From: Salminus brasiliensis
Lineage: Eukaryota > Chordata > Actinopteri > Characiformes > Bryconidae
Assembly: GCF_030463535.1 (NCBI RefSeq)
Contig: NC_132893.1
Span: 34,641,191 to 34,705,190 of the forward strand
Direction: 5' to 3'
Length of the DNA: 64,000 bases
Shown piece after piece: positions 1 through 64,000 of the stretch; position 1 is the stretch's first letter, and every line of letters starts with the position of its first letter. A program made the translations under genes and the position numbers. Under the pieces are notes generated by a model. The model worked only from the letters and a program-made list of their open reading frames with translations. It did not search any database and was not told where the DNA came from.

Positions 1-475
1 GAGTATCACAGAGCCACTGCCATGCTTCACTGTAGGCAGGGTGTTCTTTTCAGGGGATGCTTCAGTCTTCCTCCTCCAGACACACCTGGCCACCTGCCTC
101 TATGCAAACTCTGCTTCCAGATGGATCTATAGGAAAATTCAGTGCCTTTGATGGTCTTTGTATGCTTTTCCCTTGACTTAGCCATTTATACTTTATCTTA
201 ATTTGATGTGTTTTATCTCATACACAGCTGATTTAATTAATGAAGCCAATGTTTTCCCACCTGATTCTAACTGTATGTAATTCTAATGTGTATTTGTATA
301 TGTCGGATGTGTATATTTAAAGTGGCAGTTTGTGCTGAATCTAGAGAAAAAACTTGTTATATTAGTTGTGTTGAGATATGTAAATTAGTCTTCTTTGGTT
401 TATTGCAAACAGCTGAAGGTTTGCACTTTTTGGTAATAAACTTATTTTGCAATGGGGGTTGAATAATTTTGAATG
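1..475 (-). mobile_element. Relic of a Tc1/mariner-like transposon
   Basis: On the - strand, bases 1-50 read TLPTVKHGSGSVIL, the glycine-rich 'VKHG(G/S)GSVM' block of Tc1-family transposases. A plausible terminal-repeat tail ('gggggttgaataattttgaa') lies near 450-472. The rest is eroded and runs off the left edge, so completeness cannot be judged. Confidence 0.6.
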
Positions 476-3400
476 AAACTGTATTTGCCTTGTTAGATTG
501 AGTTATTTGTATAAGAATTAGCACTGAGAAGAAATGTTACTAAAAGAGCAAGGCAGGAATTAGCACTCTTCTTAAATTAACACATCTAATTTAATTCAGC
601 AGTGAATTACCAAGGCCTTTGTGAGCTGAATTCAGTGTGTAAAAAAACAACAACTGGAGGACTGTGGCCTGCTACATTGCCACAAAGGTTTTGTTTTTTT
701 TGCAACGCTATTGAAGAATCATGGTTTTTCTAAAGAACTTTGAAAAACAGATGTGTCTGAGTCTGACAAACCTTTTAAAGGTTTAATGAAAAGGTTTTGT
801 ATAGTTCCAAGAGTCTCCTAAAACCTTGTAATGTGTGTAATGTGTGGAGGTTTTCAAGCTTTATGAAGGTTCTTGATATTCACATCTCTTTTACAAAGTT
901 TATCCTTTAAGGAACCAAACGCTGAAAGATTTTTTTTTCGGGAAACAAAGTGGTCTTCTATGACCATGCATAAAGATGCACACGCTTTTTGACAGCTTAA
1001 TTTTTAAGGGTGTTTGACCTCTCTCTTCTTTAGCAATGCCAAGCTTTAACAAGTTCCTATGTTCCTATGCTAGAGAGCTTCCGCCTTCTTTATATGTTCT
1101 TTTAGCCGAGTTAGTCATGGTTTGCAGGATACTCTGAAACAAATGTAAAACAAAAACTTTACTGCTGTACTGTGTGGTTGCCTTTACTAGATTTCACCTA
1201 CTGTGTCCGAAAACCTAGCTTCTTGAAAACCCATCAATGAGCTTATTTCTAAACCTCTAGCTTTACACTTCTGAAGAACAAGATATGCTATATATCAGTC
1301 AGTAGTTTCTAAATGCCTATTCTGACTAGTGATTTAACTATTTTAAGTTGCACCCACTGTAGACATGGGCGTCCAATTCCACTAATTCACTAACGTACTA
1401 ATTCTGTCCTGAGGCTGAATGCAATCAAATTTTCCTCGCAGCAATGTCCCAACATCTAGTGTAAAGCCTTCCCAGAAGAGGAGAGGCCAATACAATACAA
1501 TACAATCTCTTGGGCTGATTTACTGCCCAGCAAGAAGCTGGAGGATGTAAGAAGTGGCCAGGGCAATAAATATACAGCGCACAAATATCATCACTGGCCA
1601 TAAGGAAGCAACTACAGTCCTTGTAATTGTGTAACAAGACCTTTTATAAATCACACCTATTATAAGAAAAGGAAGCTCATGACTGTCGCCTTTACTGTGA
1701 CACTCCTCACTGTGCTTGGAAGACATACAGAATGAGAAAAACAAAAGGAATGTGAGATAGATTATATGACACAAAGGCCTTCACTGTCAGACTGAACAGT
1801 ACACAAACAATAACAGTGACCTATTTTAATAATACTAACAGGAAGGACCAATAAAGCAGAGCTGGAAGGATAGCTGAGTGATCTGTTTAGTTACAATATC
1901 TTTCAATGTGTGCATTTCTGGAATCTACTGTAAAAAATAAAGATCTTTGCAAATGGTCTCAAATACATTTGTTTGAAGTGTTTTATCGTTATTATTGTAA
2001 TTTATCTCAAGACAATGCATTTCGTTTTTGAAATATATATATTTATATTCAAAAGTAATGTTTTACAAGGTTATTTACTTGATTTCAAGTCAAAACAGCT
2101 ATCAAGACATCATTGAATGTGTTTGGGATCAATGTTTACAGACAGACTGGATTTTTGAGTTTTTCAAACTGATTGGCTTATTTTGTTAAAAAGCGGGACT
2201 TTATCTATAAACAAATGGTATGTTGAGCATTATGAAAACTTCCATATTTCAAACCGTGTGATGTGTGAGAGCATTTCATCACATTAATTAATTAGATGAT
2301 TAAATAATTAGATTATTTTCATGAAGATTATTACATTTCCATCAGATCGTAGAACCGAAGCTCAGCTCTGTAGCACACAAACTGAAGATTTGCTCAGTGC
2401 AGTGGATTAGGTGCCTGGATAGAAGCTCTCTGCTTAAAAACAGATAAATAAAACTTTTTAAGTAACAAGTAACAAGTGTTGCAAATGTGGTGAGTAAAAT
2501 TTAAAGACTTGTGACAGAAATACTCAAGTAAAAATGTAAAAAAACACATTTTTAAACTCTTTTCTTAATCTAATTTCTATTGGTCCATTCATCATTAAAC
2601 GTTCATACAGCGTCGAGAACAAATGCCAAATTCACATTATGCTAAAAAGTGAAAAACAGCAAAAATGGAGATATAAAGTGGTTATGTGACAGTACCAATA
2701 TATTAGTATATCAATAAGGCAATATTTAATATCAGTATTGCTGGACTAGCAGGATATAATATATGGAACGGGTGGATTTGGGTGGGCCTGTGCTGGATGG
2801 ACAAGTCTAACGCCATCTTAAGACTCCAAGACCAGGAAAGTGAACTAATGCCACTGAGCTGACTAAATTTATTTACCATGTAAAAGACACCACAAACTCA
2901 CTCTACTTCCATATATTACACAGCTGATAAGGTGGTAAACACTGTAACAGGAAATGTTCTGACCACTGGTACTGAGCTGAGTAATGTAGGGCAGTGCGGT
3001 GTGTGAGTCTGTGGTGAGTTTGTACTTTATATCACACAGAAACGTCCAGTTCGATTTCAAGTCACGAAGTCAAGTCATGTGGCTGTTATTGTCATTTCAG
3101 CTCTGTGAAGGTACACAGTGAAATGAAGCCATATGGAACAAAACATGAAAAACAAAACAGATAAAATAAAGTACAGACAATTTTTCATTATCATGATAAA
3201 TGTTTGGGGAGGGGGGCATGGTCAAGCTTCACACTGGCGGGCTGAGTAGCTATAGGTTATAGCTGTGTGTGTATACTGTAGATATCTTCAGTACTTAAAC
3301 ATGGAGCAGCTGTGTGTTTAATTACAAAGAGCATTATTAGTCCTGTTTAAGTGGATATCATGCAGCAAAATGTCAAATGAAAGTGTTTGATAGCACATTT

Positions 3401-4776
3401 TAAATTCTGACATGAGTAGAGCATTTTTTGGGCTGTACTTGCTAGGACAGTCTGATCTGGCCATGTTGGTCAGCTGTTCCACTTGTAAATGATTTAGTGG
3501 ACAGTGGAACAGTGGCTGATTTCTTACTGTTCTGAGATCTTTTTAAACCCCTTCCATCTGCAGACTCCTCTGCATCTCCACCCTTCTTTCTGGAGGCCTC
3601 AGAGAGCTCTTTGGATCTGGTCACTCACTTCAACAATCAAGAGCAAACCAGACAAAATGTCTGAGGTTTAAATCCACCTGATTCTAATTTGACACGTCAT
3701 TTTAAATGTAGGGGATGTTCTAACCTTTTCTTCTCACAAGAAAATGACTGATTTGGTATATATCTTAATATTTCTCAATATTACCTTTTTATCTCATGTA
3801 ACCTAATATCTCTCAATATTGTTTAAATGAAGATTAAATATTCATTTTTTTCATAATAATAATAATATTTTGGCAATATCGCCCATCCCTAACAACAGAA
3901 AGACTATTGTTAATTTCCCGGATGCTGCGAACAATGTCCGAACTATTATCAGACTGTACTGTTTGTAACAGGTGAAGAAATTTGGTGTGCCAAGGACAGC
4001 AATTCAGTTTTATAACTGTGATTAAATTTTCTCACTTTGTGCGTAATTGTCTGCTTGAGCAATCTGAGACAGCTGATCTCTTTTAGACTTCAGACTTCAA
4101 GTGTCAGAAAAAGTGTGTGCCAAAAACCGTATAGCAAAAATTACAAAATTGAACAGTGCTGGCCTCTTACATGGAAAACATGGCTACACACAGGCACGAC
4201 CTGTCAGGTATTTAGATTTGATCACTGTGTCCTCTTGTGATCAAAATCCCCCCCCCTTAAAAAAAGGTCAGCAGTTCCACTTAAAGAAGCAAATACTTTT
4301 ACTGGCTCATATTTATCAAACTTCTAAGGATAAGAATGAAGATCTAGAACCAGCATATGCCTTGATGTAACACTGCCTAGAACCAAGTGTTTATAATATG
4401 AGATACTATGGGCCACTTTTTTAGGTAAACTCATCTTAAAACTGCACTGTTCTTTGAGATTCAGTGCTAAAACTACGAGTCAGGAGAACTACAGATGGTA
4501 TATCAACATTAATGGGTATTAGGACTGAGTGGTATGACCACAACTGTGTATCACTGTATTTATTGACATTATTGCAGATTCACAGCAGTTCTATTATTCA
4601 AGAGAGAATATATACATATATTACATAGAATATATAAAGATTGTAATTTCAGCAATGGCTTTGAGTACTATATGGTTTGCTTAACCCTACAAAATGACAA
4701 TATTTGAGAGAATCAGTGTGTATTATACTTTTCCATAATGTAAACTTATTTTTTTTATCAAATTATACCATTCTTA
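476..4776. other. Gene-free AT-rich stretch
   Basis: No exon-like ORF with splice sites was found. Bases 1345-1500 resemble the interior and end of the MITE at 12396-12891 ('gcaatcaaa..cctcgcagcaatg' and 'tagtgtaaagcc'). Bases 3065-3130 ('tgttattgtcatttcagctc', 'gtgaaatgaagcc') look like a reversed LINE tail. A short hAT-like end lies near 3878-3891. Confidence 0.6.
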
Positions 4777-5135
4777 TAAGTAGGTGCTGCCAGTTAGCTC
4801 AACCTGTTCATAGCTCCCCCTAGCATTAGCAATGCTCCCGACACAGAAAGGGTAAGGACTTAACACACGTCTCCTTCGACACATTAGAAGCCACCACCTT
4901 TTTTTAAAATGCCACTAATGCGGCATCGTCGGGCAGCGGACGCGCTCAGAGGAAAGCACCTGTGCTGGTTAACACTAGGGTTAGAGTGACGAGGGGAGAG
5001 AGCACCATCTACCCAGCTGGAGGGAGCACGGCCAATTGTGCAGCATTGTGACCCCTGGGCCACAGCGCTAGCGCAATAGATCACTGAGCCACTCAGAGCC
5101 AAAAGCTGTTGATCAGTTACAGTCCTATTCCAAAT
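4777..5135 (-). mobile_element. tRNA-derived SINE (family A), inverted copy
   Basis: Shares 'gagagagcaccatctaccca' and 'gagcacggccaattgtg' with the copy at 52190-52650, and matches the reverse complement of 14590-14905. Oriented opposite to the intronic sftpb copy. Confidence 0.72.
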
Positions 5136-5637
5136 CCATATCACAGTATAATTTGGCTTTGAAAAATTTGACTTTTTTGAAACCTTTCTTTTCTTTGAAA
5201 CCTTTTAGAAACAATTAGCCTGCCTTTGTAGGTTCACAGTGACCTATTTTCCTACTAATACACATATTTAACAAAAGGTTAGGCTATATCAAATATTTTT
5301 ATTGTACAGAACAGAACTAACCAATAAACAGGTAAACCTGTCATGACTGTAGCACAGAGCGAGTTGTTAGTGGACGCAAAAACTGCCCGGAGGTCCTCTG
5401 GGATTGTCTGTGTGCAAGCCTAGTGACACACTGCTAAGACTGCTAGATTTTGTTTTGTCTATTTTTGTTATGCAAGAAATGAATTAACCGAAACACACCG
5501 CCCAGCACTAATGCGGGATGGTGCCAAAGACTTTAACTGTAATTTATGACTAAATTGTTGGTGACAACAAAAAGGCCTCTCAGCATCTTAGCACCCTCCA
5601 CTTTCCCACTTTTATTTTTCTCTGTTTAACAGTTTTT

Positions 5638-5740
5638 TACATTGTGCCAATAATGAATTGACCAATAGAAATTCTCCAAAATAACTCTTTTTACATTGAC
5701 TTCCATTGAATGTTAAGAAGGTTATAGGTCATCGGACCTG
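5638..5740. repeat. Dispersed repeat E, copy 1
   Basis: Contains 'tttttacattgacttccatt' followed by 'gaatgttaagaaggtt'. Related copies are at 10256-10345 and 38560-38670. Unclassified interspersed repeat; no ends could be defined. Confidence 0.65.
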
Positions 5741-6917
5741 TAGAAACTCTGCATCTTTGAAGCCTGCACTTTCAGCTAAAAGTACATTTTATGCTCTGTG
5801 CAAACCACTGCAACGGCAGGGGGAGGCCACTTATCTGAACAAGTTGAAGGATAAGACAAGACAAGACAACCATATTTACTATTAGTGTTGGACACAGATA
5901 GAATTTGGCCTTTAACCCATCCATGCAGTAAACACACACAAGCAATGTTGTTGGCCCTGTGTACTCTTGTGTACTCTGTAAACATAATTTCATAAGGAAC
6001 TGAACAACTAATGTGAACAAATGTGTGACTGTTAAAAGAGTGTTTGGTTGAGAAATGTAGAAGAGGCAGCAGTTCTACAGAACAACCACAAGGGAGCAGT
6101 GAAAACCCACACATGACCTGCTGGAGGGAAGTTGGCTTTAAGAAAGCATTGCCCAACACTGCTTCTGTAGATGTCCACAGTTGGTCTCACAGCGTACTAT
6201 AATGCTCATATTAGCTTTTCTTATCTTTCACCTCCTGAATGAATCTGTTTTTCTGAGATATGCTGGCAGCATGTGATAATGTGCTGAAATGATCAGAATA
6301 ACCAGTGTTGACATATGTTATGCGTTAAACTGGGTTTCTAAATATAATACATACACTGAATTGAATAGACTGAATTGAAAGAACTGAATAAACCTGATTA
6401 TAGTGTTGATTTTTAGACTTCAAGGGAAAATCGCATAGTTGACATCTTACATGTGGGAAGGCCCAGTTTCGACTGCCTGTGGGAAAACAGAGAGTCACTA
6501 TAGAGGGAGCACTGCCACCTTCAGACTGACTTAGAACAAATAAGATCCTAAAACTTGAATTATGTTCTTTAGAACTAATATCTTTAAAATAAGTGTCTAT
6601 CTGTAGCAGCACAAGTGGTAAAGTGTCAATAGCTCTACATTGACAGAGTTGACAAAGTAAACCTCTAAAACATCTAATGAGGAATAGCAAAGTGAATCAG
6701 ACCTACAGCACTGTGTAAAAAGAGAATTCATCGATAAATTACTTATCTGGTAGTAACTATTAGTACTATTAAATACTATTAGAAACACTACCAAAAAACA
6801 CTGTGTATTACGCTTGTCATTGTATTAACACAAATAATCAATCTTTTATTAAAGCAAATCAGGTGAACCACTGGTGGAGCTAAACAAATCCATACAGTGA
6901 CTGAAGAGTCTGTGCTC
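5741..6917. other. Gene-free stretch
   Basis: Several 60-130-codon open frames exist on the - strand but overlap each other, lack splice context and match nothing recognised. A reversed LINE-like tail (ACAAG repeats) lies at about 5848-5870. Confidence 0.5.
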
Positions 6918-7560
6918 TTTTAACTGTGTTCATCTAACTGTGTTCTTCTGTATTCTACTAACTGATGTGTTAAACTGTGCTCTTCTGACTGTGTTCAATT
7001 AACTGTGTATGTCTAACTGTGATCTTCTGTTTACTCTGTGTTCATCTAACTGTGTTCTAACACAGAATCTTTAATTGTATTCATCTAACTGTGTTCTTCT
7101 AACTGTTCATTTTACTGTGTATGTCTAACTGTGGTCTTCTGTTTATTCTGTTCATTTAACTGAATTTTTAATTGTATTCTTCTAACTGTGTTCTTCTGTA
7201 TTCTACTAACTGATGTGTTAAACTGTGCTCTTCTGACTGTGTTCATGTAACTATGTTCTTCTGTGTATGTCTAACTGTGATCTTCTGTGTTCATCTATGT
7301 TCTAACTGTGCTCTTGTAATTGTATTCTTCTAACTGTGCTCTTCTGTGTTTTATTGACAGATCTGTTAAACTGTGTATGTCTAATTGTGCTCTTCTGTGT
7401 TCTACTAACCGATCTGTTAAACTGTGCTCTTCTGACTGTGTTTTACTAACTGTGTATGTCTAACTGTGCTCTTCTATTTTCTTCTTACTATTTTCATCTA
7501 ACTGTGGTCTTCTAACCGTGCTTGTTTGTGTTATTTTAACTCTTCTAACTTTCTTCTATT
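6918..7560. repeat. Degenerate 'CTAACTGTG-TTCTTCTG' repeat tract
   Basis: An irregular array of short units such as CTAACTGTGTTCTTCTGT and CTAACTGTGTATG. A segment of about 55 bases beginning 'ttcttctgtattctactaac' near 6944 recurs almost unchanged near 7190, showing a larger duplication step inside the array. Confidence 0.85.
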
Positions 7561-9039
7561 GAATAACAACTCATTCTCACCACTGACTTTACATTTGAGT
7601 TTATTCTAATGTTATATCAACAATAAATAAGGACTTATTATATAAAATATTATGTTAGTTAATTAGCTGTCCTACCTTCTACACCAGTTCCCAACATAAT
7701 CAGGCAAAGCTCTGCATTGTGCGCAGTGTCCTCTATCAGGAAAAGGATATTTTCTTCTGAAATGATAAACAATTTTTACTTCAGGGAACGTATTTATTAC
7801 ATTTGCATTACAGTTCATCACTATCAGATTCCATTTCTGACATATAGGAATCTAAAATGCCATCAGTGATTCAAACTGAATGAACTCAAATGAACAAACT
7901 CAAATTCATGATCTGTGCAATGCAATTTCCAAATAAAAATCTTACTTCTAATATTCTTACTAGTAATAACATCAGATCAATAGGTTTATTATATAGAGCC
8001 ATTCTGACTAGTTATATTGTCAGGACAATATATTATTTTCCTATAAATCCTGTAAATTTGTCTATTCATATGTTACCATTGATTTACATGGACTCTCGTT
8101 TTGTGTATTGTGTATTATTAGATATTTACAGTTACATAACTATTTTGGTAAAGTTAAAAATATAGAGTAAATCATCTCTAATTTAGTTTTGACTAGTTGT
8201 AATATCCACATGCGTAATATATATTACCTAGTTGCAAAATGGCTTTATAGACACCTAAGGACTAATACAAATAATACCCTGAATTAATTCCCTGAAATGA
8301 TATTTAGGAAAAGTGTAGTACATGTTGAGTACTGTGCATCTAGTTATCCATACTGACTTCTGACTTTAGCAGTATCTAGCTAAACTTAGAGGGATCTTTT
8401 GGATCATAGTCTATACAAAGTAGCTAATGTAGCTTCAACGTAAATTTAATAGAAAATAAGAATAGGAAATAGGAAAAATTGCATTACAGAGATCTTGAAT
8501 CTGTGTTTTTACTAGTAAAGACTGAGTTATGGCTTGCATTGCTGGTAAGGGATAAAGAGTTTGCCTTAAAAATAAGATTCCATGTAAATCAATGTTAAAT
8601 CAATGATTAATTAAAATACATTACATCATAAATGAAGCTAACTATATTCCTGGCAATACGACTAATCCCAATATCTATATTGTTAATGTTACTATTAGCT
8701 AAATATTTCATAGTTAATACCTGAAGTTAAAATTTGTAGTAAGAAAAACAGCATTACATGGACCATAATTTTTTTAATACATTTTTACTAGTAAAAATTT
8801 AGTTATAGCTTGTGGTATTTTATGCTATGCTAGTGAGCTAGCTAGCACTAGCTACTTCAAGCAGCTCTTCCTCAATAGTGTTTCCATGAGCTTTGACTTT
8901 AAGAATTGGAGGAGATGTCAATGATATATGAATATACTGTATGAATAATGAATGCATAATGTCAATAATGTCAAATGTGAATTGTGGTAATAGCAGCAAC
9001 ACACCTGATGCTCATCCTCTGTTTTACCTTTGTTTTACA
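7561..9039. other. AT-rich gene-free stretch
   Basis: Strongly AT-rich. One open frame at 7890-8165 (91 codons) has low-complexity AT-rich composition and no recognised domain; it is not called as a gene. Confidence 0.55.
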
Positions 9040-9650
9040 CTCTCTGATACTGCTCAACATTCTCTGCCCTCCATAAAATCCTCTCAGAACTAACCTCCTC
9101 ATTTTACCTTTTTCGAGTAAATGGTCACCCAGCCCGACCTGCTGGAAGATTGCCCGTTGAGGTCCCCTCTACCTGCATCAGACCAGCTGCCACCTACCAA
9201 TCCGTCCATCAGGCCCCCCACCCACCACCACCCATACCAGACCAGCGGCACACCCTCCTACCACTGCTACCTGTCTAATGGCCATGTTCAAACCTAAATA
9301 CACTCTTAACTATCTGCCACTGTTAATATCACCACTATTACCTATCTGCTGTACCTGGTTTGGTCATTTTTATCAATAATTAATAAAAAGTTCTGATCAG
9401 AGGAGGTCGGGTCGGGTCTCCCTTGCGAGTCTTGGTTCCTCCCAAGGTTTCTTCCTCCAGCTCTGAGGGAGGTTCTCATTGCCACTGTTGCCGTTGGCTG
9501 CTGACTGGGGGTCTTTGATCCTTCATGTCTTGCGTTATTTCCTCTTTTTGTCTCTGTTTTTTATTAATTACTAATTATGTAAAGCTGCTTTGTGACGACA
9601 ACAGTTATAAAAAGCTATACAAATATATCTAACTTGACTTGACTTGTTTT
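9040..9650 (+). mobile_element. Non-LTR retrotransposon 3' end (family D), plus strand
   Basis: Contains 'ggttcctcccaaggtttctt' and 'cctccagctctgagggaggt', then 'gtaaagctgctttgtgacga' and a short CTTGACTTGACTTG tail. This is the common fish LINE terminus. It is paired with the inverted copy at 28262-28775. No reverse transcriptase reading frame is present. Confidence 0.78.
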
Positions 9651-9709
9651 ACAGAACAGAAATCATCTCCATTGGACCTTGGAGAACTTGAAGTGAGCGT
9701 TACTGTTAC

Positions 9710-9710
<1 letters not shown>

Positions 9711-9742
<32 letters not shown>
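9711..9742. repeat. (CA)n microsatellite
   Basis: Uninterrupted AC dinucleotides of about 32 bases. Confidence 0.97.
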
Positions 9743-9744
<2 letters not shown>

Positions 9745-10255
9745 AAGATATTAATTTAGATTTAAAAACATCAATTAGTCTCAATTAGTTTGGAGAGACC
9801 CAGCTTTGCTTTAGGCCAAATGCTATGGCAATATCTCTCTTTAAAATAAAGATGCTTCAGATGGTTGTTTGAGTGATCCACATTCTTCAAACATTATTTC
9901 TATAAACATTATTTTGGTTATTAAGCCATGGTTCTTAATGGAGCCAAAAGTGGTTCTTCTGTGCTATTTCTATGGTATGGCATATAAGAACCATTTGAAG
10001 CTCTTATTGTAAAGAGTGTTTTCTGTTGACCAATATCTGTCCAGGAGTGTTCTGATCCACTTTCACCTGGTCAAGGTCATGGTGGTGGGCCCAAAGCCTA
10101 TCTGGACTCATTGGATAAGAGGCCAGTCAATCGCAGGGTAATCAGTCAATCCCAGGGTGTTTTTATATTGGTATATACATATCAAAATTGCAGTGTAACA
10201 CAAAATCTTGTACCTTTTTGACATAACATGTATCTGGTAGTCACTGTTTTTAAAT

Positions 10256-10345
10256 TTCATGATGAATAGAGCAATAGGAATTAGGCAAAATTACTTGGAA
10301 TAGAATATTTTTACATTGACTTCCATCGAAAGTTAAGAAGTTTTT
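10256..10345. repeat. Dispersed repeat E, copy 2
   Basis: 'tttttacattgacttccatc' followed by 'gaaagttaagaag', matching the copies at 5638-5740 and 38560-38670. It lies about 0.55 kb upstream of the sftpb promoter. Confidence 0.65.
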
Positions 10346-10887
10346 TCCCTCCTACTGTAAAAATGCCATTTTGGACATTCAAGGTTTTGCATGATTATGA
10401 TATCTATCATTTGAAAGCATTATTTATCCAATAATATGAAACTATTTATAATATGAAATGTATTTTTCAGATAAATGTATAAAATGATTCTAATAGTACT
10501 GTGCACCTTCACAAGGTTTCAAATAAATCAGTTGGAACCTATAAAGCTATAAAAATAGTTTTTTAACTTTTAGAATGATGAAGAAAGCTATAGGTGAGTG
10601 TAAAAAGACTGAAGTTATCTCAAAAGTTAGCTCAGTGTTGAAATCATTCTCAAAAAACCTTGGTTTTAATAAAGCATGAAAATGACCACAAATAGTGAAC
10701 CTTAACAAAATCTTGTGCAATGTTTGACAAATAGAGGGTTTCTTTGGTGGCTTTGTCGAATCTCTGTGTGCTCGATTAGGAAGAGCACTTACTTATCAGG
10801 GGGCTGAGTTTGTGGGTTTGGGTTCTGGCAAAGCAGATCGTGGATTTATTTTAGATATAGTTCCTGTTTCGAAAGAGGCTCAAGGTC

Positions 10888-10943
10888 TATATAATGGCCC
10901 TGGAGAGCAGTTCTTCAAACCGACGCCTAGACTGTAGACAGAC
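10888..10943 (+). promoter_or_regulatory. Probable sftpb core promoter (TATA box) and 5' leader
   Basis: A TATATAAT motif at 10888-10895 lies 48 bases before the ATG at 10944. A start site about 30 bases downstream of the TATA box would give a very short 5' leader of roughly 20-30 bases. The ATG is the first in this leader and opens directly into a signal peptide. The start site itself is inferred. Confidence 0.6.
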
Positions 10944-13339
10944 ATGGCCTCCTTCAAACTCATGACTCTTGTATCCCTTGCACTCCTCGGGACAGGTAAA
11001 TATATATAACATCTGTGTGATTTTAATTTATTGTTTTACTTTGATACTTTTACTATAGTACAGTATCTGCTCTTTAATTGATTTAGACTGGGGTACAGTA
11101 CCCACACATTAACATTTACTATAGTACAGTTTATGTTCTTTTAATTGAATTCGATTGTGGTACAGTACCCACTCTTTTAATTGAGTTAGATTGGGATACA
11201 GTACCATACTTTCACTATAGTACAGTTTCAGCTCTTTAATTGAGTTAGACTGGGATACAGTACCATACTTTCACTATAGTACAGTTTCAGCTCTTTAATT
11301 GAGTTAGATTGGGATACAGTACCATACTTTCACTATAGTACAGTTTCAGCTCTTTAATTGAGTTAGATTAGGATACAGTACCATACTTTCACTATAGTAC
11401 AGTTATAGCTCTTTAATTGAGTTAGATTGAGATACAGTACCATACTTTCACTATAGTACAGTTTCAGCTCTTTAATTGAGTTAGATTGAGATACAGTACC
11501 ATACTTTCACTATAGTACAGTTTCAGCTCTTTAATTGAGTTAGACTGTGATACAGTACCGTACTTTCACTATAGTACAGTTTCAGCTCTTTTAATTGAGT
11601 TAGATTGGGATACAGTACCATACTTTCACTATAGTACAGTTTCAGCTCTTTAATTGAGTTAGATTGGGATACAGTACCATACTTTCACTATAGTACAGTT
11701 TCTGCTCTTTTAATTGAGTTAGATTGGGGTACAGTATCCACACGTTAACATTCACTATAGTCCAGTTTATGTTCTTTTAATTGAGTTTGATTATGGTACA
11801 GTACCATACTTTCACTATAATGCAGTTTCTTCTCTTATATTTTACTCTTTTACAGCCAAGACAAGATTTGTGGATACAGAAAAGGTACAGGAGACTCTGA
11901 AGGACACTGATGGTCTTATGGTGAGGCACTGGTTTAAATGAAATGAAACTAGATGACAGATGTTTACTTATCTCGGATTACATTTGCTCTGTAACAGTGC
12001 CATATGCACTGGCCCTGTATGATCCAAAGTGTCATCAGCATCTACAAGTGTTGCTTTGGCCATTTTTAGAGTGTATTAATTGTACAAATGAAGACGTGAC
12101 GGCTCTCATACCCCTACTGTGCCTGAAACTGTGCACACTAAATACAGATCTTTATCAAGAAATGCACTAATCTCACTTCTCCTTTGCCTCTGCACAACAT
12201 GTGTATTTTTGGATTTGAGAAGCAAATCTATCATAAGACTTTCACACTCATTCTAAACCTTGTGAACCACATGATGAAAATTCACTGAATCATTTCTGTG
12301 ACTTATTCAGTATCCACTGTGAATACTTTTACTTTTAATGTGATATTCGGTACTCTTTAGGCGTGTTTCTGCTTTCTTCATATTTGAATGATTTACACTA
12401 TGTGCCCAAATGTTTGTGGACACTCCTTCTAATGAATTCATTCAACTGTTTTAAGTTGCACCTTTTGCAGAAACAGATGTGCAAATGCACACACAGCTTG
12501 TTTACTCCCTGTAGAGAAGTACTGCCAAATGTATAGGACTCTCTGGACATGAACCTATTGGCACCATTAAAGCCCCCAGTGGAGCAATCAGAGGAACTGT
12601 GTTTTCTGGAATAATGCATGGTGCTCTATCCATGACTTTTGGTTCATGAGATGTTGAGGTGGGGTGAGGGGTGGCGATCATCATTTAACATCCTGACCTT
12701 ATTAATGCTCTTGTCGCTAAAAGCAATCAAGTCCTCACAGCAATGCTCCTCCAAAGTCTAGTAGAAAGCCTTCTTCTCTGGACAGTAGAGACAGTTACTC
12801 CAACAAAAGCAGGATAAGCTCTGTTTAATAAACTTGAATTCAGATTATTTAGGAAAAGAGCAGATGTCCCAATACTTTTGTCCATATAGTGTATTTTAGA
12901 TCTCTTCTAAATTGAAATAAAACGTATTATTAGTGGTAAACATATTAGTGGTAGTAGTAATAGTAGCAGAATTTTTTCAATGTGCAATATCACCCCCCAC
13001 CACCACCCCACCCCCACATGTGCAATTAAGGGTCCATTTGAAATTATCTGTAAATAATGTGTAAATAATATTGTTTATCTATTATTTATATTGTACATAT
13101 ATTGGTAATTTATCTACATTTTGCATCCGGGTGTCTTGCTATCCCAGCTGCTGTGGCACTGTGAATTTCCCCACTGTGGGACTAATACAGGATTGCCTTA
13201 TCCTATATTACCTTATCTTAACTGTGGCCTTCTGTCCATCTGTCTGTAGGATGATGATGCCTGTCAGGATTGTATTCATATTATTGAGCTCCTGAAACAC
13301 CTGATGTCAGACGAAGAATTCCAGGTAGGATGAAAATAC

Positions 13340-13387
<48 letters not shown>

Positions 13388-15374
13388 AATTGTGTGTTGA
13401 AAATTATGTATTTTAAAGCAATAAGTCATGAGAGGCTGTGTGTTACAGTGATTTTACCTCATTTAAGGGAAAATAGGCATGATGTGAAGTAGAAAGTTAA
13501 AGTGTACCACATAACATTATTGCTTATTGCTTTAATAAAACTTCAAAACAAAATGTAATGTGATCAAATACACCAACATTCAATCAATAATTTAATCGGT
13601 TTATTGATAAAAATTGCGGGAAAGTAATTTTAGGCCGTGGTTGCTATAGGTTTACATGTGAAATATGAAAGGTGTCTATAATAAGGGGCAACACAACAAC
13701 GTTAATTACATTTATGCATTAATTACATTAAGTTTATGGGTATGCTCACAGATTACACTTGAAAACTTTAACTATCTAAGAACTGAAGTCTAATGGATGG
13801 CTGAACTCACTGCTTTACCTATGCTACCACTGTCTCACCAACAGGAAGGCGTTCAGGTGAGAAAGCTTTCGTTATTTTGTGGAAACTTAATTTTGGGGAG
13901 TTTAATCTGATCAGATTATGAAATAAAACACTTGTGCATGATGCTGGCTCCCTTTTCCTCACCCGTTCTTTAAGTCTCACTAGCTGCTTGACTCTAGGGA
14001 GGGAAATTCAGGACAAAGGGAAAATTGAAAAGAGAAAAAAAAGCCACTGAAAAGCAGAAGTGGGGGCGACTGGTGTTTCCCTGGATTGCTCTTTTCTTTC
14101 ACTCTTTCACAGACACACACACACACACACCTAAATCAAGAATATGGGGGTTTATCTCTCACATGATTTGTCTTCCTGTCACCCATTCTACTCCTTATCT
14201 CAGTGCTTTGAAGGAATTAAAAACAGGAATAGAAAAATGCTCTCCACCTCTCTCTGGTATTTCTGCACCTGGGTGGCTGATAGTTCTCTCACTGTGGTTA
14301 AAAACCAGCAGGAACCCACTCCGCCCTGTGCTCAGTTATTCTTTAACATGTACGCACTGTTGATCAAATAAACTGTACAGATGAAGGTACCTGAATGGTC
14401 CTTGGCTTGGACATACGGTTCTAGGGGAAGAAGAACTTTTATTGCTTTAAAAGTTGTACATTATGTTTTTTAAAAAGTTCTAGATCTGTCATAATTATAT
14501 GATTTTTGCTTAAAACTAACGAACTAAATAAACAAATAACTAGCAGAGCCGTAGGTGTACACCAGGGATGATCACCTGATAATCTCCGGAATTCAACAAC
14601 CACCTCTTTCTATGGCCCAGGGGGCGCAAGTTCGAATCCTGGCAAGCCATTCTGCTTTGCCATCAGCAGCTGGTGTCGTTGGCTGTGCTCTCTCTGGGTG
14701 GGTAGATCTTAGGTGATGTTGGGACCCGGCGCTTTCCTCAGAGTGTGTCGGCTGCCTGGCAATTTTGCACTGAAGAGAGGCAGTGGCTGCCTTGAGGTGT
14801 ATCAGAGGAGACATGTGTTAAGTCCTTACCCTCCTAGCATCGGAGCATTGCTAGTGCCAGTGGCAATTATGAACAGGTTGGGCAGCAAGAAATGAAAAAG
14901 GGGAAAATTCAACAAAGGAATTACAATCAAAACAACCATCTCTCGTAGTTTGTCCACAGTAATGTCCACACTAAGAGACAGGTGAAAGGCTCTTCAGGAA
15001 AGCAAAAGACGTTCTCGAATGCCATCACACCGAAGAACCCTGTCTTCTTTATTCATAAGAGTGTGGTAAACAGGCCTGGAGTGTATTCTGAAGTGTGTGT
15101 TTTTGCTCAGGAGAAGCTAAAGGACTCGCTGGAGAAGCTGTGTGACTCGTTGCCTGGGGAAATGCCGAAAATGTGCCGGGAGCAGGTGGACATGACCCTT
15201 CCACTGGCCATCACCTTCATCAACAGCATGATGGTAAGAACATCTCAGATACAGCCAGAGCTGAGGCTTAGGTGAAGGGTCAGGGGTGAATAATTTAAGG
15301 AGCTAGATACTACCTAGGTACCTGGGTTTTTTATTTTCGTTCCACTCATGATGTTTGTGTGGGTTTATATATCA

Positions 15375-15412
<38 letters not shown>

Positions 15413-18400
15413 ATATATAAACCCACACAAACTTCATATATATATACTTTTTCCCAATACCGGTCTTTATCCCTAAAAGACAAACAAGCTGTTTTTGCTA
15501 TTATGCCCTTAGAAATGGAATCGTCAGGTCCAGAGAGTAAAAATCCACCCCAGGATTATGTTCTAACTGCCAGGGCAGTTCTGCTGGAGCTTAGCTCTCA
15601 ATGTCCTTAGGAGTGATATATGTGAAAGAGCTCTGATGCTTTGTATTGTGCCTCATTGTGCCAACATGGGCCAAAGCTGAAACACTCCTTATAACTTCAG
15701 TATGAATTCACAGGGCTAAACTGTTACCTGGATATGTTCACCGTCTAATTGGGATTTTCTTGCATTTTGCAGAGAATCAGTAGTCCCATTAGACCAAAAA
15801 GATAAAGTGATAAAAGCTCAAAAGCTCAGACCAAAGGAAACTTAACCTATCAGATATGGACATTAATAGGTTAAACAGTAACCACACCAGTACCCACATG
15901 TTTCTTCCTCTACCTATCTCTCTCTCTCTCTCTTTCTGCAGAACCCTGGTGATGTGTGTGCCTATCTTGGCATTTGTGATGGTCAGCTAAGGGGTCAGAT
16001 ACAGGAGCTGCTGAGGAATCACATGCAGAAGACTGTGGTGCTCCCCACTATTACAGTAAGGATGGACTGGGTTTCTGTATGACTACACCAGAGACAGATT
16101 AGCACCCGGGCCTGCAGGGCATGACCAGTCAATTAGTCAATCAACCTTGTTGAGTTTGCACTCGCAAATAAAACAAATGAGGATGACCCCTTAGAAACTG
16201 ACTAACAAGCCAAGCCAGCCAAGGTAAATAGCAACAGATTTAAAAGAGCGGTTAAGATTTAACCCCTTAACACCCCAAAGGCTTGTTGCACACTAAGGTG
16301 TGTTATTAGTACACTGGTCCATTTTACTTGAACTTGGTATGTTGCTAAATTCGTAGGCTTGTTTTATCTCCACATGTTTACAGTGTTACTTCGCCAAACA
16401 GTGAACTCCTACGCGCTTCGGTGCCTGGATTCCAGAATTGCAGCAATCCATTAGTTTCTCTTCTCTTGTGTTTCAGCTGATCTATGATAAATCAAAATGC
16501 TATCTTACACTGAAAAGGTCACTTTTCAAAAAGGTTATTTGAGGTCCATTTGATATTGTTGCTTTAAGAGACTAAAGATTTATTCGTAGTGGTTTCATAG
16601 TGTAGTGGATAACTCTTAAGATAACTCTTAAGCCCTATTCCCTATTATTTTTTTTATTATTATTTTTTTATTATGAACATCCAACAAATGCTATAAATAC
16701 ATTTTTATTCCCACTCTAGTTGCCCTTTTTCCTATGTTTTATTTTTAGTTTAGTTTAGTCTTTTCTTTTAAGTGCATAAAACTTTGATTTCACTTTGAAG
16801 TAATTGGACAAATTAATGTAATACATTATATAATTACTTTGTATTATAAGTCTCAACCAGTCAGTAACAGTAGTAGCTTTTTACAGCCTAATGATGAACA
16901 GACTGATAAATACGCACATTGGTATTGAAAAGCCAGGATAAATGATATAGTCATATTGATATAGCTAATATTTACCTATATTACCCTTAAGGTACTGTAC
17001 AGGCCCATTTTTTTCCATGTTTTTATGATCTATATGGGGCTGAACCTGGTTGATTTGGTCCCTCTTTTCGTTTCCATCTGCAGCTGAACTCCTCTATTCC
17101 CTGCACTATCTGCACATATATTGTGGATGTAGTGAAATGTATCATACCCAAAACCGAGGTAAGATCATAATGAATACATACACCCACACACACACACACA
17201 CACAAACACACTATGCAAGATACTTGAATCAGATGCAACTTTAACCCAATTTCTGTTGATTAATCTTCTCTTCTTCTTCAGTTTGATCATGTATCTTATA
17301 TAAGGTCAATGTGTGTCTTACTGTAGTGCTGTTAACTTTTTAACCTTTTTTAACGTAAATTAATCATCTTACCAAGTCTGGTCCCCAACTTCCTCCCATA
17401 TGAGCTCAGAGAGTAGATCAAACTTGATTCTGATGGAATATGGATTAATATATATATATATATATCAGTATATCAGTCATGTGTTACACTGACTGATCCA
17501 CTCATAAATGAGCTCAGCTGCTTGCTTGGAAAAAAAAATCCAGCGCATCCAACAATAAACTCAACATGGAGGTTTTTTTTTTTTCAGTGAAAGAAACATA
17601 ATAGAAACACTTTGTAATTAGTCAAAGGAGCCAAACACACCTAATAAACAGACTGATGGGTTTAATAACAATGTGGAAATCTATGAATAGATCATTTCTT
17701 AGGTGTCAGAAATGTTTGATACATTATATCTATAAACATGGACTGAAGTATGGACACAGTCTGCTTTGCTCTCTACTTTAGTCCATACGATGTCGAACCC
17801 ACATAATCAGGTCTATTAGAGATTATTGGACTCCTCCACACAGTTTGAGGAGAGTGTGTGACGCTAATCGGTGGGGTCTATTTATCCCTCAGAATCTCCT
17901 GATCACACTGCTGGGGGACGCGTGCCAGCTACTCCCTCCCCTGGTGCGGAACCAGTGTACCGTGATAGTCACGAGATATGTGAGGATGCTGATCAACATC
18001 CTGCTGGACATCATCTCCCCCGACAACCTCTGCTCTCTCCTGCGTTTGTGTAAAAACATGGAAACCCGTCAAAGAGGTTTGGAGCCGACTGCTGCAGACT
18101 GTTTCTTATATGTTCAGGTTAAGGTGGAATTCCAATTATTGGTTTAGTTGTGAACAGAGCCAATTAGAGAGAAACGCTCTGTTCGAGAGAAACCTACCCA
18201 GTCAGAATTGTTCACAGTGGTGGTGAAAGGAAGCAGACATCTGAAGAGTTTAATGCCTATAAAAGCTTCCTCACTTTACACTATTTTACCTTAGACAAAA
18301 ATAGTGACCGATTTAAGGTGCAGTTATCACAGAGGTATACAAACTACTGCATCCTAAGGTGGTGAATAAGCTGCATTGATTTTGGACTGCTAGAATTGGT

Positions 18401-19665
18401 TATAATTCATTTATCTTAAATATTTAATTTAATTAATATTAAATTTTTGGGCTTATACTGTTTAAATGAGCTATGTGGGTCAACATTAATTCTTTGACAG
18501 ATATAGTTATCCAAATCCCACCTCCTCACCCATTTTTATTATTATATTTTTTATAGCTTTTTAATATTATACTTTTATAGCTTATTAAAGTCTTATTTAT
18601 TTTGACATAATAATATTATAAAATGCCCAGATTTAAACTCAGATTTAACCCTTATTACAATAATCAATAATAATAAATAGTCATGTATTTATTAATATTA
18701 GTATATCTCTGACACTCTCGCTTGCTCTCTCTCTCTCTCCCTGCAGCAGCGTTCTCGCTCTCGGACTGTGACTCGTGTCTGACTCTGGCTGTTCTGACCC
18801 GTCTCAGTCTGGGCTCTAATGCCACAGAGCTCCAGGCTGCCTCCTTCCTCCACACCGTCTGTCAGTCTCACCCCGGTGCCCTGCCAAAGGTCAGCTTCAG
18901 TCGTACATCTTTAACCTTTAAACCCTTTAACCCTGTGTGACACTGCTTCTCAGACTTTCCTTTGGTTCTTCTGCAGTGTGAGAGCTTTACTCAGCGTCAC
19001 GGCAGCCAGCTTCAGGGGCTCATGGGTAAAGAGATGACAGCTCTGGACATGTGTGAGGTAGTGTACTATAGCTGTTTATTGGCCTTATTTTGAATGTCAT
19101 TTTTAAAACTACACTGCAGTAATTAGCAGCCTTGTTTTCCTGCATTACCTTTCTAGATTACCCACTAGAGGGCACTAAAGCCTTACTTCCTTTCTATGAG
19201 GTTTAATCAGCAGAAGTGAATTTAATTAACTAGCAAGCAGTGAAACATAACACACGCAAAAGATTAACTGAGCATATTGTTCTGTACCCTGTGGCCCACA
19301 GAGGGCAGGTCTGTGTGAGAATCATAGTGGGCCACACCTCGCAGGTGACCCCTGTACTTTGGGCCACATCTACAGCTGCAGAGACCTGCAGACAGCGCAG
19401 ACATGTGGGGTGAGTGAGTGCTGATAAAAAGGAGACAAGTTTAAACAGTAGCACAAGATAATATATTAGTTTGAAGCATTCAGAGCTTCAGGATTTTGAA
19501 CAAAAGATAATAAATAATAAAGGTAATATGCTATAATATATATGATATACTATAATATTAATGATTAATGATTGATCATTTCTATAGAAAGAACAATAAC
19601 AAGAAGAAATTTCAATTTCAAACTAATTACAGTAATTAAATATGTAACTATTGTTAAGGCTGAAC

Positions 19666-19698
<33 letters not shown>

Positions 19699-20031
19699 TT
19701 ATCACTTGTAATCCTACAAATCATATGCGTTTACATTATTTACTTGAAACATTACTTACCTTTTCACTAATACATTATTTAATATACCTAAATGATATAA
19801 AATGTAATTTATTCTATTGATATATTGTAAATTATACAATAGCTCACAGCAGGCCTCGTCCCAGTTGCTAAAGAGCGAAGGGGAAAGGTCTCGTGAAAGA
19901 GAGATGGTGAAAGTAGAACAGGAAGGAATGGGTCACTGTAGTTCAAAGGTCTATACTGTGTTGTAAATGTCACACATCTGATGTGTCCCTCTCAGGTGGT
20001 TGCCTTCTGCCAGCAGAACGTGTGGAACTAG
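10944..20031 (+). CDS. sftpb: Surfactant protein B-like saposin-repeat preproprotein
   Basis: Eleven coding exons with GT-AG borders read as one 351-aa protein: 10944-10995, 11856-11920, 13250-13324, 15111-15233, 15942-16055, 17084-17158, 17893-18076, 18747-18889, 18977-19057, 19302-19409, 19996-20031. Residues 1-17 (MASFKLMTLVSLALLGT) form a signal peptide. Three saposin-B domains follow at about 43-117, 148-222 and 236-309, each with the C-x2-C start and six-cysteine pattern. A saposin-A domain (about 320-351) ends in AFCQQNVWN. The middle domain aligns by eye with mature SP-B (RY..(I/L)L.x(L)L.....LC.L(x)LRC). N-x-S/T sites are N145, N254 and N311. By family knowledge, saposin-like proteins are secretory or lysosomal membrane-lipid binders; SP-B packs surfactant in lung and swim-bladder-type organs. 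Length is close to human SP-B (381 aa). Proximity to mat2a matches human 2p11. A prosaposin-like paralogue is the main alternative; the three-domain count and synteny favour sftpb. Confidence 0.86.
11030..11845 (+). repeat. 59-60-bp minisatellite in sftpb intron 1
   Basis: About 13 head-to-tail copies of a 59-60-bp unit. The unit contains a CTTTAATTGAGTTAGATTGG core followed by a 'GATACAGTACCATACTTTC' block and 'ACTATAGTACAG'. Central copies differ by only one or a few bases; outer copies are more divergent. The array fills almost all of intron 1 and ends about 10-30 bases before the exon 2 acceptor at 11856. Confidence 0.95.
12396..12891. mobile_element. Non-autonomous DNA transposon (MITE) in sftpb intron 2
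   Basis: The left end reads CACTATGTGCCCAAATGTTT and the right end, in inverted form, CACTATATGGACAAAAGTAT, each flanked by TA. The ends are degenerate inverted copies of the common fish 'cactatatggacaaaagtattgggac' terminus. No transposase ORF is present. TA flanks suggest a Tc1/mariner-type target; the family assignment is inferred. Related copies lie at 23786-24312, 59596-59840 and, in fragments, about 1345-1500. Confidence 0.75.
13050..13222 (+). mobile_element. LINE-type 3' tail upstream of sftpb exon 3
   Basis: The segment contains 'gtgaatttccccactgtggg' and 'actaatacaggattgcctta' followed by short TTATCCTATATTACCTTATC units. This is the usual look of an L2-like fish retrotransposon 3' end. 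It ends about 28 bases before the exon 3 acceptor at 13249, so it supplies the DNA where the branch point would sit. Confidence 0.7.
13342..13384. repeat. (CA)n microsatellite in sftpb intron 3
   Basis: Uninterrupted CA dinucleotide tract of about 43 bases starting 18 bases after the exon 3 donor. Confidence 0.97.
14590..14905 (+). mobile_element. tRNA-derived SINE (family A) in sftpb intron 3
   Basis: An RNA polymerase III B-box, GTTCGAATCC, lies at 14630-14639 within 'gggcgcaagttcgaatcctg'. It is followed by a body with 'ggctgtgctctctctgggtg' and 'gtgttaagtccttaccctcc'. The same body recurs inverted at 4777-5135 and 52190-52650, which supports a dispersed SINE rather than a tRNA gene: no intact cloverleaf can be drawn. 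Confidence 0.75.
15353..15432. repeat. Perfect 23-bp inverted repeat around a (TA)n core, sftpb intron 4
   Basis: Arms at 15353-15375 and 15410-15432 are exact reverse complements (arm: GTTTGTGTGGGTTTATATAT plus CAA). They enclose about 34 bases of almost pure TA. The structure can form a hairpin or cruciform. It may be the palindromic remnant of a small transposon; no transposase or clear target duplication is visible. Confidence 0.9.
19667..19695. repeat. (TTA)n microsatellite in sftpb intron 10
   Basis: About ten uninterrupted ATT/TTA triplets within an AT-rich intron. Confidence 0.95.
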
Positions 20032-21183
20032 ATGTAAGTATCAGAGCCCCGTCTTACTGGGCAGGAGATGCAGCATTACGACTCATCAGCAGCACCATTA
20101 GAGCTGATTAACATCCTCACATCTAACGATTACACTCATGTTCAGTCATGTACAGTCATGCTCTGGTAACATTGTATAGAAGTTCTAAAGGTATACAGCA
20201 GCTATAACTATAGCCTTCTCCATGCATGTATGTAGCCTTAGTATGTGAAGCTATGCATGCTTCTGTACACGCAGCGTTCCCTCCAGTCGTATGCTGTGCT
20301 GTAACTGTGTTTCCTTGATTTTTCTTTAATTACAGACTGTGATGAACTCCACACAGAGGACCTTCAGCTTCAGAACTGCTCCATTTCTCATCACAAACCA
20401 CATTCTCCACTTCCTGAAAACCGCTACCATCATATTTGCTTTACTAATCTGGGCTACAAGTTCAACCTGAGCCGTGACCCTGTGCTACAAGTCATTGTGG
20501 CCTCTGCTATTGCTTAAACAAATAAGATAAAACATCTTAGATTTCCTGTATAAACACGATCTGGTGGATGAGCTAACAGGGCAGCACTGGGTCTACTATG
20601 ACCTGACCACCTTTATTGACTTCATTCACGTGATCTGGGCTCTTTCTCCCCTTTGAAAATGACTTGCATAACCACCATTCATGCAGTCAAAGTCCATCCA
20701 CACCATTGCACATGGCAAGCTTTAGAACAAAAGCATTTTAAGCCTCTTAAATCTTTTTAACTACCGACACCACTGCCACTGCAAGCAACCCCCTTCCCAT
20801 TTCCTGCATGTAGATCAGTTGTATTTGTATGTAGGGCTGGGCGATATGGTAAGAAATATTATATCACCATGGTTAAAGACATTTTTACGACACATAATAA
20901 TCATCACGCTACATGTGATCACACACAAAATGCATCAGTTAAAGCTACTATTCAAATACTCATAATAATCACTAGTACAGAGATTCTTCATCAAAATGTG
21001 CTGCACTCTGTCCAGTTAAACCTAATAATTGGACACTAATTACACTGTAACAGTAAATGTGCAGCTGATCAGTGATGTCTAGGCACTGACGATATCCTTG
21101 ATATGCTTAGAAAAGCGCACTGCGTATCACAATAACAACATTGATCACGATACGTTAAAATATCGTCAGATTGCCCAGCCCTA
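20032..21183 (+). other. sftpb: sftpb 3' UTR region (spliced after the stop)
   Basis: The stop TAG (20029-20031) is followed after two bases by a strong donor, gtaagta, at 20034. A good acceptor (ttaattacag) ends at 20335, so a non-coding last exon probably starts at 20336. Because the stop lies only 2 bases upstream of that junction, the transcript should not be a nonsense-mediated decay target. No AATAAA is close by; the first good one is at about 21610, so the 3' end is unsettled and may run through the transposon at 20832-21183. Confidence 0.5.
20832..21183. mobile_element. hAT-like non-autonomous element in the sftpb 3' region
   Basis: Left end TAGGGCTGGGCGATATGGTA and right end, inverted, TAGGGCTGGGCAATCTGACG form terminal inverted repeats. 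The flanking octamers TTTGTATG (20824-20831) and TTTATACG (21184-21191) match at 6 of 8 positions, consistent with a decayed 8-bp hAT target duplication. About 350 bp long with no ORF. A fragment of a similar end ('atcgcccatcccta') lies near 3878-3891. Confidence 0.75.
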
Positions 21184-21599
21184 TTTATACGTTGACAGTC
21201 TTTTATTCTTCATTTCAAAGCCAAGACCTGGTTAGCTGACATGTGCTTCTTTTGTTTACAGTAGAGAAGATGCTAGGCTAACATTGCTAACAAATATACT
21301 TTGAACTAATGAAGATCTGAAGAAATGGGATTGGTGACAGTCCGAGTCCAGTGTTTGTTAGCAACGTTAGCCTGGCCTCTCCAGTTGTAATCTAAATCTT
21401 AAATTTCAGTTTGCTAATTAACGATAATGACCTGCTTTTGTTTGATAGAAACCTGTATGAATTGTATGATTGTGAACAGCACCGTTAAAGCACCAATGTG
21501 GATCAAATCAAATCATTCTTGGTGGAAGTTTCATACCATGTGTGCTTGACTGAATGATCATTTGGTTTTCGATCACTGACCTGAAGAAACTCATATATA

Positions 21600-22676
21600 A
21601 ATAATTCCAAATAAACATAAAGTCAGTGGTCATTGGGTTTATTCTTGGGTTTATTCTAATGGTGTATAGAATTAATTACAGGTAGACACTCTCACTGACC
21701 ACTGACTTTATATAACATTAGAATAAACCCAAATAATCAAAGTCAGTGATTAGAGTGAGTGTCTGACTGTAAAACTTTATATGACATCAGAATAAACCCA
21801 AAAAACAAAGTTTTACAGTTAAACACTTTCTCTACTCACTGACTTTTGGGTTTATTTTAATGTTGTATAGAGGTAATTACAGGTAGACACTCTCACTGAC
21901 CACTGACTTTATGTTTATTTGGGTTTATTCTAATGTTATATAGAGGTAATTACAGGTAGACACTCTCACTGACCACTGACCTTATGTTTTTTTGGGTTTA
22001 TGCTAATGTTATATAAAGTTAGTGGTCAGTGGAGAGTGTCTACCTGTAATTAATTAAATACACCATTAGAAAAAAATCCCAAATGAACATTAAGTCAGTG
22101 ATTAGAGAGAGTGTCTGACTGTAAAACCTTATATAGCATTAGAATGAACCCAAATAAACATAACGTCAGTGGTCAGTGAGAGTGTCTACCTGTAATTAAC
22201 TCTATATAACATTAGAATGAACCCAAATAAACATAAAGTCAGTGGTCAGTGAGAGTGTCTACCTGTAATCAACTCTATATAACATTAGAATAAACCCAAA
22301 TAAACATAAAGTCAGTGGTCAGTGAGAGTGTCTACATGTAATTAACTCTATATAACATTATAATAAACCCAAATAAACATAACGTCAGTGGTCAGTGAGA
22401 GTGTCTACCTGTAATTAACTCTATATAACATTAGAATAAACCCAAATAAACATAAAGTCAGTGGTCAGTGAGAGTGTCTACATGTAATTAACTAATATAA
22501 CATTATAATAAACCCAAATAAACATAAAGTCAGTGGTCAGTGAGAGTGTCTACCTGTAATTAACTCTATATAACATTAGAATAAACCCAAATAAACATAA
22601 ATTCAGTGGTCAGTGAGAGTGTCTACCTGTAATTAACTCTATATAACATTAGAATAAACCCAAATAAACATAAAGG
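21600..22676. repeat. 73-bp satellite-like array with an orientation switch
   Basis: From about 22015 to 22676 there are direct copies of a 73-bp unit containing AAGTCAGTGGTCAGTGAGAG, TGTCTACCTGTAATTAACTC and AACATTAGAATAAACCCAAA. From about 21640 to 22015 most copies are the reverse complement (GACACTCTCACTGACCACTG). The array is therefore a large imperfect palindrome. It starts less than 0.5 kb after the hAT-like element and close to the possible sftpb polyadenylation site. Confidence 0.93.
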
Positions 22677-23785
22677 TTGGGTTAAAATTAGGTTATAATT
22701 AAAATACCATCCAGAATTCAACATATATAAACAGTTGAGATGAGATGTTGAGGCAGAAAACAACAGAATATGAACATTAACAGATCATTTCATCACACCA
22801 TCATTTTATTTGTGTTTTAATACACATAGGCCAGTATACATGGTCCAAACTGTACTTTTATAATAAACACATAACTCCTAACTGACCTGGAATACAATCC
22901 CGATCAATCTGATCTGAAGCTCCTGAAGCTCCTGAAGCTCCTGAAGCACTAGCGGTTTGTAGATAACAGGGTTACAGACACACTGAGGGGCAGGTTTATC
23001 CACTTTAACTACACGTTAAACAGGTGCACTCAGTAGGTTGAGAGTTATAGACTGTAGCTGCATCTGTTACTGCAGCTAATCAGCCAATTCCCCTCCACCC
23101 CATTCATCAATGGAAGGGACAACCTCAGAACCACCACTGACCAGATATTATTGGGGAGGTTCAGAACTGACACTGGCCTGGTAGTGTGTTAGTATTGGTG
23201 GATCAGGCATAGCGGGGTTGTTGTGTATGTTTGGCTCAAGTAACCATAGAATTCTGCCCTTGGCAACAAAAAGCCTCTGCCTCTGGTCATGTGACCACCC
23301 TTAAACCCAAAGCTGGAGGTTCCTGTTGGTCACAGGGCCAATCCACAAGTCCATCCAGACCCAACAAGGCCTATCCAGTTAGACCAGTTAGGTTTTGGTC
23401 CAGTGTTACTTGAACTTGTCACATGAAGGCTCGTGTGTCTGTACAGGGTGAAAAGGGTATAAAGGGTGTTTCCCGTGCCCCCGCTGAGGCAGCGTGACTA
23501 AACTCAACAGCTGAGCCCCTCGTGCCCACCTCCCCAACCCCCTAAAAATGGCACATCTTACAGTGAGAGGTTTCACCTTCTCTAGTTACAGCTGGCTTCT
23601 GACTTATGGTTTCTATGTCCTGTAGGTCACGTCATTAGATAGAGGGCCGACTCCCGCTGAAGTCATGCGTCATTTTGGAATTGGCATCATGCCAACATTA
23701 GCAGTTTTGGGACTTCTCTCAGACAGAAATAAACGGGACTGTCTCGTCTCACCCTGTGGTAAACACACATGTTCCGGACATGACA
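22677..23785. other. Gene-free stretch
   Basis: No supported exon. A short CTCCTGAAG triplet-type repeat lies at about 22918-22946. Open frames of about 60 codons are not convincing. Confidence 0.5.
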
Positions 23786-24312
23786 TACTATATGGACTAT
23801 AAAAGCATTGGGACACTCATCCCATTTTAACCCTGCTGGTGCCCCTCTTTGCTCTAAGCTCTACCAGCAGCAGCAGCAGGTCTGGAGCTCTGCTGCAGTT
23901 ACTGAGTCAGTTGGAGGCTTTTCTGCACTCTGCTCTGAGCTCAGCACTCGGCCCTGACCCCGCTCTGTAACTTTACGTGGTCTGACAGACACTCGGTGGC
24001 TGAGCTGCTCTCTGTGAGCTGTTCCTCCTAAACTCTTCCACTGTTCAATAATAACACCACTCACAGCTGATGGAGGAAGATCTAGGAGGGAGGAGATTTC
24101 ACCAGCTGACTTGTTGTAGTTGGTGCAGCGGTGTCTCCTATTACATACAGAACCACGCTGGAGTTCAGTGAGCTCTTCAGAACCTCCCGTTCTTTCACTG
24201 ATGTGTGGAAGAAAGGCCGACTGCAGGACTAGAGGCTGGATTCACTGAGGGACTGAATCAAACATCTGAATGACGAAGAGATCAGTCCCAAAACTTTTGT
24301 CCATATAGTGTA
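23786..24312. mobile_element. MITE (same family as 12396-12891)
   Basis: Starts with TACTATATGGACTATAAAAG, GCATTGGGACAC and ends with the inverted end CCCAAAACTTTTGTCCATAT before AGTGTA. The interior has 'ctctaccagcagcagcagca' and 'ctggagctctgctgcagtta', repeated in the copy at 59596. No transposase coding capacity. Confidence 0.8.
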
Positions 24313-26314
24313 TGTCTTCTTGTAGAACATCACCAGCTTCTCAGACTACCAAACACACTTAGCTAAGATCATTTGAGAGAGCATAGAAGATCCAGAGATA
24401 TTCTGGAGGAAAACGTGTCAGGGGTGTTTACCACAGGGCGAGAAAATACCCTTCATTACTGTCAGCTGAAAGATCTCAGGCCATGCGGACACATCTGAGT
24501 ATTTGCAAGAGGTGAAGATGGAGGTGGTTCTTCTTCTTCCATCTGGAGATAAACTAACAGAGCTGTAGCGTTAGTGTCCTCACTGCGGCAGCATAATGTT
24601 GAGGCGGCTTCATCGAACCCGGTGACAGCGTCATCTAGCGCTCTGGAAGTGATAATGTGGGTTTGAAATGATTCGTATTGTTTTTATAATCGTAGCGAGT
24701 AACGATGCAGCTCATAAACAAACAGTGTAACGGAGTAAAAGTAAAAGTAGTAACTCATCCAGTAATATGGAGTGAAGTAAAAGTGGAAGTTGGAGAAAAC
24801 AATAATCCTCCAGTAGATACAGATACAGTGTTTTAGTACTTAAGTACAGTAGTGAAGTACTTCTACTTCCTTACTGTACATCTCTAGAAACATCTGGGAA
24901 AACAATATATTTTATATATATTTTCATACAACGTTCCTTATGCGTCCCTCCCCCATGAAAGGATTACATAAGCATGTATAGGCCGAACTCTTCTCAGAAC
25001 ATCAGGCAGTGTCTTCATGAGTAAGAACTTTCTGAGAAAAGCTTTTATTAGAGCTTCAGCCGTCCGCTTCCCTTCACCTCCACTGTAGAACAGCTCTCTG
25101 AATGACTTTGTTTACAACTTAACTGTTTAATTATGCAGAAATTTGGGAAATTATTTCCCCTTAAGCAAGCAATGATGTAAAGCTTTTCAGATGGGGAATA
25201 GAACCCATCAGAATTAAAGTAGACTCATGTGTCAATCCAACCAAACGTATAATTACAGTTACAGAAAACGGGCTTCAGCCTGAAGCACATGTAGCTTATA
25301 AAATCACTACGTTTGTGTTACAAAATCAGGCAATCTGACGGTTTTACCTTGTGTAAGACCTTCCATTCCGTTTTTACGTAACTTCCAAGTAAAGGCCTCA
25401 GGCTGGAATTAAGACTCCTGCACCTAAATGTGCTGCTGTTGTAATGAACATCAGTGTACGTGCCAAGACAGATTCCTTCACACGACATACAGGAGATTTA
25501 AAGTGCTTCTGAAGGGTGGAGGCCATCACTCTAGATTCCTCAGTGACAGGAACTCCATTAGGGTCCACCGTCCAGTCATATTCCAAGGTTGACAACATTG
25601 TAAATAATGTAAATACTGACCACTCTCTGACTAAGGGCCTCTCTCTGGGATTAATGCCAGCTGAAACGGACTGCTGTAGGCCTGTGAAACTGCACAGAGC
25701 TGAAAGTCACGATGAAAGACACACATTTAGAATATTATAAACAATTATAAAACAAATCTGTGTAAATATATGTTTTGTCTCCATTGTAGGTGGGAGGGGG
25801 AGGTGAAACGTGATTTGATAGGTTAATATTACTGTGCCCCACCCACTGCTGCTGATGTGGATGGCAACGTCATCAAAAAGTCACAATCACAAGATGTTTT
25901 AAAGGAACATTTCAATTTAAAGGAACAAGAATTCTGTCTATTAAATGATACCCTGTGATGAATCACGATTCATGTGACTTCAAACAGAAAACAGAATCAG
26001 CCCACAATCCTGCAAGACACCAAATATGGCCATGTGTGGCCAGTGCACTTCTATCTCAATTTCTACCAATGATATCCTTCACACACCCACGGCCTCTGCA
26101 TTCAGAGTGGTGATTTATTACTCTGGACAGACTCCAAATGAGATTTGTGTAGATGTTAAAGGTTAAATATCCCTCTGTTCAGCGCACGTCTTCATCAAAC
26201 ACCCAACTCAGCACCACCACCCACAGATATCAGGGGAAAATCTCCATGTAAGAATTCCACTCCTCGCTCTCATATCTACAAATCCCCTTTGATCCTGAGT
26301 AATTAACAGTAGAT
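24313..26314. other. Gene-free stretch
   Basis: No supported exon. Bases 24730-24890 have the 'gtaaaagtaaaagtag'/'agtacttctactt' composition of a common fish interspersed repeat, with partly inverted ends; its limits are unclear. Confidence 0.5.
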
Positions 26315-27300
26315 CATTCACAGGAGGTACTGAATAATTCATTGTAGATACTGAGTAATGCACAGTAGATACTGAATAATTCATAGTGGATACTGAGTAA
26401 TGCACAGTAGATACTGAATAATTCATAGTGGATACTGAATAATTCATAGTGGATACTGAGTAATGCACAATAGATACTGAATAATTCACAGTGGATACTG
26501 AATAATGCACAATACGTACTGAATAATTCATAGTGGATACTGAGTAATGCACAGAAGATACTGAATAATTCATAGTAGATACTAAATAATTCATAGTGGA
26601 TACTGAGTAATGCACAATAGATACTAAATAATTCATAGTGGATACTGAGTAATGCACAATAGATACTAAATAATTCATAATGTATACTGAGTAATGCACA
26701 ATAGATACTAAATAATTCATAGTGGATACTGAGTAATGCACAGTAGATACTAAATAATTCACAGTGGATACGGAGTAATGGACAGTAGATACTGAATAAT
26801 TCATAGTGGATACTGAGTAATGCACAGTAAATACTAAATTATTCATAGTGGATACTGAGTAATGCACAGTAGATACTAAATAATTCATAGTGGATACTAA
26901 GTAATGCACAGTAGATACTAAATAATTCATAGTGGATACTGAGTAATGCACAGTAGGTACTGAATAATTCATAGTGGATACTGAGTAATGCACAGTAGGT
27001 ACTGAATAATTCAGAATTCCAGAATAAATGAGAGTGGATACTGTATAATTCATAATGAATACTGAGTAGATCAGAATTACCAAACAATTCAGTGTATACT
27101 GAACAATTCATAGTGGGTACAAAATAATACACAGTGGATACTGAATAATTCATAGCATATACTGATTATTTCATAGTAAAAATGGTTACTGAACAATTCA
27201 TTGTAAATACTAAATCATTAATAGTAGATAGTAAATAACTAATTGTTTTGAATAATTCATAGTAAATACTGAACAATTGATTTTAGTTACCAGGCAAACA
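26315..27300. repeat. 42-bp minisatellite built from 21-bp half-units
   Basis: About 20 copies alternate two related 21-mers: GTGGATACTGAGTAATGCAC plus A, and GTAGATACTGAATAATTCAT plus A. Copies decay toward 27.0-27.3 kb. Because 21 and 42 are multiples of three, the - strand stays open for 291 codons (26208-27083), giving a repetitive VHYSVSTMNY pseudo-protein. Confidence 0.96.
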
Positions 27301-28261
27301 AAATCATACTGAATAATTCACATAATTGGATCCATAGATTTATTGATTTGTTATTGTTTTGTGATATTTATGTCTTTGGCGGGGTGTTAAGACTTCTTTT
27401 AATAATTATTTTTCTTAAATCTCACATATTCAGCCTGTAGAAATGCATTCTAGTTTATCAACAACATTAAAAAAATACATTAGGTAAAATAAAGTGCATC
27501 TAAACCAGCTGGGCTCAATCGGAGCAACCAAACACCACTTTTAAAAGACTAGTGACTGGTGCTTTAGACTTTTCAGTCCGGTGGTCTGAACTGAGTCAGA
27601 GTTAGTTGAGTAAATATGACCTTGACCAGTCCAGCAGGTCATTCACCATCTATCAAGACATTCACCATCAAGCTAGACATAAACAAAGCAGGGCCTCTTG
27701 CTGAACTCCGTTCCTTTCAGATGTGAGGTAATGCTTTAATCACACGATTCAAGTCAAACAGCTTATGCAACAGTTCGGCACCAAAACAAAAATAAAAGAT
27801 TACTACATGATGAGTGAACCGATACTGAGTCACCGCTGAGCTGCAGCTTTGGAAACACATCTCTACTGGTCATGCTAGCTACATCAACACAGGCAGAGCT
27901 ATATAAACCCACTTACATAACGACACCTTCCACAGCCAAACAGCACCAGTACATACAAACATCGCTTTCTCTTGTTTGTACAGTTACTTTTATCCAGTAA
28001 AACACCATTAATGGGACGATAAAAGCAATAATACCAAGTTGTGGAAATGTTAGCAGTCTCTAAAGAGTCAGTGTTGCAGTTCGACAAACAAAGCACACAA
28101 TTAGGACTTGTTGGGCAGTGAGGGACCACACCGGGCATCAAACCCAATGCTGAAGTTGAGCAAGTTCTGCTTTTCTTGCACAGCAAAGAACGTTTTTCTT
28201 GAGACAACTCAAGACATTCAACCTGCCGCAGACCCTGATGATGCAGTTCTGCACAGCCATC
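27301..28261. other. Gene-free stretch
   Basis: No supported exon or recognised element. Overlapping frames at 27899-28207 (-) and 28108-28332 (+) have no recognised domain. Confidence 0.5.
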
Positions 28262-28775
28262 ATCGAGTCAAGTCAAATTTATTTGTAGTTTTTTTACAAC
28301 TGTTTTACAACAAAGCAGCTTTAGATAATTAGTAATTAGTAAAAGACAGAAAAAAAGAAAAATCAATAACATAAAAGACCTCCTTAAAAACCTAAGACCC
28401 CCAGTGAGCAGCCGACAGTGACAGTGGCCAGAAAACTTCTATCAGAGCTGGAGGAAGAAACCTTGGGAGAAACCAAGACTCACAAGGAGGACCCGACCCA
28501 TCCTCCTCTGATCAGAACTATTAATAAATTATTGATAAAAGATACCTAGACTTATCTATACTGTTGAACTGCTCTGATCATAATCGTAACATAATAATCA
28601 TGGTGTAGTAGAACTTAATATAGTCATGGCAGTGATGGTCAGAGGAATGAGAGGAATGATACAGTGGGGGTAACAGTGGTGATATTAATAGTGGCAGATA
28701 GTTAAGAGGCCATTTAGGTTTGAACATGGTCATTGGGCAGGAAGCAGTGGTAGGGGGGTGTGCAGCTGGGCATCC
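28262..28775 (-). mobile_element. Non-LTR retrotransposon 3' end (family D), minus strand
   Basis: Begins with 'gagtcaagtcaaatttattt' followed by 'gcagctttagataattagta', which is the inverted LINE tail. It contains 'gaggaagaaaccttgggaga' and 'gaggacccgacccatcctcc'. The same sequence in + orientation lies at 9040-9650. Only the 3' end is present. Confidence 0.78.
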
Positions 28776-30044
28776 TGGACTCTTAAACTACAGTGGACAA
28801 CATACCCTAATCCATAAATGAACTGAGCTTCTAAAACCCACTGAACAAACACAGTACTGATCTATAACGTTCACTCTAGGACTATTTGCACAGCTGTACA
28901 GATGTTAATTTTCTGCAAATGTTTTTACAGCTCATTCATTTCAGTACTTTTTTATATTTATTGTGAATTTTAATCTCCCAGTGTAATACTAGTTCTGCTA
29001 CACGTCCCACTTGCATTGCTCTCACCAAGTAAACCTCCTAGTATGTGTAACAGACTTAGCGATTCTCATTGTCAAGCTTTCTAGGGGAGTGGGTGGGATA
29101 TATGAAACACCCCTTACATTTTAGTGCTTGTGTAAATACATTTGGGTTCCTGGCCTACCAAACCAGTCTGTAGTCCCGATTAATTCATGTCGGGCTGCCC
29201 AGCTCAGACACCTTGACTCAACACATTCCACATTCGCCTCCTGTTCATACATCACAGGGGTAGACAGAATTACACCACCAACAGGAAAGCACTACCCCTG
29301 ACTTCTAAAAACACACCATTCATTTATTGCAAGCGCAGGACGCATCTGTTCATGCATGTGTGCAAACCACTGCGTCTACCTGATTTACCTGGACCAGTAC
29401 AGTACTGGTTTGGCAACACAACAAGAGGATGCAAGAGCAACTGCCGACAGCAAAACTGCAGACATGGGAACCGGGAAGAGCTCAATCAATTCAGGCTGCA
29501 TTTTTGGCCATTTAGCAGGTACTGCAGAGCTGGAAAGGCAGAGAAGCCAAAGGATGTGAACTCAAGGTGAAGTAAAATGTTAACTAGCTGAAGCAGTCTA
29601 AAAGATGTAACAGAACTCAAAATGTGCTTGAATCTACCTGTAGATGTTGAAAGGGTAGGGTAAGCAGAGGTTCATTTAAAACAGGAGCATAAACCGGTTC
29701 TGAACAGGCTTGTTTAGCCAATGAGAAAAGGTGCAGTAAGCTGGACCCTTGAGGCAGTTTAACCTAAAGCATGTCAATGATGCCAGGAAATGGTTTTAAC
29801 TTGAGGGAGGGGGGGGAAGAAAAAAAATAAAATAAAAAAGGCACCTTTATGGGTATATTAATGTATCTGGGGGAGATCATTACCATTGTGTTCATTTCCA
29901 GTACAGTTCATGTTGAGGGACAGTGTTGCACTGGTTGAACTCTAGCACCTACTGCACCTAAGCTCCAGACTCATTTACTTCCAATAAATGTAACAAAAAT
30001 AAACACCCAACAAACAAACCAGCCAATTTATGACGAAGCACATC
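28776..30044. other. Intergenic stretch downstream of mat2a
   Basis: No supported exon on either strand. The overlapping + strand frames at 29352-29570 show no recognised domain. A short A/G-rich tract lies at 29805-29840. Confidence 0.5.
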
Positions 30045-30070
30045 GACACGTGGGACTTCAGGGCAGAATT

Positions 30071-30076
30071 TTTATT
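30071..30076 (-). promoter_or_regulatory. mat2a distal polyadenylation signal
   Basis: AATAAA on the - strand, the first one after hp6. Cleavage would be expected about 10-30 bases further on (about 30045-30060). Confidence 0.6.
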
Positions 30077-30361
30077 CAAAATTACCAACATGGAACAGCA
30101 GAGGGAGGAAGAGGGATTTGAGGATATTGCAGCTGGTACATATCACAGGAGGACATTTGGTGGGCGTAGCAAGACAGGGGTGGATAGAAGGGCAAGAGGT
30201 AGTGGGGCAGGGAAAGAGAAAAATAATCGAAAAGGCACTTTTACTCTTTCAGTAACCACTCTGTCGCACCACTCTGTGGCATGTAAAGAAGGAAAACATC
30301 GGATGGAAAAAAAATTAAATTAAAAAGACGTCTCCGCACGCCAGGCAGAGCACGTAAACAA

Positions 30362-30388
30362 GGCCGGTTTCTCTGTACAACACCGGCC
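30362..30388 (-). promoter_or_regulatory. METTL16-type hairpin hp6
   Basis: UACAGAGAA (+ strand 30369-30377) lies between perfect GGCCGGT/ACCGGCC arms (7 GC-rich pairs). The last hairpin before the distal polyadenylation signal. Confidence 0.92.
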
Positions 30389-30556
30389 AAACTGCTGCTT
30401 CTGCCTCAGGCGGTGCAGGTCGCCTAAACATAAAAACGTGTGCGCGTGAGTACGTATGGTCAGTCTCACCAGATCTGCCGTCATTCAGGTAAAAATAATA
30501 TAAATAATAAAATAGTCAACAATGGTCACAGCTTCCAGCGCCACCCAGTGGCAGAG

Positions 30557-30587
30557 CCCCAAAGCTTTTCTGTAGGACACTACGGGG
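30557..30587 (-). promoter_or_regulatory. METTL16-type hairpin hp5
   Basis: UACAGAAAA (+ strand 30566-30574) lies in a hairpin closed by CCCC/GGGG plus a G-U pair and further broken pairing. The weakest stem of the set. Confidence 0.8.
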
Positions 30588-30737
30588 ATGCCAGAAGGCA
30601 GGTGCGTGGGACACACCAAAACGACGGTGTTCAGGCAAATGGAAAACAAAAGTACTGGTTTATTATTTTTCTTAAAAAGACTCAGCTTTACACTCGTACA
30701 AAAGAACTTTTAGAGAGAGAGACCCTCCCGAGGAACA

Positions 30738-30761
30738 CTGGCTTTTCTGTATTGACGCCAG
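30738..30761 (-). promoter_or_regulatory. METTL16-type hairpin hp4
   Basis: UACAGAAAA (+ strand 30743-30751), the A variant of the nonamer, lies between CTGGC and GCCAG arms (5 pairs). Confidence 0.85.
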
Positions 30762-30849
30762 GGCTCGAAGAGCGCCGCCAAGCAATACAACGTTTTTCAA
30801 GTATGGAGCGATTCAAGTGACGAAGGCTGCCCCTCTGCAGGGGAGAGGG

Positions 30850-30879
30850 AGCAGGGCTTCTCTGTAGCTACGCCCCGCT
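30850..30879 (-). promoter_or_regulatory. METTL16-type hairpin hp3
   Basis: UACAGAGAA (+ strand 30858-30866) lies in the loop between AGCGGGGC and GCCCTGCT arms (8 pairs, one G-U). Confidence 0.9.
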
Positions 30880-31018
30880 GTCAGCCACATGCAGAGGGGG
30901 AAGTGCAGTGCCTTCGCTGTGGTCTAGTAGAGAGACACACCAAACGGAGGGCGGAAGGGGCAGGTGGGGGGAGTGGTTAGAGTCATGGTTCCTCAGCACC
31001 ATATGGGTTGGTAGCAGC

Positions 31019-31045
31019 TTCTGACTTCTCTGTAACACGCCAGAA
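31019..31045 (-). promoter_or_regulatory. METTL16-type hairpin hp2
   Basis: UACAGAGAA (+ strand 31026-31034) lies in the loop between TTCTGGC and GTCAGAA arms (7 pairs, one G-U). It is itself enclosed by a perfect 13-bp outer helix with arms at 30981-30993 and 31061-31073. Confidence 0.9.
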
Positions 31046-31777
31046 AAATGTATGGCCTGCAGGAACCATGACTATAGACATTTGAAAAATAAAACCCTTA
31101 AAAATATATATATACCCCAATCAAAACGGTTTGAGTTCTAATTCAAATGCAATGGATTAGACATTTGTCTCCTCTCCAAACGAAGGCAGGTTCTTTTCAA
31201 ACATTCGTCCGACCCTTCACAAGAGGTTTCTTGATCCCATTAACAACTTTAATACTCCTCTTAAAATGGTCAACTGGGCATAAATGGCAAGCACTGGTGC
31301 TTTTGTAATTAAAACAGCAGAAAAAAAGGAAAAAAAAAAAAAAACGATTGAGGGACTAGTGCTTCATCCAGCAATGCTTAGCAAACTCTCCAAACTCTTT
31401 GACCTCAATTTGTGCCATCACTAATTCATTTAGCAGGATGCAAGGGGAAGAAGGGCAGAAGGAGAGAGGGAAAGAACGGGGAAGAGGGAGAGCACAAGGA
31501 AATAGACAGAACACTTTCCAGACCGCCATTCAACAGAACTTTCTAGAAATTGCAAAAAGGAGCAAGGTTGAAGGTCAGAGGAGGAAGAAGGGGAGGAAAG
31601 GAAGGAGAGGAGAGAAAAAAAAAAAAAAAAAAGTGTGCGCATTAAAGGAGGAGTGTGGAAGGAAGGGAAGATACGTTTACCTTTGGGACTGGGAGCTGGA
31701 AAGGGAGGGGGACAGGGTTTATAGGGATAACAGGAGATTGGAACATATGGGTTTTGGTACATCATCCCTCTCCTCAA

Positions 31778-31813
31778 GTCAGCAAGGTTTCTCTGTAGTG
31801 TACACCTGCTGAC
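31778..31813 (-). promoter_or_regulatory. METTL16-type hairpin hp1
   Basis: The - strand reads a stem GTCAGCAGGT, loop with UACAGAGAA (+ strand 31789-31797), and closing arm ACCTTGCTGAC: 10 base pairs with one bulged U. It starts 23 bases after the stop codon. In mammals the equivalent hp1 is the site through which METTL16 controls splicing of the last MAT2A intron when SAM is low. Confidence 0.93.
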
Positions 31814-31836
31814 CGAGAGCAGAGGGAGTTACAGAA

Positions 31837-34800
31837 TTAGTATTTAAGCTTTTTGGGCACCTCCCAAGGGAAGGACTCGCGGCCAAAGTGGCCATAGGCG
31901 GCGGTGCGCTGATAGATTGGCTTCTTCAGGTCCAGATCTCTGGAATTGCACAGGAGAACGAGTGAGACCATCGCAAAAAAAGAAAAAAAGGCAAGACGAT
32001 GCAGAGATAAAAAACTAATCTAAATTTCTAATCAAGAGCATTTAGAATACCTTCAGCACCTACCTAATTAACATTAACTGTGCAAGAATAACTATTCTTT
32101 GATTACTTCAGTATATAATGAATGTACAACCTCAACCTGTGTTACACATGTTTCAGATGGACTGTTCACTACACAAAAGGCAACCGCCAACTCACTAATA
32201 CTGAATAACACTTGAGAGGGAAGGGAAAAAAAAAAAAAAAAAAAAAAAAGGAAAAAAAAAAGCCATCTGTGACCCTAAGACCACTTCAAACCGAACTAGG
32301 TGCGTTCTGCCCACCTTCTGTGTTCTGTGTGTAACACCTGCTTTCTCATGACAGCCTGCGGGCCACCCCACAGGAGTGTACTTTACCTGACAATGACCCC
32401 AGGGCGGAGGTCAAAGTTCTTCTTCACAATGTCAAGCAGCTCCTTCTCACTCCTCTGAGAGGTGCCATAGTGGAAGATTGAGATGGACAGTGGATGGGCC
32501 ACTCCGATGGCATAGGACACCTACAGGACAATGTTAACATCGTTTTAATGGATACTGTGGACTTTGTGACACCATACATCGGCAGTCAATTAGGTAAAAT
32601 TAGGTTCTCTCCAATACAACAATTAGAAAGTAAACTAGGTTAAAAAAAATAATAATAAATAAATAAATGAATAAATAAATAAATCTCACCTGGACCAGCA
32701 CACGCTTGCACAGTCCAGCCTTCACCAGAGACTTAGCCACCCAGCGGGCAGCATAAGCAGCAGAACGGTCCACCTTGGTGTAGTCCTTTCCTGAAAAGGC
32801 ACCACCGCCATGGGCACCCCAGCCTCCGTATGTGTCCACAATGATTTTGCGACCAGTCAGACCAGCATCACCCTAACCCAAAACACCACTTTCATTTAAA
32901 AGGTAATAACCAGAAAACCTAAGAGGGAAGTGTTCCTGCTGTTTTAAGTGGACCTTAGATTAAAGATGGTCGACTAGACACCATAAAAGTCCATGTTTAT
33001 TCTTAATTTAAGCTGTTGTAGGTTGAATACAGAAGCTAAAGTGCAACAGCCATAAAAGCAGTGTTTACTGTCTTCTGCCCCGACTTAAATCTTACCTGAG
33101 GGCCTCCAATAACAAAGCGTCCACTGGGCTGCAGGTGGTAGATGGTGTCGTCGTCCAGGTAGACACTGGGCACCACGGCCTTCACCACTTTTTCCTTCAG
33201 TGCATCCCTCATCTCATCCAGACACACAACCTCATCATGCTGCACAGACACCACCACAGTGTGCACACGCACAGGCAGCATGGCCCCACGATCCTGCCTA
33301 TATTGAACGGTCACCTGGACAGCGACAAATGCAGTACAGCGGTAAGCCCAAGTAATCACTGCTCAGCCACACAAGCATATATCAATACAATAGAGTATCA
33401 GCTTATAGGCTGATGTTCAGTGAACACAGCAAATATTTAGAAATATTTGACTAAAGGGAGATCAGCATTGCGTCTCACCTGGGTCTTGGAGTCCGGCCGC
33501 AGCCAGGGCAGAGTTCCATTACGGCGCAGCTCAGCCATTTTTGCATTCAGCTTGTGGGCCAGAACGATGGTGAGGGGCATGCACTCCTCAGTCTCATCAG
33601 TTGCATAGCCAAACATCAGACCCTGCAAATGCCACAAAAGCATAAACGCCATGCACACAAGGTCATGAATACAAGATTTCAACAGATACTGAGCAGCAGT
33701 GCTCACCTGATCTCCAGCACCAATATCCTCCTCGTTACGGTCAAGGTGAACTCCTTGCGCAATGTCAGGCGACTGCTGCTCCAGAGCCACGAGCACATTG
33801 CAGGTCTTGTAATCGAACCCTAAGCAACAACCGGCATGTGAGATACCCAGAAACAATACACATCATCCAAGCAGCGCTGGAACACTTAGCTAACCAACCC
33901 CCTCCCTGCAGGACAATTGAGCAATGCCATGGTAGAACTGCAGCTGTATCTGAGAGGAGTGTTAAATATCTTTACATAAGAACCAGTGCAAGTACCTTTA
34001 TTATTAAGAGTGTACACTAGAAGCCAAGGGACACTCGCCTATCATATTCCCTTTTTTCTAGTTTACAGTCATTTTACAGAGTAGAGAAACACTGCAAGGA
34101 CAGCCACTGAACTTGTACAGACACAGAAACTCCCTGATCTTAAGGCAGGCTGAAAGGACTTCTGCCTTTTTTCCTTCATATGACTGCAAGCGAATGACCC
34201 GAGTACCTTTAGAGGAGTCGTCATAGCCGATATGCTTAATGGTGTCCCTGACGACCTTCTGGTAGTCCACACAAGCACGGGAGGTCACCTCGCCAGCCAG
34301 CAAGATCATTCCAGTCTTGGCAACAGTTTCTATTAGGAGATATTAGGGGGAAAATCAGTATAGACAGAAGACTGAAGGAAAGCAGACCATACCACAGGCT
34401 CCGTGCCCATGGCAGACTTCACTTATTACAGGATCTGTTTAAAGTGCTCCTGCCTTTTATTTATTAGTTATAGAGGCAGGTTACTATTTGAGTCCAGTCG
34501 TGTTCTGTAAACTGTGGCATCAACACTACTGTAAATTCTTTTTAGTACATGCTAAAGCTTATTCTGGGTTTGGGAAACCTGCCCTAAGTGTTTAAACATA
34601 ACACTGACACCAGAACTAATCCCTTGTATGGAATTGGCCAAAAGCTCTTTGTAACACAACTCACCACATGCAACCTTAGCATCGGGGTCCTGCTTGAGGT
34701 GGGCATCCAGCACAGCATCACTGATCTGGTCGCAAATCTTATCTGTAAAAAGGACAGAAGCACATATAGGAATGCAACATTATAAAGCGTGAAAAACTGA

Positions 34801-37800
34801 CAAATGAAGACCTATAAAACTCTTTTACGAACATTGAGGGAGAAGGGGAGTCTAGGACCGAAGCGGAATCTTAAGACTTCGCTAATGCAAGCCTTTGAGA
34901 ACTGCCTACGGCAGAATAGCAGCAAAAACGCAAGCAGGAACATTCCTGACGTAAACACGTTCCTGCGACCAGGTTAAAACACTGCAGTACTAAAAAGAGC
35001 ACATACAGCTCATGTTCAACATTCTCTCCAAACCTACTGCAGGGTAAAGGGGGGTTTACCCCAGTAAAAGCCCGGCAGTGACAGATGGCAGAGGCCTGCC
35101 TAGGGCTCCAGTGCCTCTTACTGTAGTGTAGCCCCCAGAGAAATCTATATATAGGGCAGAGGGTAAGCCAAGCTAATCAGCTGCAGTGAAGCCCTTCCGT
35201 CCTCCACACCGTGGCACTGTACTTTGGTCTTCAGCCATAAGCTCGCTGCTGTAGACCACACCAGCGCTGCCAGGTGTACAGTTTCATAGTCATGGTGCAA
35301 TCCTCCACTTCGTGCACTACCAGTGTTTATTTATTTATTTTAAATGCGCAACTAAACCACTTCAGTGTTGGTAACTGAACTAAGAATTGTTGGAAGCACG
35401 TCACGGTATCTGACGCAACACTAACTGCTGCAGTCATGCAAAGTCATATAACCATCTTAAAGTGGTATACATGCTTTTCCTAATGTACCTGTATGTGTAA
35501 TGCACAATAACAAAAAAGGTCTCTCTAATGATACTGGTCTGGAACCAATAAATAGTGCTTTATGTATAAACGATCACAGATCAGACAGGAGATTCCTGCA
35601 AGGTGGCCATCATTACCATGTAGTAATGCAATGCCCTATACATCTAATCTATCTATCTATCTATCTATAGATAATAGATCTCTATATCTAAAATTAAAAA
35701 ATAAATAAAAACCACCAACTCTTCAGTTGCAAAGTCAAAACTTGCAATTAAATAATTTTAAATAACAGTGGTCGCGAGATACTTGCAAGGGACGTCCTGA
35801 TCCAGCATGAGGATCCTGTCCTGCTTAACAAAATTACTATCGCTTTATTGGTACTGCATTATTGGGCCGATCCTGCTCAGGCCAAATATTTTAAAGTAAG
35901 ATTACTGTTCGTGTTTGACAAAGAGACGCTCCTCATTTTCAGTTTTGGCTGATGCATTTAATTCATTTTAATATATTAATAAGTTTGACTCCTTTTATAT
36001 TTTGAATTTAAGTGCCGTGTCTAGGTCCTGCACAATTGTTTTAGTGTCAAATAGCAATTCAGCACATTTATATCTATAATTTGTTATACAAGTTAGAAAT
36101 GTAATGTTTAAGTCAATCCTGATGCCTCAAGTCTCTCCCACATGCTGAGGTATACAGTCATTAGAAAAGCAAGTATGTGCATCCCAGTACTTTTATGGGA
36201 CGTCTATGTGCCAATGAAAAATGTGTCCACCCCCTTTTAATTCCCCTGGGATTTATTGCTGACATTTCCATCCCTTGTCCGCCCCCCCCTCCCCCTCCCC
36301 ACCTCATATTCTTCCATGTCTGAGCTGTATAGGCAATAATGATGGTAAAGTAATGACTAATTTAAAAAAAAAAAAAAAAAAAACATGCCTTCTCCTATTT
36401 TCCTGCTCATCCAGCATTTATCCCACATTTTAGGCTAAACCTCTGACCGCTTTAAGAGGTGTAAAATCCCCTAGACGGCTGGGGGCACTTAAAACTGTCT
36501 GGCCCATTTCAATTCTGCCTGGATTTATAGTTTACGTTCATTTACATCAGAAGACCTCAGACATCTCCTGCTTATCCTCCTGGTTTGTGCTTGACTGACA
36601 AGTTTCACTTGGCCTGGTTCTGCAGCTGACCGCAGAAACGGGTTAGAGCTTCAGTAAGTCAGCTTCACTTCGTGAATACCCGCAGAGTGAGCGCAACTCC
36701 GCTGCACAACGCTAGTCTACGCCATTAGCGTACCCGAGCCTGGAAATAAACGCAGGGAAAGGGACACCTAGTCCAATACGCGTAGATTTTTATTTATTTA
36801 ATTTTTTTTTTGTATATATAAACCCACAGTTCTGGTCTGTAATACCATTTTAGAGTCTCTGCTATTTTTTATTTTATTTATTTATTTATTTTTTTACTTC
36901 TCTTACTTTCAGGAACTGGTTGAATGGAAACACGCGGTTTTCCGAGGCTGATGCAACACACAGGATGCTCCATAGAGGCCATATAAGAGGTCATTACATA
37001 TTCAGCTATTGTTTAACGCGTATTTTAAAGCATTTCGATTTAAAAATACACATACAAACATAGTTGAGTCATTTTAAACGTTTTAAAGAGACAAAAAAAA
37101 GCCAAAACGGTGGACTACTGCTGCTACGCTCCGGAGGCGTAGCCCCCAGCACGTGGGGTGCAACGGAGAAAACGTGCGTCCTGTAGATACAGCTGAATTA
37201 TCACAATTTACAAAAAACAAAACCTATAAAATTACAAAATAAGGTGGTAAATCGCTTTTAAGTAGGTTTAAGTCAGGGTTCAGTTATTAACGTTATTGTG
37301 GCCTTTAGTATAACCACAGGCGTAAAGACCTCACATTTAGGACTGGCATTCTGCTCAACACGACGTTTAATACCTGGAGCTGTGTTGCAGTTTGTTTCCC
37401 AGACAAAAAAAAGCGAAATAAAATAAAAATGCATTAATTATCCATTAAAAACACAACAAACCTAAGCACGCACTGCCGGCAGCTTCCGCCATGCTGCGCG
37501 CCAATAGTCCCGGCTACTCCTCCTCTGTTACCCTCACCTCCGCAGGCCACCACACACACCGGTACACGGTCTCCCAATATTTTTCACTCTAAGTGACTAA
37601 TTTTGTGCATGGCATTAAAAATAAGCCAGTCTAAAGAGCCTAGATTAGGATAAAGCGGGGCCTGTGAGGAAATCCCTCCGCCGGACATGGCCGGCTCAGG
37701 CCTGGCAGCATGGTGCTCACCGGCCTCGGCTATTATATAGCATAGCATAGCTAGCTAGCTACGATGAAACCATCACATTTTTGCACGGCACGATAATCAA

Positions 37801-38124
37801 GCGATTATTCTTAACCTCGCCGCATTACTTAGTGATATTTAATAGCAAAATGCTCGCTGTATTCATACCATTCACACTACTGTTTGGCGACACGCGTACT
37901 GCGCATAGGCAGGCTGAGCTAGGCTGGTTAGCTTGCTGCTAACACTAGCGCTAGCACTAGCACTAGCCAGCTACATCCCCGATGACATCAGCCAGGGTTT
38001 AAACACATTTCAGGTCAAATGTAGGCTACCTACCGGGGTGTCCTTCACCGACGGACTCGGACGTGAACAGAAAGCAGTCTTCCTCGATGATGGAGTTGTG
38101 AAAGCCGTTGATTTGCCCGTTCAT
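31837..38124 (-). CDS. mat2a: S-adenosylmethionine synthetase (methionine adenosyltransferase 2 catalytic subunit)
   Basis: Nine exons read on the - strand: 38124-38034, 34742-34665, 34329-34207, 33819-33707, 33622-33479, 33314-33096, 32872-32690, 32520-32387, 31939-31837. All have GT-AG borders and join in frame to 395 aa, the length of the vertebrate enzyme. It makes S-adenosylmethionine from methionine and ATP in the cytosol and nucleus, usually with MAT2B. Visible motifs are GEGHPDK (26-32; H29 and D31), [12 protein letters not shown] (131-142), the ATP/phosphate segment GGGAFSGKD (278-286; K285) followed by K289 and D291, and the C-terminus [10 protein letters not shown]. The start MNGQINGF is the family N-terminus. 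No break or missing catalytic residue is seen. Regulation is written in the 3' UTR by six METTL16-type hairpins. The mat2a paralogue (fish often have two) cannot be specified. Confidence 0.98.
32227..32260. repeat. Poly(A)/(T) tract in mat2a intron 8
   Basis: A run of about 22 A on the + strand, so poly(T) in the transcript, near the middle of the last intron. Possibly a worn retroposon tail; no body is recognisable. Confidence 0.7.
34743..38033 (-). other. mat2a: mat2a intron 1 (3.3 kb)
   Basis: The only large intron of the gene. It holds a short (TCTA)n tract at 35648-35669, an A-run at 36363-36382 and pyrimidine-rich tracts. No embedded gene was seen. Open frames such as 34588-34785 on the + strand are antisense shadows. 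Confidence 0.85.
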
Positions 38125-38400
38125 GTTGTGATAGCAGAGAGAAGCCGCGGGTTTAAAGGAGCAACGCGAGCGACAGGGCGCACAAACAGGCAGAGATTAG
38201 CGGTGATGGAGCTGTTCGGCTGTTCTCCTTCAAGGCCCCCAGAAACCCTCCTGTTTCAGTCTTCAAACCGGGACCGTTCTTCGACCAGCCTGCTGTGTAG
38301 ACCTGACCTCAAATGTGCGCAGAGGCCGCTGCTGTCGTTTTTATCCCTCCCCTCCGGGCCAAAGCTCACAGAGCTGTCAGTCATCTCCCCGAGCCAATCA
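38125..38400 (-). promoter_or_regulatory. mat2a promoter and 5' UTR
   Basis: GC-richer than its surroundings. Reading the - strand, an inverted CCAAT box (ATTGG; + strand CCAAT at 38394-38398) is followed about 50 bases on by GGGATAAAAACG (about 38335-38347), a TATA-like box. A start near 38310 would give a 5' UTR of about 185 bases. Distances are normal for a CCAAT/TATA promoter; the start site is inferred. Confidence 0.55.
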
Positions 38401-38559
38401 GAGACGAGCGGCGGAACTGGCGATCAGAGGAATCATTTATGAATGAAGTTTTATAATTAGATTATTTCTCATGCTTCAGTTTCTGACATCACTGTCTCAC
38501 AAAACCTTGTCTTACCATTTGTTTTTAGAATTTTTTGGACTAATCTGAATCTGGCAGGT

Positions 38560-38670
38560 GTATTTTGCATTGTGTCAAAGTGTTATGATGAATGGACTAA
38601 TAGAAATGCTCCAGGAAGACATGATATAACATCTTTTTACATTGACTTCCATTGGAAGTCTTTGGATTGG
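38560..38670. repeat. Dispersed repeat E, copy 3
   Basis: 'tttttacattgacttccatt' followed by 'ggaagtcttt', preceded by 'aatggactaatagaaatgct'. Matches 5638-5740 and 10256-10345. It lies between the mat2a promoter and the 33-bp array. Confidence 0.65.
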
Positions 38671-38692
38671 TTTATATATAGGGCAGAGGGTC

Positions 38693-41570
38693 TTGGTTTT
38701 AATAGTGTATGTAATCAGATTTGGTTTGGTTTTAATAATATTTGTAATTAGACTCGTCTTGGTTTAGATAAGATATGCAATTAGACTCGTCTTGGTTTTA
38801 ATAGTATATGTAATCAGATTTGTGTTGGTTTAAATAGTATATGTAATCAGATTCATCTTGGTTTAGATAGTATATGTAATTAGACTTGTCTTCGTTTTAA
38901 TAGTATATGTAATCAGATTCATCTTGGTTCAGATAGTATATGTAATCAGACTCATCTTGGTTTTAATAGTATATGTAATCAGACTCATCTTGGTTTAAAT
39001 AGTATATGTAATCAGACTCATCTTGGTTTAAATAGTATATGTAATCAGATTCATCTTGGTTTTAATAGTATATGTAATCAGATTCATCTTGGTTTAAATA
39101 GTATATGTAATCAGACTCATCTGGGCTTTAATAGTGTATGTAATCAGACTCGTCTTGGCTTTAATAGTATATGTAATCAGATCCGTGTTGGTTTAGATAG
39201 TATATGTAATCAGATTCGTGTTGGTTTAGATAGTATATGTAATTAGACTCGTCTGGGTTTTAATAGTGTTGTAACCAGACTCGTCTTGGTTTTAATAGTA
39301 TATGTAATCAGACTCATCTTGGCTTTAATAGTGTATGTAATCAGATTCATCTTGGTTTAGATAGTATATGTAATCAGATTCATGTTGGTTTAGATAGTAT
39401 ATGTAATCAGATTTGTCTTGGTTTAAATAGTATATGTAATCAGATTCGTGTTGGTTTAGATAGTATATGTAATCAGACTCATCTTGGTTTTAATAGTATA
39501 TGTAATCAGATTCGTGTTGGTTTAGATAGTATATGTGATCAGATTTGTCTTGGTTTTAATAGTATATGTAATCAGACTCTTCTTGGTTTAAATAGTATAT
39601 GTAATCAGATTCGTGTTGGTTTAGATAGTATATGTAATCAGATTTGTCTTGGTTTTAATAGTATATGTAATCAGACTCGTCCTGGCTTTAATAATGTATG
39701 TAATCAGACTCATCTTGGTTTTAATAGTATATGTAATCAGATTCGTGTTGGTTTAGATAGTATATGTAATCAGATTTGTCTTGGTTTAAATACTATATGT
39801 AATCAGATTCGTGTTGGTTTAGATAGTATATGTAATCAGATTTGTCTTGGTTTAAATAGTATATGTAATCAGATTCGTGTTGGTTTAGATAGTATATGTA
39901 ATCAGATTTGTCTTGGTTTAAATAGTATATGTAATCAGATTTGTCTTGGTTTTAATAGTATATGTAATCAGACTTGTCCTGGCTTTAATAGTGTATGTAA
40001 TCAGACTCATCTTGGTTTTAATAGTATACATAATCAGATTCATCTTGGTTTAGATAAGATATGTAATTAGACTCTTGGTTTTAATAGTGTATGTAACCAG
40101 ACTTGTGTTGGTTTTAATAGTATATGTAATCAGATTCGTGTTGGTTTAAATAGTATATGTAATCAGACTCATCTTGGTTTTAATAGTATACATAATCTGA
40201 TTCATCTTGGTTTAGATAAGATATGTAATTAGACTCGTCTTGGTTTTAATAGTGTATGTAATCAGACTCCTTTTGGTTTTAATAGTATACATAATCTGAT
40301 TCATCTTGGTTTAGATAGTATACATAATCAGATTCATCTTGGTTTAGATAAGATATGTAATTAGACTCGTCTTGGTTTTAATAGTATATGTAATCAGACT
40401 CGTCTTGGTTTAAATAGTATATGTAATCAGACTCATCTTGGCTTTAATAGTGTATGTAATGAGACTTGTTCTGGCTTTAATAGTATATGTAATCAGATTT
40501 GTGTTGGTTTAAATAGTATATGTAATCAGACTCATCTTGGTTTTAATAGTATACATAATCTGATTCATCTTGGTTTAGATAGTATACATAATCTGATTCG
40601 TCTTGGTTTAAATAGTATATGTAATCAGATTCATGTTGGTTTTAATAGTATATGTAATCAGACACATCTTGGCTTTAATAGTGTATGTAATCAGACTTGT
40701 GTTGGTTTTAATAGTATATGTAATCAGACTCATCTTGGCTTTAATAGTATACATAATCTGATTCATCTTGGTTTAGATAGTATACATAATCTGATTCGTC
40801 TTGGTTTAAATAGTATATGTAATCAGATTCATGTTGGTTTTAATAGTATATGTAATCAGACACATCTTGGCTTTAATAGTGTATGTAATCAGACTTGTGT
40901 TGGTTTTAATAGTATATGTAATCAGACTCATCTTGGCTTTAATAGTATACATAATCTGATTCATCTTGGTTTAGATAGTATACATAATCTGATTCGTCTT
41001 GGTTTAAATAGTATATGTAATCAGATTCATGTTGGTTTTAATAGTATATGTAATCAGACACATCTTGGCTTTAATAGTGTATGTAATCAGACTTGTGTTG
41101 GTTTTAATAGTATATGTAATCAGACACATCTTGGTTTTAATAGTATATGTAATCAGACTTGTGTTGGTTTAGATAGTATATGTAATCAGACTTGTGTTGG
41201 TTTTAATAGTATATGTAATCAGACTTGTGTTGGTTTAGATAGTATATGTAATCAGACTTGTGTTGGTTTTAATAGTATATGTAATCAGACTCATCTTGGC
41301 TTTAATAGTGTATGTAATCAGATTTGTCTTGGTTTTAATAGTATATGTAATCAGATTCATGTTGGTTTTAATAGTATATGTAATCAGACTCATCTTGGTT
41401 TTAATAGTATATGTAATCAGACTTGTGTTGGTTTAGATAGTATATGTAATCAGACTTGTGTTGGTTTTAATAGTATATGTAATCAGACTCATCTTGGCTT
41501 TAATAGTGTATGTAATCAGATTTGTCTTGGTTTTAATAGTATATGTAATCGGACTCTTCCTGGCTTTGAT
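38693..41570. repeat. 33-bp minisatellite, about 87 copies
   Basis: Near-continuous copies of a 33-bp unit, TTGGTTTTAATAGTATATGT followed by AATCAGACTCATC. Variants include TTTAGATAG, ATACATAATCTG and CATGTTGG. Between about 40540 and 41130 a six-unit block of about 198 bp repeats three times, a higher-order structure. Not CRISPR: there are no unique spacers. It ends about 0.3 kb upstream of the mat2a promoter. Confidence 0.97.
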
Positions 41571-44062
41571 AAGATTTGTACTCCATTGATTTGGTCTTGA
41601 TTGTAATCGTACTTTTGGTCTTCGAAATTGTTCTCGTGTAACTTTGTGACTTTTTGAACTTTTTGAACACATTGTTGACTCGTACTCAAGCACTTTTATC
41701 AGTCTGTGAATTATGTTTCTGGTGATGACGTTTGGGTTTGAGAGTAGAACAGTTTTTTCTATCAGGTTTTTTGTGACGGTGATGATAAACAACAAATTAC
41801 ATATAGCTACTTATATATATATAATATAGGGGATTATTAGTAAACAAACATATTTAGATACATATATAATACATATGGGACATATTATTATGTAGGGACC
41901 GTATATGTATGTAACCCCTAATTGTTGCAGTCATTTCTTTTTTGCACTTTATGTAAATCACACTGTATTTTGCACTTCTGGTTGGATGCTAACTGCATTT
42001 CATTGGCTTTGTATGTGTACTCTGCACATTGACAATAAAGTTGAATCTAATCTAATCTAATCTTATATGAATAAATGAGAATAAATGCAGAACATTTTTG
42101 TCCTCTGTGAACTAAGTCTTGTTGCTGTCATGTAAAAACCATATTGCTCAGTTTTTATTATTTATCAAGGTTTTTCTTTATGAGCTTTTTGTGTGACAGC
42201 ACAACGTTATACAAATCATTACTGTCTGATTGGAGTACATGTCATTGCACAAAATGATAGGAAATGGTAAAAATATAAAGGGGTCTTTGTACAATCCCCA
42301 AACCCTTGCCCACACTTATGGTCATCCTGAACATTGCCTGTATAATATTGATTAACTGACATTGCAATACGCACATTTTTGCTCATGGGCTCCCCCTACA
42401 GTTGTAGTGATTCCCTATTACTCCACTGCAGTAAATGCAAATCCCTATCAGTATACAGTATGTATGGGTATATAATCGCATCCATAATCACACAGCTCCA
42501 GTTTCAGTCTTAGCGCAGTACAGCTTTAGCAGGTGAGGATTTATGTAACTGCTCCTGTACTTTGTTCAGGGGTAACCTGTAAAGATCCTCCAAGGTCGTT
42601 CAGATCACTCTAGACAGTCCATTAGTCACTTTACCCTGCACCACTGAATTAGTGAGCTAAGGGGGCTGGCTGATAAGCTCATTGCACAGCTCTCTGCTGA
42701 TTGCTCTTCATGGCCCAGACGTACAGTTCAAGGACGTGTCTACTTGGATCCTAGGAGTACTGAGCTAACTCACCTAAACAAGAGATTAAATAAAATGCAA
42801 GAGATTTTCAGAAGTTAGAAAGTCATTCGTTTTGTGGATTTGTAAAATCGTGGTTCATTGAAGAGAAACCTTTTACTCTTCATTTCTTTGCAGTGGTGGT
42901 AAATGAAACCAGGTCAGTTTCCATGACTATGACACAAATATAGCCCCTATTTTATTATCTACAAGACTATCTAAACCCACCAGTGAAGCTACACAAGTCT
43001 TCTGAGATGTATATGGAGTAATGATGATGATGAAGATGAGGATGATGGTAAAATAGTGGAGAATCTCAACCAATACAGTTTTCTTTAGGGACTACGTTTG
43101 GCCATATCCCTCCACCATAGGTGCATTAAAAAAGGCCTGAAACTGTCCCGGGCATCAGGCAGTGTACTCATAACCATTTGTCTGTAAGGGAGCTTTTAGG
43201 GAGCTTCAGATGTCTTGGTCCGTTCACCAGCTAAAATCACAATATTAATTATATTAATTATGCACAAATTAAATAGGAAAAAAAGTGTGAAATTCCCCCT
43301 TTGAAGACATAGTTAAAGACACAAAATTAGTCCTGAATTGTGAATTTGCTCCTTTTTTACATCGCTTGAAAACACCAACTGCTCTTTAGATTATGATGAG
43401 AAACTATATAGAAATAGAAATTAATAGAATCTCACATTAATGTACATTATTGTTAAAAATTCAGCAATAAATATGTAGTTGTGACTGTGAAACTACGCAT
43501 AATACGTTTTTTCTTCCTAAAATGTCCGCTAAATTAATATAAAATGTAGAAATTTTATATTTTTTATAAAATGCTCCCAGAATTACAAAATAAAATTCAG
43601 TTACAGAAACTAAAGCTTTAATAATCCATCGTTTTGCACAACTGCATTAATACTCATCATATGACTCAGCAAAGGGAAATGCCCTTTGGACACACAGTCA
43701 GCAAGTTTACGACTTGTTAATATACACTCAGACGTGTGTGTGCTCACACACACATACATACTTTTTTAAGGTTCAAGCACATTTCTTTCAGATAACAGCT
43801 TCACAGGTCCATAGCATGATAAGTCCTCCATGATCTGCTGACTGCAATGGCCCCAGGTTCGATGAGCGGCTGAGCGGGGGGGTGCGTGGAGGTCTTAGGG
43901 TTCAGTGCTGTTTGTATGGATGAAGATGATGATGGTTTTATCTTCTTCTGAGAATAACCCCCTCAGTGAAGCTCTGTGACCAGGCTCTCTGGTGTGTTAA
44001 GTGTGTGTAGTTAGTTTGGGAGGGCACCAAGAGCAGGTCACTGTAGTTCAGCGTGTCTTAAG

Positions 44063-44105
<43 letters not shown>

Positions 44106-44160
44106 CTTCTTCAGCAGGCTTTAGGGGTTCCTCTCAACATAAGCAGCTTTAGAAACAGAT
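41571..44160. other. Gene-free stretch with one LINE tail
   Basis: Bases 41935-42062 ('gcactttatgtaaatcacac', 'gacaataaagttgaatctaa' with TCTAATCTAATC repeats) are an L2-like retrotransposon 3' end in + orientation. A (GT)n tract lies at 44067-44102. No exon supported elsewhere. Confidence 0.6.
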
Positions 44161-44164
44161 CATC

Positions 44165-46010
44165 TCCATTAGCATTTAGTTCAGTTCAATTAAATTGAGT
44201 TCAGTTCATTTGAAATCAGTTCAGTGTAATTCAGTTCAGTTCAGTGTAATTAAGTTCAGTTCAGTTCAGTGTAATTCAGTTCAGTTCAGTTCGGCGTAAT
44301 TCAGTTTTGTTCAGTTCAAGTCTGTAATTTAGCTCAGTTAAGTTCAATTCAGTGTAATTCAGTTCAGTTCATTTCAGTTCAGTTCAGTTCAATTCAGTTT
44401 AGTTTAGTTCAGTTCAGTCCAGTTTAGTTCAGTTCAGTTCAGTTCAGTTCAGTTCAGTTCAGTTCAATTCAGTTCAGTTCAATTCAGTTTAGTTCAGTTT
44501 AGTTCAGTGTAACTCAGTTCAGTTCAGTTCAATTCAGTTCAGTTCAGTTTAGTTCAGTGTAATTCAGTTCAGTTCAATTCAGTATAGATCAGTTCAGTTC
44601 AATTCAGTTTAGTTCAGTTTAGTTCAGTGTAATTCAGTTCAGTTCAATTCAGTATAGTTCAGTTCAGTTCAATTCAGTTTTGTTTTTCTGATATCAGTTC
44701 AGCTCTATTGAGTGTAATTCAGTTCAGTTCAGTTCAGTTTAGTTCAGTTTAGCTCAGTGTAATTCAGTTCAGTTCAATTCACTATAGTTCAGTTCAGTTC
44801 AATTCAGTTTAGTTCAGTTTAGTTCAGTGTAATTCAGTTCAGTTCAATTCAGTATAGTTTAGTTCAGTTCAATTCAGTTTTGTTTTTCTGAAATCAGTTC
44901 AGCTCTATTGAGTGTAATTCAGTTCAGTTCAGTTCCATTCAGTTCAGTTGAATTCAGTTCAGTTCCGTTAATATCAGTTCAGTTGAATTCAGTTCAGTTC
45001 AGTTCAGTTCAGTTTAGTTGAATTCAGTTCAATTGAATTCAGTTCAGTTCCATTCAGTTGAATTCAGTTTAGTTCAGTTAAATTCAGTTAAATTCAGTTC
45101 AGTTGAATTCAGTTCCGTCCACTGCTTTTCAGTTAAGTTCAGTTCAGTTCAGTTCAGTTCAGTTCAATTCAGTTCAGTTCAATTCAGTTTAGTTCAGTTT
45201 AGTTCAGTGTAACTCAGTTCAGTTCAGTTCAATTCAGTTCAGTTCAGTTTAGTTCAGTGTAATTCAGTTCAGTTCAATTCAGTATAGTTCAGTTCAGTTC
45301 AATTCAGTTTAGTTCAGTTTAGTTCAGTGTAATTCAGTTCAGTTCAATTCAGTATAGTTCAGTTCAGTTCAATTCAGTTTTGTTTTTCTGAAATCAGTTC
45401 AGCTCTATTGAGTGTAATTCAGTTCAGTTCAGTTCAGTTTAGTTCAGTTTAGCTCAGTGTAATTCAGTTCAGTTCAATTCACTATAGTTCAGTTCAGTTC
45501 AATTCAGTTTAGTTCAGTTTAGTTCAGTGTAATTCAGTTCAGTTCAATTCAGTATAGTTCAGTTCAGTTCAATTCAGTTTTGTTTTTCTGAAATCAGTTC
45601 AGCTCTATTGAGTGTAATTCAGTTCAGTTCAGTTCCATTCAGTTCAGTTGAATTCAGTTCAGTTCCGTTAATATCAGTTCAGTTGAATTCAGTTCAGTTC
45701 CGTTAATATCAGTTCAGTTGAATTCAGTTCAGTTCAGTTCAGTTTAGTTGAATTCAGTTCAATTGAATTCAGTTCAGTTCCATTCAGTTGAATTCAGTTT
45801 AGTTCAGTTAAATTCAGTTAAATTCAGTTCAGTTGAATTCAGTTCCGTCCACTGCTTTTCAGTTAAGTTCAGTTTCAGTGCACTTATGTTAAGTAAAGTT
45901 AAGTTCAGTTCAGCTGAATTCAATTAAGCTCAGTTCAGTTCAATTTCATTTATTTCAAATGAGTTCAGCTCCTTTCAGTATAGTTTAGTTGAATTCATTT
46001 GAAGCTCAAC
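44165..46010. repeat. TTCAG pentanucleotide array with long duplications
   Basis: Nearly pure TTCAG/TTCAA/TTTAG pentamers. Non-repeat landmarks show larger copying: 'agttccgtccactgcttttc' occurs at 45111 and 45841 (730 bp apart), and 'ttttgtttttctg' blocks near 44677, 44878, 45388 and 45576. The small + strand ORFs (for example 45018-45212) are artefacts. Confidence 0.97.
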
Positions 46011-47160
46011 ATTTCATTGTGTATTTTGTAATTTTTAATTCAACAATTAATATTTTGAGTTTATTTGCATCTGTTTAGAAATGATCTTTTCAGTCCAAAT
46101 CATGTATTCATGCTATTTGACCCTGTATGATCTATGATATTCTTACAGAGCTGATTCATAGTGAACTACAATGGCTGTATAATCCTATAGAAGCTCCTGC
46201 AGTTTTAACACCTAAACCTGCAAACTCACTCTTTACTCAACACACCTCCGCTTAATCGCCAGGGGTGTGTACCTGGACCACCAATCAAAATGCAGCTCGA
46301 GGGCCATCGCCCATGGGAACACCTAGCATAACAAACCGCTCGCACACAAACACTGGCACCCAGATAACGCAGCACCAGGCCTGTTCAGAGGGTGACAAAT
46401 ACAGTCCTACATTATACACTACTGGGTGACCTCAGGCCTGCGTGGCTTAAAGTGCCGTCCAGTCTCCGGTGCTGCACTTTCCCAACCTCTCAGACACAGA
46501 TTTGATTTAACAGAGGGGCATTGTGTACATTTATGTAAGGGACATTACTCTAAGAACTGGGTGAAAAGGCACAATGCGACGCTCAGCTGCTCCGGGAACT
46601 CAGACTTTAAAGCTCAGTTTATGTATTGCACAGTTGTAGCCTGTGGTATAAGCTGGAAGAATGGCTGCAATCAGACCATCATGTGCCTCAGTGACACTGC
46701 CTAATGTGCTCATTTCTGACAGCAGCACTGTTCTGAAGTTCTGTGCTAAGACACTGTATGTATGTGTTGACGTATTATACATGTACTTTTAGTAAACTTC
46801 AATATTTTCAATATATAAAATTGGGTATTTGGAATTTTGGTGCCAAGGCTTCCCATATAATGGCATCATTTTCATGTATGATTTGCAGAAATATGTATTC
46901 ACATTTTTGTTAATTATTGTATTTTTAAAATGTTGATTTTATTCCTGTATTTAAAAATATATATATTGTACATATATTTTTCAATATAATGGAATTTGTA
47001 CATATGTTTTCCTGCAATATTGGGATATAAGGGGAGGATATATTGGGATATAAGACATATTGAAATTTATTGTGTAGGATATATTTTAGATGTAATATTT
47101 TTGGGATTTCTTATATATATGTAATATTTCTATTACATATAATTATATTTTGCACATTGT
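46011..47160. other. Gene-free stretch
   Basis: A 92-codon frame at 46426-46704 has no recognised domain and no splice context. The region after 46790 is very AT-rich with ATATAT tracts. Confidence 0.5.
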
Positions 47161-48000
47161 TTTTTCTATAAATAAATAAACAAAAATAAATCTATCAAAC
47201 ATGGCACTGTTAAAGCATAGACATGTATGGCTGGCAGTGGCTGGCATTATCCATCTGCACCTCTGAAGCAGTTAGACCGTAAGGCCGGTCTAGAGCTGTG
47301 AAATTCCCCTCCATAAAAACACAGTTCTGGGTAAATTTACCTTCCCTTCTTTCTTGGACTATAACAATGATTCAAGAAAATAAATACATAAACAAATAAA
47401 TGAATATACAAAAAGAGATCTGTTAAACATGGCGGAGGCATTGTTAAAGCATAGGCATGTATGGCTGGCAGTGGAACAGGGTCTCTGGTGTTTATTGATG
47501 ATGTTCTGCTGATAGAAGGAGAAGGGTTGATTCTGAAGTGTATAGAGCTCTACTTTCTGATTCAGTCCTGTGTTGCAAAATTGATAGTACAGTGCTTCAC
47601 AGTACAGATGGATAACAACCCAAAATTATCCATCTGCACCTCTGAAGCAACCTAAGAGCTTCTTCTTAAAGTATAGAAATGTTGGTGTTTTCACTGACTA
47701 CCTCCTCACACTTGATGAGCAGCAGTTAGATCGTAGGGCTGGTCTAGAGCTATGAAATTCCCCTCCATAAAAACACAGTTCTGAGTAAATTTACCTTCCT
47801 TTCTTTCTCAGACTATAACAATTAGTGAGTAAATGAATAAACAAATTATATTTTTTACAAAAATGAGTAAATAAATATAAAACAAATATACAAAAATAAA
47901 TCTGTCAAAGTCCTGTGTTGCAAATTTGTCAGTACAGATGGATAACGGCCCAAAATTATCCATCTGAAGACAGCTGCAGTAAAGGCCTGGCTTTGGGTTC
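47161..48000 (-). repeat. Locally duplicated segment carrying SINE family C fragments
   Basis: Two copies of 'tgttaaagcata(g/a)(g/a)catgtatggctggcagtgg' (about 47208 and 47442) and of 'aaaattatccatctg' (about 47623 and 47952). Fragments at 47261-47350 and 47698-47815 match the SINE at 58806-59095 in inverted orientation ('ggtctagagct(g/a)tgaaattc'). A tandem duplication after SINE insertion is the simplest reading. Confidence 0.7.
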
Positions 48001-49404
48001 CAGACGTCAGGCAGTCATTGACTATAAAAGGTTTTCATCCAAGTATTAAAAATAATCTATATTTATAATTATGATAGCTAGTCCAATTACTTGAGATTGT
48101 GTAAATGGAGGGACTGTGTAAAAATGACTGAAAATCCTAAACATTAATAATAATATATGATCATTAAACCTCTAGAATTAATGGTCACCTGACTGTAGGT
48201 CTACTTTGTTCCCTGATGTTTTGTTCGTTATAGCTCACTCTCACTTTCATAAAAAGCCAGTACAGTTATACAGTTTAAGCACTAAATAAAATGTTTAAAT
48301 GGATTTTTCCTGCTTCTCGTTACTGTTTAACAGTAAATCCGGCTCATTGGTGTTCTGGTGTTCTGCGCTCGGTCTGATGTTGTTATGTGAGCACTGTGGG
48401 GGTGATGTAAGATTGGAATCCCTGAAGGGTTCACGGACACCTGCTCTTAAATTACTGTACAGATGAACTGAGCATGTTTCAGCCTGTGCTCTGTTTTACT
48501 GGAAGGAATAACCCCCAGCTGAATCGTTCACAGCTCCTGCTCACTCGGCAGAGAAGATCACACCATAGATTTTGCAACAAGAAGGTGAAGTTGTTAAAAA
48601 ACATTCTGGGAAAATGTCTTCCGTGTATGGAATACTGATGTTCGGAAGGGTTATTAAGAGTGTACCTCAGGTTTCAGAAAGCATCCATCACTGCCTCAAG
48701 TTGACAAGTTGACACGCTGCATATTTCTACAGGCCTGGATTGATTGAACGCCCGGCCAGAGGTCAGAGGGCTAATTTTCAAAGCCGTTGACGTGCAATAG
48801 TAGAAGGATCTTACTGAACCAAGTCCTGGATCTAACAATTCAATCTGTGATACAGTGAGTAATCAGTCTCTAAACAACCAAGAAACTCAAAAAATTAGGT
48901 TCCTGTATAAACTTTCCATCCTTTATAACCCTGCTAAAAAACCCTGGTAGCTTGTTCCAGGTGGTCTGAACCAGGGGTGAGCAACTCAGAAGAGTTTGCT
49001 GATTTCCCTGCTCTAACAGGCCTACTAAACCTACTCTAGGCCTGTCATGATACAGATGTTAAATCATTGAACAGATGTTAGATCAATGTTAAACTGTCAC
49101 TGATTAATATTGAAACAACATTGGAATTTTAACAAAACATCAACAGACAACCAAACACCACTCCAATCATCTTTAAAAATAGGTTAAACCAGGCCTTCTT
49201 TAACTACAGAAAGGGTCATTCTGTGAAAAGCAGAATATGGGAAAGAAAAGAGTGAAAGAAACTTTGTCAAATATCAAAAATGTCATTTTGCAAATTGGGA
49301 ACCTTGAGGATTTAATGTAATAGTTGAGAATGTAATAGTTCATGTAATATAACTCAAAACAAAACTACATCAGCTATCCATGTTATATTGTATATTTGTA
49401 TATA
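48001..49404. other. Gene-free stretch
   Basis: No exon-like frame or recognised element was found; moderately AT-rich unique-looking sequence. Confidence 0.5.
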
Positions 49405-51157
<1,753 letters not shown>

Positions 51158-52189
51158 TATACCCTATACTTGGAAACCAGTTATTTTGAGACTTGAGGAC
51201 TTTTGCAAGATGTCTTGCAAAATGCAAATTGGGAACCTTGAGAATTAAAGCTATTAGGGCTAAGTTTATGTAATTGAACTAAAAACCACAATCATTTGCT
51301 AAACTACATCAGATACCTAAACTACATCAGATATCCATGGTTCACCCTGCATGAGGCTGTTCCTCACGTTCCCCTCTGTTAGTGTTCATGCCCTCAGTTC
51401 ATGTTCCAGATCAGGAGGTGCAGAACTTATCTGGAGACCTGTTCCACCTAAGCAATCTGGAGCACAGCAGAGCCTCCAGCACATTCAGGGCAGAAAAGTA
51501 ATTACTGCCTTAAAAAGCTTCTCCAAAAAGCCTGACGATACGAAACAGTTCAAAGATTTTACAACTTTGCTTAAACCATTAAAGTCAGACATCATTAAAA
51601 CACAACGTTGCCTGGCTAGTTAAATTTCCCTCATGATCATTCAAACTGTGCTCTACACCCTAAAGATATCTAGCTCCCCAGGCTTATGATGGAGAGGATA
51701 AGCTAGTGTATACACTGCACTAGCCTGACATGATCTGAGCAGTAAAAGTAGCTGAAGACACAGCCAGTGCTAAAATCTTCACTGTTATATTAAGGTAATT
51801 TAGCTGATATTTTAAAATTGATTACATTTCAGTTGTAACTGATGTGTATTACCAGTAATCAATCAGACATTGAAAAATGTTATGTTAGGAAAATTTTTCA
51901 AACCTCCTTTTGGGTCTGTTGGAATTGCTAGAGTGAGCTGGCGCATCCTCCAGGTCAACGTTCATCAATACTTTACCGTTGATCCAGCATAGTACTGATC
52001 AACATTTCTAACTCAACCAAAATGATCATTCTGATCAAAAATCAAGGAAGTGCTAAATAATATTATCGTCATTTAAGACTTTAAGATCATTTTATGAATG
52101 AAAATATACAATGAAAATATAATAGCATATAATGCAAAGAGCAAAACACTTTTCATTATTATTTATTTATAGGTTTTATTTCTAATGTA
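51158..52189. other. Gene-free stretch
   Basis: One 90-codon + frame at 51351-51623 has no recognised domain. Text around 51220 ('aaatgcaaattgggaacctt') resembles 49290 on the other side of the Tc1 element, so the Tc1 may lie inside an older duplicated sequence. Confidence 0.5.
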
Positions 52190-52650
52190 TACTTTTTTAA
52201 TATCTTACCTTTAAAAAATGCATAAATAAAAGAAAACCCCATCTTTTCCCCATTTTATCTGATTTCCCCCATTTTCTCCCCAAAAACCCATACATAGTCT
52301 TCCCCCACATCGCATGCAATGCCCCCAGTAAGGGCGAATTAGCACACGCCCCCTCTGGCACGTGCGCAGTCAAGCCGCTCATTTTCTGAACTTTTGCCAA
52401 AGCAACATCACCGGGCAACCAACACGCCTGGAGGGAAGCACTGCATACCCACCAGCCCGCAGACGCCAGTGACAGCCAGCACCGCAGCAAAGCGATTTGG
52501 AGAGAGAGCGCCATCTACCCACCCTGGAAAGAGCAAGGCCAATTGTGCTCTATCTGGGACCTGGCTGCCGATGGCTAGCAGCATGCCCGAGTGTCAGACC
52601 AACGATCCTCTGAGCATTGTGACAGGGACTTAGTCCGCTGGACCACCCAA
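52190..52650 (-). mobile_element. tRNA-derived SINE (family A), inverted copy
   Basis: Shares 'gagagagcgccatctaccca' and 'gagcaaggccaattgtg' with 4777-5135. Its tail 'cccccattttctccccaaaa' and 'catcttttccccattttatc' is the inverted poly-pyrimidine end of the family. Longest copy in the window. Confidence 0.75.
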
Positions 52651-52849
52651 AAACATACCAGGCCATTCATTAAAGCATTAATGGGTTCTCTTCCTCGCTA
52701 AGAAAACACAATGGTGATGTCAAGGTCAGCAAAAATGACTGGATTCATGTCCATATATTAAAGAAAATCTGGCTCTCCAGGACTGGAGTTGCCCACCACT
52801 GGTCTAAACTGATAATCCCAGTGAAAATATACCCTGTACTCGGAAACCA

Positions 52850-53130
52850 GTTAGTTTGAGAGACAACTTCCTTTATCTCATGACTCTTTACAATGGAGCG
52901 CTGAGGCCTTGCTGGGATTTGAACTGATGACCTCCTCACACTTGATGAAGAGCAGCAGTTAGACTGTAGGGCCGGTCTAGAGTTGTGAAACTACACTACA
53001 TAAAAACACAGTTCTGAGTAAATTTACCTTCCCTTCTTTCTCAGACTCAGAAATGTACACGGCCTCAGAGCTCTAGAGTGGAGCGACTGTCTAACTACCT
53101 GCAGGTCAAGAGATTCAGGAAATCCTAAGT
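52850..53130 (-). mobile_element. tRNA-related SINE (family C), minus strand
   Basis: Inverted copy of 58806-59095: 'ccttgctgggatttgaactg' is the reverse of the B-box segment (GTTCAAATCC), followed by 'ctcctcacacttgatgaaga' and 'gggccggtctagagttgtga'. Confidence 0.75.
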
Positions 53131-53319
53131 TCAATTCCCATCAACACCACAACCCTCCACAGTCAGGAGTCTCAAAATAGGAAGGCCTCACCCCCAGTGT
53201 GATAGGGGGTGGATTTCAACATGCAGATGGAAATAAACAGTAAACAGATTGAGGGGGTGGAGCCCCATTGTTTCCATATAAATGAGAGTATGTATTGTCA
53301 CAGTTAGACCAAGAGATCA

Positions 53320-54115
53320 AGAGAGTTGTTAAGTGCTTGCTAGGTGGTTGCCATGGTTTCGCTAAGTGTTTGCAAAGTGGATGCAAGGTGGTTGCTATGG
53401 TGTTGCTAAGTGGTTGCAAGGTGGTTGAAATTATGTTGAAAAGTGCTAGCTGTGATATCCCAGGTTGTTGCTATGGTCTTGCAAAGTGGTTGCTAAGAGT
53501 TTGTTTGGTAATTGCAATGGTGTTGTTAAGCGGTTGCAAGGTGGTTGTTATGGTGTTGCTAAGTGGTTGCAAAGTGGTTGAAATGATATTGAAAAGTGCT
53601 CGCTGTGATCCCAGGTTGTTGCTATGGTCTTGCAAAGTGGTTGCTATGAGTTGGTTTGGTGGTTGCTATGATGTTGCTAAGTGGTTGCAAGGTGGTTGAA
53701 ATGATGTTGAAAAGTGGTCGCTATGATGTCCCAGGTTGTTGCTATAGTCTTGCAAAGTGGTTGCTAAGAGTTTGTTAGGTGATTGCAACGGTGCTGTTAA
53801 GCGGTTGCAGGGTGGTTGCTATGGTGTTGCTAAGTGGTTGCAAGGTGGTTAAAATGAAGATGAAAAGTGCTCGCTATGATATCCCAGGTTGTTGCTACAG
53901 TCTTGCAAAGTGGTTGCGAAGAGTTTGTTAGGTGGTTGCCATGGTGTTGCTAAGTGGTTGCTATGGTGTTGCTAAGTGGTTGCAAGGTGGTTGAAATGAT
54001 GTTGAAAAGTGCTCGCTATGATATCCCAGGTTGTTGCTATGGTCTTGCAACATAGTTGCTAAGAGTTTTTTTGGTGGTTGCTATGGTGTTGCTAAGTGAT
54101 TGCAAGGTGGTTAGT
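53320..54115. repeat. 'GGTTGC' minisatellite with about 150-bp higher-order units
   Basis: Short units GTTGCTAAGTGGTTGCAAGG and GGTTGCTATGGT alternate with a longer landmark GAAAAGTGCTCGCTATGATA/TCCCAGGTTGTTGCTA, which returns about every 130-180 bases at least five times. An inverted relative lies at 60415-60675. Confidence 0.93.
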
Positions 54116-55560
54116 TTAAATACAGATAGTGAAAATGAAGTCATGCAGAGAAAGTGGAAACTGCCTGAAGTTCTACAGAAGCCACAACAATTCCTCCTGG
54201 CCCGTTCTGTAAGTTCTTGATGCCTGAGAAGAGAAGCCACAGACACGCCCTCATGGATTTGTTTTTATTTTACACAGTAAATATGTGTTCAAGCCCTTAC
54301 ACGACACAACGTTCACCAGAATGACCACGAAAAGTGCAAACGCAACCCTCACACGAATCACAAGAACCAAACAGCGCTAGAAAACACGGCAGATGACCAC
54401 ATGGGATTAGACTGGGTTTCTACAATCAGCTCCTTCCAGCAACAGCCTATTGCTTGGATACAGTAGATATTATAACAGATCAAGTTCAGCGGCGGGTGAA
54501 TGACTAACCTACTGTAGAGATACAGATAGATAGTACTCCTAAGCTTACACCACTACCATTGTGTTGTATTGATTGTAGACCAGAGGAGCTCATTCCTGGT
54601 TCTGGAGGCCTTCTTAGCAAGTGAAATCCTCTTAAATACAGTCTAAACGTCTAATATTTCTAATTTTGAGATAATTGTAGTTATATTAAAAATTTACTTC
54701 ATTTTAAATTTTAGCTTGTATCAACTAAAAGTCTGTTGTTGGCAGATCGTCTTGCTTAATCCAAGAAACACCAAATAATTTAGCTTCTGATTTTGGCCAA
54801 GAAACCATGCTTTCAGTAGCCAGAACCGGTAAAAACCAGGAATATCAGACAGATTCTAATTTTAAAACTAGATTTAAGATTAAGATTTAAAAAGATTTCA
54901 CTTGATTATCATTTTTGCCACTACGGAAAGTTCCGATCCAACACACCCAGGTCTAACGTGCAGAAGCACCAGGCCCCAGACCTCAAGAGCCAGGCCTAAG
55001 CGCCCCTGTTCTAGACAGATAAACATACACAGGAAGAAGAGGAACTGGACCCCATTCACCACAACAGCACTGCAACTGTGGGCTCAGCAATAAGGCTAGA
55101 GATGCAGTATGGCTTTCCAATTGTTCTACATAAACAACAACATTGTGTGGATGCAGCTGATGAGCATTTCTGAGAGCCAGGTGAAAGGTCAGTCACTTAG
55201 AGAGATGTGTAGATGATCTGGTGGAGTTTCACCCCTCTAGTGCAGAGAATGAACCGTCAGCATGACTTCGGAGACAGTGTTAGGTCAGAGCAGCGAGCGG
55301 ACGAGGTCATGACACTCCAACACACACACTGTTATCTCAGATATACACTGAAAAAAGTGATGATTTAAATTGACCAGATACAAAAGTGTGCATCATTTCC
55401 ACATCAATAACGTATATTAATACTATTATACTAATACTATATAAACTATTTATGATCGTTCTTAAGAATGCGCTTTTTTGCAGCAATTTGTGCCAAACTG
55501 GACAAACTTTGCAAAAAATCTCATTTAATCTAACGAGGCATTGCAGTGTCCAAAGTATAT
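54116..55560. other. Gene-free stretch
   Basis: No supported exon. Parts near 54590 and 54920-55010 ('ttcctggttctggaggcctt', 'gatccaacacacccaggtct') belong to a dispersed fish repeat also seen at 57345-57425. A possible far polyadenylation signal for inpp5j (+ strand TTTATT) lies near 54257. Confidence 0.5.
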
Positions 55561-55564
55561 ATCA

Positions 55565-56635
55565 CAATACCTACATTTAGAGCGTTATTAATTATTATTC
55601 ACCCTAATGAGAGACTGTAGCTCCTCCTCCTCAGTATATATCACAATACCTACATTTAGAGCGTTATTAATTATTATTCACCCTAATAAGAGACTGTAGC
55701 TCCGCCTCCTCAGTGTATATCACAATACCTACATTTAGAGCGTTATTAATATTCACCCTAATGAGAGACTGTAGCTCCGCCCCCTCAGTGTATATCACAA
55801 TACCTACATTTAGAGCGTTATTAATATTCAACCTAATAAGAGACTGTAGCTCCTCCTCCTCAGTGTATATCACAATACCTACATTTAGAGCGTTATTAAT
55901 ATCACCCTAATGAGAGACTGTAGCTCCTCCTCCTCAGTGTATATCACAATACCTACATTTAGAGCGTTATTAATTATTATTCACCCTAATGAGAGACTGT
56001 AGCTCCGCCTCCTCAGTGTATATCACAATACCTACATTTAGAGCGTTATTAATATTCACCCTAATGAGAGACTGTAGCTCCGCCTCCTCAGTGTATATCA
56101 CAATACCTACATTTAGAGCGTTATTAATTATTATTCACCCTAATGAGAAACTGTAGCTCCGCCCCCTCAGTGTATATCACAATACCTACATTTAGAGCGT
56201 TATTAATATTCACCCTAATGAGAGACTGTAGCTCCGCCCCCTCAGTGTATATCACAATACCTACATTTAGAGCGTTATTAATTATTATTCACCCTAATGA
56301 GAGACTGTAGCTCCGCCTCCTCAGTGTATATCACAATACCTACATTTAGAGCGTTATTAATATTCACCCTAATGAGAGACTGTAGCTCCGCCTCCTCAGT
56401 GTATATCACAATACCTACATTTAGAGCGTTATTAATATTCACCCTAATGAGAGACTGTAGCTCCGCCTCCTCAGTGTATATCACAATACCTACATTTAGA
56501 GCGTTATTCATATTCACCCTAATGAGAGACTGTAGCTCCGCCTCCTCAGTGTATATCACAATACCTACATTTAGAGCGTTATTAATATTCACCCTAATGA
56601 GAGACTGTAGCTCCGCCTCCTCAGTGTATATCATA
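55565..56635 (-). repeat. 75-bp tandem array downstream of inpp5j
   Basis: About 14 copies of a 75-bp unit (some 79-80 bp with an extra TTATT). On the + strand: AGCGTTATTAATATTCACCC, TAATGAGAGACTGTAGCTCC, GCCTCCTCAGTGTATATCAC, AATACCTACATTT. Copies are nearly identical. Because 75 is divisible by three, both strands give false repeat ORFs (for example 56278-56634 and 56297-56701). It ends 60 bases beyond the inpp5j stop codon with no AATAAA between, so it is probably transcribed in the 3' UTR. Confidence 0.97.
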
Positions 56636-56695
56636 TATGTGGAAATGATCTACACCTTTAAATCAGGTGAATTCAGTGCATTACTGGGAGGGATG

Positions 56696-59600
56696 TCATA
56701 GCTTCACGTCTCCAGCTCTGGCTGCAGCTCCAACCCCAGTAATCGGCCCCTGAGGTGGCCTGTGCTCTCCCAGGATGGCTACAACCAGCGCTTCGGGGGC
56801 GCTGACCCCGTTACCAGGGGAGAGAGGGCTGCGGGGGCTCAGGGGGCTGAGTGAGGGTGAGGTGAGAGCGTCTGGGGACACGAGCCTCTCCTTCTTGGCA
56901 TTAGCGGCGGGGCGAGGTGAAGTGCTGCGGGCGGTCCCATCGCGGGGCCGTAGGCTGAGGGACTGCAGTGATGGTAACGGGGTGGAGGAGAGGGCGGGAA
57001 CAGCAGGGCTCCGGCTGCGCTGGCGCCGCGGGTTGCTGTGGTGGTGGTGGTGTTGGTGGTGTTTGCTGGAGCGTGTTCCGGGACTGGGGCTGCGAGAGCT
57101 GGGGGCAAGCAGGACAAGAGTGCTGTCATCCTCCGAGCTGATGTCCGAACTGTCCGAGCCGGAGGGACACCCCGGGGCTGGAGGAGTGCACACAGGAAGC
57201 TGGACCTGCAGGGGAGGGAGGAGCCACATCCATCTATATACTACAGTATATACTGTCATCTATTACCTGTACTTCTCCACTAACTTACTGTAGAGAGGAC
57301 ACCCCTACGGATGTGTGTACAGATCATGGCTGCGTATAGATCAGATTCCTGGTCCTGGAGATCTACCCTGGAAAGTTCAGATCCAACACAACTGGCTCCG
57401 ATATTCAGACGCCCCAGGATCGGGTCTGTTAGCAAAACCTAAATTCTTAAATTTACTGTAAATCCTATTTTATTCTATTTTGGACTTTTTCTGTTGGCCA
57501 GTTCTTAAAGAATTGATCTCTGTATCCTATCTACATCCATCCAGACACTACAGTATATGCTGTTATCTATAACAAGTACTGTCCTTTAGTCTACGACTAA
57601 TACTGTACCACATAATCAAGTGTAGTGTTGAAAGAACTTTGGTGGAGCTGCAAGAGAAGCTCTTTCCAGAACCCAAGTCATACAGTATTAGTGTACAATC
57701 CTGTAGTATTACTCCACCGCCTCAGCCCACATGCTTCTCTACCTTCAGATGCTGCTTCTGGAGCTCTCAGCTTGTCCAGAAATGCATGTGTACAGCTAGC
57801 TGCCCGTGAGGGGGCGCTCAAAGCGTGATTTGTATTTACTATTGTGGAGTAAAAGTGAATTACACTCCCCAGCTGTAGGGGGAGCCCAGGAGTAAAAAAT
57901 ACCAATTCTCACATAATGCTGCTTTAACGTTACTCTACACTCTAATCCACGTTCTGTAGGTTTAATTAGACATTTCTCGAGTGTCCAACCTCAAAATAGT
58001 CGCTAAGATAAAATGTGACTGTTGGAGTGTGTAGAGGGCATCTGACTCCTAGACTGGCACTCCTAGACTGGCATTCACACGTCTTTACTGAAATTCGTTT
58101 AGAGGTTTGACCTGGAATGGCTCTGTAATTCCCACAATGCTGTTCATATTGTTGCTGTAGTAGCCCAGGATGTACTCTCCTGCATCTCTAGGTAAATCCT
58201 CTTCTGGAAATGTCACCTAGAAGCAGAAATAAGATTGATTAAAGGATACAGAAAATCAGAGGGATTATGTTAGGAGGTAGACAATGGAGTCTGGTGGTTC
58301 CAACATCATAAGGTCTTTAGAGTAAACTCTAAAAGCACAGTAGGCTCTTTGTTTGGGTGCATTTTGGGCTTGTACGCTATGTCCCACCTGAGTTGAATGG
58401 TCCGATTTGGCCCACACATAGGCTGCATAGTCTTTGTGGTGTTTGAATCCCACCTGAAAACAAATCACAGAGATACCGCACTTACATTTATATTTCTATA
58501 TACTTAGCAGACCTGCTAGACACTTTTGAGGACACTGAGACACTTGGACACCCACACTTGGACACTTTATTGTGCTACTTCATCTCATATTGTGATCAGA
58601 TTGCTGCTACTTTTTTATTTCTCTGCTTTCCCACCTTTCCTACACCTCTTATATTCTATATTTTTATTATTAATATGATTTCATTTATTTAATAATTGCT
58701 CTTTGGGTGTAACTGTGACCTTGAGATCTCACCCCATGTACCACATGCAATGCAAATGACAATAAAGTCTTTTTGAATCCTTGAATTCTACACCATGCTA
58801 ACTTAAATCTCTTGGCCTGCAGGCAGTTAGACAGTCGCTCCACTCTAGAGCTCTGAAGCCGTGTACATTTCTGAGTCTGAGAAAGAAGGGGAGGTAAATT
58901 TACTCAGAACTCTACGTAATGTAGTTTCACAGCTCTAGACCGGCCCTACGGTCTAACTGCTGCTCTTCATCAAGTGTGAGGAGGTCATCAGTTCAAATCC
59001 CAGCAAGGCCTCAGCGCTCCAGAATTGCTCTAATTGCTCTTCTGCAATTTACCTTCTGGGATCAATAAAGTATTTCTGACTCTGATTCTGATCATTTGAG
59101 GGGGCGGAGCCACAGACTAAATATCTTAATATCTAGTATTTAATCAGTTTCAGTTGCAGCTCTTTTACTGATGATTTTGATGATCAGCTCAGTATGGATT
59201 GTTGATCAAACTGATATGCAACAACATAAACAACAGTCCTGTGGTCAGAAACTGACCAGTGATAGACAGGGTAGTGAGTGGACAACAACAGCACTGCAAA
59301 AAATTTAATCTTAGCAAGTGATATTCTCTTTAATCTAGTCTGAATATCTGATACTTCTCACTTTTACATTGTTGTAAGACAATTATAAGAATATTTAACT
59401 TATAAGAATTAACTTATTAGTTTTTATTCCTAAGTAATTAAATCTACTGGAAGTGTCTTACTCCACTGACCGATAATTGAATATATCTTTTAATAGATAA
59501 AATAAAAACACTTAAACAAGCAAAAAAATAGTTACAAATAAGTTAATTAATCTTACAATATTTCTCCCATAATCTCAGAATGAGAACTATTAGATATGCT

Positions 59601-62600
59601 ATATGGACAAAAGTATTGGGACGCCTATAAATTACACCTACAGGAGCTTTTCTGACATCCCGTCTATAAGCATTAATATGGAGCTGGTCCCCCTTTGCTC
59701 TAAGCTCTACCAGCAGCAGCAGGTCTGGAGCTCTGCTGCAGTTACTGAGTCAGGCTGGAGTTTATACACCTGTGGCTGAATGAGACTGAATCAGACACCT
59801 GAACTCTTAGGTCTCAGTGTGTGTGCTTCTGAGCAGTTCTATCTGAACAGTGTATACTGTCCCACCTTACCTTGTACAGCCCCACCCAGTCCCACGAGCT
59901 CCTCTGAAAGCCAGACGTTATGGTGAACCTGGCTGTAGCGTCAGATACTTTGGTCCACTCCTTCTCCACCTCCAGCTGGACTAGGGGCAGATTGACCTTA
60001 AAGGGAAACTGCAGTGAGAGGAAACGTGGGATTAGAGATGCTGTGGGTGCTGTCTGCTGTGTCAGTTGTCAGTTTGAGTTTGAGGCTCTGTCCAGCTTTC
60101 AGGGGGCCACTGGACTCACATGCAGAGAGAAAAAGGCGGACACGGGCTTGTGGTCACTAACGGTGAAGCCCATGTGACTGCGGTAAAAGTGCTGCGTCAC
60201 CCTCGTAGCTCCACCCAGCCACGAGGTCAGGCCCCGCTGCAGAGCGGCGCTGTGCGATGGGACAGGGGAGCCCGTCCTACGGAGACGCCACAGGATACGG
60301 TCCGTCCAAGCAGGCTTCCGCTTCTTAGCACTATGGAGAGATATAGAAAGAGTGAAAAAATGAGGACGCCCCATAAAACCTCTGAACACACTGTATATCT
60401 GAACACATTTTATTTAATTACCACAGCAACGACTTGGCAACCACCTAAAACACCATTTCAACCATCTGGTATACCATAGCAACTGCCTAGCGACCACTAA
60501 ACAACACCATAGCAAGCATGTGAAATATCATAGCAATCAATTTTCAACACTGCATCACCCAACAAACAAGTACATCATAGCTACCACCTGGGACATCATA
60601 GTAACCACCTAGCAACCACTTAGGAACATCATAGTTACCATCTGGGATAACATAGCAACCACCTAACAACGCCATATCACCCTGATGAGATCTAAAGAGC
60701 TATCTGAGGCCTTCAGGACGCAGGGCCTAAAGGCTTCAGATATTCCTAATATGTCATCACAGCAGCAGGTAGATACATGCTTATACCACAGCTGAAGTCA
60801 AGGTAGAACATCTACCATCAGAAAGAGGCCACACACGCTTGATTTTATTGGGAGATAAGCTAGAAAGATCAAGTTTACCAGATAACACCTAGACCAAGAC
60901 CAGGCTTTCTGGAAGAATGCGCTTTAGACTTTGGAGGAATCTTGTCCTGATGTTTTTTCTGGCTCAGATCTGAGCTGACGGTTCACATTCATGTGGGTAA
61001 GAGATTCATATCTGCCCTCAGAACGAAACTGCAGCTTCAAACAATCCACATGAGCACATGAATGAACCACGTGTGTCATAACATTGAACTAAGGCTGGGT
61101 CTCAAATGGCTCCCTGCTCCCTAAGAGCACTCAGGGGTGAGGGTGAGTCATGGATCTATGGCTACCTCAGCCAGACAGTGCTCTACATGTACAGCAGAGA
61201 TTTGTACGCATGGGCTGAATGCCTAACAGCTCTTACTGCACTGTTTGGGTACAACAGCCATCATTTTTCACTAACTATGTAGTCTACTATGTAGGGAGTA
61301 GGGAATAGGGAAATTTAGGAGGCGGAAACAGCTGCGTTAGTGAAGATCATTTCATCTGAATTGAATCTTACTATCTGTATATATATATATATATTTGTAT
61401 AAAAGTAAGTCCAAGTTAAAATGGTTAAATGCTTTGTGTTTGGTGGCACTAACTTGACCCTTGATTTAACACAGCAATGGTTGTGCAGTCACTGGCACCT
61501 GGTAGCACCTGTTCGACTGGGGGAAGGGGGGTATTTTGCCATTTATAAGTTTATAACTCAAGTTTTTTCCAGCCGTCAGACAGTCAGGACTGTAAGGACA
61601 GGGATATGAATGGATATGGATGGGTGCAAATATGAATGGGTATGGGTATGGTTGGTTAAGGATTTGGATTGGTTGGTATGGGTGGGTATGGATATAAATA
61701 GATATGGATGGGTATAGAATGGTATGGATAGGTATGGATATGGTTGGGTAAGGACTTGGATTGGTTGACAGTCCAAGTCAGAGTCAGACGCAACTGTTAA
61801 AAATACACCACACATGAATGAAGCCACTGATCTACAGAAATGCAGCTCCTGTTATCAGCTCTGGTCATAACTCATTTGCACCAATTTGACCAGTGGGCAC
61901 CAGGGGCACTGTATGAGGGGAGAGTAGGATGATTCTAAGGGCTTGGCTGCAGTTCGGAAGAAGAGGTGCTGGCTGGCTGGCGGCCTTCACCCTCCCAGTG
62001 TCAGGAGCATTGCATGTGTTGGGGGGGGGGGGGGGTGTGTAATATGTATGGGTTGGGTAATTGGTGATACAAATTGTGGAGAAAATGGGTAAAAAAAAGT
62101 GTGGTGGGGTGGCAGGGGGTTGGGTCCCATTGTAATGTCTTTTCATGGGGCCCAAAATCTCTGGTGGCACCCCTGCTGAGCACAGTTACCTACTTACTTG
62201 CATACAGTCAATTACATTAACACACACACGCACCTTGTGTCATAGGTGTGTGTTCCCACATCAAACTTGTAGGTTGGAGGAAAATTTAGAGGCCCTTCCA
62301 TAAATCCGTCCAGGACAGACTCGCTGTTCTTCGCCATGTTGAGCTGCAGATGACGGAAAAAGAGATACAGACATCAGGCCTCGATCACCAGAATCTTCCT
62401 AAGAACTGTCTTAGAGAAAAGTCCTCACAGAAAGTCTACAGCAGATCCATGATGTGAACTTGTCTCTGCAAACTGAATAAAGGCCAAACAAGAAAACGTC
62501 TGTAAATGCCAGAATCTTCGTGAAAACTTCGTAAGAGGGCTTTAAGAAGACATTTGTTCTGAAGAACGTTGGGTAAACTAGGCCCAATGTTTTTTCAACT

Positions 62601-62996
62601 GCTGTCCCATTTATTACATAACGATTGGGATTGGACTCCACTGTTAAAAATGGGGATACAGTGGCCTCTTGTGGCAGCAGCAACTAATTACAACAACAGT
62701 GCTAATGAGAGAGATAGGACCTGCATTATTTGGTGGATTTCACAAAGGACAGAATCATCCAGGTGTCCAAAAGGAGGGTTACCTTACCAGGGTCTACAAA
62801 GACACCCCTGTAACTGTATACTCCTCTGGCCTAAATCAAGCTGATAAAAGTCCCTCCTGAAACACGAGCCAGTGGAAGACTCACCTGATCTCTCTCCCAG
62901 AGCAGAGGCAGTTTATTGTTCTCTATGGCGCTCTTCACCACATGGATATCGTAGTCGTCAATGCGAAAGTTCAAGTCACCAAACCAGAACACTACA
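56696..62996 (-). CDS. inpp5j: Inositol polyphosphate 5-phosphatase J, 3' seven exons (partial)
   Basis: Seven exons on the - strand: 62996-62885, 62343-62234, 60330-60120, 60008-59871, 58453-58388, 58216-58112, 57205-56696, all GT-AG and in frame to a TGA stop. They encode the end of the 5-phosphatase domain ([39 protein letters not shown], the catalytic signature blocks). A SKICH domain follows ([48 protein letters not shown]). A 169-residue Ser/Pro-rich tail ends the protein, with [20 protein letters not shown] and a His run. This order is that of INPP5J/PIPP, which removes the 5-phosphate from PI(3,4,5)P3 and PI(4,5)P2 at the plasma membrane and damps PI3K signalling. INPP5K has the same core but no such tail. 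The 5' exons lie beyond 64000; the last kilobase looks intronic. Confidence 0.93.
57345..57425. repeat. Dispersed fish repeat fragment in inpp5j intron
   Basis: 'ctggtcctggagatctaccc' and 'tcagatccaacacaactggc' match the style of fragments at 54590 and 54920-55010 in the same window. Unclassified. Confidence 0.5.
58540..58795 (+). mobile_element. LINE-type 3' tail in inpp5j intron
   Basis: 'caatgcaaatgacaataaag' followed by 'tctttttgaatccttgaatt' is the conserved L2-like 3' end, preceded by an AT-rich body. It lies opposite to gene orientation. Confidence 0.65.
58806..59095 (+). mobile_element. tRNA-related SINE (family C), plus strand, in inpp5j intron
   Basis: Contains the B-box-like GTTCAAATCC within 'catcagttcaaatcccagca' and ends in a LINE-like tail 'gggatcaataaagtatttct' with TCTGA repeats. 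Other copies are at 52850-53130, 47261-47350 and 47698-47815. Confidence 0.78.
59596..59840. mobile_element. MITE fragment in inpp5j intron
   Basis: Starts GCTATATGGACAAAAGTATT then GGGACGCC and shares 'tttgctctaagctctaccag' and 'gcaggtctggagctctgctg' with 23786-24312. The right end is not recognisable, so it looks truncated. Confidence 0.7.
60415..60675. repeat. Inverted relative of the 'GGTTGC' minisatellite
   Basis: Units such as CATAGCAACCACCTAGCAAC and CCATAGCAA are the reverse complement of the 53320-54115 array. It lies in the inpp5j intron between the exons at 60330 and 62343. Confidence 0.8.
61590..61760. repeat. (GGATATGGATGGGTAT)-type simple repeat in inpp5j intron
   Basis: Loose GGTATGGATATGG units. 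The first 55 bases (GTAAGGACAGGGATATGAAT, GGATATGGATGGGTGCAAAT) recur in the same orientation at 63946-64000, at the window edge. Confidence 0.8.
61890..62110 (+). mobile_element. Probable degenerate SINE family A copy with a 16-G run
   Basis: The tail 'gtggagaaaatgggtaaaaa' and the body 'ctggctggcggccttcaccc' resemble family A loosely. An uninterrupted G run of about 16 lies at 62019-62035. The assignment is tentative. Confidence 0.4.
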
Positions 62997-63682
62997 CTGC
63001 AGAAAAAACAAACCCACGGTGAGCCCAATTACAGTTCAGTAAATCACTGGTATTAGAATAAACACTAATAATAACACTCCTACAGAAAGTGGTGGAGGTT
63101 CTTCATCACTGTGTTCATCATTAGAACATCTCCAAAGTTCTCCTCTCTCATGGAGTCTAGTGTTATTTAGAGTTCTCCTCAGATCAACACCTGGTTTGGT
63201 GGTAAATCAGGGCTTAATGATGGTAAATCAGGTGAGCTGCTGCTGCTGCTGCTGATGGAGTTGAACACATCCTCCACGCTGTGCTGTCTGGACTGGGGGG
63301 CGTCCAGGAGAACCCTGGAGGAACCGAGCTCTGTTCCTCAGTCTAGCTCACAATATCTCACCTACTCTGCACTTTTTTTGCACTTCCAAAAATCACTGGT
63401 GGATTTAAGTCCTGGTGTTCAGTGATATCATCGTTCACCGGCTTTTTTAATTGACAAGCTGTTGAAAGCGCATCAGTGTGCTTGTACTGACACGGCTCGT
63501 CTAGTTAGAAAGAGAATCGTCAAAGTCATGAAGAATTCCGCATGGAAGAATAAACACATGTTTAGGGTAAAGTGTCTCCATTTGGCCCCGAAGCAGCTCC
63601 GCCTGCCTTCCCTGAGGACTTCATGCTAATGGACAATTAGTCGCAAGCTGCAAGGAGGGCAGTTGGACAGTGAATAGCAGTG

Positions 63683-63713
<31 letters not shown>

Positions 63714-64000
63714 CACTTCATGCTGCGGTTGATTCTGTTTTGGGTTACTGTGTGGGATTTCAGTACTCTTACTCTAACCTTCATGCAGATGGTCTGTGTT
63801 TGGCTGAGCGGACGTTTGGAATGATTAAACCAGCTTATTTTAAACCTCTGGATCATGTTTTCATCAGCAGGGTGTATCTTGTTATGGCTTTGCAGGAACA
63901 GGGTTTGGTGACCCTATCTTGGTTCATCGTTGAGCTGTTGGACTGTAAGGGCAGGGATATGAATGGATATGGATGAGTGTAAATATGGATGGGTATGGAA
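62997..64000 (-). other. inpp5j intron (open at window edge)
   Basis: No exon matching the upstream 5-phosphatase domain was found. It contains a GCT triplet tract at 63237-63254, a GA-rich tract at 63687-63713 and the direct repeat described at 61590. Confidence 0.6.

Follow-up and report, generated by a model that had tools for sequence, protein, structure and literature searches.

Six METTL16-type hairpins in the mat2a 3' untranslated region of Salminus brasiliensis, a probable counterpart of the vertebrate MAT2A hp1–hp6 array

The 3' untranslated region (UTR) of mat2a, which encodes the enzyme producing S-adenosylmethionine (SAM), in the fish Salminus brasiliensis carries six hairpins built around the METTL16 nonamer, and this array very probably represents the orthologous vertebrate MAT2A 3'-UTR hairpins hp1–hp6 (Rfam MAT2A_A to MAT2A_F), a published SAM-feedback element. 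Observed in the window (the whole stretch of 64,000 nucleotides analyzed, contig NC_132893.1) are the host gene, six sites with their geometry and order, the colinear match to Rfam, and a CFIm-type UGUA. The hairpin system and its spread among vertebrates have already been published (PMC8139829, PMC9778287, PMC7927073). A description of a fish hp1–hp6 was not found in the literature searched, a scope outside which Parker 2011, Pendleton 2017, Shima 2017, and Doxtader 2018 fall.

The host gene and its six nonamers

An intact mat2a gene is located on the minus strand, with nine exons, GT-AG introns, and 395 uninterrupted codons. The protein encoded from exon 2 onward (364 residues, all aligned) scored 792 bits against isoform type-2 (MAT2A) chains of solved structures and a lower 733 bits against isoform type-1 chains, which supports the earlier identification of the gene as mat2a. 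The coding part of exon 9 comprises 103 nt, stop included, and hp1 lies in the same exon, after the last intron. The 3' UTR extends for about 1.78 kb (~1,776 nt), up to a distal AATAAA at 30076. In a pattern search of the genome (1,066,335,885 bases, 103 contigs), the hp1 pattern occurred once, at this locus; zebrafish has two genes, mat2aa and mat2ab (PMC10770094). The parts of the gene are as follows.

38034..38124, minus strand: mat2a exon 1, with the ATG at 38124
31837..34742, minus strand: span of mat2a exons 2–9, with GT-AG introns and an intact CDS; stop codon at 31839-31837
34742-34665, 34329-34207, 33819-33707, and 33622-33479, minus strand: mat2a exons 2–5
33314-33096, 32872-32690, 32520-32387, and 31939-31837, minus strand: mat2a exons 6–9
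31940..32386, minus strand: last intron, 447 nt, counterpart of the intron that is detained in mammals (PMC8139829)

The surroundings of the gene contain tandem repeats and open frames. A minisatellite at 38690-41571, about 0.6 kb upstream of the mat2a start codon, consists of about 87 copies of 33-bp units and has long open frames on the plus strand (ICNQTHLGFNS repeats), while a 21/42-bp tandem array at 26316-27278, downstream of mat2a, overlaps a 299-aa open frame on the minus strand. Additionally, 73-bp units in opposite orientations (21845-22015 and 22013-22675) form an inverted array at 21845-22675, which sub-threshold matches to microRNA models adjoin. A 75-bp tandem array at 55554-56633 (about 14 copies, 95% matches) is open in frames on both strands. 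Two further features are on the minus strand: at 50516-50878, part of a transposase of the Tc1/Sleeping Beauty type (Pfam HTH_SB, E 3.6e-16), and at 56696-57259, an open frame of 187 aa, rich in Ser and Pro, that matches nothing in Pfam at E 0.001 and may be an exon from a neighboring gene.

Six exact copies of TACAGARAA are present on the minus strand, all within the mat2a 3' UTR. As the first-pass annotation had counted, four are of the GAGAA type and two, those of hp4 and hp5, of the GAAAA type; the nonamer of these two is UACAGAAAA. The names hp1–hp6 reportedly come from Pendleton et al. 2017. The hairpins are listed below with their nonamers, the offsets of these after the stop, linker lengths, contiguous stems, and scores against the Rfam models.

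hp1, 31765..31827, minus strand: nonamer 31797-31789 (+40), linker 5 nt, stem 4 bp, outer helix 31827-31817 / 31775-31765; MAT2A_A 27.5 bits (cut-off 40)
hp2, 30978..31076, minus strand: nonamer 31034-31026 (+803), linker 3 nt, stem 8 bp, long outer helix 31076-31061 / 30993-30978; core 31043-31021 with weak matches to MAT2A_F (19.4 bits) and MAT2A_B (17.5 bits)
hp3, 30830..30899, minus strand: nonamer 30866-30858 (+971), linker 4 nt, stem 8 bp, outer helix 30899-30890 / 30839-30830; MAT2A_C 29.6 bits (cut-off 47)
hp4, 30722..30773, minus strand: nonamer 30751-30743 (+1086), linker 4 nt, stem 5 bp; MAT2A_C 26.8 bits, MAT2A_D 21.8 bits
hp5, 30540..30599, minus strand: nonamer 30574-30566 (+1263), linker 3 nt, stem 3 bp; MAT2A_B 24.9 bits, MAT2A_E 19.8 bits
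hp6, 30341..30408, minus strand: nonamer 30377-30369 (+1460), linker 3 nt, stem 7 bp; MAT2A_F 40.9 bits (cut-off 51)

The position of hp1 directly 3' of the stop, as described earlier, is thus confirmed by the +40 offset of its nonamer. Shuffled sequence does not reproduce such a concentration of nonamers. In 5,000 dinucleotide shuffles of the 1,776-nt 3' UTR, the nonamer was missing from 4,939 and occurred once in 61. Across the window, nine matches were found, against a mean of 2.53 and a maximum of 7 in 100 whole-window shuffles; the three outside the UTR are on the plus strand (11875, 25260, 58247) and all of the GAAAA type.

The geometry of the sites provides a second control. In crystal structures of METTL16 with RNA, a GU and a linker of variable length precede UACAGAGAA in the substrate, which also has a stem (review PMC7927073). 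Judged by sequence, the GU-linker-nonamer arrangement with a closing stem of at least 3 bp is found at six of six mat2a UTR sites. The contiguous stems of 3–8 bp confirm that complementary arms flank every nonamer. On the plus strand, the nonamers at 25260 and 58247 are without GT at linker 2–7, and that at 11875 has GT at linker 4 with a stem of 2 bp only. When flanks were shuffled (20,000 trials), GT at linker 3–5 appeared in 25% and GT plus at least 3 bp in 2.2%, so that the geometry would arise by chance at six of six sites with a probability of about 1e-10 if the sites are independent. With UTR shuffles that never hold more than one nonamer and a geometry present at 6/6 sites versus 0/3 of the other nonamers, the earlier view that chance does not explain the six is well founded.

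Degenerate hairpins were sought on both strands of the window, with one or two nonamer mismatches, GT at linker 2–7, and a stem of at least 5 bp. None was found in the 3' UTR, and no one-mismatch candidate on either strand of the window. As a seventh hairpin, three two-mismatch candidates on the minus strand (37861 in mat2a intron 1, 11057, and 2372) were considered and treated as chance.

Relation to the Rfam MAT2A families

Rfam RF02260–RF02265, six families that cover the human array, reportedly correspond to the MAT2A 3' UTR stem loops A–F of Parker et al. 2011. The curated cut-offs are reached by none of the six hairpins, and nothing in the window passes them. A cut-off is an annotation rule of Rfam and not a biological feature; therefore, the family assignment rests on other tests. 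The window scan with E up to 10 returned 42 rows, 7 of which are MAT2A families, all in the mat2a UTR and covering five hairpins; hp2 is absent from this list and was matched only in narrower scans. Whole-window E-values are 3.9e-5 for hp6, about 0.05 for hp3 and hp1, 0.29 for hp4, and 1.2 for hp5. At this search space, clear significance is reached by hp6 alone, and the narrow scans gave stronger E-values. In the same window, unrelated microRNA models gave sub-cut-off matches with E from 1e-6 to 1e-3 (21739-21844, 15353-15432, 50095-50165). Taken by themselves, the sequence scores thus suffice for hp6 and lend support to hp1 and hp3, and the others lean on gene context, order, and geometry.

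Assignment by the best Rfam match alone was rejected, as it puts hp2, hp4, and hp5 in F, C, and B, where a colinear assignment would give B, D, and E. Because the best-score assignment is not colinear, order, linker length, and a permutation comparison were used instead. The six linker lengths agree in order with those of Rfam A–F, as they would in 12 of 720 permutations, and the linkers of hp3 (AGCU) and hp5 (CCU) are identical to the Rfam C and E linkers. Under an ad hoc score (+2 for a matching linker length, +1 for identities), the colinear assignment ties for best among the 720, the tied order being the one that swaps hp3 and hp4. Compensatory change was also seen in the stems. When 30 stem positions, five pairs from every hairpin, were set against the Rfam consensus, 14 proved identical, 5 differed on one side, and 8 differed on both sides but still paired. 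At the remaining three, pairing is broken in the window alone (1), in Rfam alone (1), or in both (1).

This comparison takes Rfam A–F to run 5' to 3' as hp1–hp6, an order inferred from two kinds of evidence: the published placements, in which A and B are separated by a single hairpin and C and D by two (PMC9403969), and the GAAAA nonamer, which is carried by human hp5 (PMC7927073) and also present in Rfam E. The claim that the complete hp1–hp6 set is kept in a fish is supported by the colinear linkers, the compensatory stems, and the restriction of Rfam MAT2A matches to the UTR, with its function proposed by analogy with mammals.

The array lies in the same gene and at the same UTR position as the Rfam and human MAT2A arrays, has as many hairpins, with the same nonamer and the linker lengths in the same order, carries GAAAA in hp5, and places hp1 beside the stop; it differs in that its scores fall under the cut-offs. 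Individual hairpins differ as well. hp4 has GAAAA, whereas the Rfam D consensus has GAGAA, and hp2 matches Rfam in its core only. hp3 has a different outer helix, of its own, since six of the nine outer pairs of Rfam C are broken. The AATAAA between hp4 and hp5 may be a further difference. Beyond MAT2A, the same enzyme, METTL16, methylates the ACAGA box of U6 snRNA, UACAGAGAA (PMC9778287); this box differs in being part of a spliceosomal RNA and not of a 3'-UTR hairpin array. The nematode sams-3/4/5 SAM synthetase transcripts are likewise under a METTL16 orthologue, METT-10 (PMC9778287). Their METT-10 site differs, as that text describes it: it is single, has another nonamer end, lies at an exon–intron border, and is without 3'-UTR hairpins.

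Predicted folding of the hairpins

The first-pass annotation had placed every nonamer in a loop, which holds fully for hp1, hp5, and hp6 but in part only for hp3 and hp4 and least for hp2. Minimum-energy folds of short fragments leave all nine nonamer bases unpaired in those first three of six. The best folds of hp3 and hp4 contain a helix of two pairs that involves nonamer bases, with 6 and 7 of 9 remaining free, and the fold with an open nonamer is worse by 0.2 and 0.1 kcal/mol, respectively. For hp2, an upstream U-rich arm occupies 7 of the 9 nonamer bases in the best fold (-8.5 kcal/mol), and the METTL16-compatible fold (-7.8) is 0.7 kcal/mol worse. Folding that leaves nonamers outside loops had been named beforehand as evidence against the array, and hp2 is a partial instance of it. 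In an 821-nt piece spanning hp2–hp6, a wholly open nonamer is seen in hp6 only. The energy models used ignore the non-standard pairs in the transition region of the METTL16 complex.

Stem strength was evaluated as the probability of the compatible stem with 25, 70, and 150 nt of context on each side. These probabilities are about 0.65 in all contexts for hp1 (0.64–0.66 at ±70 nt); 0.06, 0.21, and 0.21 for hp2; 0.93, 1.0, and 1.0 for hp3; 1.0, 0.70, and 0.29 for hp4; about 0.75, 0.30, and 0.09 for hp5; and 0.97–1.0 for hp6. By these values, the lowest probability belongs to hp2 with 25 and 70 nt of context and to hp5 with 150 nt, and the compatible folds of hp4 and hp5 become weaker as the context grows. 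A grading proposed earlier, with hp1 and hp6 strong and hp5 weak, therefore needs revision: hp6 is indeed strong and hp5 weak (about 0.3 at ±70 nt), but hp2 is lowest (0.21), hp3 is among the strongest (1.0), and hp1 reaches 0.64–0.66.

Compared with shuffled sequence, only hp1 stands clear by itself, since the short-fragment z-scores of hp1–hp6 are -2.65, -0.59, -0.44, -0.72, -1.39, and -1.64. With flanking helices, the values become -4.66 for hp2, -4.50 for hp1, -2.89 for hp3, -2.88 for hp6, -1.25 for hp5, and -0.52 for hp4. The outer helix of hp2 has 16-nt arms that are 94% complementary, and a search of the UTR for inverted repeats (arms of at least 10 nt, at most 130 apart) yielded five, three of which enclose hp1, hp2, and hp3. 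Overlapping 100-nt UTR windows with a hairpin core (21) have a mean z of -1.15 versus -0.26 for those without (64). Values of -2 or lower occur in 5 of the 21 and in 4 of the 64 (31596, 30316, 30236, 30216), so stable folds are not limited to the hairpins.

Regulatory signals, mechanism, and alternative readings

In human cells, CFIm25 works via a UGUU just upstream of hp1 and a UGUA 9–12 nt upstream of the last 3' splice site; the first of these sites is UGUU in most vertebrates and UGUA in Danio rerio (PMC8139829). The corresponding signals in S. brasiliensis, together with the polyadenylation signals, are the following.

31830..31833, minus strand: UGUA between the stop and hp1, at the position of the CFIm25 site, canonical and Danio-like
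31949..31952, minus strand: UGUG in the last intron, in the place of the human UGUA, 10–13 nt upstream of the 3' splice site
30659..30664, minus strand: AATAAA between hp4 and hp5, a consensus match only
30071..30076, minus strand: distal AATAAA after hp6, the likely end of the long 3' UTR, a consensus match only

A UGUA is absent 9–12 nt upstream of the last 3' splice site, the nearest in the last intron being 189 nt upstream. The UGUG and the UGUA before hp1 are 119 nt apart (first base to first base), and the human counterpart spacing is 114 (PMC8139829).

Early polyadenylation, which would end the mRNA before 31013, had been proposed as a way to reject the hairpin array. Among five hexamers searched (AATAAA, ATTAAA, AGTAAA, TATAAA, AATATA), only the variants ATTAAA (31253) and TATAAA (31723), which may or may not be used, lie between hp1 and hp2; no AATAAA is found there, the two copies following hp4 and hp6, and this ground for rejection was dismissed. 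The AATAAA at 30664 is preceded by UGUA at 30700-30697 and 30692-30689 (36 and 28 nt upstream, start to start) and followed by sequence that appears U/GU-rich by eye. A minor human MAT2A isoform is reported to arise from a weak proximal poly(A) site (PMC8139829); shortened forms would therefore not be new in kind.

In mammals, methylation of hp2–hp6 governs mRNA stability and hp1 governs splicing (PMC8139829, PMC7927073). By analogy, the UACAGARAA of each hairpin would be methylated by METTL16 at its fourth base, an A. When SAM is plentiful, methylated hp2–hp6 would lower mRNA stability, and METTL16 would quit hp1 fast, leaving the last intron in. When SAM is scarce, METTL16 would linger on hp1 and, via the nearby-bound CFIm complex, promote splicing of the last intron and thereby raise MAT2A. 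METTL16 binding, methylation, splicing control, and decay in Salminus brasiliensis are inferred on this basis. Like hp5, hp4 has the GAAAA form; in human hp1 and hp6, a change from GAGAA to GAAAA is reported to raise methylation in vitro (PMC7927073). A result from another fish counts against a simple transfer of the mammalian mechanism, because zebrafish mettl16-/- embryos at 3 dpf were reported to have unchanged mat2aa splicing and unchanged mat2aa/mat2ab expression (PMC11099167).

It is conceivable, though unlikely, that the hairpins are conserved METTL16 substrates of which only the decay arm (hp2–hp6) works, the hp1–CFIm splicing switch being weakened or lost. The intronic UGUG points in this direction, given that two mutations of the intronic UGUA cut splicing in human-cell reporters, as does the normal mat2a splicing of the zebrafish mutants (PMC8139829, PMC11099167). 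However, UGUG is not among the mutants described in the accessible part of PMC8139829, hp1 itself is intact and its outer helix strong, and the UGUA before it is canonical. The zebrafish report also fails to separate the two arms, since mat2a expression was unchanged as well (PMC11099167). A related reading holds that the array is partly rewired, with a changed intronic CFIm site, GAAAA in hp4, and a poly(A) signal allowing mRNAs with four or six hairpins, so that feedback would run via decay and hairpin dosage and not via a splicing switch; this is considered quite improbable.

Very little probability is given to a lineage-specific local duplication that produced six hairpins in place of six old orthologues. 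The hairpins do have their core in common, and several fit additional Rfam models, partly better than the colinear one, but in each the linker length is that of its colinear family, hp3 and hp5 have the exact linker, and the outer helices differ. That the nonamers are chance matches without structure is practically negligible: the window holds three more, all GAAAA and one with GT at linker 4, and for five of the six short hairpins stability does not clearly exceed that of shuffles, but the UTR shuffles, the geometry (6/6 vs 0/3), and the confinement of Rfam MAT2A matches to the mat2a UTR speak against it.

Orthology with the vertebrate hp1–hp6 array is the preferred reading. The Rfam cut-offs miss all six hairpin copies at this locus. 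The GAAAA nonamer of hp4, the intronic UGUG, and the internal poly(A) signal are candidate reasons for the reportedly normal splicing of mat2a in zebrafish mettl16 mutants.
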